In this document: positions 1 to 47,214 of the stretch, piece after piece
How positions within the stretch are numbered: the stretch's first letter is position 1
Layout of the letters: each line of letters opens with the position of its first letter
Origin: a virus
Reading direction: 5' to 3' (one strand)
Virus record (IMG/VR): IMGVR_UViG_3300036766_000117
Span: 1-47,214 of that record
DNA length: 47,214 nucleotides
Notes under the pieces: generated by a model
Seen by the model: the letters and a program-made list of their open reading frames with translations, nothing else
Databases searched by the model: none
What the model was told of the DNA's origin: nothing
Made by a program: the position numbers and the translations under genes

Positions 1-1715
1 GGTGGGAAGACACACTTTTCTATCTTGAAGCCACAATGAGTGATTCCGATGCCGGGGGGACAGTCTATATTGACCTTTGGGATGATACTGCAAACGCATC
101 AGTTACCAGCTCTGAATTGACTGTTACTGGAGTAACCGTTACCAGAGTTCGTTCAGCAGCTTTGACTTTGGTTGATGGTCACGAATATTACATCCGGGTT
201 AAACATGCCAGCGCTTCTGGAACTTTATTTAGGGCTTCCCTTCTTTTCCTTACCGATGCTACCGCTTCGGCTGGTGCAAAGTTTGCCGACTATCGTTCTA
301 TTTACGGTCAGGACGGGTCATTCAATGGGGGAAGCGGAACAGAATTTAACATTCTTACTCAATATAACCCTGCTCTTTATGCTGGGGGAACTTTCGACTG
401 GTTCTGGGAGGCAACTGGGTCAAATGGAGCTGGAGCAGGAACGGGAGATTCAGACCTTTATGATACAACTGCCAATGCAATTCTTTCTACCCTTCGATGG
501 ACTTCGGCTACTTTCTCGGTCAAGATGGATTCCACGCTGGTCATGCCTGCGTCAACTTCAAGTATCTCTTATTGGTATTTATCGGCTGGCGGTGGAAATG
601 TAGGATTGATTGGGTCTGAATATGGGTATAGATTCTATCCGCCAGTTTTTCCAACCACGACCACAACTTCCAGCTCCACAAGCACGAGTACGAGTACCTC
701 GACCTCCAGTTCCACGAGCAGTAGCACTTCAAGTTCGTCAAGCTCGACCTCAAGTTCAACTTCGAGTTCAACAAGTTCTAGTACGAGTAGTTCTACTTCA
801 TCGAGTTCTAGCTCAACAAGTTCCAGTACCTCATCTTCAACTTCCAGTAGTACGAGTAGCTCAACTTCGTCTAGCTCTAGTTCGACCAGCAGTAGTACCT
901 CCAGTTCAACTAGCTCTAGCACGAGTTCTTCAACTTCAAGTTCCAGTAGCACAACTTCAAGTTCAACCAGCTCAAGTACGAGTACCTCAACTTCGAGTAG
1001 TACAAGTACGAGTTCCAGCAGTACCAGTTCCAGTTCGACCACAACTCATCACACCGATACGAGTAGCTCAACGACATCTTCGAGCAGCAGCTCAACCTCG
1101 ACCAGCACGAGTACGAGCAGTTCCAGTTCCAGTAGTTCTAGTTCCAGCAGTTCAACGACAACGGCATTTCATACAGCGACATCCAGTTCTACGACCTCAA
1201 GTTCTACAAGTACGAGTTCTTCAACTTCGTCTAGCACAAGCTCGTCCAGCTCCAGCTCATCCAGCTCTAGTTCAAGTAGTTCCAGTTCTTCAACTTCTAG
1301 TTCTACAAGTTCGAGCAGTAGTAGTACCAGTTCCTCAACTTCGAGTTCCAGTTCTTCGAGTTCAAGCACGAGTAGTTCAAGCTCAAGTAGTACATCTTCG
1401 AGCAGTAGTAGCTCGACCAGCTCGACCTCAAGCAATACCAGTTCTTCTAGCTCAAGCACAAGTTCTTCGAGTACGAGTACTAGCAGCTCAACTTCCAGCT
1501 CATCAAGCTCAAGCTCGACCAGTTCTTCTTCGACTACAACAAAAGCTCCTGATAGAAAAATGTCAGGAAATGTTCTTGATACTCCGCTTTGGGCTGATAC
1601 TTCCCAATCAGTTACAAAAGGAAATGTCTTAAATACTCCGCCATCAGGTGGTATTATAGAGACACCAACTATGGGTAATGTTGACGATGTTGACTATCAT
1701 GGAGACATCTACTAG
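1..1715 (+). CDS. Ser/Thr-rich tail fibre/adhesin, 5'-truncated
   Basis: The reading frame is open from the first complete codon (position 3), so the start lies outside the window; the ATG at 36 is internal. The first ~100 residues are the end of a beta-rich domain homologous to the last 290 bases of the window (same FYLEATMSDSD and LLFLTDATASAGAKFADYRS stretches). A second globular segment of about 115 residues follows, then a tract of about 296 codons made almost only of Ser and Thr (654-1542), and a ~57-residue C-terminus with repeated GNVL(D/N)TP motifs. It lies just upstream of tail adaptor/nozzle-like genes and is the partner or continuation of the large gene at 44669. I infer a virion fibre with a long, flexible, mucin-like spacer. 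The receptor-binding function is not visible. Confidence 0.7.
   Translation, partial: WEDTLFYLEATMSDSDAGGTVYIDLWDDTANASVTSSELTVTGVTVTRVRSAALTLVDGHEYYIRVKHASASGTLFRASLLFLTDATASAGAKFADYRSIYGQDGSFNGGSGTEFNILTQYNPALYAGGTFDWFWEATGSNGAGAGTGDSDLYDTTANAILSTLRWTSATFSVKMDSTLVMPASTSSISYWYLSAGGGNVGLIGSEYGYRFYPPVFPTTTTTSSSTSTSTSTSTSSSTSSSTSSSSSSTSSSTSSSTSSSTSSSTSSSSSSTSSSTSSSTSSSTSSSTSSSSSSTSSSTSSSTSSSTSSSTSSSSSTTSSSTSSSTSTSTSSSTSTSSSSTSSSSTTTHHTDTSSSTTSSSSSSTSTSTSTSSSSSSSSSSSSSTTTAFHTATSSSTTSSSTSTSSSTSSSTSSSSSSSSSSSSSSSSSSTSSSTSSSSSSTSSSTSSSSSSSSSTSSSSSSSTSSSSSSSTSSTSSNTSSSSSSTSSSSTSTSSSTSSSSSSSSTSSSSTTTKAPDRKMSGNVLDTPLWADTSQSVTKGNVLNTPPSGGIIETPTMGNVDDVDYHGDIY
654..1542 (+). repeat. Ser/Thr-only coding tract, ~296 codons
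   Basis: Nearly every codon encodes Ser or Thr. It is interrupted by two short punctuation segments rich in His/Ala (about 1040-1060 and 1160-1180) and one Asn. All six Ser codons and all four Thr codons are intermixed, so the protein is low complexity while the DNA has few long exact repeats. Confidence 0.9.
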
Positions 1716-1724
1716 CAAAGATAA

Positions 1725-1732
1725 GTTATACT
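1725..1732 (+). promoter_or_regulatory. Leaderless promoter, GTTATACT
   Basis: GTTATACT places the -10 hexamer TATACT at 1727-1732, followed by exactly 6 nt and the ATG at 1739. There is no convincing -35 at 17 bp. The same AAGTTATACT-N6-ATG arrangement recurs at 5656, 26199, 32782 and 44026, which supports a real promoter giving a leaderless mRNA. Confidence 0.6.
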
Positions 1733-1738
1733 AGAAAT

Positions 1739-2962
1739 ATGGCAAAGACAATTAAAGTTAAAAATCCAGTCCTACCAGAAAAAGAAGATACATTTCTCAC
1801 GACTAAATATACCTCTGGAGCAACGCTTGCGGTTAAAGATACTGAAGGCTGGGCAGCAAATGATGTGGCTGTTGTCGGCCATGCGGGGGATGAGCAGGCT
1901 GAAGCAGGGCTTCTCAATTCCATTACCGCACCTTCCGCAATCAATCTTACTGGAGCTTTGAAATTTCCTCACGCAGTTGACCAGCCTGTATTTCGTTCAG
2001 ACTGGGATAAGATTTCCCTCGAAAGAAAGCCAAGTGCTGGTGCATTTGCTCAAATTGTAGAAGGATTATTTACTATTGAATGGGATGAGCGGGACGGGTT
2101 CTCCAAGATTCCCGTGGCTGCTGGAGTTGATTCCGATACCTACCGATGGCGATTCTACAATTCTGGTTCTCTTACCTATTCTGATTATTCAGGAGAGCTT
2201 CCAGGTACAGGGCTTACTCAATTTCATGCAGGTTATTTAATTGAAGTTGTCCGCTACTTTGGTAAAATTCCAGCTCATCTTGGAATTAAAGACTTGGATA
2301 TTCTCCGTTCCCTTAATCGGGGACAAAGGGAAATTGACACCATGCACGACAGATGGTGGTTTGCTCTTACCCAAGATACTACTGGAACTAGGATTACTTC
2401 TATCGCTGATATTTTTCAATATGATTTGACTTCTGATTTCCGAGGCATGGATGTATTACAGGTGTTGGATATAAATAATCAAAAGTACAATCTTTCATTT
2501 ATGCCACTTATTGAATTTGATGCCTATAAAATTGATAATGCTGCTACGGCTGGCCACTCTGATAGTTCCCGAATTTGGACTCTCTTGCCCCCTGATTCGT
2601 CAAATACCATCGGTTACTTTGGTGTACATCCTACTCCTAAAACCACAGGCATTTACTTCTACCGCAGATATTGGAGATTCTTACCAGAACTCACATCGTT
2701 TGCGTCAAAAACTTTAATTCCACTACCAGAGACGCTTATTAACTGGGCATTGTTTGAATTGTACAAACTCCGAGAAGATAGAGACAATGCTTCCTTTTAC
2801 TACCAGCTTTACACCGAGAATGTGGGAATGCTTAAAAAGATTCAGAGACGACAAATCGGACAGGCAGAAATTGCCAGGTTCAGAGGACAGCGTGGTTACT
2901 CCCGATTGTTTGGTGAACTTACCAATCAGAACATTGATACTATCCGTGAAAACTATTGGTAA
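1739..2962 (+). CDS. Putative head-to-tail adaptor/tail tube protein
   Basis: 407 aa. The C-terminal half (about residues 180-390) is helix-rich and has the LINWALFELYKLREDRDNA-type segment followed by a long helix, which resembles adaptor/gp11-like tail tubular proteins of short-tailed phages. The N-terminal ~170 residues are beta-rich and not recognised. It is followed 6 bp later by a nozzle-like protein, the order seen for gp11/gp12 in T7-like phages. It starts at a leaderless promoter. The assignment rests on weak sequence resemblance plus gene order; a structure prediction would settle it. Confidence 0.45.
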   Translation: MAKTIKVKNPVLPEKEDTFLTTKYTSGATLAVKDTEGWAANDVAVVGHAGDEQAEAGLLNSITAPSAINLTGALKFPHAVDQPVFRSDWDKISLERKPSAGAFAQIVEGLFTIEWDERDGFSKIPVAAGVDSDTYRWRFYNSGSLTYSDYSGELPGTGLTQFHAGYLIEVVRYFGKIPAHLGIKDLDILRSLNRGQREIDTMHDRWWFALTQDTTGTRITSIADIFQYDLTSDFRGMDVLQVLDINNQKYNLSFMPLIEFDAYKIDNAATAGHSDSSRIWTLLPPDSSNTIGYFGVHPTPKTTGIYFYRRYWRFLPELTSFASKTLIPLPETLINWALFELYKLREDRDNASFYYQLYTENVGMLKKIQRRQIGQAEIARFRGQRGYSRLFGELTNQNIDTIRENYW

Positions 2963-2968
2963 AATGTT

Positions 2969-4675
2969 ATGGCAACAACTACTGAAGAACGCATACATAT
3001 CATCACCAGTTTCCAAACTGGGATGCAAAGAAGAACTACCAAGTTCCTCAATCAAGCAACAGATGTCTTACTCGCAAAGAATGTTGACTTCCAGTATCGT
3101 CTCGGAGGAATTTCGAAAGCTCTCGGCTATGCAAAAAAGGGTGGTTCGATTAGTGGGAATCTTCCTATACTTGGGGCTGGCAGTCTTAATACTTCTGCTG
3201 GGACTAATAAGCTCATTGCGTTTGCTGGTACTGATGCGTATATCTGGGATGGCGGGAGTAATTGGACAGCTCAATCCCGTGCCTATACTGCTTCCCAAAA
3301 GTTTGAAACTGAACGCTTCTTAGACCAACTCTTTGTAGTCAATGGAATCACTGATGCTCCTGAAAACTTTAATGGTTCTGCCTGGTCAACTACCACCAAT
3401 GTCGCAGACATGCCAAAGGGAAAGTTTATTGTTGAAGATAAACTCCGCTTATATGTTTTCAATGTAAGTATCCCACAAGGGGGAAACTATCCTTCCCGAT
3501 TCTTTTACTGTGATTTACCTAAGAATAATGTTATTCAGTGGGGAATTGAAACGGGAGCTGACCTTGCTTCAAGTGCTACCACGGCAGTTGTTACCTCGGC
3601 TGGGTCTTTGTTTGTTACACGGGGAATAAAAGTTGGAGACCCATTCTTCATTGTAAGTGGAAATAACGCAGGGGAATATGAAGTTAAAACTATAGATTCC
3701 GAAACACAAATTACTCTTACTACCAATGTTACCAATACTACTTCCAATCAATCCTTCTGGGTAGGCGGAAACTGGGAGGATGTAGCACGGGACAATTCAG
3801 ATGTGGGTATGGGAATCGGTAAGAATGCTGACCGAGTTTTATTCTTCAAGAGGTTCTCGGTTCACAAATGGAGCAAGGGAGTAACTGATTCTGACAATAC
3901 TTTAATTCCAGTTAAGGGAGTACCAGGTACAGTTTCCCATCGCTCTATTGTTAATGTCAGGGATTTTACTTTGTACTGGGCTGATTCAGGTCTATGGCAA
4001 TATGATGGGAACTCCGCACAGCTTGTCAGTAATCCGCTTCAGGAAGTTGTTGAAGGTATCCCTGCTGCCAACTTATCTACAATTTGTGGATGGAGTGTAA
4101 ATGACAGAATTGTAAAAATGTTCGTTGGCAATGTGAATAATGCTGACACTGGACTGGTTATCAATAACTGTGTGGTTTGTTACGATGTCTTCTCTGATGC
4201 TTGGTGGGTTGAGGAATACGATGACACTATCAATTGTTCTACCCGTTGGGTTGAATCAAGTGCACTTAAAAACTTTATCTTTTCCAATGATGGCGAAATC
4301 TTCCAGTCAGAAAGTGGGAATGCTTATAATGGTAACGCTTTCCCAATGGAAGTTGAGACCTGGTTCTACTGGCCAATTGCTCCAGAGGTTGCGGTAAATT
4401 TCACACGCTTCAAGACTTACACTCAACACGGAAGGGGGATTCAATGTGAATATAAACTTGCTTACTTTTCTGCGGAAGGAGGTTATAGAGTTGACTCCGA
4501 ATGGAGGAGGCTAAAACCCAAATACAAAACTGAAGATGAACAGGAGTGGACTATGGATGAGGAAAGTAACCGAGCTTCTGGATATGCTCTCAAGTTCTAC
4601 GAGTCTTCTAACACAAATGCCAGACCAGTTATCGAAAGAATTGCAGCATTTTATACAGGAGGGGAGGTAAGATAA
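2969..4675 (+). CDS. Putative tail nozzle/stabilisation protein (P22 gp10 / T7 gp12-like)
   Basis: 568 aa and beta-rich throughout. Repeated blades contain aromatic/Gly motifs (AYIWDGGSNW, LFVVNGITDAPENFNG, TLYWADSGLWQYDG), as in beta-propeller tail nozzle or stabilisation proteins of podoviruses. The N-terminal ~70 residues resemble the usual start of this family, in which a parameter-like segment is followed by LGGISKALGY. It lies directly after the adaptor-like gene and before internal virion proteins. A tail-tip or baseplate protein is the main alternative. Confidence 0.5.
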   Translation: MATTTEERIHIITSFQTGMQRRTTKFLNQATDVLLAKNVDFQYRLGGISKALGYAKKGGSISGNLPILGAGSLNTSAGTNKLIAFAGTDAYIWDGGSNWTAQSRAYTASQKFETERFLDQLFVVNGITDAPENFNGSAWSTTTNVADMPKGKFIVEDKLRLYVFNVSIPQGGNYPSRFFYCDLPKNNVIQWGIETGADLASSATTAVVTSAGSLFVTRGIKVGDPFFIVSGNNAGEYEVKTIDSETQITLTTNVTNTTSNQSFWVGGNWEDVARDNSDVGMGIGKNADRVLFFKRFSVHKWSKGVTDSDNTLIPVKGVPGTVSHRSIVNVRDFTLYWADSGLWQYDGNSAQLVSNPLQEVVEGIPAANLSTICGWSVNDRIVKMFVGNVNNADTGLVINNCVVCYDVFSDAWWVEEYDDTINCSTRWVESSALKNFIFSNDGEIFQSESGNAYNGNAFPMEVETWFYWPIAPEVAVNFTRFKTYTQHGRGIQCEYKLAYFSAEGGYRVDSEWRRLKPKYKTEDEQEWTMDEESNRASGYALKFYESSNTNARPVIERIAAFYTGGEVR

Positions 4676-5367
4676 TGCCAGTAGCAAGCTCCATCGTACC
4701 AAGCACAGGTCAAGTTGACCAGGCAATGCAGCAAAGAAATCGCAGGAAGTTCTTTGAAGAAGCGAAACTTGCTGCCATGCAGAAGCTCACCCCGAATGAG
4801 GTCTCCGATGATTTCAAATATATTAAAGACCAACAGAAATCTTGGAAGGATAAAATCTTTGGATTCAATGATTACATGGAGAAGGATGTTCCCCGTTCTT
4901 TTAAGTCAGAGGATATTAACCCTTCCAGCTTTTCAGACATCGTTATTGAACGAGGTTCACTAGGCACGGATAAGTTGGGGGCAATCAGTACCGACAAGAT
5001 TCTCCAGGCCATTACTGATTCAGTTGTTATTACAGGAGCACTGGCTGGTTCAACCACTTTGAATAATGGGCAGCAAGCGGTTATTACTATCACGCTTGAT
5101 GACACTGCTGACGCAAATCGTATCGTACTTGGTGTTTGTCATATTACTCCTTACCATGATTCCGTGGCTGGAACAAATATAATTCCTTATGGGTCAGCCA
5201 CAACGGAAGCTCAATGGCACTACTTGAATAGAGCAGATTGGAATAGTAATAATAATAAGAAGTCCACTTGGGTAGATTTTATTGGCAATATAAGTGCAGG
5301 TGCATCAACGCCTGTACTGTGGAGAGCACATTACCGATATATTGGAAAGGTTGCAAAGGATTCATAA
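4675..5367 (+). CDS. Virion-associated protein of unknown function
   Basis: 230 aa. The start overlaps the previous stop by one base (TAATG) and is preceded by a strong GGAGGGGAGG ribosome-binding site. The N-terminal ~90 residues are charged and helical; the C-terminal ~130 residues are beta-rich (TTLNNGQQAVITITLDDTA and a VLWRAHYRYIG ending), typical of small phage tail or fibre attachment domains. I recognise no named family. Its position between the nozzle-like protein and the LysM protein suggests a tail-associated structural role. Confidence 0.6.
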   Translation: MPVASSIVPSTGQVDQAMQQRNRRKFFEEAKLAAMQKLTPNEVSDDFKYIKDQQKSWKDKIFGFNDYMEKDVPRSFKSEDINPSSFSDIVIERGSLGTDKLGAISTDKILQAITDSVVITGALAGSTTLNNGQQAVITITLDDTADANRIVLGVCHITPYHDSVAGTNIIPYGSATTEAQWHYLNRADWNSNNNKKSTWVDFIGNISAGASTPVLWRAHYRYIGKVAKDS

Positions 5368-5368
5368 T

Positions 5369-5653
5369 ATGCCTAGATTTAGATTATCAAGTCAACGAAC
5401 AGAAGAATCAGATATGGCTGTTAGAATTATTGAGCACGAGTCAGGGAAGCTCTCAATCATTCGGTCAGACATTGCAGACATTGAAGTCAGAAATGCTGAT
5501 GGAACAGTGGACAAACACAAGATTTACTATGATATAGGTGGGTTGAAGTTGAAGGACTTTGAGGCATTGGCTTCTAAACCAAAGGAGCTTAACATAAAAA
5601 AATTAAGGCAAGAGGGTCGCATCATCAAGGAAAGGCGACTATTGTCTAAATAA
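5369..5653 (+). CDS. Small conserved protein, unknown
   Basis: 94 aa from the ATG at 5369, which follows the previous TAA directly. A longer reading from 5294 would overlap the upstream gene by 74 bp and is less likely. The sequence begins MPRFRLSSQ, has a short beta-rich core ([24 protein letters not shown]) and ends in a basic tail ([16 protein letters not shown]). No family recognised. It sits inside the tail/internal-protein block and is probably co-transcribed with it. Confidence 0.6.
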
Positions 5654-5661
5654 GTTATACT
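5654..5661 (+). promoter_or_regulatory. Leaderless promoter, GTTATACT
   Basis: AAGTTATACT has its -10 hexamer at 5656-5661, followed by 6 nt and the ATG at 5668. No Shine-Dalgarno site can fit in the predicted transcript. Same design as the promoter at 1725. Confidence 0.6.
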
Positions 5662-5667
5662 AAGACT

Positions 5668-6543
5668 ATGGCATCCTATACAATCAAATCAGGAGACAAT
5701 CTTTCATCAATTGCTGCTAGGTACGGAATGAGCTGGCAGACTCTTTATAATTCCAATAAGGGAAATCTGCGTTCTGGCAATCCAAACCTCATCTACCCAG
5801 GGGAGACGATTCAAATTCCTGGTGGTGGAGGTGGAGGTTCTCAACCTCAACAGCAACAACAGCAACAGCAACAGAATGCTCCAGCTCCTCCATCTGCCGA
5901 GGAGATTATGCGAAGGGTAGCCGAGGAACGGAACAATAAATATAAAGAGCAAGCCAATGTTTGGAATCAGTTTATGAACTCTCCCACTTTTTGGGATGCA
6001 GTTCTTGCCCGTAAAATGTCAGAGGAATCCTTGAATCCTTATTACAATACTATATTAAGTGAGTTTGTTAATCCGCTTCAGACTAAAATTTCACAATCTC
6101 AAACAACTGAAAAGAGATTGCTCGATGAACTTGTCAGACGAAAAGATGTGGGACAGGCACAGCAAAAGGAAGACCTCTCAAATGAAATTGAAAAAGCACA
6201 AGGCGGGTATGCTGGAGCAGGAGTCTATGGTGGAGGGGGAGCAAGCCGAGATATTGCCAGAAGAAAAATTACAGGGGAAAGAACTTTGCAAGACTTCTTG
6301 GGAGGCAATCAGGCACAGCAAGCAGATGTTACCGACAAGTCTGCTATCGAACAAGGCGACTATGCTGCAAGCATTGCTCAAAAAGAAAGAGATGTAGGCC
6401 GAGAAAAAACTGCGGGAATCGAATCAGATGTTGAAAAACAAAGAGTACAAAAATACAAATCTCAAGCAGCAAGAGCACAGGAGGCAATCTCATCTTCATT
6501 TGGGGAGAACTTACTAAGTATCCCAGATTGGTTGAGGCAATAA
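5668..6543 (+). CDS. LysM-domain virion protein
   Basis: 291 aa. Residues 1-52 form a clear LysM peptidoglycan-binding motif ([27 protein letters not shown], then [14 protein letters not shown]). A Gly/Gln-rich linker follows (residues ~54-72, including a run of nine Gln). The rest is a long charged, helical and Gln/Ala-rich region with a Gly-rich patch ([14 protein letters not shown]). There is no catalytic domain. Lying just before the large internal-protein genes, it may be a cell-wall-engaging virion or ejection protein. It is transcribed from its own leaderless promoter. Confidence 0.7.
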
Positions 6544-6544
6544 T

Positions 6545-7423
6545 ATGAATCCAGCAATACCAGATTATGTAACATCAGCACGGGAGAATGCCCAGAATTT
6601 GGGAGGTGCTCTCACGGGCTTTGCAGAACATGGAGCTACAATTCAGGACGAGTTAAAACAAGTCTTGAATGATGCTACTTCTGAAGGAAAGAAAGCTTGG
6701 GCAGATGTCAGAGGCAAAGCTCTGTCTGATTATCTTGCTTCACCCGATGAAGCCTATCAGACATTCCGTAATCCTTCTTCTCCCAATTATATCTTTGACC
6801 CTATCAAGGCAAACCAAGTAGTAAGTCAACACATTCAGGGTTCAGAGATTCCATTCTTTTCAGCCAACACTTTGTTTGGCATGATGACCAAACAAGAACC
6901 TGAAATGATTGACGCTGGTACTCGTGCCTTCCAAGCCAAAGCCAATGCAGCCCAAACTGCCTACAATGCAGCCCATCAAATTTATAGCGACATACTTAAT
7001 GAATTTAATACCAGTGAGGCAGGCAGGAGAGCCGATGAACAACTTGCTCTTGAACGGGAGAAAGTTAATAAGAGCGGACAGGGTAGTGCTTCAGAAAACG
7101 AAGTAAAACAGATTATCAAAAATGCTGGTCAACTTCCTGAAGACCAAAGGAAAGCATACATCATTGACCAGGGATACAATCCTTCCAGCACTTCATTCAC
7201 TGGACTCTTTACTGCTCCCGTTGACTGGAGCAAAGCTGCTGACCAATCCAAAGTATTTGAAGGAGCTGGAGTTCAATATAACATTGACCCAAAGACTGGG
7301 ACAGTTACTCCAAGAGAAGACCCACGATATGGGACAGCAAAGTTCTGGCCTAATGATTTCTTAGGACTATCTCCTTTCGGTAAGTACGAAGACAAATATC
7401 AAAAGGCTCAACCTAAGAAATAA
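6545..7423 (+). CDS. Putative internal virion protein
   Basis: 292 aa, starting one base after the previous stop. It is rich in Ala/Gln/Asn and mostly helical: residues ~120-190 form a long Ala-rich coil (QAKANAAQTAYNAAHQIYSD). The C-terminus carries a Pro/Gly-rich segment (FTGLFTAPVDWSKAADQ...). No named family recognised. It lies between the LysM protein and the 1043-aa protein, the usual place for DNA-ejection or core proteins in short-tailed phages. Confidence 0.55.
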   Translation: MNPAIPDYVTSARENAQNLGGALTGFAEHGATIQDELKQVLNDATSEGKKAWADVRGKALSDYLASPDEAYQTFRNPSSPNYIFDPIKANQVVSQHIQGSEIPFFSANTLFGMMTKQEPEMIDAGTRAFQAKANAAQTAYNAAHQIYSDILNEFNTSEAGRRADEQLALEREKVNKSGQGSASENEVKQIIKNAGQLPEDQRKAYIIDQGYNPSSTSFTGLFTAPVDWSKAADQSKVFEGAGVQYNIDPKTGTVTPREDPRYGTAKFWPNDFLGLSPFGKYEDKYQKAQPKK

Positions 7424-7428
7424 AATAT

Positions 7429-10400
7429 ATGGCAATACAAAGTGCAGCAGATTGGAAAAAAAAAAGAGCAGAACAAAATCAGGCGATTATAAGTTCTACT
7501 CCTGTAGCTTCACCCAGTGCCACTCCTGACCAGGGTGGAGGCGGTGCTAATTTGGGGGACTTCATGTCCCAGAAACTTTCCTTCTTACAAGAACCTGGTC
7601 AATTCAAAGACGCATCTGCTATCCCCGATTGGAAGACTGGCTTCGGCCCGCTTGATTGGGCAGCCAATAATTTAGTCAATCCAATAATTAAACCTCTCGA
7701 ACAGTTTGGACGAATCGTTCCTGGTGTTGCATTTGAGGGTGCTCGTGCCATTGACGCAACTATGAATGGCCCAGAAAAAATGTATCAAGGGGAGAACCCT
7801 TTTGTTCCTGGTATGGAAAGTTCCAGTCAGGGAGATAATGCCAAGATGATTGCACTTCGTACTGGCAAAGCCATGCTTGATTTAATTACTCTTGGTAAGG
7901 GTGGAGCACTGGCAAAGGGAGGCAAAGGATTACTCAAGAAAGCAGGGGAAGGATTCTTAATGGGAGCTGCATTCCCCGCTACTCAAAGGGAAGCTCCAAC
8001 TGTCGGACAGGAAGCAGTGAGTGCGGGAGCGGGAACAATTCTTGCTCCAGTTGCAGGAGTTGCTATGAATAAAGCAGGCGAGATGGCCAGACGATTACTT
8101 GGTAAAGCTCCTCAAGAAGTTATTGGTGATATACATAGCCAGGCCGTTGCTAATACAGCTTTGATTAAAACTCCTACCCCATTTGAATTGGCAGAACAAC
8201 GCTTGCAACAGAGACAGTGGGAGACCCAGGGTACACCATTTAATCCGCCAGCAGGTACACAATTTAATCCACAAGGTGCAATGGAGATTCCCCCTGGAGG
8301 ATTTCAGTCCTTTGAACCATCAGGGTCGCAGCCCCTCCGTGAACCAATGGGAGGTGTGGGAATGGATGACAATACTTTTGCTGGTGATTTACTTAATTCA
8401 GTTCTTGGTAAAAAGAAAGCTCTGCAAATTCAAAAACAAGTTATTGAATCACGAGTTGGTGAACCATTCCCTGAACCTGGAAAGATTCTAGTACAGCCAG
8501 TGGGACAGAGACCTCCACCCGTACTCGGACAATACAAAATTGAAAGACCATACTTCAATGATATGCCGAAAGAAGTTCAGTCTGTTGCTACTGCCATCAA
8601 TCCGAATGTTCCCGATGTAGTACCAGCACATGTACCCGAAAGCATTACTACTATTCCAATTGAACAGCGTACCCCTTCGAAACTCCAGGTACTTGGACGA
8701 AATCTTTGGCAGCCTGTGCAATCTGCTGTCAGTAATATGGGTAAGTCAGGACAAGCTCTCTCCAAAGCAATAGATGATTTCCGTGCATCGGAATACACCA
8801 TGAGGGGAAAGAATCAGCTCAACATTGATAACGCATTCGGTAAATTAAAACTTACTCCCGAAGAAGAATTGAATTTCTGGGAAGCAGCACAGCATTTGGC
8901 AGCTCCTCTTAATGAAAAGGTACAGGCAGCCGTTGGGAAAAGTAGAGAGTTTGCTAACCAATTCTTCAAAGAGAATACCAATCGGGGAATCCTTGATAAC
9001 ATGGTTGATAATTCTGGCTCACCTATCATTGACCCTAACAGTTATCTGTCCCACATGTACAACGATAAGGGATGGCAGGATTACGAATTTAATTCAAATA
9101 AATTCTTCGATAAAATTGCCAAACATAATCTTAAACCAGGAGATGACATTGCCAAAGTAACGGCTGAAGTTGTTGCCGATTGGAAGTATATTCAAAAGAA
9201 CATGACTCCCAAATCTTTCTTTGAAAGACAAAGAACTTGGAGGATTCCACCCGAATACATGGAACACAATCCTCAAAAAATATGGACTCGCTACAATGCC
9301 AGTGCTTCTAAGAGATATGCTTTACTTGACCATTTCGGTGCACCAATAGAAGAAGGAGACGAGATGGGCAATCGTGTTCTTTCTTATCCGCAAATCAAAC
9401 AACACTTGGGAAACATCCAAGCAGAGAATGGACTCGACTCAATGCGGTATGCACAGAATGCAATGGACTTAATTGTTGGTCGTCATCCTTCAGACTTTGC
9501 AATGAAGAAAGTTGTATCCGACTTGATGGAGTTCCAACTTGTAAGCAAGCTCACACCTTTGACTACCATTCCAAATATGCAGCAGGGATTCCTCGCTTCT
9601 ATTTATAGACATGGTTTGAAATATGCAGTTCAAGGATTGAAAGATGCTTTCACCCAGGAAGGGAAAGATTTTGTACATAAAACAGGATTGGTTGGAGAAG
9701 GATTCTATCAACCGACTAAGAATAGTGCAGCAGTTAAAGTTTGGAGTCAGATAACCCAGTTCCCTTACTCTGAAGATTTCAATTTTAGAATCAATACCAA
9801 CAGTGCCAAACATTTCATTCAGGATATGTACACCAAACTTGTGGAGAATCCCAACGATAAAATTGTTCAGAAGCAACTTCAACTACATGGACTTGACCCC
9901 CAAAAACTTCTGGCTCAAGGGTCATTGACAGAAGATGATTTATTGAAGGGTGCATATATAAGTGGTAGAGATTCAATCTTTCCTAAACTTGCTGAACAAG
10001 TACCAATGTGGGCAAATAATCCTACTGGAAAACTTATCTATCAATTCAGCCACTACGCTTTGAAACAGCCAGAGATGTTGATGAGTCAATTCAAAGTATC
10101 AAAGACCCGTGGAGCTACCTCCCTTCTTAAATTTCTGGCAGCTCAAGCGGTGCTTGGTGAACCAGTGGCAGACATCTGGTCTTTGATTCGAGGGAAAGAC
10201 AGACCACAAGATTTACCATCAAGAGTAATGGAGAATATCTTTAATGCTGGAGCACTCGGAGTACCAGCCGAGATTTATCAAACACTTGCAAGCGGATACT
10301 CTGGTGTAGCTGGCCCGTTTGCTGGGCCAACCATCAGTGGACTTGCTCAAACTGGCAGCCGTATTATTCAGGACTTAAATTCAGGTGCTCCAGGGAAAGC

Positions 10401-10560
10401 CCTTGAAGATACTATTCGAGGCAGAATTAAAGGAGACATTCCATTTCCAGGCCCGCCTGTTCCTGCTGGTGCATTCCTTGAAAGATTAGTGCCAAGAGAA
10501 AAATTACCAAGCGGTGGCGGTGGAGGAAGGGGAAGCTATAGCGGAGCTACAATACAATGA
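7429..10560 (+). CDS. Large internal virion / DNA-ejection protein
   Basis: 1043 aa, the largest complete gene in the window. The N-terminal third has Gly/Ala-rich hydrophobic stretches (GKAMLDLITLGKGGALAKGGKGLL, then GAGTILAPVAGVAM) that could cross a membrane after ejection. Residues ~230-320 are a Pro/Gln-rich linker. The C-terminal half is helical with membrane-like segments near the end (SLLKFLAAQAVLGEPVADIW, FNAGALGVPAEIY) and a Gly-rich tail. This layout fits the large ejected proteins of podoviruses or polyvalent-protein-like modules (LPD38-like is possible). No enzymatic motif was found. Confidence 0.5.
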   Translation: MAIQSAADWKKKRAEQNQAIISSTPVASPSATPDQGGGGANLGDFMSQKLSFLQEPGQFKDASAIPDWKTGFGPLDWAANNLVNPIIKPLEQFGRIVPGVAFEGARAIDATMNGPEKMYQGENPFVPGMESSSQGDNAKMIALRTGKAMLDLITLGKGGALAKGGKGLLKKAGEGFLMGAAFPATQREAPTVGQEAVSAGAGTILAPVAGVAMNKAGEMARRLLGKAPQEVIGDIHSQAVANTALIKTPTPFELAEQRLQQRQWETQGTPFNPPAGTQFNPQGAMEIPPGGFQSFEPSGSQPLREPMGGVGMDDNTFAGDLLNSVLGKKKALQIQKQVIESRVGEPFPEPGKILVQPVGQRPPPVLGQYKIERPYFNDMPKEVQSVATAINPNVPDVVPAHVPESITTIPIEQRTPSKLQVLGRNLWQPVQSAVSNMGKSGQALSKAIDDFRASEYTMRGKNQLNIDNAFGKLKLTPEEELNFWEAAQHLAAPLNEKVQAAVGKSREFANQFFKENTNRGILDNMVDNSGSPIIDPNSYLSHMYNDKGWQDYEFNSNKFFDKIAKHNLKPGDDIAKVTAEVVADWKYIQKNMTPKSFFERQRTWRIPPEYMEHNPQKIWTRYNASASKRYALLDHFGAPIEEGDEMGNRVLSYPQIKQHLGNIQAENGLDSMRYAQNAMDLIVGRHPSDFAMKKVVSDLMEFQLVSKLTPLTTIPNMQQGFLASIYRHGLKYAVQGLKDAFTQEGKDFVHKTGLVGEGFYQPTKNSAAVKVWSQITQFPYSEDFNFRINTNSAKHFIQDMYTKLVENPNDKIVQKQLQLHGLDPQKLLAQGSLTEDDLLKGAYISGRDSIFPKLAEQVPMWANNPTGKLIYQFSHYALKQPEMLMSQFKVSKTRGATSLLKFLAAQAVLGEPVADIWSLIRGKDRPQDLPSRVMENIFNAGALGVPAEIYQTLASGYSGVAGPFAGPTISGLAQTGSRIIQDLNSGAPGKALEDTIRGRIKGDIPFPGPPVPAGAFLERLVPREKLPSGGGGGRGSYSGATIQ

Positions 10561-10796
10561 CAAAGAATGATGTAACAGTAAAAATGGTCTATGAGTTGAT
10601 AGACAAAAAAGTTGGAGAAGTTAATTCTTCAGTCCTTCGTTTGGAAGGGAAGTTTGATACCCTTGAACAAGGCAGGGTTTCACATTTAGAAACTACAGTT
10701 GCAGAATTACAAGGTAAACTTATTGCAACAACAGCAATTATCTCTGCTTTAATTTCTATTGCTCTTGGAGTTATTAGTTTCTTTATAAAAAAGTAA
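10557..10796 (+). CDS. XhlA/holin-like coiled-coil membrane protein
   Basis: 79 aa, overlapping the previous gene by the ATGA quartet. Residues ~15-50 form a heptad-like coiled coil (VLRLEGKFDTLEQGRVSHLETTVAELQGKL), followed by one hydrophobic segment (IATTAIISALISIALGVISFF) and a KK end. This is the architecture of the haemolysin XhlA family, which acts with holins. The endolysin and another membrane protein lie next to it, so a lysis role is likely. Confidence 0.65.
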   Translation: MTKNDVTVKMVYELIDKKVGEVNSSVLRLEGKFDTLEQGRVSHLETTVAELQGKLIATTAIISALISIALGVISFFIKK

Positions 10797-10797
10797 C

Positions 10798-10827
10798 TTG
10801 ACATTATAATGGTGATGGTATCATAAT
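10798..10827 (+). promoter_or_regulatory. Possible promoter of the endolysin gene
   Basis: TTGACA at 10798-10803 is followed 17 bp later by a poor TCATAA hexamer; better TAAT-type hexamers need a spacing of 19-20 bp. The AT-rich stretch ends just before the ATG at 10834, so any transcript would be leaderless or nearly so. Confidence 0.35.
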
Positions 10828-10833
10828 ATAACT

Positions 10834-11346
10834 ATGGATGAATTTATAGCTAAATGGACAAATAGACCCGTTGACTTTGACGGCATCTATCCCAACCAGT
10901 GCATGGATTTGGTTCACCAATATGTCTATGATGTCCTCGGTATCAAGGATAAAACTGTGCTTGCCAAACCCTGGGCAGCCAGAGTCTTCACTGAATTTAA
11001 CTGGCCTCAATACTTCGAAAGAATTTATAACACTCCAACAGGCGTACCCCAAAAGGGGGACATCGCTATCTACAAAGAAGCAATCAACTATGACCCCAGT
11101 GTTGGTCATGGGTATGGCCACATTTGCGTAGTAGTTGATGCGAATGTCAACAACTTCAGGAGCTTTGATGCCAACTGGCCACTCAATTCTTTACCTCACA
11201 TCCAGTACCACAACTACAATTATATTTGGGGTTGGCTTCGACCACTCACCTCTGACGACATTAAGTACATGCAGATTCAAAACATAATGAATGGCCCTGG
11301 AGACAAGCACACAAAAGTCGTGCAAATCCAGCAGCTATTCGGGTAA
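10834..11346 (+). CDS. CHAP-domain endolysin (amidase/endopeptidase)
   Basis: 170 aa. The CHAP fold is evident: catalytic Cys23 in NQCMDLV, a WAARV...GVPQKGDIAIY strand region, catalytic His96 in GYGHICVVVD, and the FDANW acidic/Asn motif at 111-115. Enzymes of this class cut peptidoglycan amide or peptide bonds. There is no signal peptide, so release would need a holin; candidates flank it on both sides. The C-terminal ~35 residues could be a short wall-binding tail. No separate binding domain is seen. Confidence 0.85.
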   Translation: MDEFIAKWTNRPVDFDGIYPNQCMDLVHQYVYDVLGIKDKTVLAKPWAARVFTEFNWPQYFERIYNTPTGVPQKGDIAIYKEAINYDPSVGHGYGHICVVVDANVNNFRSFDANWPLNSLPHIQYHNYNYIWGWLRPLTSDDIKYMQIQNIMNGPGDKHTKVVQIQQLFG

Positions 11347-11363
11347 GGAGGTGTATAAAAAAT

Positions 11364-11618
11364 ATGGGTTTACCAATCGAACCAGAACCAATTAAACCAG
11401 GAACGAAGACGACAGAATTTTGGGTAACAATAGGAACTGTTGTTGTCGGACTCTTGGCAACTACGGGTATTATTTCACCAGGGGGTAACGATGAACTTAT
11501 CAAAGCACTCACTACAATAATCGGTGGCGTTGCCACTATTGTTCCTGCTGCTTTGTATATTTATTCTCGTTTCCACTTGAAGAAGGAAGCGATGAAGATG
11601 ACGGGTGGACAGGGTTAG
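11364..11618 (+). CDS. Putative holin, two membrane segments
   Basis: 84 aa, preceded by a good AAGGAGGTG site. Two hydrophobic segments (TTEFWVTIGTVVVGLLATTGII and IIGGVATIVPAALYIYS) are separated by a short polar turn, and the C-terminus is basic (HLKKEAMKM). This fits a small phage holin next to the endolysin. Its 3' end overlaps the convergent gene on the minus strand by 83 bp, so the two transcription units run into each other here without an obvious terminator. Confidence 0.65.
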   Translation: MGLPIEPEPIKPGTKTTEFWVTIGTVVVGLLATTGIISPGGNDELIKALTTIIGGVATIVPAALYIYSRFHLKKEAMKMTGGQG

Positions 11619-11943
11619 CAAGTTGCTCCTCTGCTTTCCTTTGTTTTTCTTTTGCTATTTCCAAAGCCTTCTTCATTTCAGGAGATAACTCTTTGGGTGC
11701 AGGAATGTATCCATTAAATCCACCGACAGGAACTTTATTAAATCCCAAGTCGTAACAGTTTTGACAGACATTAGCTTCGGCTACTACTTTTCCTTTGCCT
11801 CCAAACTTACCAGGTCTGCGAACCTCTAGGTGTCGCATAGTAACACCAGGTTTTACTCTAACCACCTTGCCTTCCACTTTGTCATAGACAGGTTGCCCCT
11901 GCGTCTTACAATTAAAACAAACCCAAATTCCTGCTACCTTCAT
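11536..11943 (-). CDS. Zinc-ribbon protein, unknown role
   Basis: 135 aa from the ATG at 11943, chosen because it forms an ATGA overlap with the upstream gene and has GGAAGG before it; a start 6 codons earlier is possible. Two CxxC pairs (CFNC near residue 10 and CQNC near residue 60) suggest a zinc ribbon. The C-terminal third is a charged helix followed by a Ser-rich tail (SSSSLPSSSG). It is the last gene of the long leftward operon and overlaps the holin-like gene tail to tail. Confidence 0.6.
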   Translation of the reverse strand: MKVAGIWVCFNCKTQGQPVYDKVEGKVVRVKPGVTMRHLEVRRPGKFGGKGKVVAEANVCQNCYDLGFNKVPVGGFNGYIPAPKELSPEMKKALEIAKEKQRKAEEQLANPVHPSSSSLPSSSGNENKYTKQQEQ

Positions 11944-12284
11944 AGTATTGTTACCTTCCATTCTTTATTTCTAACTCCCCACCAGTATTCCTTTGACCAG
12001 AAACTACTAGAAGGGAATGCTTTAAGTTTATTTTTATACTCTGTTCCTCTGTCATAGAGGGGTTTACTGGAAACTTGAACGAATCGAATCGGTGTCAGTT
12101 TGTATGGCATGGGTAGGATAGTTACTTCTTTGTGATAGACTGCCATGATGTCCCAACAGTTGAAGAAGTCCTGACTTTGCCAGCGAACCTTTTTTGCTTT
12201 CTCAATAATATAACCCATCTTTTTCAGGTCATCGGCTGCCTTGTTCATCAAGTAATCTCCACGATTGAGTGCTGTTCTAGTCAT
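11940..12284 (-). CDS. PD-(D/E)XK-like nuclease/resolvase candidate
   Basis: 114 aa, linked by ATGA overlaps on both sides. The order of a helical N-terminus with basic residues, WDIMAVYHKE, then a beta strand RFVQVSSK matches small Hjc-like or VRR-NUC-like nucleases, in which Asp (in WDIMAV) and the E/Q-x-K motif (here QVSSK) bind metal. Gln in place of Glu is known in related phage proteins. Function inferred: Holliday-junction or replication-linked endonuclease. Confidence is moderate, from motif order only. Confidence 0.45.
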   Translation of the reverse strand: MTRTALNRGDYLMNKAADDLKKMGYIIEKAKKVRWQSQDFFNCWDIMAVYHKEVTILPMPYKLTPIRFVQVSSKPLYDRGTEYKNKLKAFPSSSFWSKEYWWGVRNKEWKVTIL

Positions 12285-12898
12285 AATTCATTCATGTCAT
12301 TGAGAATACATATTTCTTCTTTATCTAGGAATGGCCAGCGATAAAGACCATGCTTATTCCTGACCACAAAGGATGACCCGTTGGAACTGTACACTGTTTC
12401 ACCAAATTCATGGAACTCTTTAAGCGGATGGTCTTTCATTACTTGAGCATAGTTCCAACCCAATACTTCCACTTCCTTTTTGGAACGATTGTAATAACAA
12501 AAAGTAATAATGTTGTAATAATTATTATCAAATTTCTTTGCGTCAATTTCTAATGTCCACCATTTATTCCAGGGATAGTTACCACTTTTAGTTTTGTTTT
12601 CTATCTTTCTTCTGTCAGATTCAGAAATGTAAAAGTCAAAGTTGATTATCTTAAAGTCTGATGGCAACTTATATATTTCATCAAACTCCTCAACTGTCCG
12701 AGGTGCTTGCATAGTGGGAATAAAATTATATAAATCTTCTAACGCCCACTCTGCTAGTTCTCCTGACCAATCAAACTCCTGGTCATCATCAGAACCATAA
12801 GAACTTTCTGGCTTGTCTCCTTTACGAGCAAGTAAAAATTTCTTTCTGGATATTTTTACAGCTTCTTCTATTTCTAAATCATTAAAAGTTTTATTCAT
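12281..12898 (-). CDS. Putative PD-(D/E)XK-type nuclease, divergent
   Basis: 205 aa from MNKTFND at 12898; a start at 12940 adds 14 residues. It carries the pattern GELAEWALEDL, FDFYI, IENKTK, then a strand with WTLEIDAKKFDN and VLGWNY, which follows the order seen in phage PD-(D/E)XK nucleases (GxxAE helix, Asp, E-x-K, and a late GW strand). The catalytic triad is not certain, because IENKTK has Asn where a hydrophobic residue is common. It is coupled to the next nuclease-like gene by an ATGA overlap. Confidence 0.4.
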   Translation of the reverse strand: MNKTFNDLEIEEAVKISRKKFLLARKGDKPESSYGSDDDQEFDWSGELAEWALEDLYNFIPTMQAPRTVEEFDEIYKLPSDFKIINFDFYISESDRRKIENKTKSGNYPWNKWWTLEIDAKKFDNNYYNIITFCYYNRSKKEVEVLGWNYAQVMKDHPLKEFHEFGETVYSSNGSSFVVRNKHGLYRWPFLDKEEICILNDMNEL

Positions 12899-12949
12899 AA
12901 TCTCTTTGCTTATCCCCAGAACACTGGCGACTGGGGACAAGCGAACAGA

Positions 12950-13768
12950 CTACGGAGTCGGGTCAAAACTTCTTGAGTAATCCCCAACGGCACAGCCGTT
13001 GACTTGAGCCACTTGAAACCAATAGTGAGTTCCATTCTGAAGCTCACCGATTTCCTCATGCCCATCATTGTCAGTATTTAATAGCGAGTATCTCCACTCA
13101 CCATCCACCTCACTGTATCTGATGTGTGCCTTTGAACCGACTGGTTCTTTTGGCAACCATCTGACTTCCAACTTACCATCATTTGCTACACCTGCGTCAA
13201 CATAAATGTTGGCAACTTCTCCTGGTTTTGAATCACCACATGTTGGTGCACCTGGAGAACTTGGCGAGTCGTGATGCTCCTCTACTTTTGGTTGCTCCCC
13301 CACTGTGGGTGGGCATTCTCTGGTAGATTCCTGCACTCCTTCTAAGTCAGGACACGCATCAACAACTGGGGGAGTACATTCCTTTTCATCGGTCTGTATC
13401 CCTTCATCGTTAGGGCAAACATCCACTGGTGGAAGGGTACAATCTTTCTCGTCAGTTTGGATTCCTTCATCGTTTGGACAGACATCAACTGGAGGTTGAG
13501 GTGCATGTTCTTCACACCACTCATCCCCATCATTTGTTGGTTGGCCATTCTGTTTGACTGGGCCAGCATACAAAAAATCTCCATTGTCCAAATGACTTTG
13601 AAGTTCATTAGCGTTTATCCTTTGAGCAACCCACGGATTGTTTTCGCTGCTAGTTTGATGACAGACATTTACCTTTTCTGGTTGGGTTGCCAATACTCTA
13701 CTTCCAGCAAACGCTGTAACCAACGCTATTCCTAAAATTATCAATACTAAACTAATTATTTTTTTCAT
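12950..13768 (-). CDS. Secreted repeat protein with CPR-like modules
   Basis: 272 aa. Residues 1-27 are a signal peptide (MKK, hydrophobic core, AxA-like end LATQ). Next comes a domain reading VCHQTSSENNPWV...LQSHLDNGD, the CHATG...HLxHGD type common in exported proteins of Patescibacteria and some Actinobacteria/Chloroflexi. Three ~20-residue repeats of PPVDVCPNDEGIQT type follow, then a fibronectin-III-like C-terminal domain (EVRWLPKEPVGSKAHIRYSEV...). It has no phage-structural features. Likely roles are at the host surface, for example superinfection exclusion or lysis timing; it may have been captured from a host. Confidence 0.65.
   Translation of the reverse strand: MKKIISLVLIILGIALVTAFAGSRVLATQPEKVNVCHQTSSENNPWVAQRINANELQSHLDNGDFLYAGPVKQNGQPTNDGDEWCEEHAPQPPVDVCPNDEGIQTDEKDCTLPPVDVCPNDEGIQTDEKECTPPVVDACPDLEGVQESTRECPPTVGEQPKVEEHHDSPSSPGAPTCGDSKPGEVANIYVDAGVANDGKLEVRWLPKEPVGSKAHIRYSEVDGEWRYSLLNTDNDGHEEIGELQNGTHYWFQVAQVNGCAVGDYSRSFDPTP
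13313..13497 (-). repeat. Three tandem ~60-bp coding repeats
   Basis: Three successive units of about 60 bp inside the secreted-protein gene encode PPVDVCPNDEGIQTDEK-like 20-mers. The two units farther from the stop codon are nearly identical in protein and similar in DNA; the third (ACPDLEGVQEST) has diverged. This indicates recent duplication. Confidence 0.75.
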
Positions 13769-14010
13769 TTTTGTTTCTCACCCCCCTTCCACTCATCCAT
13801 CTTGCGGTTGAAATACCAGAAGCGGAAATCTCTACCGCTCAAGGATTTGTCCCGTCTATGGTCTATCGAGTTCCACCTCTTGATGTACAAGTTAATGTCT
13901 TTTGGTACTCTTAGGCAGAAGTACCAGTACCTTAGCAAAGCACCCAGACGAGTGCTAAGTTTGGTGAGGCTATATTTAATCCTCTTAGTTAAGGCCGTTT
14001 TGTCTATCAT
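13765..14010 (-). CDS. Small basic protein, unknown
   Basis: 81 aa, preceded by AGAGGTAG at a suitable distance and coupled by ATGA to the secreted-protein gene. It is strongly basic and aromatic (RYWYFCLRVPKDINLYIKRW, FRFWYFNRKMDEW), with no membrane segment and no recognised family. Charge suggests nucleic-acid or wall binding, but this is only a composition argument. Confidence 0.5.
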   Translation of the reverse strand: MIDKTALTKRIKYSLTKLSTRLGALLRYWYFCLRVPKDINLYIKRWNSIDHRRDKSLSGRDFRFWYFNRKMDEWKGGEKQK

Positions 14011-14221
14011 ATTTTTCTACCTCTGGAAGTCGTGGTAAGTGTTGTAACACAGTCAGCTTTTGGTTGGCTGCATCCACGACTTCAACAGGTAGGTATCTTT
14101 CTTCTCCGCACTCACACCGCCATGTGTAGTGTCCGAAAGTGGTGTAGCTGTCGGGATAAAACCGATGCTTACACCACCTTCTTTGCAGTTGCTTTAGCAA
14201 CAGGCGGATTATCTGGTGCAT
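13985..14221 (-). CDS. Small Cys/His-rich protein, start uncertain
   Basis: 78 aa if started at the ATG at 14221; a longer reading from 14320 would overlap the upstream gene by 152 bp. The informative part lies beyond the overlap: CKHRFYPDSYTTFGHYTWRCECGEERYLPVEV has a C-x-H...C-x-C arrangement like a zinc-binding knuckle. It overlaps the next gene by 26 bp. It is probably real because it fills the gap between two well-supported genes, but the start is not settled. Confidence 0.4.
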   Translation of the reverse strand: MHQIIRLLLKQLQRRWCKHRFYPDSYTTFGHYTWRCECGEERYLPVEVVDAANQKLTVLQHLPRLPEVEKYDRQNGLN

Positions 14222-14780
14222 CTGCTCCGAACACTTCTTCTGCAACTTTTTCCATTTCTTCTGTGTCAGATACGGCTGGAACTGGTTGAGCTGGCGGTTG
14301 CTCAACTTGTTCTGTGCCATCTGGTGCTCCTGCTTCGAAAGGAAATGTCGCTTCTGTTCTGGTTGATTTCATAAACCCAGTCAATTTCGAATACTCATTC
14401 CCTTTTGCGGAAGTAGTATTTTGGATGATGAGTTTAACTTGATGCCCCCCCATCTGGTCAATCAATTCCTCTGTGGTATTACACTTGGCCAAATCTTCAG
14501 GGAGGATTTCTCTTTTAAGAATTGACTTGAGAAGCCCCCAAAGATGGGTGCGAGGGTTGACGGCTGGGCCGACAAACTTACTAAACTTCTTACCTCTCAT
14601 GTTTCCTTCAACAAGAGTAAATTCCAAACGAAGACCAGGTCTGGTTAATGGGTCTCCTGGTTTGGGGAGGTATGCTCGTTCCTCGTCATCGTACATGCGA
14701 GTAATATCTGCTTCCCAAACTCCTTCTTCAAGTAATTCAAACTTTGAACTTGAAGCGACCATACTTGTATTGATTTGCAT
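14169..14780 (-). CDS. Putative ssDNA-binding/recombination accessory protein
   Basis: 203 aa, with a strong GGAAGGAGGTGAAG site. The core (GLRLEFTLVEGNMRGKKFSKFVGPAVNPRTHLWGLLKSIL) resembles phage DUF669-like or ssDNA-binding proteins that bind the RPA/SSB-like fold, and the C-terminus is acidic and Pro/Ala-rich (EEMEKVAEEVFGADAPDNPP) as in SSB tails. A RecB-like exonuclease lies four genes upstream in the same operon, which fits a recombination or DNA-maintenance module. Family assignment is by resemblance only. Confidence 0.5.
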   Translation of the reverse strand: MQINTSMVASSSKFELLEEGVWEADITRMYDDEERAYLPKPGDPLTRPGLRLEFTLVEGNMRGKKFSKFVGPAVNPRTHLWGLLKSILKREILPEDLAKCNTTEELIDQMGGHQVKLIIQNTTSAKGNEYSKLTGFMKSTRTEATFPFEAGAPDGTEQVEQPPAQPVPAVSDTEEMEKVAEEVFGADAPDNPPVAKATAKKVV

Positions 14781-14782
14781 AT

Positions 14783-15124
14783 TTAATTCTTCACCTCCTT
14801 CCCTGTAACAATTTCTCGCTTGGCCTGTAGGCCAGCTCGTTTAAGTAGATTATATATTTGAATGACAACTTCTTCATGGTTTTCTGACATTTTTAATTCG
14901 ACTGTGTTTCTGTGCCCGTATAGCAGACGCAAGCCTTTGAAACCCCTTCTCGGCCCAAATCTCATAACAAATTCTAGTATCTCCTCGAAGGGTATGGTGG
15001 CATGTGCATCCACATAGTAGAACATGTTTCTGTCCCACCGATGATAGTCCACATGCAAAACTTTTCCCTCGACCCAGGCTTTTTCTGGCTTTACTGCTTC
15101 TGGCATTTCTACATATATCTTCAT
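14783..15124 (-). CDS. Conserved small protein, unknown
   Basis: 113 aa, starting 3 bp after the upstream stop. It contains two beta hairpins (KAWVEGKVLHVDYHRWDRNMFYYVDAHAT) and a helix ending LLKRAGLQAKREIV. No recognised domain. It is tightly packed between the ssDNA-binding-like gene and a 70-aa gene, and therefore part of the same transcript. Confidence 0.55.
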   Translation of the reverse strand: MKIYVEMPEAVKPEKAWVEGKVLHVDYHRWDRNMFYYVDAHATIPFEEILEFVMRFGPRRGFKGLRLLYGHRNTVELKMSENHEEVVIQIYNLLKRAGLQAKREIVTGKEVKN

Positions 15125-15126
15125 AA

Positions 15127-15339
15127 TTAGAATGGCAACTTATCTTCCTCGATGTCGTATGCAAGTAATGAGCTGGCAAGTTTTTCGTGGGCGTGAACCC
15201 ACCCCTTGATTTGCGGGTCTTCATCAAGCCATCGGTCAGCGATAAACCGCTCCAGCTTTTCAACCATACCAAGAACTTCCTCATATTCTTCACTGGTCTT
15301 GATTGGCTTTCCCGCTAACCAGAGCTTTTCGTTGTTCAT
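15127..15339 (-). CDS. Small helical protein, unknown
   Basis: 70 aa. It begins MNNEKLWLAGKPIKTSEEYEEVLGMVEKLERF; mostly acidic helices with aromatic patches (RWLDEDPQIKGWVHAHEKL). The start overlaps the NUMOD3 gene by 50 bp. Similar short, acidic helical proteins are common in phage early operons, but no function can be assigned. Confidence 0.5.
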   Translation of the reverse strand: MNNEKLWLAGKPIKTSEEYEEVLGMVEKLERFIADRWLDEDPQIKGWVHAHEKLASSLLAYDIEEDKLPF

Positions 15340-15601
15340 AATGCTTTTTAAGAGACTCTTTAATTTTTACTTTGGTTTCGTCATCCCACTTGAGACCTGC
15401 GTTCCAGGGCGTTGCACCTTTGCGGGAGTTAGAAATCTTTTTCTTTGTCTCCTCGCTCCAGGCTTTCCCTTTGTTCCACGGAACTGGCATCATACCGACT
15501 TTGCCTTTGTTCCACGGCTCTTTCCCTTTTAGAGATTCCCCAATCTTCGCTTTGATTTCGGGACTCCATTTCTTTCCTTTATTCCAAGAAGTTCTACTCA
15601 T
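15290..15601 (-). CDS. NUMOD3-repeat protein without nuclease domain
   Basis: 103 aa. Four WN(K/A)G-type units follow one another (TSWNKGKKWSPEIKAKI, EPWNKGKVG, VPWNKGKAWSEETKKKI, TPWNAGLKWDDETKVKI), the signature of NUMOD3 DNA-binding modules normally attached to GIY-YIG or HNH homing endonucleases. No nuclease domain is present in this gene or overlapping it. It may be a remnant of a homing endonuclease or a stand-alone DNA-binding protein. ATGA overlap with the exonuclease gene. Confidence 0.75.
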   Translation of the reverse strand: MSRTSWNKGKKWSPEIKAKIGESLKGKEPWNKGKVGMMPVPWNKGKAWSEETKKKISNSRKGATPWNAGLKWDDETKVKIKESLKKHYEQRKALVSGKANQDQ

Positions 15602-16365
15602 GCTTGCACACCTCCCCCCTGTTTTACTTTGTATGCTTCGTCTTTCATTTTGCGTAGTTTGCGGTAGAGAACCAGAGCTGCGTTGAAGGCCATGACATTC
15701 TCTTTATAATCATCCCGCTCTTTAATCTCAATGGTTGCGTCTTTTCCAATTCTTACAATAACTGACCCGTTGATTTCTTGGTCGGGAAATTCCTCTCGGT
15801 ATGCCTGCTCGTAGGCTGCAACCTGCAACCAATACTCATCCCAGATACCAGTCGAGGTCTTGAAGTCTCCGAGCTTAACTACTCCGTCAATCTCGGCCAT
15901 GAAGTCCAGAGTCCCTGCGTATCCCCACCTCTTTGAGTAAACCAACTTCTCACTTTCAAGGAACTTAACCTTATGTTCTTTCTGCCATTCTAGGAATTTG
16001 TCAGTAGCATTCTTCATCATTACATTGACGGGAGTGGCGGGCTTCTTACCTGCAATCCATTCTTCAAGCCACTGATGTATCATCGTTCCGATGTCGGCAG
16101 CTTCTCCAGATTTTTTCTTGTGAATAATTTTTGCATCGGCAAGCATGTTCTTAATCTCAACCTCATCAAGTCCAACTCCTGGTTTAAGAGTTTTACTGAT
16201 ATGCTCAAGGCACATGTTGACTGCCCAGTACATGAGAGCTGGCTTGTTGATGACTCCAAGAACTGTGGTAACACCATCAACTTGCAGTCCTCCGACTGTG
16301 TAAAGATGTTTGTCTTCTTGAAAGACTAGCTCGACCTCTCCGTTGTAAAGTAAATGTTTGTCCAT
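15598..16365 (-). CDS. RecB/Cas4-like PD-(D/E)XK exonuclease
   Basis: 255 aa. Diagnostic order: GTMIH (His97), GTLDFMAE with Asp154, GDFKTS with Asp167 and Lys169, and QVAAYEQAY from 181. This is the RecB-family nuclease motif set (PDDEXK_1) found in phage exonucleases that resect double-stranded ends for recombination. No Cys cluster is visible, so an iron-sulphur site like Cas4 is unlikely. Its operon contains an ssDNA-binding-like protein, giving a likely recombination pair. Confidence 0.75.
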   Translation of the reverse strand: MDKHLLYNGEVELVFQEDKHLYTVGGLQVDGVTTVLGVINKPALMYWAVNMCLEHISKTLKPGVGLDEVEIKNMLADAKIIHKKKSGEAADIGTMIHQWLEEWIAGKKPATPVNVMMKNATDKFLEWQKEHKVKFLESEKLVYSKRWGYAGTLDFMAEIDGVVKLGDFKTSTGIWDEYWLQVAAYEQAYREEFPDQEINGSVIVRIGKDATIEIKERDDYKENVMAFNAALVLYRKLRKMKDEAYKVKQGGGVQA

Positions 16366-16366
16366 A

Positions 16367-16543
16367 TTATTGTGTTGTTTCTATTGAGACAACTGACTCG
16401 TAAGGAATTTCAAAGACCTTGCCAGTGTCATCGGTAACTGATAAGTAAAACTTAACTGGTATTTGATTCATCAACTCGCATCGTCTGTCAATTTTTATTG
16501 CGATAATTTTATCTCCATTGATTAGCTTTATAATTTGTTTCAT
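16367..16543 (-). CDS. 58-aa protein, unknown
   Basis: 58 aa. Starts with a TAATG overlap on the previous gene and stops just before the exonuclease. It reads MKQIIKLINGDKIIAIKID, a beta-rich small domain with KFYLSVTDDTGKVFEIPY, like short SH3-like or antitoxin-sized phage proteins. The tight packing supports it as real. Confidence 0.6.
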   Translation of the reverse strand: MKQIIKLINGDKIIAIKIDRRCELMNQIPVKFYLSVTDDTGKVFEIPYESVVSIETTQ

Positions 16544-16839
16544 TAGTTCTTGACTCCCTTCTTAAAATCGTGAGGCAGTATGATTTCAGCTTTGGGTGGT
16601 TCGGTTTTATGATTGGCTTCTTGTGCTTTGCGTTCTTCTTCCATAAGAGATTTGATTTGGTAGGGAATAGTGTTGATAATCTCGGCCATGATTTTTTTAC
16701 TGCCAGCAAACCCCATGCCATGCTCAAGCTCGGACTTACCCATGTCGAACTTACCAACGAATATCATTAGTGCGTCAGCTTCCATGTCAAAGAAGTCTGT
16801 CTTGTCTGTTAAGTTTTCTACATGTATTGTGTATCTCAT
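16543..16839 (-). CDS. Conserved small protein, unknown
   Basis: 98 aa. The N-terminal half (YTIHVENLTDKTDFFDMEADALMIFVGKFD) is beta/alpha; the C-terminal half is helical and charged (SLMEEERKAQEANHKTE). Its ATG is in an ATGA overlap with the 31-aa membrane microprotein. No family recognised. Confidence 0.55.
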   Translation of the reverse strand: MRYTIHVENLTDKTDFFDMEADALMIFVGKFDMGKSELEHGMGFAGSKKIMAEIINTIPYQIKSLMEEERKAQEANHKTEPPKAEIILPHDFKKGVKN

Positions 16840-16931
16840 ATTATTATTTGAATCAAAGCTGCTATGCTAACTGCTGCCATAGTAATTAAAAATCTTCTAG
16901 TAAAATCCCAGTCAATGTCAGTCTTCGTCAT
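16836..16931 (-). CDS. 31-aa membrane microprotein
   Basis: The frame starts at 16931 (overlapping the end of the upstream gene by 14 bp) and its TGA overlaps the next ATG as ATGA. The peptide has a polar start (MTKTDIDWDFTRR) and a single hydrophobic segment (FLITMAAVSIAALIQIII). Exact coupling to both neighbours argues for translation. A membrane-acting early peptide is the simplest guess. Confidence 0.5.
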   Translation of the reverse strand: MTKTDIDWDFTRRFLITMAAVSIAALIQIII

Positions 16932-17289
16932 ATAAGTAATTGCAATTGGAACACCTGGTTTCCCAACTTGGAATTTCAGGGTCGTTGTTGCCGTAAGTAA
17001 TCACTGTGCCTCCGCACCAGATGCAGCATTGCTGCTTCTGATACTGTGTTTCCAGTGCCCCGTTCAATCTGAACCCCCGCTCCATTAAAGTATTCCATAG
17101 AATTTCAGCAAGTCTGTCTCGGTACACATCAGGATGCAACTCACCTTCGGGCATACGCATTTGCGTTTCAGGAATGAACAGGTCAATGAGTGCAAGTTTG
17201 TCCCCGAACTCCACCTTTTTATTGCTTAAAATCAGATAGGCTTGATTCAGTGGTTTGGGCTGGGCTTTCTGTACTGGGTTCTTGGCCAT
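16918..17289 (-). CDS. Zinc-ribbon protein, unknown
   Basis: 123 aa from the ATG at 17289, which has a GAAAGGAGGAAC site; a 175-aa reading from 17445 would lie inside the upstream gene. The C-terminus carries CIWCGGT and CSNCNYLYDED, a four-Cys zinc ribbon. The middle (DVYRDRLAEILWNTLMERGFRLNG) is helical. Typical of small phage nucleic-acid-binding or regulatory proteins. Confidence 0.6.
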   Translation of the reverse strand: MAKNPVQKAQPKPLNQAYLILSNKKVEFGDKLALIDLFIPETQMRMPEGELHPDVYRDRLAEILWNTLMERGFRLNGALETQYQKQQCCIWCGGTVITYGNNDPEIPSWETRCSNCNYLYDED

Positions 17290-17518
17290 GTTCCTCCTTT
17301 CTTTTTGCTGTCTCGACTGATTGTCTGCGTAGGTCTGCGTTCTGGGTATGGAGTCCCTTTTCTTCGGCTGTGATTCGACCCAAGTGATAATAGATATTGC
17401 GGTCTGACACTCCATAGAACTTGGCAATGGAAGGGACACTCTCACCTGCTATGTAGCGGGAGCGGATGTCATTCTTGGCTTGGATAACTTGTTCGGCTAG
17501 TAATTTATTTTGGCTCAT
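17219..17518 (-). CDS. HTH DNA-binding protein
   Basis: 99 aa. Residues ~15-50 contain a resolvase/terminase-style helix-turn-helix (GESVPSIAKFYGVSDRNIYYHLGRI). The C-terminal half is a charged, unstructured tail. It overlaps the next gene by 71 bp and the previous one by 4 bp. It may regulate this operon or act in DNA packaging as a small-subunit-like protein; the first fits its early-operon position better. Confidence 0.55.
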   Translation of the reverse strand: MSQNKLLAEQVIQAKNDIRSRYIAGESVPSIAKFYGVSDRNIYYHLGRITAEEKGLHTQNADLRRQSVETAKRKEEHGQEPSTESPAQTTESSLSDFKQ

Positions 17519-17736
17519 ATATGTTTTTCAACTAATTTTTCTATAAAAGGTGCACAGTCTTTAAGTATCTGTTCCTCATTAAGCCAGTAGTTTTCATCAT
17601 TTAATATCTTTTTGGCCTGCTCAAGTCCGAACTTACTTCCTTCAAGGAAGGAGTCAGTGAGAGCTAACTTGAGCGGTGCTTCGTCAATGAACTCTTGATG
17701 TCCACACTTGGGACAGATGCTTGTTTTATCAGACAT
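17515..17736 (-). CDS. 73-aa zinc-binding protein
   Basis: Start chosen at 17736, after GAGGAGGTAC; an upstream reading would overlap the previous gene. It begins MSDKTSICPKCGHQEF with one CPKCGH motif, then an acidic helical remainder (EEQILKDCAPFIEKLVEKH). Function not recognised. Confidence 0.55.
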   Translation of the reverse strand: MSDKTSICPKCGHQEFIDEAPLKLALTDSFLEGSKFGLEQAKKILNDENYWLNEEQILKDCAPFIEKLVEKHI

Positions 17737-17965
17737 TGTGTACCTCCTCGATTGCTTTGACATATCTTTCGTATTCTGTCTCAAGAAATATGCGGGCTGC
17801 ATTCCATGCACCATTGAGAAAGTTTGGGTCTTCGGGGTCAAGCATAGTAATATCGGGTTCAAGACTTTGAAAGTTCTTAATCATAGTAGTCATGCGTTCT
17901 TTGTACCAGTTCTCTATTACTTTAAGTGGGATTTTAGTATTGTTATCCATATCTTTTAACTTCAT
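17729..17965 (-). CDS. 78-aa helical protein, unknown
   Basis: The start at 17965 forms an ATGA overlap with the 25-aa leader peptide; an ATG 5 codons later is an alternative. The body is helical and amphipathic (PLKVIENWYKERMTTMIKNF, AWNAARIFLETEYERYVKAI). No family. Among the first products of the leftward operon, so probably expressed early. Confidence 0.55.
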   Translation of the reverse strand: MKLKDMDNNTKIPLKVIENWYKERMTTMIKNFQSLEPDITMLDPEDPNFLNGAWNAARIFLETEYERYVKAIEEVHNV

Positions 17966-18039
17966 TCTCTGTACATACTATCATACTCTGGTGTATTTGT
18001 CAAGTCCCAATCTAGCTTCGTACCTTTGATATACCTCAT
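17962..18039 (-). CDS. 25-aa leaderless leader peptide
   Basis: A short frame starts at 18039, 8 nt after the -10 box of a consensus promoter (18048-18076), and ends in an ATGA overlap with the next gene. The sequence MRYIKGTKLDWDLTNTPEY is not low complexity. Position and coupling suggest it is translated; it may only serve to couple translation of the operon. Confidence 0.4.
   Translation of the reverse strand: MRYIKGTKLDWDLTNTPEYDSMYRE
17975..18003 (-). promoter_or_regulatory. Internal leftward promoter
   Basis: TTGACA (18003-17998), 17 bp, TAGTAT (17980-17975), inside the 25-aa frame and about 9 nt upstream of the ATG at 17965. Consensus-like with ideal spacing, it would give a nearly leaderless mRNA for the 78-aa gene. 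Confidence 0.55.
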
Positions 18040-18047
18040 TACTATTT

Positions 18048-18076
18048 ATACTAGCACATCAACGAGTTCTTGTCAA
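18048..18076 (-). promoter_or_regulatory. Main leftward early promoter
   Basis: TTGACA (18076-18071), 17 bp, TAGTAT (18053-18048). It drives the ~6.5-kb leftward operon. Its -35 lies 9 bp from the -35 of the divergent rightward promoter; the interval reads TGTCAA...TTGACA, so a repressor bound there would affect both. Confidence 0.65.
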
Positions 18077-18085
18077 TGGGGACAC

Positions 18086-18114
18086 TTGACAAATCGGGGA
18101 AAGTGTGATACATT
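18086..18114 (+). promoter_or_regulatory. Rightward promoter of the structured RNA
   Basis: TTGACA (18086-18091), 17 bp, TACATT (18109-18114), with a TGA just before the -10 (extended -10). A start 7 nt after the -10 would be position 18121, one base before the first helix of the RNA candidate. Confidence 0.65.
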
Positions 18115-18120
18115 TTATTT

Positions 18121-18243
18121 ATGCGAGACGGAATGAAGCATCACACAAATCAAAAAGAATTGGCTCATGCGGACAAGAAATTGTCTCGCAGACATTTGAG
18201 GTGTGATAGCTTCACTTGCCCGCAGTAGTCAGTTCTTTTTTTT
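18121..18243 (+). ncRNA. Candidate structured small RNA, pseudoknotted
   Basis: Two long complementary pairs are interleaved. TGCGAGAC (18122-18129) pairs with GTCTCGCA (18183-18190), 8 bp perfect. TGAAGCATCACAC (18134-18146) pairs with GTGTGATAGCTTCA (18201-18214), 13 bp with one bulged A. Together they would form a pseudoknot or switch between two folds. A T8 run at 18236-18243 could end the transcript, although it does not directly follow a hairpin. A 35-aa frame (18121-18228) fits the same promoter in leaderless mode and cannot be excluded, but the helices are hard to explain by coding. Confidence 0.55.
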
Positions 18244-18376
18244 GTGGGATAAGCTCACTTAAAAGAGTCTGAAGCTGTCCAAGAAATGTGGTTCTGGTAA
18301 GCGACTTTGACTTTCGACTGTACAAGGGTACTGCTACGGAGCTGAAGTCTAACTTACCTACAAGGGATATTGTTTT
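18244..18376 (+). other. Gene-free leader with a long helix
   Basis: No gene seen. GGTAAG (18296-18301) and GACTT (18303-18307) pair with AAGTC (18345-18349) and CTTACC (18353-18358), an 11-bp interrupted stem just before the start region of the 91-aa gene. It could be the 5' leader of that gene or a continuation of the upstream RNA. Confidence 0.4.
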
Positions 18377-18652
18377 ATGAATACATCTCAAGATATTAAA
18401 TATGACCCAGAACAAAAAGCCTATGTCGGCAAGTGCCGAGAATGTCATGGGTTAAAGTCTCATCCACTTGCCTATCTCAATGGAATACACGGGGTAAGAC
18501 ACCTCATCCTCAAACATCCTCAACAATTAAAAACAAAAATTTCTTACAAAACCATATTTATTCCATTCCAATCTGGACTGGAAATTCCTACAGAACAATC
18601 TAAAGAACTCCAAAAAGAAGTTGATAGGAGTAAAAGATTGTCATTATTTTAG
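18377..18652 (+). CDS. Small zinc-finger-like protein
   Basis: 91 aa. Residues ~18-50 contain CRECHGLKSH...GIHGVRHLILKHP, a C-x2-C...H-x3-H/H arrangement compatible with a C2H2-like finger. The rest is polar and Lys-rich. An AAGGGA sequence lies upstream at marginal spacing. It sits between two structured, gene-free regions on the rightward early transcript. A DNA- or RNA-binding regulator is plausible. Confidence 0.5.
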   Translation: MNTSQDIKYDPEQKAYVGKCRECHGLKSHPLAYLNGIHGVRHLILKHPQQLKTKISYKTIFIPFQSGLEIPTEQSKELQKEVDRSKRLSLF

Positions 18653-18830
18653 CGACAGGGGGTTAAATCTAGTCATGTCGCAGCACAGAAAAGGACTAGA
18701 GCTAAAGCCTGATGACTTCGCCAGCATGCGAAGACCCGACAGGAAATAGTCTTAAACACCTACGAAATACAAAGTTGTGGTATGTAGGCGTACCAACAGA
18801 GGAAGCATAATGGCTGTTGGTTTCACAGAC
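18653..18830 (+). ncRNA. Candidate structured RNA with four helices
   Basis: No convincing gene. Successive pairs: TCTAGTC (18668-18674)/GACTAGA (18694-18700); CTTCGC (18716-18721)/GCGAAG (18728-18733); CCTAC (18759-18763)/GTAGG (18784-18788) with inner ATAC/GTAT; and ACCAACAG (18792-18799)/CTGTTGGT (18814-18821). GACTA (18694) can also pair with TAGTC (18747), enclosing the CTTCGC hairpin. A 24-aa frame (18675-18749) is a coding alternative. Confidence 0.4.
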
Positions 18831-18947
18831 ACTTGAATGGCACGGACAAAAAAACCGAGACTGTCATTTACTTATACTCTTAATGGGGGTAGGGGGAGAC
18901 ATTACCATTCTTTACCCTCTTGGAAATAACATAAAAGAAATATAATT
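18831..18947 (+). other. Intergenic stretch with possible promoter
   Basis: No gene over 20 codons. A TATACT box near 18875 and a G-rich patch (GGGGGTAGGGGG) precede the 128-aa gene at 18948, whose own start lacks a ribosome-binding site. Confidence 0.3.
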
Positions 18948-19334
18948 ATGAATTTACTTAATCAAAAATTAAAAGATTTAATTAAAGAGTTTGGTTTCAC
19001 TGAAGTTAAAAAGACAATGGATTTTTTTTCAGCCTACCAGCTAGAAAAATCACTTCAACATACTGATGAAGTTAAGTTAAAAAAGTATTCCATTGCCAGT
19101 TCAATTACACCAGAAGATATTTTAGAAATTGCTACCCAGTACAAATGCTCAACTGGTTTTGTTCAGCTCCAGTATGAAGTGCTCATCAATTATTGTGAGT
19201 CGAAAGGAAAGACTTACAAAAATTACAAAGCAGCCCTTCGCAATTTTGTACTCCGTGATATGAAGCAAACCATAGAAAGGAGGACAGAAAAGAATGCCAG
19301 ACCAGCAGTTGACGCAAGAGGACTCTCTAAATAA
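18948..19334 (+). CDS. Putative replication/DNA-binding protein, unknown
   Basis: 128 aa, Lys-rich. The C-terminal part (YEVLINYCESKGKTYKNYKAALRNFVLRDMKQ) matches the ending often seen in phage replication-initiator or HTH proteins, where a final helix bundle is followed by basic residues. The N-terminal half is helical. It overlaps the next gene by 41 bp. Inference only. Confidence 0.45.
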   Translation: MNLLNQKLKDLIKEFGFTEVKKTMDFFSAYQLEKSLQHTDEVKLKKYSIASSITPEDILEIATQYKCSTGFVQLQYEVLINYCESKGKTYKNYKAALRNFVLRDMKQTIERRTEKNARPAVDARGLSK

Positions 19335-19659
19335 ATACAGTGAGAAGTGGGAAGTCTTCATGTCTAACCAAAAAGAACCATACTTTCTCAACGAAATGGA
19401 GTATGCCGTACTTCAAGATGCTTTACTCAAGGGTATGAAAGGGGTCATCCACTTTGACAAGTTCATGCTTAATACTTCTTTTATTGTGTCGAGCTATCGC
19501 AAGGAAAGAAAACTCAAACCTGAATTTGAACCCAAACAACTTGAAGAACCAGTCTATAATCCCACGCCTGAACAGATGGAACGGACACGAATTAAAATTG
19601 AGGAGATTAAAAAGAATTTGCACATCAAGTTTTCCATGAGCGACCCGCAAGAAAAGTGA
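19294..19659 (+). CDS. Conserved small protein, unknown
   Basis: 121 aa, with AAAGGAGGACAG upstream of its ATG. It contains a helical N-terminus (EWEVFMSN-like region, FLNEMEYAVLQDALLKGMKGVIHFD) and a charged C-terminal coil (QMERTRIKIEEIKKNLHIKFS). No family recognised. Last gene of the rightward early block before the convergent junction. Confidence 0.5.
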   Translation: MPDQQLTQEDSLNKYSEKWEVFMSNQKEPYFLNEMEYAVLQDALLKGMKGVIHFDKFMLNTSFIVSSYRKERKLKPEFEPKQLEEPVYNPTPEQMERTRIKIEEIKKNLHIKFSMSDPQEK

Positions 19660-19668
19660 ACGGATTGT

Positions 19669-19736
19669 AATATCCCAAAAAAAGAAAAGCCCGTCTTTCA
19701 ACGAGCTTCCCTTCGGGATATTGCTTACTTTAAGTA
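19669..19736. terminator. Convergent-junction hairpins
   Basis: Between converging genes lie AATATCCC (19669-19676)/GGGATATT (19715-19722) and a short palindrome CTTACTTTAAGTAAG near 19724-19738. The first encloses an A7 stretch and a smaller stem. It fits a two-way terminator, but no clean stem plus T-run is seen on either strand. Confidence 0.4.
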
Positions 19737-19790
19737 AGAATACCCTTTGAGTATAACATGACAGTTCAAGTTCGTCAAGTTGCCAGTGTT

Positions 19791-20339
19791 TTACCAACTT
19801 GCCGAGTAGTAAAACTCGAACCCCTTGTCAGCCTCCGCTAGTGCTTTCTCCAGTATTTTTTTGGTATCAACCAAATCATTGTAGTAATACTGGTCGTATG
19901 CTTGACTGCCAAAGAAAAACCCTTCAGTTGTCGGGAGCAATTCCTTTGCAACTGTCGGGTCTTTGATATACTCGCCATCCTCCATGATAGGTTCGTTGCT
20001 CACATACTCACCTGTCTTTTCATTCTTATATGAACGGCTACCATTTTGGATTTTACCTTTGACTAACACGCTGGCTTTGAGTACCTTGTTGACCGCATCG
20101 AGTAATTCTTGCATGTCCTCTTTGCTTACAAGTAAGTCATGCCCGCTATAGTCTTCATCGTCTGCAAGTTTTTCAACAAACCAGTTATGGATTGCGTTTG
20201 CTTTTCTCCAGTATCCCGCATCCATGACAAGTTCTTTTACTTCTTGCCCTTCGATTTCTTTTACACCTGAAATTTTTAGTTTTTCTCTTTTCTCTTTCCA
20301 AATGTAAAACTTTTTGCTCAAATACATATCTAATCCCAT
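19791..20339 (-). CDS. Phage-conserved protein starting MGLDMYL, unknown
   Basis: 182 aa, with a GAAAGGAGGTGAATAA site directly upstream. It shows the pattern MGLDMYLSKK...AGYWRKANAIHNWFV...LLPTTEGFFFG...YYNDLVDTKKILEKAL, which I recognise as a recurring hypothetical protein of phages and mobile elements, with no established function known to me. Promoter-distal gene of the second leftward operon. Confidence 0.65.
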   Translation of the reverse strand: MGLDMYLSKKFYIWKEKREKLKISGVKEIEGQEVKELVMDAGYWRKANAIHNWFVEKLADDEDYSGHDLLVSKEDMQELLDAVNKVLKASVLVKGKIQNGSRSYKNEKTGEYVSNEPIMEDGEYIKDPTVAKELLPTTEGFFFGSQAYDQYYYNDLVDTKKILEKALAEADKGFEFYYSASW

Positions 20340-20356
20340 AATTTATTCACCTCCTT

Positions 20357-20512
20357 TCATCCTAATTTTTTTAACTCTCTTTCGAGAAGCTGTCGCATCT
20401 CGTATAGTTTTTCAATTTCAAGTACGCATATTTCCCGCTTGCGTTCAAGCAATTTGAGTGTGCGTTTTATCAACCACTTTCTTTTACTGTCTGTCATTTT
20501 TTTTGGTAGCAT
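20357..20512 (-). CDS. Small coiled-coil protein
   Basis: 51 aa from 20512 (or 46 aa from 20497). Reads KRKWLIKRTLKLLERKREICVLEIEKLYEMRQLL, a continuous charged helix with heptad leucines. There is no strong ribosome-binding site. It lies between two well-supported genes of the same operon. Confidence 0.45.
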   Translation of the reverse strand: MLPKKMTDSKRKWLIKRTLKLLERKREICVLEIEKLYEMRQLLERELKKLG

Positions 20513-20513
20513 A

Positions 20514-20615
20514 CTCGTGGCTCATTGTCGGAAACGGCTCACCAACCCCTCATGGACAACTCATGCGTTGATGATTTAATCAACGAACCACGAGCACGCT
20601 ATCAAAAAGCGTGCT
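20514..20615 (-). other. Structured intergenic element
   Basis: Three perfect inverted repeats: CTCGTGG (20514-20520)/CCACGAG (20588-20594), CGTTGAT (20566-20572)/ATCAACG (20579-20585), and AGCACGC (20593-20599)/GCGTGCT (20609-20615). The first encloses the second. The last overlaps the stop of the neighbouring gene. No T-run follows, so processing or attenuation is as likely as termination. Confidence 0.4.
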
Positions 20616-20889
20616 GTAATCTATATCCTATGCCTCTCTTTACTGCCAGTGGTAGGTCAAGTAAATCTACCTCGTGCCCTAGAATACTGGTATCTCCCGC
20701 CATTGCATCAATTACAACTCCGTTGAGTTCAGTACCTAACCATTGATTGAACCCGTTGGGTGCGTCTGCGTTGCAACTCATACCATAGACATTGAGTTCA
20801 CCTTCGTCAAAGATAGCGACTGTGTATCTATCCCATGACTCCCCGCCATTATCAAAAACTCTAATTCTTGCAGGATAATTGTCGTTCAT
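20602..20889 (-). CDS. Conserved mobile-element protein, unknown
   Basis: 95 aa. Pattern ARIRVFDNGGESWDRYTVAIFDEG...YGMSCNADAPNGFNQWLG...EVDLLDLPLAVKRGI is familiar from hypothetical proteins on phages and plasmids, usually in accessory operons; function unknown. ATGA overlap with the gene upstream. Confidence 0.6.
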   Translation of the reverse strand: MNDNYPARIRVFDNGGESWDRYTVAIFDEGELNVYGMSCNADAPNGFNQWLGTELNGVVIDAMAGDTSILGHEVDLLDLPLAVKRGIGYRLQHAF

Positions 20890-21032
20890 AGTGTCGCTTT
20901 GACTTCAACTCGCAACCTCTCAACAACTCCAGCCCAGTAAACTAAGCCGTGCATATCAACTAAGCTATCGGGATTGTCAATTATATATTTGACATTCTCT
21001 TTTGCTTTTTGTAATTCTTCGAATTTTGTCAT
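20886..21032 (-). CDS. 48-aa protein, unknown
   Basis: Preceded by GAGAGGAGGTGAAAAG and coupled by ATGA to the next gene, both strong signs of translation. The peptide is helical (FEELQKAKENVKYIIDNPDSLVDMHGLVYWAGVVERL). It resembles short conserved phage proteins, without a named function. Confidence 0.65.
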   Translation of the reverse strand: MTKFEELQKAKENVKYIIDNPDSLVDMHGLVYWAGVVERLRVEVKATL

Positions 21033-21070
21033 AACTTTTCACCTCCTCTCAATTAGTTTGGTAGTTAGTC

Positions 21071-21094
21071 GAGTAGTCAAGTGATTGACTACTC
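21071..21094 (-). repeat. 10-bp perfect hairpin in an operon gap
   Basis: GAGTAGTCAA (21071-21080), loop GTGA, TTGACTACTC (21085-21094). It lies between the 152-aa gene and the 48-aa gene; no T-run follows on the minus strand. Probably an mRNA processing or stability element. Confidence 0.6.
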
Positions 21095-21102
21095 TCAAGC
21101 TA

Positions 21103-21561
21103 TCAAGCCGTCAAGTCGTCTGCTCTGTCTCTGATATTCTCAAGACTAGAGAAGCAATTACTCCCGCCTGTGTAGTCCTTGTCATGCTGTGCTGTCCTTA
21201 TCAAGATATTATCGAACCAGCCATTGTTAGAACCTCGGACATCGTCAGTTGAAAAGTAAACTAGCTTGCCAGTGTGCGGGCTTCTAAAAAATCCGCTCAT
21301 GTAAAAGTGTCCTCGACTGAAGCTCACTAGCTCATAATCTCCCATAGCTTTTGCAATAGCTTTTTTGTATTGCTTTGCAAACAATGCGAACTCCTCCGTC
21401 AACCCGCTTGAACTTTGAAAGCTAACATCTAACCATTCTTCAATCCCGCCTGATTTTATTCTGTCCATTTTTGCATCGCCTGCGTTCTGTCTCAATGCCC
21501 GTGCCCGTGCTTCGAGTTCTTCTGCTTCGTTTATAATGCTATTTATCTGTACTTGTTGCAT
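21103..21561 (-). CDS. Conserved accessory protein, unknown
   Basis: 152 aa with a GAAAGGAGGTGAATAATT site. The N-terminal ~30 residues are a helix (INEAEELEARARALRQNAG). The rest alternates beta and alpha: DYELVSFSRGHFYMSGFFRSPHTGKLVYFSTDDVRG, then WFDNILIRTAQHDKDYTGG. This pattern occurs in hypothetical proteins of phages and plasmids. No catalytic motif recognised. Confidence 0.6.
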   Translation of the reverse strand: MQQVQINSIINEAEELEARARALRQNAGDAKMDRIKSGGIEEWLDVSFQSSSGLTEEFALFAKQYKKAIAKAMGDYELVSFSRGHFYMSGFFRSPHTGKLVYFSTDDVRGSNNGWFDNILIRTAQHDKDYTGGSNCFSSLENIRDRADDLTA

Positions 21562-21594
21562 AATTATTCACCTCCTTTCAGTTGTATATTTCTA

Positions 21595-21625
21595 CTCTTG
21601 ACCTCCGTTTGCGGTCAGTCAAGAG
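21595..21625 (-). repeat. 8-bp hairpin in an operon gap
   Basis: CTCTTGAC (21595-21602) pairs with GTCAAGAG (21618-21625), with an alternative inner pair TGACC/GGTCA. It sits between the 180-aa and 152-aa genes, similar in placement to the hairpin at 21071. Confidence 0.5.
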
Positions 21626-21634
21626 CAGTGATAG

Positions 21635-22177
21635 TCAACCGACTATTTGCATTTCTCCCGCCTCCAAGTAATACTCGAAGCTGTAGCCCTCCGAGTCGTA
21701 GCACTTCCAAATGGGATATAAATTTTTATATCCTGCGTCCTGTTGATACATATTTGTTGCATCATAGAACCCCGCAAAAGTGAAGTGGTCGAAATCTGCC
21801 AGTATTTGCAGTTCTCTAGTTCCTAGAGGGTTTGAGCTTCTCAAGTAAGTATCAAGCTCGTTATTCTCCAGCTTGCCATAGTTCTTGACTGCTTTGAGTC
21901 CTTCCTGAAGTTTAGAGGGCTTGAATGCTACTCGTTGCAGGTATTCAATGCCTTTGGCTGTATGTTCTGGCGTGATTTTATACTCATCCTGCCAGTTGTA
22001 GTCCTCAACTGTCATTTTGACGAGTTCTGGCTGGCTTATCGTCTCATCACTGGTAAAATCCTTTTTCAGTTCGTGATTGTTTTTAGAGTAGCCAGTCAAT
22101 CGCTTTTTGATATTGAGTATTTCCTGATAGGTTAGAATATCCTTATTGAGTAGCGTTTGAGTGTTGATATACTTCAT
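21635..22177 (-). CDS. First gene of the second leftward operon, unknown
   Basis: 180 aa with GAAAGGAGGTGAACTAAC upstream. The N-terminal half is helical (KYINTQTLLNKDILTYQEILNIKKRLTGYSKNNHELKKD). The C-terminal half ends in a strand-rich segment (DHFTFAGFYDATNMYQQDAGYKNLYPIWKCYDSEGYSFEYYLEAGE). It shares style with the two genes downstream. No family name can be given. Confidence 0.6.
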   Translation of the reverse strand: MKYINTQTLLNKDILTYQEILNIKKRLTGYSKNNHELKKDFTSDETISQPELVKMTVEDYNWQDEYKITPEHTAKGIEYLQRVAFKPSKLQEGLKAVKNYGKLENNELDTYLRSSNPLGTRELQILADFDHFTFAGFYDATNMYQQDAGYKNLYPIWKCYDSEGYSFEYYLEAGEMQIVG

Positions 22178-22201
22178 GTTAGTTCACCTCCTTTCATGTT
22201 C

Positions 22202-22244
22202 TGTAATATATTACAATAATATACCACTGGTAGGACTTTGTCAA
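22202..22244 (-). promoter_or_regulatory. Leftward promoter with overlapping palindromic operator
   Basis: TTGACA (22244-22239), 17 bp, TATTAT (22221-22216). The next bases are the perfect 14-bp palindrome TGTAATATATTACA (22215-22202), which covers the predicted start site. This is a classical place for a repressor, so the operon is probably regulated. Confidence 0.65.
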
Positions 22245-22280
22245 GTACCAAAATGGCGACACTCTAGGCACGCAGAACAT

Positions 22281-22297
22281 AATATATAGTATATATT
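22281..22297. repeat. AT-rich palindrome AATATATA-G-TATATATT
   Basis: Two 8-bp arms around one G, in the gap between divergent genes. It could be an operator for the rightward gene or a melting element. Its half-sites differ from the palindrome at 22202. Confidence 0.45.
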
Positions 22298-22320
22298 GTC
22301 TATTACTCTTGATTTATAGT

Positions 22321-22328
22321 GTTATAAT
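22321..22328 (+). promoter_or_regulatory. Near-leaderless promoter GTTATAAT
   Basis: GTGTTATAAT (TATAAT 22323-22328) with an extended TGT, then 7 nt to the ATG at 22336. The stretch GTTATAATC(T)AGTCAATGG is nearly repeated at 32364-32380. Confidence 0.55.
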
Positions 22329-22335
22329 CTAGTCA

Positions 22336-22761
22336 ATGGATATTAAAACAAGTGCTATAGTCTCTGGTAAGCATACTGATAGTCAGATATTAAAGACTCT
22401 AGTCAATAAACCAGACTCTAAAGATAAGAAGTTAGAGACTAGAGTAGATATTAAAAGAGACATAGTTAGATTATTGACAAAGCATAATCTTACTATTGAA
22501 GACATAATCATCAAGTATAAAGAGATATACGATATGCGGTTGGCGGGGACGAAGGTCTCGGATGTTGTAAATGTCCTCTCGTCTCTTGAAAAACTACATG
22601 GTTTGCATACCAAATCAGAGAACATAGACGAGATAACTCTAACTCTAAGCTCTAAGACTCCAGAAGAACTAGAAGAATACTTAACAGACACACTCCAGAA
22701 GACTAAGACTATACTTGCTAGACTACAAGCAAGGCGTATCAATAGAACTTCAAGTGGTTAG
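22336..22761 (+). CDS. Putative small terminase subunit or regulator
   Basis: 141 aa. A polar N-terminus, then helices (ETRVDIKRDIVRLLTKHNLTIEDIIIKYKEIYDM), a GTKVSDVVNVLSSLEKLHGLHTK helix and an acidic C-terminal helix. Small terminase subunits often have this HTH-plus-oligomerisation layout, and it lies upstream of the large terminase with four small genes between. A transcription regulator is the alternative. Confidence 0.35.
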   Translation: MDIKTSAIVSGKHTDSQILKTLVNKPDSKDKKLETRVDIKRDIVRLLTKHNLTIEDIIIKYKEIYDMRLAGTKVSDVVNVLSSLEKLHGLHTKSENIDEITLTLSSKTPEELEEYLTDTLQKTKTILARLQARRINRTSSG

Positions 22762-23037
22762 CTTCTAGTATCCCAATACATAGATATATATTATATATTC
22801 TATATTCTATTTTTGATTATATGTTTATAGTATTCTATGGGTATGCGTAATGGTGAGCTTATAGTATGCAAGGGAGGGAGGCACAGTCGAAGGGGGGTAC
22901 ACCTGAACATTCGACCATCCAAAATCATTGACACCTCGAACAAGTCAGCGATATATTTTTAAGAACGCCTACCCCCTGAACTAGAACTAGACATATTCCC
23001 TCTTGCAAACCAAAAGAATAATGGATATGCTTATCAC
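22762..23037 (+). other. Intergenic region with AT-rich repeats and a promoter
   Basis: No gene seen. AT-rich tracts (ATATATATTATATATTC type) at about 22784-22810 are followed by a purine-rich G patch near 22865-22900. TTGACA (22928-22933), 18 bp, TATATT (22952-22957) gives a good promoter for the HAD-like gene. A packaging site or origin is possible but unproven. Confidence 0.4.
22928..22957 (+). promoter_or_regulatory. Rightward promoter for the HAD-like/Acb2-like genes
   Basis: TTGACA, 18-bp spacer, TATATT. It yields a ~75-nt leader that contains a 6-codon frame ending in an ATGA overlap with the ATG at 23038. Confidence 0.55.
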
Positions 23038-23418
23038 ATGATTGTCGGATTTGATTATTTTAAGACTCTGACCACTCACCATAAGGAATTTAGACCAGTA
23101 GCCCGTGCAATTCTGGATGCGGGGGGCAAGGTGTATGTCATCTCGGCTCTGTCTGACCAGGCAAATAGGGAGCAATACGAGAAAAGTCTGGAAAAGTTCC
23201 TCAAGGATACAAACTTCCCTTACTCGGACTTCTTCGTGGTCGTCTTCCCCAAAGGGAAAGAGGAGGACAATATCCCTTACTTGAAGTTGGAGAAGTGCCA
23301 GGACTTAGGAGTGGAGATTTATATTGACGACAGGGAGGATGTGGTGGAGTTGATGGCTCAAAATGGGATTGTGGGACTCAAGATTATGAATTACTTTGAA
23401 AAGACGGGAGGTGAATAA
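23038..23418 (+). CDS. HAD-like phosphatase, possibly atypical
   Basis: 126 aa. Motif order follows the haloacid dehalogenase fold: GFDYFKTLT (usually DxDxT; here the third position is Phe, so the general-acid Asp is missing), VISALS for motif II, a Lys-rich middle, and YIDDRED for motif IV. Either a phosphatase with altered chemistry or a non-enzymatic HAD relative. It is the first gene of a short operon with the Acb2/Tad1-like gene. Confidence 0.55.
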   Translation: MIVGFDYFKTLTTHHKEFRPVARAILDAGGKVYVISALSDQANREQYEKSLEKFLKDTNFPYSDFFVVVFPKGKEEDNIPYLKLEKCQDLGVEIYIDDREDVVELMAQNGIVGLKIMNYFEKTGGE

Positions 23419-23420
23419 CT

Positions 23421-23615
23421 ATGTCAACATTTCAATATGTCCAACCGACAGATGAGCAAAAAGAGTTAATGCAGACATTCAGAGATAAGTACGAAGCTCT
23501 GGCCAAAGAAATAAAAGATTCTTTCCCAGAACCTAGCCGTGGATTATCACTTGCTTTAACCAATCTTGAAGAATCTGCCATGTGGCTTAACAAGGCTATA
23601 ACGAAAAACGACTAA
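23421..23615 (+). CDS. Acb2/Tad1-type nucleotide-sponge protein
   Basis: 64 aa, with GGGAGGTGA upstream. The C-terminal half reads SRGLSLALTNLEESAMWLNKAI, the hallmark of the helical hairpin found in Acb2/Tad1 domain proteins (phage anti-CBASS and anti-Thoeris sponges that sequester cyclic nucleotides). Length (64 aa) and position in an accessory spot next to the terminase region fit. Which nucleotide it binds cannot be told from sequence. Close relatives without sponge activity are possible. Confidence 0.65.
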   Translation: MSTFQYVQPTDEQKELMQTFRDKYEALAKEIKDSFPEPSRGLSLALTNLEESAMWLNKAITKND

Positions 23616-23623
23616 AAAGGGTA

Positions 23624-23652
23624 TTGACAAACGCCCCGCAAGTTGTTACAAA
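23624..23652 (+). promoter_or_regulatory. Promoter of the packaging/portal region
   Basis: TTGACA (23624-23629), 17 bp, TACAAA (23647-23652), with TGT in extended -10 position. A start 7 nt downstream would fall at the base of the hairpin at 23658. Confidence 0.55.
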
Positions 23653-23657
23653 TAAAA

Positions 23658-23700
23658 GTGGAGACGATAGAGTGTTGGGCAGGCACTCTTGAATCTCCGC
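23658..23700 (+). ncRNA. Structured 5' leader hairpin
   Basis: GTGGAGA (23658-23664) pairs with TCTCCGC (23694-23700); inner stem AGAGTG (23669-23674)/CACTCT (23684-23689). The internal loop CGAT/TGAA can form tandem G-A pairs, a motif typical of structured RNA. It begins at the predicted transcription start and precedes the ATG at 23737 by 36 nt. Function unknown; riboswitch, protein site or stability element. Confidence 0.45.
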
Positions 23701-23736
23701 ATAATGAAATGAAAACTACTTTGGTTTTTATTTCTT

Positions 23737-24057
23737 ATGGACACAAACGGAAACGGACATTCAAAAAATTACCAAGTACCTAAAGCCGACCACCCCTGGA
23801 GGCGATATAAAAACAGGACTACTCCCTTCACAGAAGAAGAAGTGGCCGAACAAAAAGCTCTCCCCTCTCTTTTGCATTTCTTAAAAGACATTGTTGATAA
23901 TTGGGATACCTACACGATTGAGGAAGAAGACAATCTGGTTATGGGGAACAATTATGCTAAAATGAAAAATGTAGCTCCCCAGAGACAGGCGGAATGGCTG
24001 GCCGATTTCATCCGCAAGACCTGGGTAAAAAAGAGCTACCACCCAGAATATGTCTAA
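23737..24057 (+). CDS. Small protein before terminase, unknown
   Basis: 106 aa. It begins MDTNGNGHSKNYQVPKADHPWRRY, then helices with acidic patches (EEEVAEQKALPSLLHFLKDIVDNWDTYTIEEEDN) and a basic end. Overlaps the next gene by 8 bp. Position directly before packaging genes fits a packaging accessory or small-terminase-like protein. No motif proves it. Confidence 0.45.
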   Translation: MDTNGNGHSKNYQVPKADHPWRRYKNRTTPFTEEEVAEQKALPSLLHFLKDIVDNWDTYTIEEEDNLVMGNNYAKMKNVAPQRQAEWLADFIRKTWVKKSYHPEYV

Positions 24058-24676
24058 TCAGTCTTTCCATGTTGATAAAAATACTAAAATCCGCAAGCAG
24101 TACAAGGATGCTCATGGTGATGAGCACAAGCTAAAGCGTGATGAAAACGATAAAGCCGAAAAGGAAACTGACGAAGTATTTAGAGCGGGCCAACCAAATC
24201 TTAAAGCAGCAATTAAAGAAATCGAGAAGATTGAGAATGAGGGCCAAAAAGAGGCGACTAAGGCACGGGATGAGAAGCTCAATCAACTAGACTCCAAAAA
24301 AAGATTCCACGATTCCTACAAAGTAGAACTTGCCAAAAACCTTTCTGAAATGCTTTCCATGCTCGATTGGGTGAGAGGCTGGACTGCTGATGTGGTGGTA
24401 ACAAACGGGTCAGGAATAAATATCAAAGGCCGACCCTTTCAAACCAAAGACGGGATTCTTTTGGTTATCTGCACTCCCGATGGCAGGGTCATGCACCAGG
24501 GGATGCTTTGTACTGGTGAACCTGCACTTGACTATGCGGGGCTTTATAACATTGCTTACCAGACCGAAAACCAAATGGATAAGGAGAGGGGGTTACTTCT
24601 CGACTATTCTAATGGGGACGCATCTGTTATAGTAGATGCACATGGAAGACCAATCGTTGGAAAAACAGCTTCTTGA
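24050..24676 (+). CDS. Conserved protein before terminase, unknown
   Basis: 208 aa. The first ~90 residues are a Lys/Glu-rich coil (KQYKDAHGDEHKLKRDENDKAEKE). The rest is a beta-rich domain (DVVVTNGSGINIKGRPF, GILLVICTPDGRVMHQG). It overlaps the terminase start by about 40 bp. A scaffold, portal-adjacent or packaging protein is possible. No family recognised. Confidence 0.5.
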   Translation: MSNQSFHVDKNTKIRKQYKDAHGDEHKLKRDENDKAEKETDEVFRAGQPNLKAAIKEIEKIENEGQKEATKARDEKLNQLDSKKRFHDSYKVELAKNLSEMLSMLDWVRGWTADVVVTNGSGINIKGRPFQTKDGILLVICTPDGRVMHQGMLCTGEPALDYAGLYNIAYQTENQMDKERGLLLDYSNGDASVIVDAHGRPIVGKTAS

Positions 24677-26159
24677 GACTAGCACTAATGCCACCGCAGA
24701 GATGCTGGATGCTTTGAAGTTGGATGTACTGGAAGACTTTTGGACATTCTCCAAAGAAGTTGTCGGATGGAAAGATTTATATGAACCACTCCATAAACCA
24801 CTTTGCGACTTTGTTCAGGAGAACCCCAAAAAAAAGAAGCTCATTTTACTTCCAAGAGGACATCTCAAATCCTCTGTGGTTACAGTTGGTTACGCACTCT
24901 GGAAGATTGCCCAAGACCCGAAAAAGAGAATCCTTATCGCAAATGGAACTTATCCGCTTGCTGCTACTTTTCTGTCGCAAATCAAAGACCACATTTTGCG
25001 AAACGGTCAATTCAGGCGTTTATTCGGTGATTTATTTACATCTGCCGACAAATGGTCGGAGTCCGCAATTACAGTTAAACGGGAAGAAAGTTATGAAAGG
25101 AAAGAGCCGACAGTTACAGCTTTTGGAATTGGAGGAAACCTTGTCTCACAGCATTATGACATCATCCTACTTGACGATTTGGTTAATCGGGAAAACATCC
25201 ATACCCCTGACCGCATCCAAGATGTCCTGACTTTTTACAAAGACATACTCGATTTACTCGAACCAGGCGGAGAGTTGATAATGATTGGGACTCGTTGGCA
25301 TGAAGCCGACCTCTACGGCTGGATACTTGATGAGCAAAACCCCGAACATTTCGAATACGAGATAATGCTCAAGACCGCTATTGAAGGGGAATATGAGATT
25401 GTCAGAAATCCTGATACGGGGGGATTCCAAATTGAGGGAGGAGAAATTTTATTCCCCAACAAATTTAACAGGGAACATCTCAATAAACTTCTCAACAAAG
25501 GGATGGCCGAGTTTTCTTCCCAGTATTTGAATGACCCAGTGCCCCTGGAAGACTCGGTCTTCAAATGGGATTGGAAATACTATGAGGAAGATGATTTGCA
25601 GGGAAAAGAATTTCGGCATTACATTACCTGCGACCCCGCTTTCTTTGACCCCGCTTCCCGTGTTGCCGATTTGGATTACACCGCTTTTGTAGTTATTGCG
25701 GTTGATAATGATAACAATTGGTGGATTCGGGATATTGTCAGAGAGCGGATGAAACCCAATGAAATTATTGATATGCTTTTCGAACTGGATGCGTTTTGGA
25801 AACCCACCCGAATCGGAATTGAAACTGTTGCTTACCAGAAGGTTTTGTTTTACATGGCCAAAGAAAGGATGCGGGAGAAAAACCAATTCCTTCCTATCAC
25901 CGAATTGAAACATGCTGGGGCAAATGCCAAATCGAAAGCTGAAAGAATCCAGGCACTTGAACCGAGGTATGCGGTGGGAGGAATTTATCACAGTAAGACT
26001 TGCCGACACATGACGACTTTGGAGTTGGAACTCCGCAGATTTCCCAGAGCAAAGACTGATGATGTGGCAGACGCATTGGCATCAATGTTTGAAATAGCAG
26101 GCCCGCCAGGAAAGCATGATAGCCGTGGAAAGGGGAAATTTCCAGCCTATCCAGCATAA
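24636..26159 (+). CDS. terL: Terminase large subunit
   Basis: 507 aa. ATPase: Walker A-like PRGHLKSS at 73-80 and Walker B IILLDD ending at Asp180-Asp181, followed by a GTRWHE coupling-type motif near 218-223. Nuclease: TCDPAF with Asp333, GIETVAYQK with Glu396, and TDDVADAL around 475-481. This is the full motor-plus-RNaseH-fold set of phage terminases. ATGs at 24636 and 24642 are both possible; neither has a ribosome-binding site. The portal follows 51 bp later. Confidence 0.92.
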   Translation: MHMEDQSLEKQLLETSTNATAEMLDALKLDVLEDFWTFSKEVVGWKDLYEPLHKPLCDFVQENPKKKKLILLPRGHLKSSVVTVGYALWKIAQDPKKRILIANGTYPLAATFLSQIKDHILRNGQFRRLFGDLFTSADKWSESAITVKREESYERKEPTVTAFGIGGNLVSQHYDIILLDDLVNRENIHTPDRIQDVLTFYKDILDLLEPGGELIMIGTRWHEADLYGWILDEQNPEHFEYEIMLKTAIEGEYEIVRNPDTGGFQIEGGEILFPNKFNREHLNKLLNKGMAEFSSQYLNDPVPLEDSVFKWDWKYYEEDDLQGKEFRHYITCDPAFFDPASRVADLDYTAFVVIAVDNDNNWWIRDIVRERMKPNEIIDMLFELDAFWKPTRIGIETVAYQKVLFYMAKERMREKNQFLPITELKHAGANAKSKAERIQALEPRYAVGGIYHSKTCRHMTTLELELRRFPRAKTDDVADALASMFEIAGPPGKHDSRGKGKFPAYPA

Positions 26160-26196
26160 TGGTGATGCAATGGAGACGCATTTATTGCTAGAATAA

Positions 26197-26204
26197 GTTA
26201 TACT
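26197..26204 (+). promoter_or_regulatory. Leaderless promoter of the portal gene
   Basis: AAGTTATACT with TATACT at 26199-26204 and 6 nt to the ATG at 26211. An ATGGAGAC octamer lies 21 bp upstream. Confidence 0.6.
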
Positions 26205-26210
26205 AAAAAT

Positions 26211-28523
26211 ATGGCAGATATACCAAAACATAAATTTTTCTACGAAAACAGCTCCGCCAGTTCCATCAATGACTTAAAACTCAATGATGAACAGAAGTTC
26301 TGGAAAGAGCACACTTACCGCAGATTCCAATTGATGAAACACTCCCGTTCACAAAATAACAGGGAGGTTAATTGGGACAATCATCAAAAACAATATGAAG
26401 CCTGGAGACCTCCGAAATCATCGGATGACTGGCAGGCAAACATTGTTCCCCCATTTACGACATCAGTTGTTGAAGCTGCATTGTCAGAGTTGATTGACCA
26501 GAGTCTTCAACCGCAGGTTCAGGCAAGAAAGCCTGAATTTGTCCCCCACGCCACAGTTATAAACTTTGTCAAAGACTACACCTGGGATGTCGGATACGGA
26601 GACTTCGAACTTTATAAAGCCATCAAACAAAATCTAATTCTCGGAACGACTATCTGGCAGGACTACTACTGGCAGGATAAAAGGTCAGTCAAACAAATTG
26701 TTTCCTACGACCCGAAGACTGGACTTGAGAAATACAAAGATGTGGATTTTACCGACTATGACGACTGTTATGGGGAAGCGTGTAATTTGTGGGATGTCTG
26801 GTTTGACCCCCAAGCCCGAAGTGCAAACACTGGGCCATATAAAGCACAGGATGCAATCCGCAGATACATCATGCACATTGACACTTTCCGTTCCACTTTT
26901 GTGGGAAGTAAGTGGGATAAATTTGGATTGGCTGCCAAAGTCAGACCAGGGGGAGATACCAACTACTATCAGTTCTATCAGCCACCCAAAGGAATTGACC
27001 ACGGAAGTTATGTTGAGGTTATCTGGCATTGGTTGAGAAACCCCGATTGTTTGGTTATCTGTGCCAACGATGTTCCTTTCTACATCGGGCCTAATCCTTA
27101 CCAGCACAAACAAATTCCTTTCGGAGTTGCCCAGGACATTGTTGACCCCTGGAGTATTTATGGTCGGGGTGAGCCTGCATTGTTAGAGAGCATACAAGAT
27201 GAGCTGACAACAGGACGCAGAATGAGGCTGGATAGACAGAAGCTCGACATCTTTAAGATGATATTCGTCAACAATCGGGAAACCATTACTGACCAGGATT
27301 TGATTCCCGCTCCGATGAAACCGATTTATGTGGACGATGTCGAATCAGTCAAGCCATTCGAATACGGGGACATCAATCCTTCTGCTTACCGAGAAGAAGT
27401 TTTGCTCAAAGAAGATGGAACTCGTGTTACTGGAATTGACGATAGAGCACAATCAATTTCACCTCGTGGTTCAACTGCTACAGAATCAGCAATCTTAAAA
27501 GAGTCAACTCTTAAAAGACTTCGAATGAAGATTTGGGTTCTTTCAAGAACTCTGCTTCAAGAACAAATCAGACTTAGAGTTCCAAACATTATTCAGTTCT
27601 ACAAAACTCCGAAGATTCAGGAAATCATGGGTAAGGATGCAACTGACAAAATGCTCAAGATTCGGGAACTGGCAGCAGAAAACCGATTGATGAGAGAAGG
27701 TGGCAGGTTTTATGAAATGGAATATAGAACTGTTGTTACGAAAAATAAGAAACTTACCAGGGCTTCAAACGGAGACATCAATGTTATTGATAAAAGAGGC
27801 GACAACTTCTTTATGGTTACGCCTGATTTGCTTCCTTCATCCGCAGCCGTATTCAATTATAAGATGACAGTTGAGCCAACTTTCCCGCTTTCCAAACCTT
27901 TGATGCAGCAAAAATTGAATGAGTGGAGTGCCAACCCAATTATATCTTTGTCAATTCAAACTGGATATTATGATTTCCGTAAGGTTGCTGACAAACTTAC
28001 CGAGATGAATGACTTTGACCCAGATGATTTCTTGGCTCAACAGCAGGGTGGAACAAACGAAGACCTGTTAGTTGACCCAGCCAAGATGATGGATTATGCC
28101 CACCAGGAAAACGACATGATGATTAAGGGTCAGAAACTTATCGGTACTCCGTATTCAACCAGGGAGCACACCGAAATCCATTTGGCATTTATGAGGTCTG
28201 ACAAATTCAAAGCAGCTACTCCTGAAATAATGCAGAACTTCGCAGCCCATGTTATGGATGAGGAATTGGCACAGAGACTTCGAGAAAAGAATCTTGGGGC
28301 ACAGGCTCAAGCAGGGCAACCAGCAGGTCAGCCAGGGCCAGAAGTTCCAGGTATGCCACCTCAAATGATGGCGGGTCAGCCAGGTCAGCCATCTGGACAG
28401 CCAGGTCAGCCAGGTTCAATACAAACAGGAGTATCACAGGGGATTGAAGCAGGTGCAGCAAAAGCTGCTAACCCCGCTATGATGCAGGGAAGCGAATCAT
28501 TGCCTGATTTCGCAGGAAGATAA
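26211..28523 (+). CDS. Portal protein, P22-like type
   Basis: 770 aa. The N-terminal clip/wing region holds EAWRPPKSSDDWQANIVPP and GTTIWQDYYWQ; a central segment has NLWDVWFDPQARSA and DPWSIYGRGEPALLESIQDELTTGRRMRLD, which are typical of podovirus-type portals. Residues ~400-520 are the long stem/wing helices. The last ~70 residues are Gln/Pro/Gly repeats (GQPGQPSGQPGQPG). Placement after the terminase supports the call. It forms the dodecameric DNA entry channel at the capsid vertex. Confidence 0.85.
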   Translation: MADIPKHKFFYENSSASSINDLKLNDEQKFWKEHTYRRFQLMKHSRSQNNREVNWDNHQKQYEAWRPPKSSDDWQANIVPPFTTSVVEAALSELIDQSLQPQVQARKPEFVPHATVINFVKDYTWDVGYGDFELYKAIKQNLILGTTIWQDYYWQDKRSVKQIVSYDPKTGLEKYKDVDFTDYDDCYGEACNLWDVWFDPQARSANTGPYKAQDAIRRYIMHIDTFRSTFVGSKWDKFGLAAKVRPGGDTNYYQFYQPPKGIDHGSYVEVIWHWLRNPDCLVICANDVPFYIGPNPYQHKQIPFGVAQDIVDPWSIYGRGEPALLESIQDELTTGRRMRLDRQKLDIFKMIFVNNRETITDQDLIPAPMKPIYVDDVESVKPFEYGDINPSAYREEVLLKEDGTRVTGIDDRAQSISPRGSTATESAILKESTLKRLRMKIWVLSRTLLQEQIRLRVPNIIQFYKTPKIQEIMGKDATDKMLKIRELAAENRLMREGGRFYEMEYRTVVTKNKKLTRASNGDINVIDKRGDNFFMVTPDLLPSSAAVFNYKMTVEPTFPLSKPLMQQKLNEWSANPIISLSIQTGYYDFRKVADKLTEMNDFDPDDFLAQQQGGTNEDLLVDPAKMMDYAHQENDMMIKGQKLIGTPYSTREHTEIHLAFMRSDKFKAATPEIMQNFAAHVMDEELAQRLREKNLGAQAQAGQPAGQPGPEVPGMPPQMMAGQPGQPSGQPGQPGSIQTGVSQGIEAGAAKAANPAMMQGSESLPDFAGR

Positions 28524-28524
28524 T

Positions 28525-28812
28525 ATGAAAAAAAGAGATGATTTAATTGCAATGCCAGAGAAAGTAAAAACTCCGATTGAGGAATTGGAAGTCTTGGCAA
28601 AATTTGCTGATTCGATTGAGTTTCAAGTTCTTAAAAGAGTTGCCAGGCGTTATACTGAAAACTTAAAGACCCAGTCTTTTACCCTGCGGGAAGAAGACCC
28701 GCAGTTTGCAATTAAGCATACCCGATATGTCGAACAGGCCGTGGGTATGGGACTTTTAATCAAAGCAGTTGAAGCAGCTCAAAAAGAATTAGCGGTACTT
28801 GATAAGGACTAA
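28525..28812 (+). CDS. Small protein after portal, unknown
   Basis: 95 aa, one base after the portal stop. Mostly helical: VKTPIEELEVLAKFADSIEFQVLKRVARRYTENL, and an amphipathic C-terminus. Similar helical proteins follow the portal in some podoviruses, where they may help assembly, but I cannot name a family. Confidence 0.5.
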   Translation: MKKRDDLIAMPEKVKTPIEELEVLAKFADSIEFQVLKRVARRYTENLKTQSFTLREEDPQFAIKHTRYVEQAVGMGLLIKAVEAAQKELAVLDKD

Positions 28813-28814
28813 TT

Positions 28815-29345
28815 ATGGATTTTGGAAAGTTTATACAAGATTTAGCTCAAAAAGCCCAGGGGTTTTTCCGTGGAAGACAACAGGAGATGGTTTCTCCATT
28901 GCCAAAAACAACACCTGCTCCGTCTGCAACACCGACACCAAATTCTCCCTTATATGATTTTGCTCCTTATCGGCAATCGGGGAACTTTGAAATCAAGCAA
29001 CCGCCTCAAGCTCTCGGTTCTGCTATGCGGGATATTTTTGGTGATAAAGCCGAGAGAGCTGCTGTTATTGCGGGGACAGAGAATCCTTCCTATGACCCAA
29101 ATGCCACCCATGTGAACAAAAACGGGTCAATTGATTATGGAATTTTTCAGGTAAATTCAAATACTTTGCAAGATTTTATCAGGAGAAAGCCCCGCAAGAT
29201 GCAGGAAATTGGAGTTAATTCTCCAGATGATTTGAAAGACCCGATTAAGAATATGAAAACTGCTAAACTTATTTACGATGAACAAGGGCCAGGAGCTTGG
29301 TACGGGCCAAAAGGAAAAGGATATTCTGTAATGGGAGGTGAGTAA
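28815..29345 (+). CDS. Virion transglycosylase (SLT-like)
   Basis: 176 aa. The N-terminus has a short helix and a Pro-rich linker. Residues ~80-165 are a lytic transglycosylase-like domain: catalytic Glu89 in AGTENPSYDP, DYGIFQVNS at 107-115, and AWYGPKGKGY near the end. Enzymes of this type cut peptidoglycan glycan strands and, in virions, help DNA entry. It lacks a signal peptide, consistent with being packaged. Confidence 0.7.
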   Translation: MDFGKFIQDLAQKAQGFFRGRQQEMVSPLPKTTPAPSATPTPNSPLYDFAPYRQSGNFEIKQPPQALGSAMRDIFGDKAERAAVIAGTENPSYDPNATHVNKNGSIDYGIFQVNSNTLQDFIRRKPRKMQEIGVNSPDDLKDPIKNMKTAKLIYDEQGPGAWYGPKGKGYSVMGGE

Positions 29346-29347
29346 TT

Positions 29348-29515
29348 ATGCCAGCAAAAGTTTATAAAAAAGCACAAGGGACATATCAGGTGAGAACTCC
29401 TCATGGAGTTCATGCCAAAGGAACAACTAAAAAGAAAGCGGAAGCTCAAGCTCGCCTAATTAACGCTGTTGACCACGGCTGGAAGCCCACACATTCAAAG
29501 GTAAATGTAAGATAA
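29348..29515 (+). CDS. 55-aa basic protein
   Basis: The frame starts at 29348 after GGGAGGTGAG and ends TAA at 29515. Basic throughout (MPAKVYKKAQGTYQVRTPHG, then TKKKAEAQARLINAVDHGWKP). This length and style are common for small phage DNA-binding or capsid-associated proteins. No named family. Confidence 0.6.
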   Translation: MPAKVYKKAQGTYQVRTPHGVHAKGTTKKKAEAQARLINAVDHGWKPTHSKVNVR

Positions 29516-29540
29516 TACATGCTTCGCAGGTTTTTCAGGA

Positions 29541-29569
29541 TTGACAAGTAATTTTATTCGGTGTAGGAT
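29541..29569 (+). promoter_or_regulatory. Promoter of the scaffold gene
   Basis: TTGACA (29541-29546), 17 bp, TAGGAT (29564-29569). The start at 29579 is 9 nt further on, so the transcript has an extremely short leader. An ATGGAGAC octamer overlaps the junction. Confidence 0.5.
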
Positions 29570-29578
29570 GGAGACACT

Positions 29579-30427
29579 ATGCCAGAACCAATTGTTCCAT
29601 CAGGCACACCGCAACCACCTGCACCAGCAGCAGTCCCCTCCGCAGGGGTTTCTCTTGACCAATTTAACCAACTTTCCGAAACAGTAAAACAAATGTCTGG
29701 ATTTGTTGAAGATGCAGCATTTATTCTTTCAGGAATTTATGCAGACCCAACACTTCGTTCACAAGTCCAATCAAAGTTTTCTGGAAATCCTCCAGCAACA
29801 CCACCCGCTACCCCACCCGCACCGCCTGCCACGCCACCCGCTACTCCGCCAGCGACCCCTCCTGCTGCACCCGCAGCTCCACCTACCGACCCCCGTATCA
29901 ATGATATGGATATGAAATCCAGGGAAGATATTATTGCCAGGGTTGAACAAAAATATGGATATAATACTTTACAAGGAGAAGACAGAAAAACTCTCCGCAG
30001 AAATGTAGAAAGACGATTGAATGCTTGGGGAGCATCTGTTTTGGAATCTCCAGTTTCGTCATTGACTGGACTTTTAGAAGATGCTTATTTACTTGCGGAC
30101 ATGGGGAAAGCAAAAGAAGAAGGAAGGGTTCAGGGTTTAATTGATGCACATGAATCTCAAATGGGAGCATTGCCGACAATGGGCAATCAAACACCAGCTC
30201 CAGAAACTACAGTATTAACTGCTGACCAACAGAAATGGACAAATCGTTGGGGACTTAATGCCGACAAAGTTACTGACCGCTTAAAAGAATTTCAGGAAAC
30301 TGGGGTTATGACATACAAACCGCCAGAAGCAGCAGCACCAGCGACACCAGCACCTAGTGGAAATCCAACTCCTCCTGTACCTCCTGCTGTGCCAGCAGCA
30401 GTTCCACAGCCTCAAAACGCACAATAA
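29579..30427 (+). CDS. Putative scaffold/head assembly protein
   Basis: 282 aa. Pro/Ala/Thr-rich linkers (PPATPPATPPAPPATPP around residues 72-105, and PVPPAVPAAVP at the end) flank a central helical domain (residues ~110-220: KSREDIIARVEQKYGYNTL..., LTGLLEDAYLLADMGKAKEEGRVQGLID). Location between the portal region and the decoration and capsid genes is where scaffolds lie. No protease motif seen. Confidence 0.55.
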   Translation: MPEPIVPSGTPQPPAPAAVPSAGVSLDQFNQLSETVKQMSGFVEDAAFILSGIYADPTLRSQVQSKFSGNPPATPPATPPAPPATPPATPPATPPAAPAAPPTDPRINDMDMKSREDIIARVEQKYGYNTLQGEDRKTLRRNVERRLNAWGASVLESPVSSLTGLLEDAYLLADMGKAKEEGRVQGLIDAHESQMGALPTMGNQTPAPETTVLTADQQKWTNRWGLNADKVTDRLKEFQETGVMTYKPPEAAAPATPAPSGNPTPPVPPAVPAAVPQPQNAQ

Positions 30428-30484
30428 TTTGCACCCATTGACATAATCACTTATACTGTAAGCAGAGTTATAAATTGAAAGCTC

Positions 30485-30513
30485 TTGCAACTATTGACGA
30501 CATAAGTTATAGT
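30485..30513 (+). promoter_or_regulatory. Promoter of the decoration protein gene
   Basis: TTGCAA (30485-30490), 17 bp, TATAGT (30508-30513). It resembles the phage AAGTTATAnT motif (ATAAGTTATAGT). A second TTGACA with poor partner lies upstream near 30441. Confidence 0.45.
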
Positions 30514-30532
30514 TGAAAACAGGTAAACTAAT

Positions 30533-31087
30533 ATGGCAGGATTCAAATTTCGTAAATCAGTAAGAGGAGATAGCGGAGAAGCAGCAGAATTAACATTGCT
30601 TGCTGCTGCCTCAATCGTTCTTTCAATAGGAGACCTTATCCGTATTAACAATGCGGGGACAGCATCTCTTGTTACGGGAGGCGACTTAGTTTTAGGAGTC
30701 GTAACTGGCGTAACCGATAAGAATGGACTTCCCTTAACCCCCGATGCAGGAACTCTCGATACATATACAATGGCATCTGACAATGTTACCAATGTAGATA
30801 AGAATTATTTAGTCCGTTATATCCCTGCACTTGCCGATTACTTATTCGAAAACATTGCTGATTCAGCACTTTCCCGAACTCTACTTTTCACTTTCATGGC
30901 AGTCAACGATGAAAACGATGTTGACCCAGGAGCAACTTCCGATACTACTGTAAATACTGTAAGGCTTATTGAGCTTGACCCTGATAACACGGGCAGTACG
31001 ACCAAAGGTTTGTTCCAGATTGTTGAATCATTCTGGGCACAAAACGCAATGGGTACTGTAGATACAGGAGGTATAGAAGCAGCTTAA
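30533..31087 (+). CDS. Putative head decoration protein
   Basis: 184 aa, beta-rich and Gly/Thr/Asp-rich (GDLIRINNAGTASLVTGGDLVLGVVTG, NTVRLIELDPDNTGSTTKG). These features, the size and the place just before the major capsid gene fit capsid decoration or head-fibre-base proteins. No single motif is diagnostic. Confidence 0.55.
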   Translation: MAGFKFRKSVRGDSGEAAELTLLAAASIVLSIGDLIRINNAGTASLVTGGDLVLGVVTGVTDKNGLPLTPDAGTLDTYTMASDNVTNVDKNYLVRYIPALADYLFENIADSALSRTLLFTFMAVNDENDVDPGATSDTTVNTVRLIELDPDNTGSTTKGLFQIVESFWAQNAMGTVDTGGIEAA

Positions 31088-31096
31088 CACTCATGT

Positions 31097-31104
31097 GTTA
31101 TAGT
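31097..31104 (+). promoter_or_regulatory. Possible promoter of the capsid gene
   Basis: GTGTTATAGT (TATAGT 31099-31104), 17 nt before the ATG at 31122; a small AACAC/GTGTT hairpin precedes it. No -35 at 17 bp. Confidence 0.35.
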
Positions 31105-31121
31105 TAATCTATAAATAATAT

Positions 31122-32039
31122 ATGGCAGCACAAAGACCAAATTTTGCAGATACACTAGCACCAGAACTGGCGGAAGTATTTTTCGACAGATACGAAGCAG
31201 AGCCAGAAATGATGCCATCCTTGTTCAAGGTCAAAACAACTGACCGAGATAAGGAAACCGAATCCGCAGTAAGTGGATTCTCTCTCTTAATTCAAACAGC
31301 AGAACTTGGGCCACTTGATTATGAAGACCCGAACCAAATGTATAGGACGACCTATACTCCTTTGAAATACACCAAAGGATTCAAAGTTTCCCAGGAATTA
31401 GTTGAAGATGACCAGCACAATGTTATTCGGGCAATGCCTGAAGCACTTGGAAAAGCAGCTAAAAGAACTCAAGAGTTCTATGCAGCTTCGGTATTCAACA
31501 ACGGATTCACTGCTGCAAACACTTCTTACGGAGACGCAAAACCATTATTCTCTACCCTTCATCCGAGGGCAGATGGTGGAACAGCTCAATCCAATGCCAG
31601 CTCAACTGGTATCACCTTAACTGAAACTAATCTTGAAACAGCCAGAATTGCCTTCCGCAAGTTCTTGGATGACAAAGGAATGCGGTTCATGTCTAATCCA
31701 AACTGCTTACTTACACCAGTTGACCTTGAGAAAACAGCAATGATTCTTTCAAAGTCCACAATGAGACCTGGAACTGCCAATAACGACTACAACATTTATG
31801 CAGGAATGTTCGATGTCAAGGTCTGGGAGTATCTTACATCTCAAACAGCATGGTTCTTGCTCGACATGAGGAATCATTTAATCTCCTGGTACTGGAGAAT
31901 CCGACCAGAGTTCAAACAGGATAACGCATTTGATACAGATGCAGCTCTCTATAAGACTCGTGTAAGATTCAGCTTCGGCTGGAGCGACTGGAGAGGAACA
32001 TTCGGGTCAGCAGGAGACGGACAAGCATACGCACTATAA
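31122..32039 (+). CDS. Major capsid protein (HK97-like, gpT-type)
   Basis: 305 aa. The series SGFSLLIQTAELGPLDYEDPNQMYRTTYTPLKYTKGFKVSQELVEDD, RTQEFYAASVFNNGF, DAKPLFSTLHP and a C-terminal FDTDAALYKTRVRFSFGWSDWRG resembles HK97-fold capsid proteins of Mu gpT-like phages. Length, N-arm and E-loop-like segment fit. It is the last gene before a strong terminator, so its transcript stops there. Confidence 0.8.
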   Translation: MAAQRPNFADTLAPELAEVFFDRYEAEPEMMPSLFKVKTTDRDKETESAVSGFSLLIQTAELGPLDYEDPNQMYRTTYTPLKYTKGFKVSQELVEDDQHNVIRAMPEALGKAAKRTQEFYAASVFNNGFTAANTSYGDAKPLFSTLHPRADGGTAQSNASSTGITLTETNLETARIAFRKFLDDKGMRFMSNPNCLLTPVDLEKTAMILSKSTMRPGTANNDYNIYAGMFDVKVWEYLTSQTAWFLLDMRNHLISWYWRIRPEFKQDNAFDTDAALYKTRVRFSFGWSDWRGTFGSAGDGQAYAL

Positions 32040-32089
32040 AAACTACAGAGATGTGGTTTTTATAGTTTGAGCCGAAAGGCTCTTTTTTT
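32033..32089 (+). terminator. Terminator after the capsid gene
   Basis: Two hairpins in tandem. ACTATAAAAAC (32033-32043) pairs with GTTTTTATAGT (32056-32066), with an ACA/TGT inner pair, and covers the TAA stop codon. Then GAGCC (32069-32073), GAAA loop, GGCTC (32078-32082) and T7 (32083-32089), a textbook intrinsic terminator. Confidence 0.9.
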
Positions 32090-32297
32090 ATGGGGTTGGA
32101 GCAGGAAGATACTTCTTTCTACGGACATAATCTCTTTGCCATGACAGATATTGCACCCAATGTCTTTTTTTCCAAGCATACTTCCTGTGAGAATCACTAC
32201 AAAACTTCCGTTTGCTTCCCCTGTTAAGGGAAAGTTCTAGCGGTTTACGGCAGTATTCGCATCTACTTAATTTCTTGAGCATCAGTTCCATTGGCAT
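32088..32297 (-). CDS. Small zinc-finger protein
   Basis: 69 aa from the ATG at 32297, chosen because TAAGTTATAAT lies just upstream; a frame opening 39 nt earlier would start inside that promoter. CEYCRKPLELSLNRGSKRKFC and a following SHRKYAWKKR give a compact C/C/C/H zinc site with a basic helix, as in small DNA-binding proteins. It points leftward, opposite to neighbours, so it is a single-gene insertion. Confidence 0.55.
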   Translation of the reverse strand: MPMELMLKKLSRCEYCRKPLELSLNRGSKRKFCSDSHRKYAWKKRHWVQYLSWQRDYVRRKKYLPAPTP

Positions 32298-32304
32298 AGT
32301 GTAC

Positions 32305-32315
32305 CCATTATAACT
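32305..32315 (-). promoter_or_regulatory. Promoter of the small zinc-finger gene
   Basis: AAGTTATAAT read leftward, with TATAAT ending 9 nt before the ATG at 32297. No good -35 at 17 bp. It resembles the AAGTTATACT boxes on the plus strand. Confidence 0.45.
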
Positions 32316-32349
32316 TACAGGGGCAAGTAAAGCCAATCGTAACCATTCC

Positions 32350-32377
32350 TTGACTGATTTATGTTATAATCAGTCAA
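32350..32377 (+). promoter_or_regulatory. Promoter inside a 10-bp inverted repeat
   Basis: TTGACTGATT (32350-32359) and AATCAGTCAA (32368-32377) are perfect inverted arms with an 8-nt loop. TATAAT (32365-32370) is partly within them and the last base is the A of the ATG at 32377. Repressor binding here, or a folded start, would control the HNH gene. Confidence 0.55.
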
Positions 32378-32775
32378 TGGATAAAAGAACTTATTGGAAT
32401 AAGTATTATTTATTAAATAAGGCTAAAATTCGTGCTAGAGATAATAAGTGGGCTAGAGAGCATTCTGAAATTATTTATAAAAGTCATCGAGAATATAGAA
32501 AAAGAATTAGATTAGAGGTAATAACTCATTATGGAAGCAAGTGTGTCTGTTGTGGAGAAAACAAATTAGAGTTTTTAGCGATAGACCATATTGAAATGAA
32601 TGGGTCTCAACAGAGATTACGCACTTTTAAGAAAAAAAATTCTGCTGGATTTCAAACTCATGCTTGGTTAAGAAAGAATAATTATCCTTCTGGGTTTCAA
32701 GTTCTTTGTCATAATTGTAATCTTGCTCGTGGTTTCTATGGCTATTGTCCCCATCAAGTTGAAGGTCTTGCTTAG
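32377..32775 (+). CDS. HNH endonuclease, free-standing
   Basis: 132 aa from the ATG at 32377. The HNH core reads KCVCCGENKLEFLAIDHIEMNG (Cys56, Cys58/59, Asp70-His71) then FQVLCHNCNLARGF, a zinc-stabilised His-Cys/HNH fold. The first ~45 residues are basic and helical. Free-standing HNH genes like this are often homing endonucleases; a second, shorter one occurs at 43673. They flank the fibre/glycan cluster. Confidence 0.75.
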   Translation: MDKRTYWNKYYLLNKAKIRARDNKWAREHSEIIYKSHREYRKRIRLEVITHYGSKCVCCGENKLEFLAIDHIEMNGSQQRLRTFKKKNSAGFQTHAWLRKNNYPSGFQVLCHNCNLARGFYGYCPHQVEGLA

Positions 32776-32787
32776 ATAAGTTATACT
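32759..32787 (+). promoter_or_regulatory. Leaderless promoter with -35
   Basis: TTGAAG (32759-32764), 17 bp, TATACT (32782-32787), then 6 nt to the ATG at 32794. This is the only AAGTTATACT-N6-ATG promoter here with a fair -35. Confidence 0.65.
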
Positions 32788-32793
32788 GGAAAT

Positions 32794-33237
32794 ATGAGTG
32801 TAACAAGTTTTGGTGATAATAGCCTAGATGCAATTGCGGGACGCATTCCCGTTGTATCAACTAAGCCAACTACCCCTGCTGGATATTACGGAGCAGGAGC
32901 AGTCGGTTATGATGAATGGCGTGGTGGAGAACCAATCTATCTTTCAACTGACAATAAACTTTACATTCAGCAAAGCACTTCTGGAGTTGCTGCGACTTGG
33001 AAGAAATTAGATTCAGCTTTTTCAACTTCGACTACCAGCTCGTCAACTTCCAGTTCAAGTTCAACTAGCTCTAGTTCAAGTTCTAGCAGTTCCACTTCCA
33101 GTAGTTCAAGTAGCTCTAGTTCGAGTTCAACCAGCTCTACAAGCTCTAGCACAAGTTCGACATCAACAAGTTCGAGTACATCAAGTTCGTCATCCAGTAG
33201 TTCCAGCTCAAGTAGCTCGACTACAACGATGCCTTAA
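32794..33237 (+). CDS. Ser/Thr-tailed virion protein, paralogue 1
   Basis: 147 aa. Residues 1-75 form a small beta domain: AIAGRIPVVSTKPTTPAGYYGAG, YDEWRGGEPIYLSTDNKLYIQQSTSGVAATWKK. The remaining ~70 residues are Ser/Thr only, ending TTTMP. Two neighbours (33243, 33566) share the beta domain (W-GGE, YIQ-TSG-TWK) with shorter or no tails. The pattern suggests a decoration or fibre protein with variable-length mucin-like tails. The tail is a plausible O-glycosylation target. Confidence 0.7.
   Translation: MSVTSFGDNSLDAIAGRIPVVSTKPTTPAGYYGAGAVGYDEWRGGEPIYLSTDNKLYIQQSTSGVAATWKKLDSAFSTSTTSSSTSSSSSTSSSSSSSSSTSSSSSSSSSSSTSSTSSSTSSTSTSSSTSSSSSSSSSSSSSTTTMP
33022..33228 (+). repeat. Ser/Thr-only coding tract, ~69 codons
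   Basis: Uninterrupted Ser and Thr codons, with mixed synonymous codons, at the end of the gene at 32794. Confidence 0.9.
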
Positions 33238-33242
33238 AATAT

Positions 33243-33554
33243 ATGAGCACATACAGTAATTTAGACGCAATAACAGGAAGACTCAAAGTTGTAACAGGCA
33301 ACCCTCTAACTCTCGTGGATTACTACGGAGCAGACGGGATGGTTGACCTTGACCATTGGATTGGTGGAGAAGTTGTATATAACAGTTCTGATAGTAGGAT
33401 TTATATTCAAACAGCAACATCAGGTGTAACTCCTACCTGGAAAAGAACTGGGAACAAAAATACATTCGCAACTAGCACATCGAGTTCGACAAGCACAAGT
33501 TCGTCAACATCGAGTTCGTCAACATCGAGTAGTTCAACTACTACGATGCCGTAA
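33243..33554 (+). CDS. Ser/Thr-tailed virion protein, paralogue 2
   Basis: 103 aa. The same globular domain as paralogue 1 (AITGRLKVVTGNPLTLVDYYGADG, HWIGGEVVYNSSDSRIYIQTATSGVTPTWKR), then a short ~25-codon Ser/Thr tail ending TTTMP. It lies 5 bp after paralogue 1. This looks like tandem duplication followed by tail-length change. Role as for paralogue 1. Confidence 0.7.
   Translation: MSTYSNLDAITGRLKVVTGNPLTLVDYYGADGMVDLDHWIGGEVVYNSSDSRIYIQTATSGVTPTWKRTGNKNTFATSTSSSTSTSSSTSSSSTSSSSTTTMP
33471..33545 (+). repeat. Ser/Thr-only coding tract, ~25 codons
   Basis: Short tail of the gene at 33243; includes the repeated unit TCATCGAGTTCG-like (STSSS) twice. Confidence 0.85.
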
Positions 33555-33565
33555 GGAGAAAAAAT

Positions 33566-33826
33566 ATGGCAGAAACAACAGCAATAATTAGAGATAAAGC
33601 ACTAAATAGCCCAGTAGGGAGATTTAAGCTGGTTACGCAACTACCGCAGACACCATCGGCTTACTATGGCGGAAGTTATACTTTGAAAGATTCCGATTGG
33701 AGAGGTGGAGAAATTGTCTATCATAACGGAACTGGGACTGGAGCAAACAAGCTCTATATTCAAACAGCAACTTCGGGAACAACGCCTACATGGAAAAGGC
33801 TGCTCCCGCAGTTTATAACAGGATAA
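33566..33826 (+). CDS. Paralogue 3, no Ser/Thr tail
   Basis: 86 aa. SPVGRFKLVTQLPQTPSAYYGGSYT, WRGGEIVYHNG...LYIQTATSGTTPTWKRL follows the other two, but the protein ends QFITG with no Ser/Thr tail. A good AAGGAGAA ribosome-binding site is present. The three genes form a graded series of tail lengths (69, 25, 0 codons). Confidence 0.7.
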   Translation: MAETTAIIRDKALNSPVGRFKLVTQLPQTPSAYYGGSYTLKDSDWRGGEIVYHNGTGTGANKLYIQTATSGTTPTWKRLLPQFITG

Positions 33827-33830
33827 AAAT

Positions 33831-34205
33831 ATGGCACACACAATAACATTAAGTCATGTAAGAAGTCTGGATACCGAGGAACACGAAATCTTAAAAGTGC
33901 TCTCGGCACAGAACGCAAAAGAAACTACCTCTGATGAGGTGGATGCTGACCACGCAAAGTATGCTAGCATCGGAGCTAAGTCATCAGGGGCAGTCAGTGG
34001 TGGAACAGTTCTCCTTGAAGGATGCCCAATCTCGGCTGATGCAGCCCAGTGGATTACTTTGGCCACTCTCACAGTCAATGGTGCGAATAAGTGGTTTGGA
34101 GCTGACGCAGCCAATGGACTTGCTGTTTGCCGATTTCTCCGAGCCAGGATTTCTGCACAGGTTGCCAACGGGACAGTAGATGTCTATATCGGAGTAAAGA
34201 GATAA
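33831..34205 (+). CDS. Small structural protein, unknown
   Basis: 124 aa. It begins MAHTITLSHVRSLDTEEHEIL, then beta strands with SSGAVSGGTVLLEGCPISADAAQWITLATLTVNG and a DVYIGVK end. It resembles small phage decoration or head-tail proteins in composition. It sits directly after the Ser/Thr-tailed family, and before the first methyltransferase. Confidence 0.45.
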   Translation: MAHTITLSHVRSLDTEEHEILKVLSAQNAKETTSDEVDADHAKYASIGAKSSGAVSGGTVLLEGCPISADAAQWITLATLTVNGANKWFGADAANGLAVCRFLRARISAQVANGTVDVYIGVKR

Positions 34206-34209
34206 CAAT

Positions 34210-34734
34210 GTGCATGATTACACTAAACCTAAAATCTGGGACATAGTCTGGCATAAGAATTACGAAAAATACAAAACACATCATCAAGTCTTCTGGAATC
34301 TACTCCGTCAAAAAGCAAAAGGTAAAGTATTGGATTTGGCTTGTGGGCCTGCTTGTTATTGGACTGATTGTCCTATTGAATTATTTGGCTGTGATTTTAG
34401 CTCTGAAGCTATTTCCGAGGCTGTTCTCAATAATCCCACAGGTAAATTTCTCGTAGCAGAACTTCCCACCCACCACTATGACGGAATGCGTTTCGATACT
34501 GTCGTTATGTCTGGGCTGGTTAATTACTACCAAGACCTAGCTCCCTTCATGCAGATGGCGGTTCTCGCTTCCCGTCCTGGTTCACACTTCCTTATCACCA
34601 TAAATGTTATTGACGATTTCTCTGACCGCCACTGGGATATGGACAGAATTGAGTCCGAGTTTCTCCCTTACGGGATTGTCCAAGCCAAGTTTTATCCAAA
34701 AATAGGGTGGCTTGTTGACATTGAAACAATTTGA
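34210..34734 (+). CDS. SAM-dependent methyltransferase (class I)
   Basis: 174 aa, read from a GTG at 34210. Motif I is VLDLACGPA (residues ~40-48), then FGCDFSSEAISEA, and motif-IV-like DTVVMSGLVNYY. Start choice: an ATG two bases upstream is out of frame. Methyl acceptor not visible. As the first enzyme of the cluster near sugar genes, it may methylate a glycan or a nucleotide sugar; DNA methylation is not suggested by its motifs. Confidence 0.7.
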   Translation: MHDYTKPKIWDIVWHKNYEKYKTHHQVFWNLLRQKAKGKVLDLACGPACYWTDCPIELFGCDFSSEAISEAVLNNPTGKFLVAELPTHHYDGMRFDTVVMSGLVNYYQDLAPFMQMAVLASRPGSHFLITINVIDDFSDRHWDMDRIESEFLPYGIVQAKFYPKIGWLVDIETI

Positions 34735-34753
34735 TACCATAATAATGGAGACT

Positions 34754-35008
34754 ATGAATAAAGATGAGATAGATGTAATAAAGACTTCAGACTTCACTTT
34801 GGCTTCAACTCTCCTGTGTTTGGGCTTCGACATAATAGGTATTGACAAGACCGATATAAAAAGAGTAATCTTTTATTATAGGAAGACTTCAGACCTTGAA
34901 ATGGCGATGCAAAAGTTCGTGAATAACGAGGTCAGGGTCAACCCGAAGGACTTTGTTTTCGCACAGAGGGAGGTGAAAACGATTATCTATTCGGATATAC
35001 AGATATGA
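34754..35008 (+). CDS. DUF5659-like small protein
   Basis: 84 aa from MNKDEID at 34754; a reading 14 residues longer exists. The pattern IKTSDFTLASTLLCLGFDIIGIDKTDIKRVIFYYRKTSDLEMAMQKF...VNPKDFVFAQREVKTIIY matches the DUF5659 arrangement of strand and helix, seen often in phage genomes and of unknown function. An ATGGAGAC octamer lies immediately upstream. Confidence 0.6.
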   Translation: MNKDEIDVIKTSDFTLASTLLCLGFDIIGIDKTDIKRVIFYYRKTSDLEMAMQKFVNNEVRVNPKDFVFAQREVKTIIYSDIQI

Positions 35009-35256
35009 GAATACTTAAAAATTTATCAAGAGAATGGGTTAAGGCATCCTACAGTGGCAGGGAACTTGTCATCAAACCAAAAGGTTCTCTGACGATAGAC
35101 GAGAGTGGTAGGCTCAAAGGAGCAACTGATTATCTCTTACAAACCTTTGGCTTTCTTAGAGAAATCACACCGATTACTACTTATCCTACTCCCAAGAATG
35201 ATGAGGAAGTAAAGAAAGTAGTTAAAAAAGCAAGGGGGGTGAAGAAAAATAAATGA
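35005..35256 (+). CDS. Small structural protein, unknown
   Basis: 83 aa, overlapping the previous gene by 4 bp. Reads MRILKNLSREWVKASYSGRELVIKPKGSLTIDESG, then TDYLLQTFGFLREITP and a Lys-rich tail. Its middle (TDYLLQTFGFLR) is similar to the N-terminal part of the next gene (YLTQVYGFLQR), so these two may be related by duplication. Confidence 0.5.
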   Translation: MRILKNLSREWVKASYSGRELVIKPKGSLTIDESGRLKGATDYLLQTFGFLREITPITTYPTPKNDEEVKKVVKKARGVKKNK

Positions 35257-35819
35257 TTGTCCATAATCCAACAGATACAGCCGTAAGAGATTATCCTATT
35301 CAAGACCCGAAGGGTGGAGATGTGGCTCTTTGGAGTATATTGCCAGGGGAAACACTCGACTTTCCTGATTACGCAGGTAAATACTTGACACAAGTTTATG
35401 GCTTTTTACAAAGAGTCGTAACCAAAGAAGAACTTAAAGTTGAGCAAGATGAAACAGAAAAGCTCAATCAAGGAAAACATTTCTCACCAGTTAAAATTGT
35501 TGAGAAAGGAGCAACCAATGCAGTAATGCAAGCTCCAGCTCCAACAGCAGAACAACTTACACCAAAAAATCCAGTGCTTACTCCTCCAGCTCAACAGTCA
35601 GGATTGCCACCGCAACCTGATATGGTAGGTGGAGTAGTCGGAGATGAGGCTGACAAAGTGCCAGAAGCTCAACCGAGTGCAGTGCCAGCACCAACAGTGC
35701 AGCCTGCTGCTAAGACAGGAGGGTTAGTTTGTCCTGATTGCGGAAAGAGTTTCCAAAATAAAGCTGCGTTGAAAACACATTACGCTCACCAACATTTGGT
35801 TCTTCCAGGGATAAGCTAA
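35253..35819 (+). CDS. Virion-region protein with C-terminal C2H2 finger
   Basis: 188 aa. Residues 1-60 form a small beta domain (PIQDPKGGDVALWSILPGETLDF, YLTQVYGFLQRVV). A Pro/Gln/Ala-rich linker follows (about 85-155). The last ~35 residues are a classic C2H2 zinc finger: LVCPDCGKSFQNKAALKTHYAHQH, with the conserved Phe and Leu. Classical C2H2 fingers are unusual in phage structural regions. It may bind nucleic acid or another protein in the virion. Confidence 0.65.
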   Translation: MIVHNPTDTAVRDYPIQDPKGGDVALWSILPGETLDFPDYAGKYLTQVYGFLQRVVTKEELKVEQDETEKLNQGKHFSPVKIVEKGATNAVMQAPAPTAEQLTPKNPVLTPPAQQSGLPPQPDMVGGVVGDEADKVPEAQPSAVPAPTVQPAAKTGGLVCPDCGKSFQNKAALKTHYAHQHLVLPGIS

Positions 35820-35824
35820 TATGT

Positions 35825-36280
35825 ATGCAAACGATAACGCTAGACGGCATCGAGTATGTTCTCGTTCCAAAGGAAACACTGCAACCGACTATTGCGGGGG
35901 GGGTCGGGTCTCAACCCCCTGTGGCAACGCAGGATGCCCCTAGAAGCCCGTTAGAGGACTTCATTGGGGAATCAGTCGCTCCAACTACTCAACCCCATGT
36001 AGATGATGGTTTGGCGACCCAGGATGAGAAGGAAATTGCCATTAGGGTAGTAACTCCTGAACAAACAGTTGATGTTCCCAAAGCTCAACCAAAGGTTTAC
36101 GATTATCGTGAAAAGTTTTTGAAGAAAGAACTGATGCCTTCCGATGTCTATGCAACACCAAAGTATGATGCAAAGACTTTGGCAGGAAATCCCGAAGACC
36201 CCATGATTAAAGCTGATGCCCAGAAACCAGCCAGCATGAGACTGTTCTACGGGCCTGGTGCTCAATATGAGGGGTATTGA
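35825..36280 (+). CDS. Small Pro-rich protein, unknown
   Basis: 151 aa. A short N-terminal beta segment (QTITLDGIEYVLVPKE) is followed by long Pro/Gln/Asp-rich, probably disordered stretches, a YDYREKFLKKEL helix and a C-terminus with PASMRLFYGPGAQYEGY. Gene order and Pro-rich composition suggest a structural or linker protein. No family recognised. Confidence 0.45.
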   Translation: MQTITLDGIEYVLVPKETLQPTIAGGVGSQPPVATQDAPRSPLEDFIGESVAPTTQPHVDDGLATQDEKEIAIRVVTPEQTVDVPKAQPKVYDYREKFLKKELMPSDVYATPKYDAKTLAGNPEDPMIKADAQKPASMRLFYGPGAQYEGY

Positions 36281-36282
36281 CT

Positions 36283-36310
36283 TTGACGATAATGGGGACT
36301 ATTCTATAAT
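36283..36310 (+). promoter_or_regulatory. Promoter of the glycan cluster
   Basis: TTGACG (36283-36288), 16 bp, TATAAT (36305-36310). A short leader precedes the ATG at 36328, with no ribosome-binding site. An ATGGGGAC octamer lies between the two boxes. Confidence 0.55.
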
Positions 36311-36327
36311 AGTTCGATATAAATGAT

Positions 36328-37761
36328 ATGAAAAAAATAGGTATTCTTACCACATTCGGTTCATGGGACGAAGCATACTCACCTTGTAATGTAGTCAAGC
36401 ATCACTTGCTTGCTCTCGTCAGATATGGATACACTCCCACTTTATTTGTTCTCGATTGTTTTCCAGAAGAATTTAAGATTGAAGGCGTTGATATTCAACG
36501 GGTACTTCCCACAATTAAGTTCGAACCCTACCAGGGAATCGTTCAGCACCACAATATCCCCAATGTTTTTGAAAAAGACATAGCAAGAATTGTGCCTGCA
36601 ATGGAACAGGCTTTCAAAGATTTCGATATTCTTCTTTGTCAGGATATTATTTTTCAGGATTCATTTCTTGCCTATAACGCATCTCTCCGTAAGATGGTCA
36701 TGCCCAAAGAACTCAAACTCTACCATTGGATGCACTCTGGCCCATCAAAAAGATTGGAGATGGGAGAACCAATGTCTTTTCTTTTTACTCTCCCGCCTCA
36801 ATCCAGACTCATTTATATGAATCGCTATGATGTGGTTCGGGCTGCTGAAATGTATGGAATCTATCCCAAAGATGTACGGGTGGTTCATAACCCTGTTGAT
36901 TATCGCTTACAGGAAGGAACTGACGATTTAACCGACAAAATAATTTCTCACTTCGGATGCAATGAAGCTGACATTACAGCCGTTTATCCTCTTTCAACTA
37001 CACGCATGGGGGCAGGTGGGAAGCAGCTTCATAAAGCAATCAAGGTTATGGCTGGTCTCAAAAAGCTGGGGAATAAAGTCCGTTTCATTGTTCCCAATGC
37101 TCATGCTAACGCAGCAAATGAAAAGACTGAAATTGAAAAGATGCGTAATTTTGCTAAAGAACAGGGACTTGACCCACGCTATGAACTTATTTTTACTTCT
37201 CTGATTGACCCGAAATGGGAGCACGGGATTCCTCACAATGTGGTAGTTCAACTGATTCGTTATTCAGATATATTTTTGTTTCCAACAGTATCGGAAAACT
37301 GTCCTTTGATTCTACTTGAAGCTGCACTTGGTAAAAATCTGATGGTTCTCAATGAAGATTTTTCACCACTTAAAGATTTTGTCGGGCCACATGCTCTCTA
37401 TTTCAAGTTTGATTCCGTTACTACAACGACCAATCACTCTGGATACCCAGATGGTGAAGATGGTTATTTCAGGGATTGTGCCAAGATTATCAATGCTGAA
37501 TTGCAGAGCAATAGGATTTATTTAGCTTATAAAGAAATTCGTAATAAGTTCAATATAGACTATATCTTCAAAAAGCAATTAGAACCTTTGTTCTATGAGA
37601 ACTGGGAAGAAGAAGTAAAAGCACCACAGGGAAATCCCGCACTTGGTATTCCCACAACTGGTGAGCTTAAACCAACAGACCAGGACATGTTAGAGCTTCC
37701 CCCTCAAGGGATGCCAGACATCCTAGAAGGGGAGGAGGGTTATGGAGTACCAGGAGAATGA
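36328..37761 (+). CDS. Glycosyltransferase, GT4-like (GT-B)
   Basis: 477 aa. N-terminal Rossmann-like half with LYHWMHSGPS and YMNRYDVVRAAEMYGI; C-terminal half with VRVVHNPVD, a GGKQLHKAI donor-binding segment (near 230-237), and FLFPTVSENCPLILLEAALG containing the E-x7-E pair (Glu323, Glu331). These are GT4-family retaining glycosyltransferase features. The last ~45 residues are an acidic, Pro-rich extension. It begins a nine-gene cluster with overlapping starts and stops; sugar and acceptor are unknown. Confidence 0.8.
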   Translation: MKKIGILTTFGSWDEAYSPCNVVKHHLLALVRYGYTPTLFVLDCFPEEFKIEGVDIQRVLPTIKFEPYQGIVQHHNIPNVFEKDIARIVPAMEQAFKDFDILLCQDIIFQDSFLAYNASLRKMVMPKELKLYHWMHSGPSKRLEMGEPMSFLFTLPPQSRLIYMNRYDVVRAAEMYGIYPKDVRVVHNPVDYRLQEGTDDLTDKIISHFGCNEADITAVYPLSTTRMGAGGKQLHKAIKVMAGLKKLGNKVRFIVPNAHANAANEKTEIEKMRNFAKEQGLDPRYELIFTSLIDPKWEHGIPHNVVVQLIRYSDIFLFPTVSENCPLILLEAALGKNLMVLNEDFSPLKDFVGPHALYFKFDSVTTTTNHSGYPDGEDGYFRDCAKIINAELQSNRIYLAYKEIRNKFNIDYIFKKQLEPLFYENWEEEVKAPQGNPALGIPTTGELKPTDQDMLELPPQGMPDILEGEEGYGVPGE

Positions 37762-38413
37762 AGAATTACACGACTTTCCAGAGTTTGATAAGGTCTATAA
37801 AAGATTTCAGGAGAAGGGGATTCTTAAAGACCCTACTCAAATCAGTCTTTACACGGCCATCTCAAATGTCTGGTGTGTCGGAAAAGCTGTACTCGATGCA
37901 GGGTGCGGTTTGGGTATCGGAACACATATCCTTGCCAGAGAAGCCCTGGGAGTTTGGGGACTTGATAACAACGCTGACACAATCAAAGTGGCCAAACTCT
38001 TATATGAAGGCCCACGCCTCAAATTTGAAGAAGTGGATTTACTTGAAGAACTCCCACGACCCTTTGCTACATTCGATATTGTTACCTGTATTGAAGTCAT
38101 TGAACATGTAAAAGATTATGAAAAAATTATTATTACTCTCAAAAAATTCCATGACCCTAAAAGACGGACTGTCTTTTTTATCTCATCTCCAAATCGAAAT
38201 TCCCAAAAACTTGGCCAGCAGAAACCGAATAATGAATACCATGTACGGGAATGGATGGCAGGTGAATTTTATCAGATTCTTACAAAGCACTTCGGAAGTG
38301 TTGTTCTTTACTCTGGTGAAAGAGTGGACACTTTTGCACAGGAGGAAACAGTTGATGGGAACACGGAGGAAACGCCTATCTTAGCAAAGTGTGAAGACCC
38401 AATTGCATTATGA
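37742..38413 (+). CDS. SAM methyltransferase (class I), cluster gene
   Basis: 223 aa, strong GGGGAGGAGGG site, overlapping the glycosyltransferase by 20 bp. Motif I AVLDAGCGLGIGTH at 49-62, then VWGLDNN, and FDIVTCIEVIEHV, typical of the small-molecule Methyltransf_11/23 group. Probably methylates a sugar or nucleotide-sugar intermediate. Two more methyltransferases lie in the same cluster. Confidence 0.8.
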   Translation: MEYQENEELHDFPEFDKVYKRFQEKGILKDPTQISLYTAISNVWCVGKAVLDAGCGLGIGTHILAREALGVWGLDNNADTIKVAKLLYEGPRLKFEEVDLLEELPRPFATFDIVTCIEVIEHVKDYEKIIITLKKFHDPKRRTVFFISSPNRNSQKLGQQKPNNEYHVREWMAGEFYQILTKHFGSVVLYSGERVDTFAQEETVDGNTEETPILAKCEDPIAL

Positions 38414-39345
38414 AAGAAGAAATTTTACTAATCGGTGAAGGATTTATAGGTTCAAAACTCGCAACAAGATTGACCGAGCTTGGTTATCAGGTGTCTATTG
38501 CTGACATAAAATATGGTCAGGATATTACTAATAAAGGGGTCATTGATGAGGTTATTCGAAAGTTCCCAGGACAGAAGATTATTCTCATGGCAGCTATTGC
38601 CAACCTCAATGACTTTGAAAAGAATCCAGAGCTGGGTATGGATGTGAATGTTTTGGGAGTTGTAAATGTTTCACTAGCTTGCCATGCGTACAAAAAGCGT
38701 CTTTATTACATTTCCACCTGTTGTGTCTATGGGAATACTCCCGACCTTCCCTCCACAGAACAGGCACGGCCAGAACCTTCAGAGGTGTATGCAGCAGCAA
38801 AGCTGGCAGGGGAGTGGATAATCAAAGGTTTGAACAAATCCTACGATATGGAATATGTGATTCTCCGCATTGCCACTTGCTACGGCCCAGGCATGAGGAA
38901 TGCTCTCGCACCTGCGGTTTTCATCAATCAGATTAAAAGGAATGAGCCTATCACAATTCACGGAGATGGGAAGCAAACCCGAACTCTTACTTACATTGAC
39001 GATGAGGTTGAAGGAATCGCTCAAGTTATTAAGTCTGATGTGGTCAACGATACTTTTAATATCTCTACCGAAGAAGAAATTTCTGTTACTTATATGTCTT
39101 CCGTTATCCGTGAGGAAATGGGAGTGCCTGACCATCCAGTCGTAAAGATTGCAGACCGCAAGGGACAGACTTTTACGGAACAAATTTCTACAGGGAAGAT
39201 GCGGGATGTAAGAATCTGGAAAGGAAGATATGCTCCGAATCCCATGAAGGTAAATGGATTGGGGTGGGTAGCCAAGACTTCATTCAGGGAAGGAATTAGA
39301 AAAACCCTTGAATGGATGAAAGAGAATAACCTAGAAACCTTATGA
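38410..39345 (+). CDS. NAD-dependent epimerase/dehydratase (SDR)
   Basis: 311 aa. Rossmann motif IGEGFIGS (8-15), a Thr/Ser-rich strand YYISTCCVYGN, and Tyr127-x3-Lys131 in YAAAKLAGE, the extended-SDR catalytic pair. ATYGPGMR-like and EEISV/TRTLTYIDD segments match sugar-nucleotide epimerase/dehydratases. It probably makes a modified nucleotide sugar together with the next gene. ATGA overlaps on both sides. Confidence 0.8.
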   Translation: MKEEILLIGEGFIGSKLATRLTELGYQVSIADIKYGQDITNKGVIDEVIRKFPGQKIILMAAIANLNDFEKNPELGMDVNVLGVVNVSLACHAYKKRLYYISTCCVYGNTPDLPSTEQARPEPSEVYAAAKLAGEWIIKGLNKSYDMEYVILRIATCYGPGMRNALAPAVFINQIKRNEPITIHGDGKQTRTLTYIDDEVEGIAQVIKSDVVNDTFNISTEEEISVTYMSSVIREEMGVPDHPVVKIADRKGQTFTEQISTGKMRDVRIWKGRYAPNPMKVNGLGWVAKTSFREGIRKTLEWMKENNLETL

Positions 39346-40280
39346 AGATTTTAGTTACAGGCGGAGCAGGATTTATTGGTTCACATTTGGTGGACTCACT
39401 TATTGAGGACAAACATGAAGTTATTGTTATTGATAATCTTAGCACTGGCAGACGGGATAATCTCAATCCTAAAGCCGTTTTTCATCGTCTTGACATCTCC
39501 CGTGATGGAGGAAAAATTGAAAAACTCTTTAAGCGGGAACGATTCGATTATGTCTTCCACCTCGCAGCAATGGCCAGAATCAACGAGTGTCTTGACAAGC
39601 CCATCGAATCCTTCTCAATCAATACCTTAGCAACTTTGTTCCTGGTTCACATGGCCAGGGTTCATGGAGCAGCTTTTGTCTTTTCCTCAAGTTCATCAGT
39701 TTATGGGGAGATAGATAAAAGAGTTCCTGTTGTTGAGGAGACATTGCATAATCCGATTTCTCTTTATGGAGTTCATAAATCATCAGCCGAGAAATTGGTT
39801 TTGATGTACCATAAATTTTATAACACAAAGACTGCTGTTTTAAGATATTTTAATGTGTATGGAACTTCCCGCCAGAATCCAGAAGGGGCTTATCCGAATG
39901 TCTTTGCTGCTTTTGGTAGGGATTTTAGGAAGGGAGAAATAACTATTTATGGAGACGGAGACCAGGAAAGGGATTATATTCATGTTTTCGATGTAGTTAA
40001 AGCTAACAAAAGATTCTTACAAACCCAGCAATGTTGGGGGCAGGCTTTTAATATCGGGACAGGAGAACCTCACACAGTCAATGAAGTCGCAGACTACTTT
40101 GACTTTGGGGTGAAAAGAAATTACCAGCCTGCGAGAGTTGGAGACCCCCGCTTCTCATGTGCTGATACTCATAAAGCAGATATGAAACTCGGATTTAGGT
40201 CTGAAGTTCCGTTTAACAAAGGTGTTCAAATCTTTTTACAGTCGCTAAAAGAGTTCACATCTTTTTATAAGAAAGGATAA
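39342..40280 (+). CDS. UDP-glucose/GlcNAc 4-epimerase-like (GalE family)
   Basis: 312 aa. GGAGFIGS (7-14), IDNLSTG (30-36), VFSSSSSVYGE near 113-123, Tyr142-x3-Lys146 in YGVHK, LRYFNVYG and GDGDQERDYIHV: the set of GalE/WbpP-type 4-epimerases, which interconvert UDP-Glc/UDP-Gal or UDP-GlcNAc/UDP-GalNAc. Which substrate cannot be told from sequence alone. In this cluster it is the likely source of a galacto-type donor for the GT27-like enzyme. Confidence 0.85.
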   Translation: MKILVTGGAGFIGSHLVDSLIEDKHEVIVIDNLSTGRRDNLNPKAVFHRLDISRDGGKIEKLFKRERFDYVFHLAAMARINECLDKPIESFSINTLATLFLVHMARVHGAAFVFSSSSSVYGEIDKRVPVVEETLHNPISLYGVHKSSAEKLVLMYHKFYNTKTAVLRYFNVYGTSRQNPEGAYPNVFAAFGRDFRKGEITIYGDGDQERDYIHVFDVVKANKRFLQTQQCWGQAFNIGTGEPHTVNEVADYFDFGVKRNYQPARVGDPRFSCADTHKADMKLGFRSEVPFNKGVQIFLQSLKEFTSFYKKG

Positions 40281-40282
40281 TT

Positions 40283-41272
40283 ATGGAACAAGATGATTTA
40301 TACTTAATTGCAGAGTTGGAGGACAAGACCCTCCAGACTGTCTATGAATATGTACGGAACAATGTACCACGGCCTTTTGGTCTCCTTCTTTCTGGTGGGT
40401 TTGATAGCGGTTTACTTGCTGCTGTTACGAAACCTGACTTTGTTTTCACTGTCCGTTTTCCATACGGGATTCAATACGATGAGAGTCGTTATGCTGATGC
40501 TGTTATTGACCATCTTGGTTTGCGTAGCAAGACTGTTATTTTAGAACCTCGTAAAGAAGACTTTGAACGGGATGCTGCGGATGCAATCAAAGTTATCGGT
40601 GAACCAGTAACCCACTTTTCAATCGTTCCCTTTTACATGGTCATGCGACTGGCTGCTGAAAGAATGCAGGAGAAGGGGTTGACTCCGCATGTTTTGTCAG
40701 GAGAAGGGCCAGATGAATACCTCGGTGGGTATGCCAGACAGATTATCTTTGATGAATTTTACAAACTATATAGAATCCCAGAACTTAGAAATTATCACGA
40801 GACGATTGATAGGGTGCTTACAAAAGATAGCAGTTATACCGAGGAGCATTTAGTTCATCTTTATGGAGAAATGATGGGTTATCCTCTTGAAAAAATTAAA
40901 GATTACGCATCAATGTTTAAGCTCCCCCTTCAAGGCAGAATCGGTAAAATGGATATGGAACTTGGGGTTATTGAGAAATTTGAACAAAAGCTCGCTAAAG
41001 CTGCGGGAGTAAACTTACATTATCCTTACATTAACGAGGAATACGCACAGTATTGTTATGCCCTGCCAGATAATTTGAAGATTCGGGGTGGCGTAACTAA
41101 GTGGGCATTCAGACAGATATGTAAGAAATACTTACCTGGATTTATGATGGACAGAGCTAAGATGGGTGGCCCAGTTGCACCTATCAATACTTGGTTAGGT
41201 AAACCAGAATTGGGGTTTGGTAAGTCAGCTTGGTTGGATTACCAAAACAAAATACTAAATGAAAACAAATGA
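40283..41272 (+). CDS. Asparagine-synthase-like amidotransferase, no glutaminase domain
   Basis: 329 aa. ATP-pyrophosphatase loop LSGGFDSG (36-43), then a conserved VLSGEGPDEYLGGY near 145-158: the synthase domain of the AsnB family. The N-terminal glutaminase domain with its Cys2 is missing, so ammonia must come from elsewhere or the enzyme uses another amine. Similar stand-alone proteins occur in surface-sugar gene clusters, where they amidate sugar acids; that fits here. Confidence 0.75.
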   Translation: MEQDDLYLIAELEDKTLQTVYEYVRNNVPRPFGLLLSGGFDSGLLAAVTKPDFVFTVRFPYGIQYDESRYADAVIDHLGLRSKTVILEPRKEDFERDAADAIKVIGEPVTHFSIVPFYMVMRLAAERMQEKGLTPHVLSGEGPDEYLGGYARQIIFDEFYKLYRIPELRNYHETIDRVLTKDSSYTEEHLVHLYGEMMGYPLEKIKDYASMFKLPLQGRIGKMDMELGVIEKFEQKLAKAAGVNLHYPYINEEYAQYCYALPDNLKIRGGVTKWAFRQICKKYLPGFMMDRAKMGGPVAPINTWLGKPELGFGKSAWLDYQNKILNENK

Positions 41273-41978
41273 AAGATATACTAGCATCGTTATTGCTTCG
41301 TATATTGCAGACGAGCTTCGAGCAAAGATGTTTCGCACTTCGCTTGACTCCTTGTTAGCAACTACGGAGAATCTTCCTGTTGAAATTATTGTTGTAGATA
41401 ATGGTGGGGATTTACACATTTCTGGCTATCTTGATGGTTTGCTTCTTGGTGGTGCAATTCAGTGCGTAATTCACAATGCCAACAATATGCACTTCGGATT
41501 TGCCCGTAATCAAGGACTGGCGATGGCAAAAGGAAATTACATTTGTATAGCTGATAATGATATTTATTATGAGGATGGCTGGTTGGAAGACAGTTTGGAC
41601 TTTCTTGAAAAATATCCAGAGGAAAAGGTTTATGCAAGTTTTATTGATTATCCAATGGGGGGACTTACGGAAAGATACCATCAGGGCGTACTTGGTGATG
41701 CTAAATTAAGTATGAGGGCAGGAAGTAATTGTTGGGTAATGAGAAAACGGGATTTTGATATTTTAGGGGGCTTTGAAAACCATCGGGTTGCTGGCACAAG
41801 GTGGACTGATAATGCCGTGAGAAATGGTTATCTTTGTGCAGTTCTACCAGGACAGAAAACAAGGGATTTAGGACTTCGGCAAGGATATGACCATACAAAA
41901 TCACTTCCCGTGAAAAGAACCTTACGCAATGGAGAGGAGGTGTACTTCAACCAAGATGAGTTTGAGATACCCAGTTAG
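41259..41978 (+). CDS. Glycosyltransferase, GT2-like (GT-A)
   Basis: 239 aa. TSIVIASYIADEL start, VDNGGD at 47-52 and Asp99-Asn100-Asp101 (IADNDIYY), the GT-A metal/nucleotide-sugar motif. The rest contains WVMRKRDFDILGGFENH, a common GT2 acceptor-side pattern. Likely transfers a second sugar. Overlaps its neighbours by 14 and about 23 bp. Confidence 0.8.
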   Translation: MKTNERYTSIVIASYIADELRAKMFRTSLDSLLATTENLPVEIIVVDNGGDLHISGYLDGLLLGGAIQCVIHNANNMHFGFARNQGLAMAKGNYICIADNDIYYEDGWLEDSLDFLEKYPEEKVYASFIDYPMGGLTERYHQGVLGDAKLSMRAGSNCWVMRKRDFDILGGFENHRVAGTRWTDNAVRNGYLCAVLPGQKTRDLGLRQGYDHTKSLPVKRTLRNGEEVYFNQDEFEIPS

Positions 41979-42519
41979 TCGAAAGTTTGCATCAAGTTGG
42001 CAACACCATGTGGTTAGGTATGCCTGGGCACTTCCTCATTGTTATCGGAGGAGTGTTCTTGAAACTGGTAGTCAGTATGGATGGGGAGCTTATCTTATTT
42101 CCTGGGTAGCCAATTCAGTTACTTTGACAGATATTAGTAAACCCTGGATGGAGTATGCCATGAAGCAGGTTTATCAATGTCCAGTAGAGTTCTTTCTCAA
42201 AGATTTCGAAAAGGAATTTGTTGTAGGGAAATGGGATACGATTGTTTGCTTTGAAACAATTGAGCATCTTGAAGACCCGAATTTCTTTTTGGAACAATGT
42301 TCTAAATCTATGACAGAGAAAGGAAGATTTCTCTTTTCTGTTCCTCACATGGTAGAAAACCATGAACACAAACAGGTTTATGATAAGAAAAAGATTTCTG
42401 CACTAATCTCTAAGTATTTTACGCTGGAAGATATTTTTGAGCAGACCAAAGAACCGATTACGGGAAACAATATGTACGGAGATTTGAAATGTTATGTAGG
42501 ATGGGCAACTAAAAAATGA
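41956..42519 (+). CDS. SAM methyltransferase (class I), cluster gene
   Basis: 187 aa from MSLRYPV at 41956; a reading from 41929 is nine codons longer. Motif I VLETGSQYGWGAYL, VTLTDIS, and DTIVCFETIEHL, a UbiE/Methyltransf_11-type. Motif I has Thr-Gly-Ser instead of the usual D-x-GxG, so binding may differ. Third methyltransferase of the region. Confidence 0.7.
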   Translation: MSLRYPVSRKFASSWQHHVVRYAWALPHCYRRSVLETGSQYGWGAYLISWVANSVTLTDISKPWMEYAMKQVYQCPVEFFLKDFEKEFVVGKWDTIVCFETIEHLEDPNFFLEQCSKSMTEKGRFLFSVPHMVENHEHKQVYDKKKISALISKYFTLEDIFEQTKEPITGNNMYGDLKCYVGWATKK

Positions 42520-43676
42520 GTGGAGTAACTTTTATCATATCAGCTCGAAACGAATACCCGCAGGTCGCAATGACTGTGGATAATCTTATGTTGGATTGCT
42601 GGCAGGCTGGAATCCATGACTGGGAAGTAATTATTGCCGACAACGGGTCAACGGATAATACCAGTAAGTTTTGGAAATATGCTTTTAAGAATCCTTATGC
42701 CAAACATGCCGACCACCAACTTCCTGAAGAACTCCAGTATTCCCCCCGTGGCATGGCAAATGAGGGAAGAATTAAATTTGTCTATGACCCAGTATTCTCA
42801 AATGTAGGAGCACGCCATCTGGCTGTTCAATATGCCAAGTACGAAAACATTATCTTTGCTGATGCTCACATTTCCTTGAAGCCTGGAACTGTTAAATATG
42901 TTCTTGAAACTCTGGATAAGTTCGGAGGAGTAGTTCATGCACCTGTTGCTTGGATGGGGGCTTCGGTTTATCATCCGCATCCTGGTATGCAATATACTTA
43001 CAAGATTGGTGAGAAGATTTGGGGTACTTGGAATTATGCCCAAACTGTGGGAGATGCACCTTTTTATATTCCTTTATCTGGTCATTGTTTTATTGCTGTT
43101 AAAAAGAAAGAATATATGGATTTCGGGGGATACGACACGCATCAACAGATTTATGGTGGGGGAGAAAACTATCTTGATACTCTCTATTGGTTGCTTGGCA
43201 GTAATGTTATGGTTGACCCACGGGGTCTGGTATTTCACCTTTCTGCTGGTAGGGGGTATTCATATAATCAGACTTCTTTGATTCACAACATGATTCTTAC
43301 TGCTTATACGCTGGGTGGGGAGAAATGGTCTGAACGAATTTTTCTTACTTACTTGGATAAGACGGGAACGGATATAAAAATGTTGAAAGAGATGTATGCC
43401 AAGACACTTGAAGAAGGTAAGGAAAAACGGGAGCTAATAGCTTCCCGACAGATAATGTCTCTTGAAGATTTGTTAGGAATTAACAGACCGAATGATTGTG
43501 ATGGGGCGGAATATAAGATGCAGGCCCATGCAAAAAGAATTTGGGATATTAAAAATGATGAATTGCATGGTCATCATATTTCCTTTGTAACTGTATTCGG
43601 GGATTGGATTGATAGGCTTAAAACTGAAGAAGCCAAAGATTTCTTTGTAAATAGTCTTTATCAAAAGGAGACATGA
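42516..43676 (+). CDS. GT27-like (polypeptide GalNAc-transferase-type) glycosyltransferase
   Basis: 386 aa. GT-A fold: VTFIISARNEYPQ, IIADNGSTDNT at 39-49, RHLAVQYAKYENIIFADAH with Asp116-x-His118 (DxH rather than DxD), then a FGGYDTHQQIYGGGENYLDT block at ~203-222 and His241 in LVFHLSAGRGY. DxH, (W/G)GGEN and a later His ligand in this order are the signature of polypeptide GalNAc-transferases, which start mucin-type O-glycans on Ser/Thr. Adjacent genes encode Ser/Thr-only virion tails. Substrate is inferred, not shown. Confidence 0.7.
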   Translation: MSGVTFIISARNEYPQVAMTVDNLMLDCWQAGIHDWEVIIADNGSTDNTSKFWKYAFKNPYAKHADHQLPEELQYSPRGMANEGRIKFVYDPVFSNVGARHLAVQYAKYENIIFADAHISLKPGTVKYVLETLDKFGGVVHAPVAWMGASVYHPHPGMQYTYKIGEKIWGTWNYAQTVGDAPFYIPLSGHCFIAVKKKEYMDFGGYDTHQQIYGGGENYLDTLYWLLGSNVMVDPRGLVFHLSAGRGYSYNQTSLIHNMILTAYTLGGEKWSERIFLTYLDKTGTDIKMLKEMYAKTLEEGKEKRELIASRQIMSLEDLLGINRPNDCDGAEYKMQAHAKRIWDIKNDELHGHHISFVTVFGDWIDRLKTEEAKDFFVNSLYQKET

Positions 43677-43993
43677 TGTGGACATTAGAAAAGAAGCAAA
43701 AATATAATCGGGAATATAGAATTAGAAATAAAATTATTCTAAATAAGAAGCGTAAAGAGTGGACTTTGAAACGCAGAATTGCAATTATAAAGAAATTTGG
43801 AGGTAAGTGTAAAAGGTGTGGTTTTGACGACCCAAGAGCATTACAAATTGACCATGTTAATAATGGTGGTCATAAAGAATATAAAAAAATGTCAGAGTTT
43901 AGATACTACAAAATGGTTCTTGAAGATACTTCTGGGAAATATCAGATTCTATGTGCTAATTGTAATTGGATTAAACGATATGAAAAATCTTAA
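43673..43993 (+). CDS. HNH endonuclease, small
   Basis: 106 aa, ATGA overlap with the previous gene. Very basic N-terminus (KKQKYNREYRIRNKIILNKKRK), then KCKRCGFDDPRALQIDHVNNGGHKEYK and ILCANCNWIKRYEKS: Cys-x2-Cys, Asp-His, Cys-x2-Cys of the zinc-bound HNH fold. It may be a homing endonuclease. Second of two HNH genes bracketing the fibre and glycan cluster. Confidence 0.8.
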   Translation: MMWTLEKKQKYNREYRIRNKIILNKKRKEWTLKRRIAIIKKFGGKCKRCGFDDPRALQIDHVNNGGHKEYKKMSEFRYYKMVLEDTSGKYQILCANCNWIKRYEKS

Positions 43994-44023
43994 TAGTCCC
44001 CATCAAAAAGGTTGAGGGGTTAT

Positions 44024-44031
44024 GTTATACT
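44024..44031 (+). promoter_or_regulatory. Leaderless promoter, GTTATACT
   Basis: TATGTTATACT with TATACT at 44026-44031, 6 nt to the ATG at 44038. Confidence 0.6.
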
Positions 44032-44037
44032 AGAACT

Positions 44038-44607
44038 ATGTCATTACAAACCTGGGAAGAATTAGTATCAGTTCAAGTTGCAGCAGGCACATCTTTTGGT
44101 ACTTATACCACAGCTAAAACTGTTATCAATCCACAAGCTCTTTATGTCCTTCCTGCTGGATTTTGGACAATTGGTAAAAAGCTGCGTATTACAATTCATG
44201 GCGGAATTGGTACTCTTGTAACCACCCCTGGGACAATTACCTTCCAAGTAATGATTGGTTCTGTTATCGCTTTCACCACTGGGGCAATTCAACTTAATGC
44301 GACTGCTCACACTAATCTTCCTTTCAGACTTGATATAACTTTGACCTGTCGGGCAGTGGGTAATTCAACAAATGCAAATCTTATGGGACAGGGTATCATT
44401 TTTGGTAAAATGGTAACTGTAACCGCAGCCCAAACAGACGGAGCAAATACTAATTCAGTTATTTTAGTTCCTGCCACCGCAGCAGGAGTTGGAACAGGAT
44501 TTGATAGTACAATTGCCAACATTCTTGATTTGTTCGTAGGATTCTCAATTAGTGATGCAGCTAACACAATTAAGATTGAACAATACGAAGTAGAAGCTCT
44601 GAACTAA
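44038..44607 (+). CDS. Beta-rich structural protein, unknown
   Basis: 189 aa. Composed of beta strands with Gly/Thr-rich turns (LRITIHGGIGTLVTTPGTITFQVMIGSVIAFTTG, LVPATAAGVGTGFDSTIAN, DAANTIKIEQYEVEALN). Such single-domain proteins before a large fibre gene are often neck, fibre-base or tail proteins. It is transcribed from its own leaderless promoter. No family recognised. Confidence 0.55.
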   Translation: MSLQTWEELVSVQVAAGTSFGTYTTAKTVINPQALYVLPAGFWTIGKKLRITIHGGIGTLVTTPGTITFQVMIGSVIAFTTGAIQLNATAHTNLPFRLDITLTCRAVGNSTNANLMGQGIIFGKMVTVTAAQTDGANTNSVILVPATAAGVGTGFDSTIANILDLFVGFSISDAANTIKIEQYEVEALN

Positions 44608-44650
44608 CCTCCTCCTCTCATTGTCTCCATGACTGCTATAGTCTTTCTAA

Positions 44651-44658
44651 GTTATACT
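44651..44658 (+). promoter_or_regulatory. Promoter of the large fibre gene
   Basis: AAGTTATACT, TATACT at 44653-44658, then 10 nt to the ATG at 44669. It has a longer gap than the other leaderless promoters, so a leader of a few bases is possible. Confidence 0.55.
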
Positions 44659-44668
44659 AGAAAGTAAT

Positions 44669-47214
44669 ATGGCAAGACTGTGGTCATCAGGTATTGAATT
44701 ACAATCAGTAACGGCAGGTGTTGAGTTTGACACTATTGTCGGTTCTCCAACAATTGCTACCGATATAAAACGAAGCGGTTTAGCTTCACTCCGAACAAAT
44801 CCCACGGCTGCTGCTCATTATGTCAGTAAAGAAATCCAGGCTAATGGTGGAACAAATTATGTTTTCGTCAGAGTTTGGGTTTACATAGCGACTGCTCCTT
44901 CTGCTGATACCACTATCATAAATCTACCAGAGACCACTACATTATTCGGTGATGGTGCGTCTATTATTTTGACTACTGGTCGTCAACTTCAGTTTTTTGA
45001 TGAAAGTGGGTCTGCACAAATTGGTTCAAATAGTGCAACCATTCCTCTAAATGAATGGCACATGATTGAGATTCAGGTGGCGACTGACGGAGACTCTCTT
45101 TTTGCCAGATTAGATGGTATTCAATTTGCTACCGATGTTGGGATGTCTGGTATTGTTGCTTCCCCTCAAACTCTTTTCGTAGGAGTTCTTGATGCAACTA
45201 CGGCTGACCTCTATTTTGATGATATTGCTGTCAACAACGCTTCTGCGGGAGGAGACCAAACTTCATTCCCAGGTAGAGGAAAAATTGTCCATTTGCACCC
45301 AAGTGGAACGGGAGATAACAATACTGCACTGCGAGGGGGAGCTGATAGTGGTGCTAATTGGAGTCAAATAAATGACATAACTCCAAATGATGCGACTGCC
45401 TACATGATTATTGAAGCAACCAATGACACTGTTGATGTTTTGGTTGAATCACCCACAGTTGCGAGTCTTGATATTTCAGACCAAATAAAATTGGTTCAGA
45501 TTGGAGCTAGGTGGACAGGAGCAACTTCTGGGTCGCAGATTATAAATTTAAGAGTTAAGTCTGCTCCAGGTGGGACGACTACTGAAACAGCCAATATAAC
45601 TATGGCTTCTGCTTCTTGGTGGACTAACGATGATACTGCACCAAGAAATTATAAATTAACATCATATACCGACCCAACCACAGGAAATGTTTGGAAAGTC
45701 TATGGCCCTAATTCGTTGGATAATATGCAAATTGGTGCTAGGGCAAGTGATGCTGTTCCTGACAATTGGATTACTGCTATCTGGGCATTGGTAGAGTATC
45801 TTCCAGTAGGTTTTTCAGCTATTGGCAGACCTTTCCACCCAGGAAAAGGCCCGTCAAATATAGGAAGATTTTTTCAAACCAGAAAGGATATGCAGGCTTT
45901 AGCACCTGTATTCCCTACCACAACTACCAGCACTAGCACTTCAACTTCAACGAGTTCTAGTACCAGTTCCTCAACCTCCAGTTCTACGAGTACCAGCACT
46001 AGCACTTCGAGTTCTACAAGTACCAGTTCGAGCAGTAGCTCGACAACAACTCAATCGGGAACAACTGCTCACACCGCCACCAGTAGTTCAACAACTTCCA
46101 GCTCAACTTCAAGTTCTTCAAGTACAAGTTCTTCGACTTCCAGTAGTTCAAGTACAAGTTCCTCAACCTCAAGTAGCACAAGTTCTAGCAGTTCTTCAAC
46201 TTCGAGTAGCACGAGTTCTAGCACTAGCAGTTCGACTTCCAGTAGTACCAGTTCAAGTACCTCGTCAACCTCAAGTTCTACGAGTTCTAGCACTAGTACC
46301 TCGACTTCGACTTCCAGCAGTTCGAGCAGTTCGTCCACATCTTCTTCGTCCACGACTTCTGCTATGCCTACCGAGCTTGGTGGGGATACAGAGTTTGAAC
46401 GCTATTGGGATTTAATGAATGAGGCAAACGGGAACTCCTCAAGAAATTCTAATATCACCAGTGCTACGGCAGTTGAAACAAATGGAAGACTGATTGGATT
46501 TGATAAGGGAGATTTCAACGGAGCTACTGTTCAGGTCTTCTTTGAAGTTGTAGGTTCAATCGCTAATTCTGCTCAAACAGGTTCTTTCGAACTTTATGAT
46601 GTAACTAATGCAGCCATCATAGCCACTGTTACTGTTACTGGCTCTACTGCTATGCAGAGAGTCCGCTCTGCGGATTTACTTTCTTCCCTGGCTGCTGGCC
46701 TTGTTGAATATACAGTTCGTGCCTATAACTCTGATGGTGCAACTGTTGCTAAAATCTTCACGGCCCGTTTAATTGTTCTTCAAATTAACGCAGGAGGAGT
46801 AGATAAGACTGCGGGAGATTTCATTCTATCAAGTAGGGGAACGATTTTTTCCACCAGTTATACAACTCAATCACAGTTCCAATATGGCGGGTCATTTATC
46901 TACCACTCTGCTTGGTGGGAGAACACTCTTTTCTATCTTGAAGCCACAATGAGTGATTCTGACCCTGCGGGTACAGTCTTTATTGACCTTTGGGATGATA
47001 CTGCAAACGCATCGGTTTCTGGTTCTGAACTTTCTGTTGTTGGAACTACTGTTACCAGGGTTCGTTCAGCAGCATTAACGCTGACCGATGGAAACGAATA
47101 CTATATTCGGGTTAAGCATGTCAGTGCTTCTGGAACTTTATTTAGAGCTGCCCTTCTTTTCCTTACCGATGCCACCGCTTCGGCTGGTGCAAAGTTTGCT
47201 GACTATCGTTCTAT
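44669..47214 (+). CDS. Large Ser/Thr-rich tail fibre, 3'-truncated
   Basis: The frame is open from 44669 to the window end, at least 848 codons. Residues ~1-195 are a lectin/LamG-like domain (MARLWSSGIELQSVTAGVEF, WHMIEIQVATDGDSLFARLDGIQF, LYFDDIAVNN). A second beta domain follows to ~415, then a ~148-codon Ser/Thr tract. After it come at least two related beta-sandwich repeats (around 46550-46790 and 46920-47200); the second is homologous to the start of the window. Infers a long fibre or adhesin with lectin-type binding and mucin-like spacers. Confidence 0.75.
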   Translation, partial: MARLWSSGIELQSVTAGVEFDTIVGSPTIATDIKRSGLASLRTNPTAAAHYVSKEIQANGGTNYVFVRVWVYIATAPSADTTIINLPETTTLFGDGASIILTTGRQLQFFDESGSAQIGSNSATIPLNEWHMIEIQVATDGDSLFARLDGIQFATDVGMSGIVASPQTLFVGVLDATTADLYFDDIAVNNASAGGDQTSFPGRGKIVHLHPSGTGDNNTALRGGADSGANWSQINDITPNDATAYMIIEATNDTVDVLVESPTVASLDISDQIKLVQIGARWTGATSGSQIINLRVKSAPGGTTTETANITMASASWWTNDDTAPRNYKLTSYTDPTTGNVWKVYGPNSLDNMQIGARASDAVPDNWITAIWALVEYLPVGFSAIGRPFHPGKGPSNIGRFFQTRKDMQALAPVFPTTTTSTSTSTSTSSSTSSSTSSSTSTSTSTSSSTSTSSSSSSTTTQSGTTAHTATSSSTTSSSTSSSSSTSSSTSSSSSTSSSTSSSTSSSSSSTSSSTSSSTSSSTSSSTSSSTSSTSSSTSSSTSTSTSTSSSSSSSSTSSSSTTSAMPTELGGDTEFERYWDLMNEANGNSSRNSNITSATAVETNGRLIGFDKGDFNGATVQVFFEVVGSIANSAQTGSFELYDVTNAAIIATVTVTGSTAMQRVRSADLLSSLAAGLVEYTVRAYNSDGATVAKIFTARLIVLQINAGGVDKTAGDFILSSRGTIFSTSYTTQSQFQYGGSFIYHSAWWENTLFYLEATMSDSDPAGTVFIDLWDDTANASVSGSELSVVGTTVTRVRSAALTLTDGNEYYIRVKHVSASGTLFRAALLFLTDATASAGAKFADYRS
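45917..46360 (+). repeat. Ser/Thr-only coding tract, ~148 codons
   Basis: Ser/Thr codons broken once by QSGTTAHTA (about 46049-46075). The tract ends TTSAMP, close to the TTTMP endings of the shorter tails at 33228 and 33545. Confidence 0.9.
46925..47214 (+). repeat. Fibre domain homologous to window positions 14-303
   Basis: The last 290 bases match positions 14-303 with many synonymous differences (roughly four fifths identical by eye); the shared segments TTTCTATCTTGAAGCCACAA and GACTATCGTTCTAT bracket the match. They encode the same beta domain twice. The copies are too different for an assembly overlap, so this is a repeated fibre domain. Confidence 0.75.

Follow-up and report, generated by a model that had tools for sequence, protein, structure and literature searches.

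Does a bacterial virus encode a mucin-type O-glycosylation system for its own particle? The question is raised by IMG/VR virus record IMGVR_UViG_3300036766_000117, analyzed here as a whole (47,214 bases; referred to below as the window), in which a cluster of GT4, GT2, GT27-like, two SDR, AsnB-like, and methyltransferase genes lies between genes that encode long Ser/Thr tracts. TerL, the portal, the major capsid protein, and an SU10-type adaptor were all found in the window by sequence searches, and the phage is therefore probably podovirus-like.

Ser/Thr tracts and the genes that carry them

Eight pure Ser/Thr tracts of 25 to 131 residues are present in the window, all in open frames. The genes that encode them, together with two genes given for context, are as follows.

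3..1715, + strand: putative fibre-like protein, 5' end cut; tracts of 131 (654-1046), 35 (1059-1163), 85 (1179-1433), and 35 (1437-1541) residues
1739..2962, + strand: SU10-type head-tail adaptor (context); PF24175, E 4e-12
31122..32039, + strand: major capsid protein (context); PHROG 371/133, E about 1e-20, with tblastn matches to capsid proteins
32794..33237, + strand: small capsid-region protein with a 69-residue Ser/Thr tail (33022-33228); proposed substrate
33243..33554, + strand: paralogue with a 25-residue Ser/Thr tail (33471-33545); proposed substrate
44669..47212, + strand: putative fibre-like protein, cut by the contig end; tracts of 45 (45917-46051) and 94 (46079-46360) residues; proposed substrate

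A sequence-only reading of this DNA had placed virion genes with Ser/Thr-only tracts around the cluster. The tracts are as it described them. No domain of the tract genes in the window gave a family match above the cut-off, so their assignment as virion proteins is a deduction from position, i.e., after the major capsid gene or before the SU10-type adaptor. In G002, G059, and other contigs, too, the capsid gene is followed by a conserved form of the 32794 N-domain. In the enzyme phages G001 and G002, the tract genes have the GT27-like gene on one side and the adaptor on the other, a position that the 44669 gene shares, and the two window ends therefore most likely adjoin. The 44669 and 3..1715 genes (listed earlier at positions 44669 and 1), which flank the contig break, have homologous domains and share a 33-nt identical stretch; they are thus probably adjacent genes or pieces of a single gene.

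Together, the window tracts use the full set of 10 Ser/Thr codons, with Ser encoded by both TCN and AGY, and an origin of the tracts as DNA microsatellites was accordingly rejected on the basis of codon mixing and lag analysis. The spacing of Thr residues is patterned at the amino acid level. A Thr-Thr spacing of exactly 4 was counted 47 times in the window versus 13.5 expected (0 of 2000 shuffles), while spacings of 3 and 1 were depleted. Ser codons 4 apart were identical less often than expected (0.118 versus 0.204), which argues against a simple 12-bp duplication. Spacings of 2 and 4 were both enriched in G001, G002, G004, G005, and G134, and a spacing of 2 was enriched in G059, G065, G079, and G093, the last of which was also enriched for 3. 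The exceptions were G099, which favors 3, and G180, which has little pattern. As Ser codons at matching lags were mostly no more alike than expected in the window and the relatives tested, these patterns point to selection on amino acids and not to recent DNA duplication. Lags 5 and 10 in the window tracts, at which codons did resemble one another, were an exception to this codon-lag rule.

The GT27-like enzyme and its gene cassette

The glycosylation-related genes of the window are listed below; the open reading frames of the cluster abut or overlap, as is typical of an operon.

34210..34734, + strand: SAM methyltransferase upstream of the cluster, accessory; PF08241, E 4e-5, over the cut-off
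36328..37761, + strand: GT4-like glycosyltransferase, core; PHROG 2170 glycosyltransferase, E 7e-8, Pfam match weak
37742..38413, + strand: class I SAM methyltransferase, core; PF13847, E 3e-13
38410..39345, + strand: NAD-dependent sugar-nucleotide epimerase/dehydratase (SDR), accessory; PF01370, E 5e-43
39342..40280, + strand: GalE-like UDP-hexose 4-epimerase, accessory; closest solved structure UDP-glucose 4-epimerase 4zrm, E 4e-59
40283..41272, + strand: AsnB-like amidotransferase, accessory; PF00733, E 1e-34
41259..41978, + strand: GT2 glycosyltransferase, accessory; PF00535, E 2e-18
41929..42519, + strand: SAM methyltransferase, accessory; PF08241, E 4e-8
42516..43676, + strand: GT27-like (polypeptide GalNAc-transferase-like) glycosyltransferase, proposed initiating enzyme; D116xH118, YGGGE, H241

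Pfam, PHROG, and structure matches thus confirmed the gene types named from the sequence alone (GT27-like, GT2, and GT4 enzymes, a GalE-like epimerase, another SDR, three methyltransferases, and an AsnB-like protein). The 42516 protein matches PF00535, and its single-sequence similarity to polypeptide GalNAc-transferases (GalNAc-Ts) is weak. A confident AF2 model built with 19 homologues reached a pLDDT of 82.2 and a pTM of 0.85; an earlier model from 4 sequences was poor (pLDDT 54), and its matches were left out. Modeling supported the GT27-like assignment over one to unrelated GT2 enzymes: all of the best 50 PDB fold matches were GalNAc-Ts (E 3e-16 to 7e-13), with moderate TM-scores of 0.47 to 0.57 (by query) at approximately 15% identity. 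Likewise, in a search of PDB sequences, the 19-homologue profile matched GalNAc-Ts, with E values between 6e-10 and 6e-6, across the part that contains the DxH motif, the GGE motif, and the third His; most of the remaining GT-A matches in that search were weaker and confined to the N-terminal half. Chondroitin synthase KfoC and other GT2-type enzymes have the GT-A fold in common with the 42516 protein, and the partial sequence match (E 4e-7) falls mainly in the N-terminal half; none of these enzymes was among the best 50 fold matches.

Residues D116, H118, E217, and H241 were invariant in all 19 homologues, and D116, H118, and H241 align with the GalNAc-T residues of the DxH motif and the third His metal ligand. 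In the region of the WGGEN-type motif, Y-G-G-G-E is present, with Trp replaced by Tyr or Gly at aligned positions. No lectin match was found in the 42516 protein with Pfam, and its C terminus is helical in the model. Most GT27 members carry a C-terminal ricin-type lectin domain, which is not universal in the family, and we therefore refer to the protein as GT27-like and not as a GT27 member. Its best fold matches in the viral library were GT-A proteins of uncultured phages with no further function assigned. Bacterial or archaeal relatives were not detected in 84,980 species genomes with the patterns used.

Genes around the enzyme differ in how constantly they accompany it. Each of the 13 enzyme phages tested, as well as G001 and G002, carries a relative of the GT4 gene, and the order GT4-methyltransferase-GT27-like was found in 22/22 assessable contigs, several of them near-duplicates. 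The GalE, SDR, AsnB, and GT2 genes vary among enzyme contigs, the 41259 GT2 having relatives in G001, G002, and further enzyme phages. The invariant core is thus GT4-methyltransferase-GT27-like alone. The distant contig L314 has a relative of GT4 but, as far as was found, none of the core methyltransferase. In L294, a methyltransferase and the GT27-like protein form a single fused polypeptide. A single-protein search of viral_contigs with the 36328 GT4 gave no match, and a PDB search with it returned designed proteins only. Among accessory proteins, the 38410 SDR resembles dTDP-glucose 4,6-dehydratase/GDP-mannose epimerase, and the 40283 AsnB-like protein comprises the synthetase half only, with no glutaminase domain found by Pfam. 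The cluster genes that were scanned yielded no lipid-carrier transferase, flippase, or polymerase, which speaks against synthesis of a lipid-linked polysaccharide.

Co-occurrence of enzyme and tracts

Two DNA-pattern scans searched 2.9 million viral contigs for Ser/Thr tracts without regard to the enzyme, using patterns with 14 fixed bases; each returned at least 120 stretches, and together they covered at least about 229 distinct contigs. A separate scan of IMG/VR for the enzyme found 24 contigs that encode it, and at least 11 of these were common to the tract scans. Co-occurrence is therefore far above the chance overlap of about 0.002 (24 × 229/2.9 million), an expectation that contig size and relatedness raise somewhat but not to 11. 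Of 160 tract records tested, 55 had long, Ser-rich, mixed-codon tracts, and 11 of these gave strong enzyme matches, versus none of the other 105; the thresholds for "long, Ser-rich" were chosen after the first set was seen, so that little weight can be given to an exact P value. A random-contig control contained neither tracts nor enzyme matches; as it comprised only 14 contigs and is too small on its own, the argument is drawn from the overlap of the blind scans plus the contrast within tract records. Of the enzyme contigs, 16 (the window included) measure 25 kb or more, and each of them has tracts; the tract-less enzyme contigs are fragments of <17 kb. In the distant members L139, L140, and L142, the enzyme gene is directly beside a tract gene.

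This association could reflect the shared ancestry of a single phage lineage with no functional linkage. Several of the contigs are indeed close relatives with common capsid and tract genes, and the scan counts are uncorrected for kinship. However, gene order differs among the contigs: the cassette is flanked by the tract genes in G001 and G002 and separated from them by several kb in G004, G065, and G180, where the two are on opposite strands. For TerL, similarity varies between E 1e-135 and E 1e-12 or goes undetected, and we consider descent alone a very improbable explanation.

Tract phages without the GT27-like enzyme are common. Among 19 records with Ser-rich tracts that lack it, 12 encode another PF00535 enzyme and 7 have no PF00535 match; DxH/GGE enzymes of another kind occur in some tract-bearing contigs. 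These observations would fit glycosylation of the tracts by host or other phage enzymes, with the GT27-like protein adding to an existing glycan. This is nevertheless quite unlikely, as the fold resembles that of initiating polypeptide transferases and not that of extension enzymes, and the bacterial and archaeal genomes searched yielded no relative by the patterns used.

The same enzyme-free tract phages could also indicate that the cassette acts on another target, such as a host surface glycan, phage DNA, or the folded capsid, and that the tracts are flexible or entropic linkers found in the same lineages by chance. GT2-type enzymes of temperate phages often change host surface sugars. In addition, gp2 of Tunturi_4, a cultured phage of Tunturiibacter, is a distant member of the enzyme family (E 3e-37) encoded between the terminase and portal genes, and no Ser/Thr tracts were found in that phage. 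In contrast, the predicted fold is specifically that of peptide-acting glycosyltransferases, the cluster was not found to encode a membrane or lipid-carrier partner, and constrained Thr spacing is unexpected of a mere linker. Furthermore, tracts and enzyme stay together across homologues of 32 to 52% identity, often in nearby genes. A different target therefore seems unlikely, although less so than either of the preceding explanations.

A proposed pathway and its relation to known systems

The GalNAc-T-like fold, the two constant partner genes, and the Ser/Thr-tract proteins together suggest that these uncultured, podovirus-like phages sugar-coat their own particles, and a phage-encoded cytoplasmic cassette that O-glycosylates the phage's own tract or structural proteins is probably the correct explanation. 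The moderate TM-scores, the low identity, and the missing lectin domain count against it, as do the tract phages without the enzyme, the tract-less Tunturi_4, and the position of GalE outside the core. In the pathway that we infer, from donor and acceptor to step order and virion location, the GT27-like enzyme would attach the first sugar to Ser/Thr residues of the tracts, with a nucleotide sugar as donor, by analogy with GT27 most likely a UDP-HexNAc. The GT4 enzyme would then extend this sugar and the core methyltransferase would cap the glycan, while the accessory SDR, GalE, AsnB, and GT2 proteins could provide donor sugars and outer decorations that differ from phage to phage. Small capsid-region and fibre-like proteins would thereby become densely coated with mucin-like glycans, a layer that may serve in shielding, anti-adsorption, or adhesion.

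The two computational checks suggested in the sequence-only reading, a fold comparison and a search for co-occurrence, both favored it. The label "mucin-type" given in that reading holds for the enzyme class and the style of the candidate substrates; with regard to chemistry, GalNAc is the presumed sugar, tract Ser/Thr residues are the presumed acceptors, and GalE, AsnB, and GT2 may belong to one pathway. The GalE-like gene fits a supply of UDP-GalNAc, yet it is outside the core. More tentatively, and with somewhat less than even confidence, the phages may possess a complete mucin-like coat system in which a GalNAc-T-fold enzyme, virus-only in these collections, initiates O-glycans, Thr at every second or fourth residue sets glycan spacing, and exchangeable decoration genes vary the coat.

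The resemblance to eukaryotic GT27 enzymes extends from the best-matching GT-A fold, the DxH and GGE motifs, and the third His ligand to the presence of Ser/Thr-rich candidate acceptor regions in the same genomes, as in mucin-type O-glycosylation. Unlike the eukaryotic enzymes, the phage proteins have no ricin lectin domain and no Golgi pathway, and their genes lie in a cytoplasmic operon with a methyltransferase and a GT4. In bacterial serine-rich repeat adhesins, Ser-rich stretches are glycosylated in the cytoplasm by dedicated glycosyltransferases encoded beside the substrate gene; these systems differ in their initiating enzymes (GtfA/B, GT4 type), in their accessory secretion genes, and in having no phage virion.

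Glycosylation of virions by phage enzymes is itself already known. According to two reports (PMC12619734, PMC11600133, citing Freeman et al. 2023, PMID 37329881), enzymes of mycobacteriophage Che8 and its relatives glycosylate structural proteins, and cluster O mycobacteriophages encode a methyltransferase alongside glycosyltransferases. In the enzyme phages, glycosyltransferases and candidate substrates are encoded in the same genomes. The mycobacteriophage sites are capsid and tail-tube C termini, whereas the window candidates are dedicated tract proteins, and no GalNAc-T-like enzyme is described in the text read (PMC12619734, PMC11600133). The three annotated glycosyltransferases of Che8 (gp108-110) were tested as relatives and gave no match to the GT27-like profile at E 10. 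No GT27-like or mucin-type system in phages was found in the literature searched (few subscription papers, no preprints), within which the pairing of a GalNAc-T-like phage enzyme with mucin-like tracts appears to be new.

If correct, the proposed pathway would place mucin-style protein O-glycosylation, with the same enzyme fold, in bacterial viruses, and would offer a genome signature (tract plus GT4-methyltransferase-GT27 cassette) to predict sugar-coated phages. It would also matter for the encounters of phage particles with host cells, antibodies, and surfaces, for the question of where GT27 originated, and for bacterial protein glycosylation. As the cassette is small, with three core genes, the idea is directly testable in E. 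coli.

Insertions and nuclease-like genes

The GT27-like (polypeptide GalNAc-transferase-like) ORFs were 667 to 705 aa long in the viral contigs L311, L312 and L313. An in-frame insertion of ~300 aa in these ORFs showed LAGLIDADG-type similarity, and its site was common to L311 and L313 (profile position ~164, at the GEK-WG motif). It looks like an intein within the conserved enzyme core. Two small HNH/endonuclease VII-like ORFs of the window are possible homing endonucleases:

window:32350-32775, between the capsid and tract (pure Ser/Thr run) genes
window:43673-43993, directly 3' of the GT27-like gene

Related and parallel enzymes

A distant family member, gp2 of the cultured phage Tunturi_4 (PP885687, 1567-2565), lies between the terminase and portal genes; no Ser/Thr tracts were present in Tunturi_4. 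DxH/GGEE GT-A enzymes of a second type were encoded at:

L142:421-2397 (-), fused to a Methyltransf_24 domain
L189:7175-9757, fused to a Methyltransf_24 domain
L178:1953-2876
L061:158-1009 (-)

The L142 gene directly adjoins a tract gene, and these enzymes possibly form a system parallel to the GT27-like one. All of these contigs are tract bearing.

Sugar-nucleotide genes and tract codons

Two relatives carry genes resembling sugar-nucleotide dehydrogenases, and one carries a gene for a DegT-like aminotransferase (L002:2021-2854, L003:1981-2823, L003:3757-4713); these assignments were made by eye rather than from a search. As the window lacks these genes, outer sugars are suggested to vary from phage to phage.

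Across window:654-1541 and the other tracts, the same Ser codon recurred at 1.86 and 1.56 times expectation at lags of 5 and 10 codons, respectively, an excess absent in most relatives. In the window tracts, these lags contrast with an amino-acid period of 4.

Follow-up and report, generated by a model that had tools for sequence, protein, structure and literature searches.

The GT4 enzymes GtfA and GtfB start the glycosylation of serine-rich repeat proteins (SRRPs). Gram-positive bacteria have glycosyltransferase clusters that go with Ser-rich acceptors (PMC6973325), and the glycosyltransferases of mycobacteriophages (Che8 gp110, Corndog gp38 and Myrna) glycosylate capsid and tail proteins and provide shielding from antibodies (PMC12363180). 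Virion glycosylation is already known in a few phages. Among the GT-A glycosyltransferases, the DxD motif is replaced by DxH in the families GT27 and GT60, both of which act on Ser and Thr of polypeptides, and a C-terminal His binds the metal in GT27 (PMC7185993).

Here we describe a locus in an uncultivated virus that encodes an enzyme of the DxH type close to several proteins with tracts composed of Ser and Thr only. The window, which is the whole stretch of DNA analysed, is the linear IMG/VR record IMGVR_UViG_3300036766_000117 of 47,214 bases; a closed circle was rejected because the ends show no overlap. Its genes include those for a terminase, a portal protein, a capsid protein, an SU10-type adaptor and a LysM endolysin-like protein, a gene set from which the host is probably a bacterium.

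As in the SRRP loci, a Ser/Thr-rich candidate acceptor is encoded near a GT4-type transferase and further glycosyltransferases, and glycosylation would likewise be intracellular. The SRRP acceptor is a cell-wall adhesin, whereas that of the phage would belong to the virion; the phage GT4 enzyme is not recognisably GtfA or GtfB, and its partners include a DxH GT-A enzyme and methyltransferases. The mycobacteriophages also encode their own glycosyltransferases, acting there on capsid and tail proteins, whereas neither a DxH family nor mucin-like tracts are mentioned for them in the description consulted (PMC12363180). Here, a GT27-like enzyme, a GT4-like enzyme and a methyltransferase are found repeatedly together with mucin-like tracts in uncultivated phages, and we found no description of Ser/Thr-tract phages with DxH-type enzymes in open-licence full text.

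Table 1. Features of the window discussed in the text.
Feature	Position	Strand	Remark
Protein with Ser/Thr tract of about 300 aa (642-1553)	36..1715	+	upstream of SU10-type adaptor gene (1739-2962)
Major capsid protein	31122..32039	+	
Short protein ending in a Ser/Thr tail (tract 33007-33234)	32794..33237	+	follows capsid gene; putative decoration protein
Another short protein ending in a Ser/Thr tail (tract 33456-33551)	33243..33554	+	downstream of capsid gene
GT4-like (GT-B) glycosyltransferase	36328..37761	+	homologues in each of the nine strong DxH contigs; rival initiator candidate
SAM methyltransferase	37742..38413	+	homologues between GT4 and DxH glycosyltransferase genes in many relatives
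NAD-dependent epimerase/dehydratase, nucleotide-sugar type	38410..39345	+	Pfam
Second NAD-dependent epimerase/dehydratase, nucleotide-sugar type	39342..40280	+	Pfam
Asparagine-synthase-like amidotransferase	40283..41272	+	recurrent in island
DxD GT2-type glycosyltransferase (internal comparison enzyme)	41259..41978	+	DND
Second methyltransferase	41929..42519	+	Pfam
DxH GT-A glycosyltransferase, 386 aa	42516..43676	+	ORF, Pfam, profile, fold
Codons of D116-A117-H118 (DxH motif)	42861..42869	+	D and H invariant; aligns with DSH/DCH/DAH of GT27
Codons of Y213-GGG-E217-N218	43152..43169	+	E217 at Asn (xED-Asp) column of WGGEN
Codon of H241	43236..43238	+	aligned with metal-binding C-terminal His of GT27
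Virion-type protein with Ser/Thr tract 45905-46375	44669..47212	+	phrog_14065 N-terminal region; runs off window

The DxH enzyme and its relation to GT27

The preliminary description had proposed that Asp116-x-His118, a Gly-rich block at residues 204-218 and His241 follow the motif order of the polypeptide GalNAc-transferases, and that the neighbour at 41259 is of the more common DxD type. Both observations were confirmed: in the translation of ORF 42516-43676, FADAHI contains D116-A117-H118, residues 204-218 read GGYDTHQQIYGGGEN and include E217, and H241 sits within VFHLSAGRGY, while the neighbour does carry an Asp-x-Asp motif. Homologues of the DxH enzyme were found first in three viral contigs and then in seven. 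Among cultured phages the sole match was a distant homologue (25% identity, DNH motif) encoded by Tunturiibacter phage Tunturi_4. Two scans of genome contigs for close bacterial relatives, with an insensitive method, gave none or generic GT2 matches.

Across the 11 aligned members, whose identity ranges from 22 to 51%, no columns are invariant other than E37, P92, D116, H118, G215, P235 and H241, which include the predicted metal-site motifs. The D-x-H motif is present in every strong member found later by searches independent of the enzyme, and the later His in all of these whose sequence reaches that far; background GT2-type matches in the same contigs are DxD or motif-less. The invariance of these columns, and their recurrence in the later members, argue that the motif set did not arise by chance. 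A second, weaker DxH subfamily (DCH/DSH ... FGGEEGYIHKK) was seen in other Ser/Thr-tract contigs (L418, L419, L430 and L431), with the later His in the three longer copies. In one relative (contig L009, IMGVR_UViG_3300020200_002993, 9095-10000) the DxH glycosyltransferase gene carries an in-frame insert of about 302 codons whose ends resemble those of an intein; the insert starts with CVDEKTEVLTMDGW, has WVTPDHRC, shows a weak LAGLIDADG match and ends in VSVTGQ before a Thr, and its insertion site is the conserved GEKIWG/TWN motif.

Pfam places the protein under Glycos_transf_2 (PF00535, GT2-like superfamily) as its sole match, at 41.8 bits against a gathering cut-off of 23.3, and 11 of 11 members match this family. 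When searched against PDB chains, a five-member profile ranked ppGalNAc-T9, T10, T4 and T7 first (from 8e-9), and the 11-member profile placed the GT27 enzyme T4 at the top (3e-20, across the catalytic domain), ahead of the next family and second-best kind of match, K4 chondroitin polymerase (1e-13). An AlphaFold2 model built from nine phage sequences (pLDDT 76.5, pTM 0.80) was compared with the PDB by Foldseek, and all 50 matches listed were GT27 chains rather than unrelated GT2 families (best 5e-16; TM-scores of 0.5-0.6 relative to the query). The DxD neighbour, put through the same profile and fold steps, served as a control: its profile favors chondroitin and heparosan synthases, with GT27 at just 4e-6 over the N-terminal part, and its fold matches, obtained with a shorter and less confident model (pLDDT 66), are a mixture of TarP, a Leptospira glycosyltransferase, SpsA, TarS and GalNAc-Ts at 3e-9 and weaker. 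The idea that any phage GT-A model would match GT27 was rejected on the basis of this control.

In an ungapped profile alignment, the spacing Y213-W225-G228-P235-H241 equals the GT27 spacing from the WGGEN Trp to the metal His, with a Gly-rich block ahead of the helix, and H241 falls in the GT27 His column, which by alignment makes it a candidate third metal ligand. The same alignment pairs E217 with the WGGEN Asn and G216 with the WGGEN Glu. Given the equal Tyr213-to-His spacing, E217 is one residue off the GT27 Glu, and the earlier likening of GGGEN to WGGEN has to be corrected by one residue in register relative to the helix Trp. Other GT-A families have their inverting base (xED-Asp) at this Asn column. 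Neither WGGEN nor the DxD of GT2 was found: the members read YGGGE(N/P/V/F), or YAGEE in the Tunturi type, which carries Glu at both columns, and the DxH enzyme has DAH.

Compared with GT27 (human T2, T4 and T10), the phage enzyme thus shares a predicted GT-A fold, the DxH motif and the later His, and GT27 is its top PDB match by profile as well as by fold. It differs in its low identity (14-18%, over the model), the one-residue shift, and the lack of a type II membrane anchor and of the ricin-type C-terminal lectin domain (386 aa, no Pfam lectin match); it is also viral and presumably cytoplasmic. GT60 (polypeptide alpha-GlcNAc-transferases, PF11397) likewise has DxH for DxD and Ser/Thr of a polypeptide as acceptor (PMC7185993), whereas membership in GT60 was rejected because PF11397 matched none of the 11 phage members; a separate genome search with PF11397, run without a positive control, is uninformative alone. 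GT2-CHS, with K4 chondroitin polymerase, and GT7 fall in the same clade of GT-A families (PMC7185993); unlike the phage enzyme they have DxD, and they are inverting and act on glycans. The profiles and the predicted fold support a relationship to GT27, so that the suggestion of a viral relative of the mucin-initiating family stands as regards kinship; we refer to the enzyme as a GT27/GT60-like relative rather than as a member of GT27.

Ser/Thr-only tracts and their association with the enzyme

Four proteins encoded in the window have Ser/Thr-only tracts, ranging from 32 to about 300 aa (Table 1). The family phrog_14065, which is represented in one of these, is a "minor tail protein" of Streptomyces phages, in which its gene stands between those for the capsid and the adaptor. 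In every tract Ser is encoded by TCN as well as by AGY codons, and almost the full set of Thr codons is used. The presence of both Ser codon classes in each tract indicates that the amino acids are kept rather than a DNA repeat, and an origin as simple DNA repeats was rejected on these grounds. A programmed frameshift that adds the tails to an upstream protein was also rejected, since each tail ORF inspected starts at an ATG of its own.

Of the seven further contigs with the enzyme that were read over all or almost all of their length, six have Ser/Thr tracts. The DxH-bearing contigs G001, G002, G004, G007, G062 and G078 encode two to several such proteins each, with tracts of up to 1,574 aa, and G003, a DxH-bearing fragment of 13 kb, is without a tract. 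The DNA patterns for Ser/Thr tracts gave no match in G005, G006 and Tunturi_4. Tunturi_4 and its IMG/VR relative combine a DNH enzyme with the lack of a tract match, so that Ser/Thr tracts cannot be the acceptor of every member of the family.

Contig L293 (IMGVR_UViG_3300002460_002255) has, at 12303-17123, an ORF of about 1,607 codons that is almost all Ser/Thr, with a tract of 1,574 aa, and also encodes two DPH-type glycosyltransferases. Tiny proteins in L287 (13510-13785), L446, L284, L435 and L439 consist of an N-terminus of 10-15 aa, often MAEF...TW, and then a Ser/Thr tail to the stop codon, and may be coat peptides. Linkers of the PTTTTTSSSTSTST type are widespread in proteins of uncultivated phages that are without the GT4/DxH island.

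The association was examined in contigs of about 16 kb or more, searched with the DxH family profile. One set was chosen by DNA patterns for Ser/Thr tracts alone (n = 104) and a random set by an arbitrary 14-mer (n = 47; a 16-base pattern had matched no contigs). A match was considered strong at E < 1e-50, with the addition of the G078 member, which scored 1e-31 with the first profile and 5e-96 with a profile that included it. Strong homologues were present in 9 of the 104 Ser/Thr contigs, one of which (G004) had itself contributed to the first profile, and in none of the 47 random contigs. They are concentrated in contigs with long mixed tracts: where a tract reaches 140 aa or more, 7 of 12 contigs have one, against 2 of 92 other Ser/Thr contigs (p = 1e-6) or 2 of 139 others when the random contigs are included (p = 9e-8), where the 140-aa cut-off was set after the data were seen, p stays at or below 1e-3 for every cut-off between 40 and 180 aa, and the contigs are not independent but represent about five lineages by a rough estimate. 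Most Ser/Thr-tract phages are without the DxH enzyme, which suggests that short Ser/Thr linkers are a broader phenomenon, and most carriers are without the GT4 enzyme too.

Conserved partner genes

The DxH gene closes an island in which Pfam recognizes a GT4-like enzyme, a methyltransferase, two epimerases, an amidotransferase, a DxD GT2 and a second methyltransferase. Directly behind it, at 43673-43993, lies a small HNH/endonuclease VII-like gene, possibly a mobile insertion. UDP-sugar 6-dehydrogenase genes occur near the island in L001 (21-854) and L002 (125-823) along with an asparagine-synthase-like gene, a combination that points to a uronamide as one of the sugars of the glycan.

Homologues of the GT4 protein of the window (27-47% identity) are present in every long-tract or DxH contig that was closely read, except the fragment G003, and also in long-tract contigs that have no DxH enzyme (G097, G110 and G130). 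A GT4 profile matched 13 of 100 Ser/Thr contigs and none of the 47 random contigs, with matches in all nine strong DxH contigs against 4 of 91 other Ser/Thr contigs (p = 4e-10); 11 of the 13 had members in the profile, these having first been found by plain tblastn with the window protein. Ten of the 12 long-tract contigs have the GT4 gene, and the two without are fragments of 17 and 25 kb. The window protein had no match among 50,697 cultured-phage records. One GT4 match (G108:27568-28821) has a single in-frame TGA.

Several contigs with unlike capsid and portal genes share the gene order Ser/Thr-tail gene, GT4, methyltransferase and DxH glycosyltransferase, and in L413 the DxH glycosyltransferase is fused to a methyltransferase domain. 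Similarity to the terminase, portal and capsid genes of the window is strong just in G001, G002, G007 and G110, and weak or absent elsewhere; these dissimilar genes indicate that the island spans several phage lineages.

A putative O-glycosylation island

We favor the hypothesis that the locus is a phage O-glycosylation island, which we consider probable, in which the glycosyltransferases act on the Ser/Thr tracts of the phage's own capsid- and tail-associated proteins to give a mucin-like virion coat. The epimerases and the amidotransferase would make or modify NDP-sugars, and the GT4-like and DxH enzymes, with the DxD GT2, would transfer sugars to the Ser/Thr-only tracts in the host cytoplasm, the DxH enzyme working as a GT-A enzyme with a predicted metal site of the GT27/GT60 type (DxH...His). 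The glycan may then be extended and capped by the methyltransferases, and the mucin-like sugar coat could serve for shielding or adhesion. The analyses show the relationship in fold and motifs, the association with long tracts and the conserved partner genes; we infer the tracts as acceptors, the cytoplasmic setting and the placement of the tract proteins in the virion, and likewise the donor sugar, the order of the steps and the benefit.

Two readings divide this island explanation by the order of the steps and are not alternatives to it, and as initiator of the glycan the DxH and GT4 enzymes stand about evenly, the wider spread of GT4 slightly favoring the latter and the ancestry of the DxH enzyme favoring a GT27-like start. 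One tentative but plausible reading is that the first sugar is placed on Ser/Thr by the GT4-like enzyme, in the manner of GtfA and GtfB, and the second or a later one by the DxH enzyme. GT4 genes accompany long tracts more widely than the DxH gene does, and there is a precedent in SRRP glycosylation, whereas the kinship of the family to GT4 is distant and the weak matches of its profile in the PDB are BshA-type enzymes, with no GtfA or GtfB chain among them. It is also possible, with somewhat more hesitation, that the DxH enzyme initiates polypeptide O-glycosylation as a functional equivalent of the ppGalNAc-Ts, with GT4 extending the glycan or using other sites. Both DxH families, GT27 and GT60, glycosylate polypeptide Ser/Thr (PMC7185993), the predicted fold is GT27-like, and in G001 the DxH gene is directly upstream of a Ser/Thr-tract gene. 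Against a DxH start, any glycosylation in the three long-tract phages that have GT4 without the DxH enzyme would begin without it, and E217 occupies an inverting-type base column.

A quite unlikely alternative is that the enzyme alters a host surface polysaccharide or another glycan, for receptor change or superinfection exclusion, with the tracts as bare linkers: clusters of sugar-nucleotide, glycosyltransferase and methyltransferase genes are also typical of surface-polysaccharide loci, the DxH protein falls under Glycos_transf_2 alone in Pfam and many Ser/Thr-tract phages are without the island, but this would leave both the enrichment with tract length and the proximity of Ser/Thr-tail and GT4 genes without a reason, and a general Pfam reading of the island genes noted no flippase or polymerase gene.

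Returning to the O-glycosylation island, its most far-reaching form is that uncultivated phages of several lineages possess a prokaryotic equivalent of the mucin-type O-glycosylation of animals, in which a GT27-related enzyme starts O-glycans directly on Ser/Thr-only tracts of up to about 1,500 residues in virion proteins, forming a mucin-like coat and possibly representing a prokaryotic or viral root of GT27/GT60. We regard this full version as rather doubtful. If the island hypothesis is confirmed, the system may offer a tool for the production of mucin-type glycoproteins in bacteria. Phages would then be makers of mucin-like coats, with consequences for adsorption, immune shielding and phage-mucus biology, and a small GT27-like enzyme would be at hand to study the origin of the DxH polypeptide transferases from DxD, inverting ancestors.
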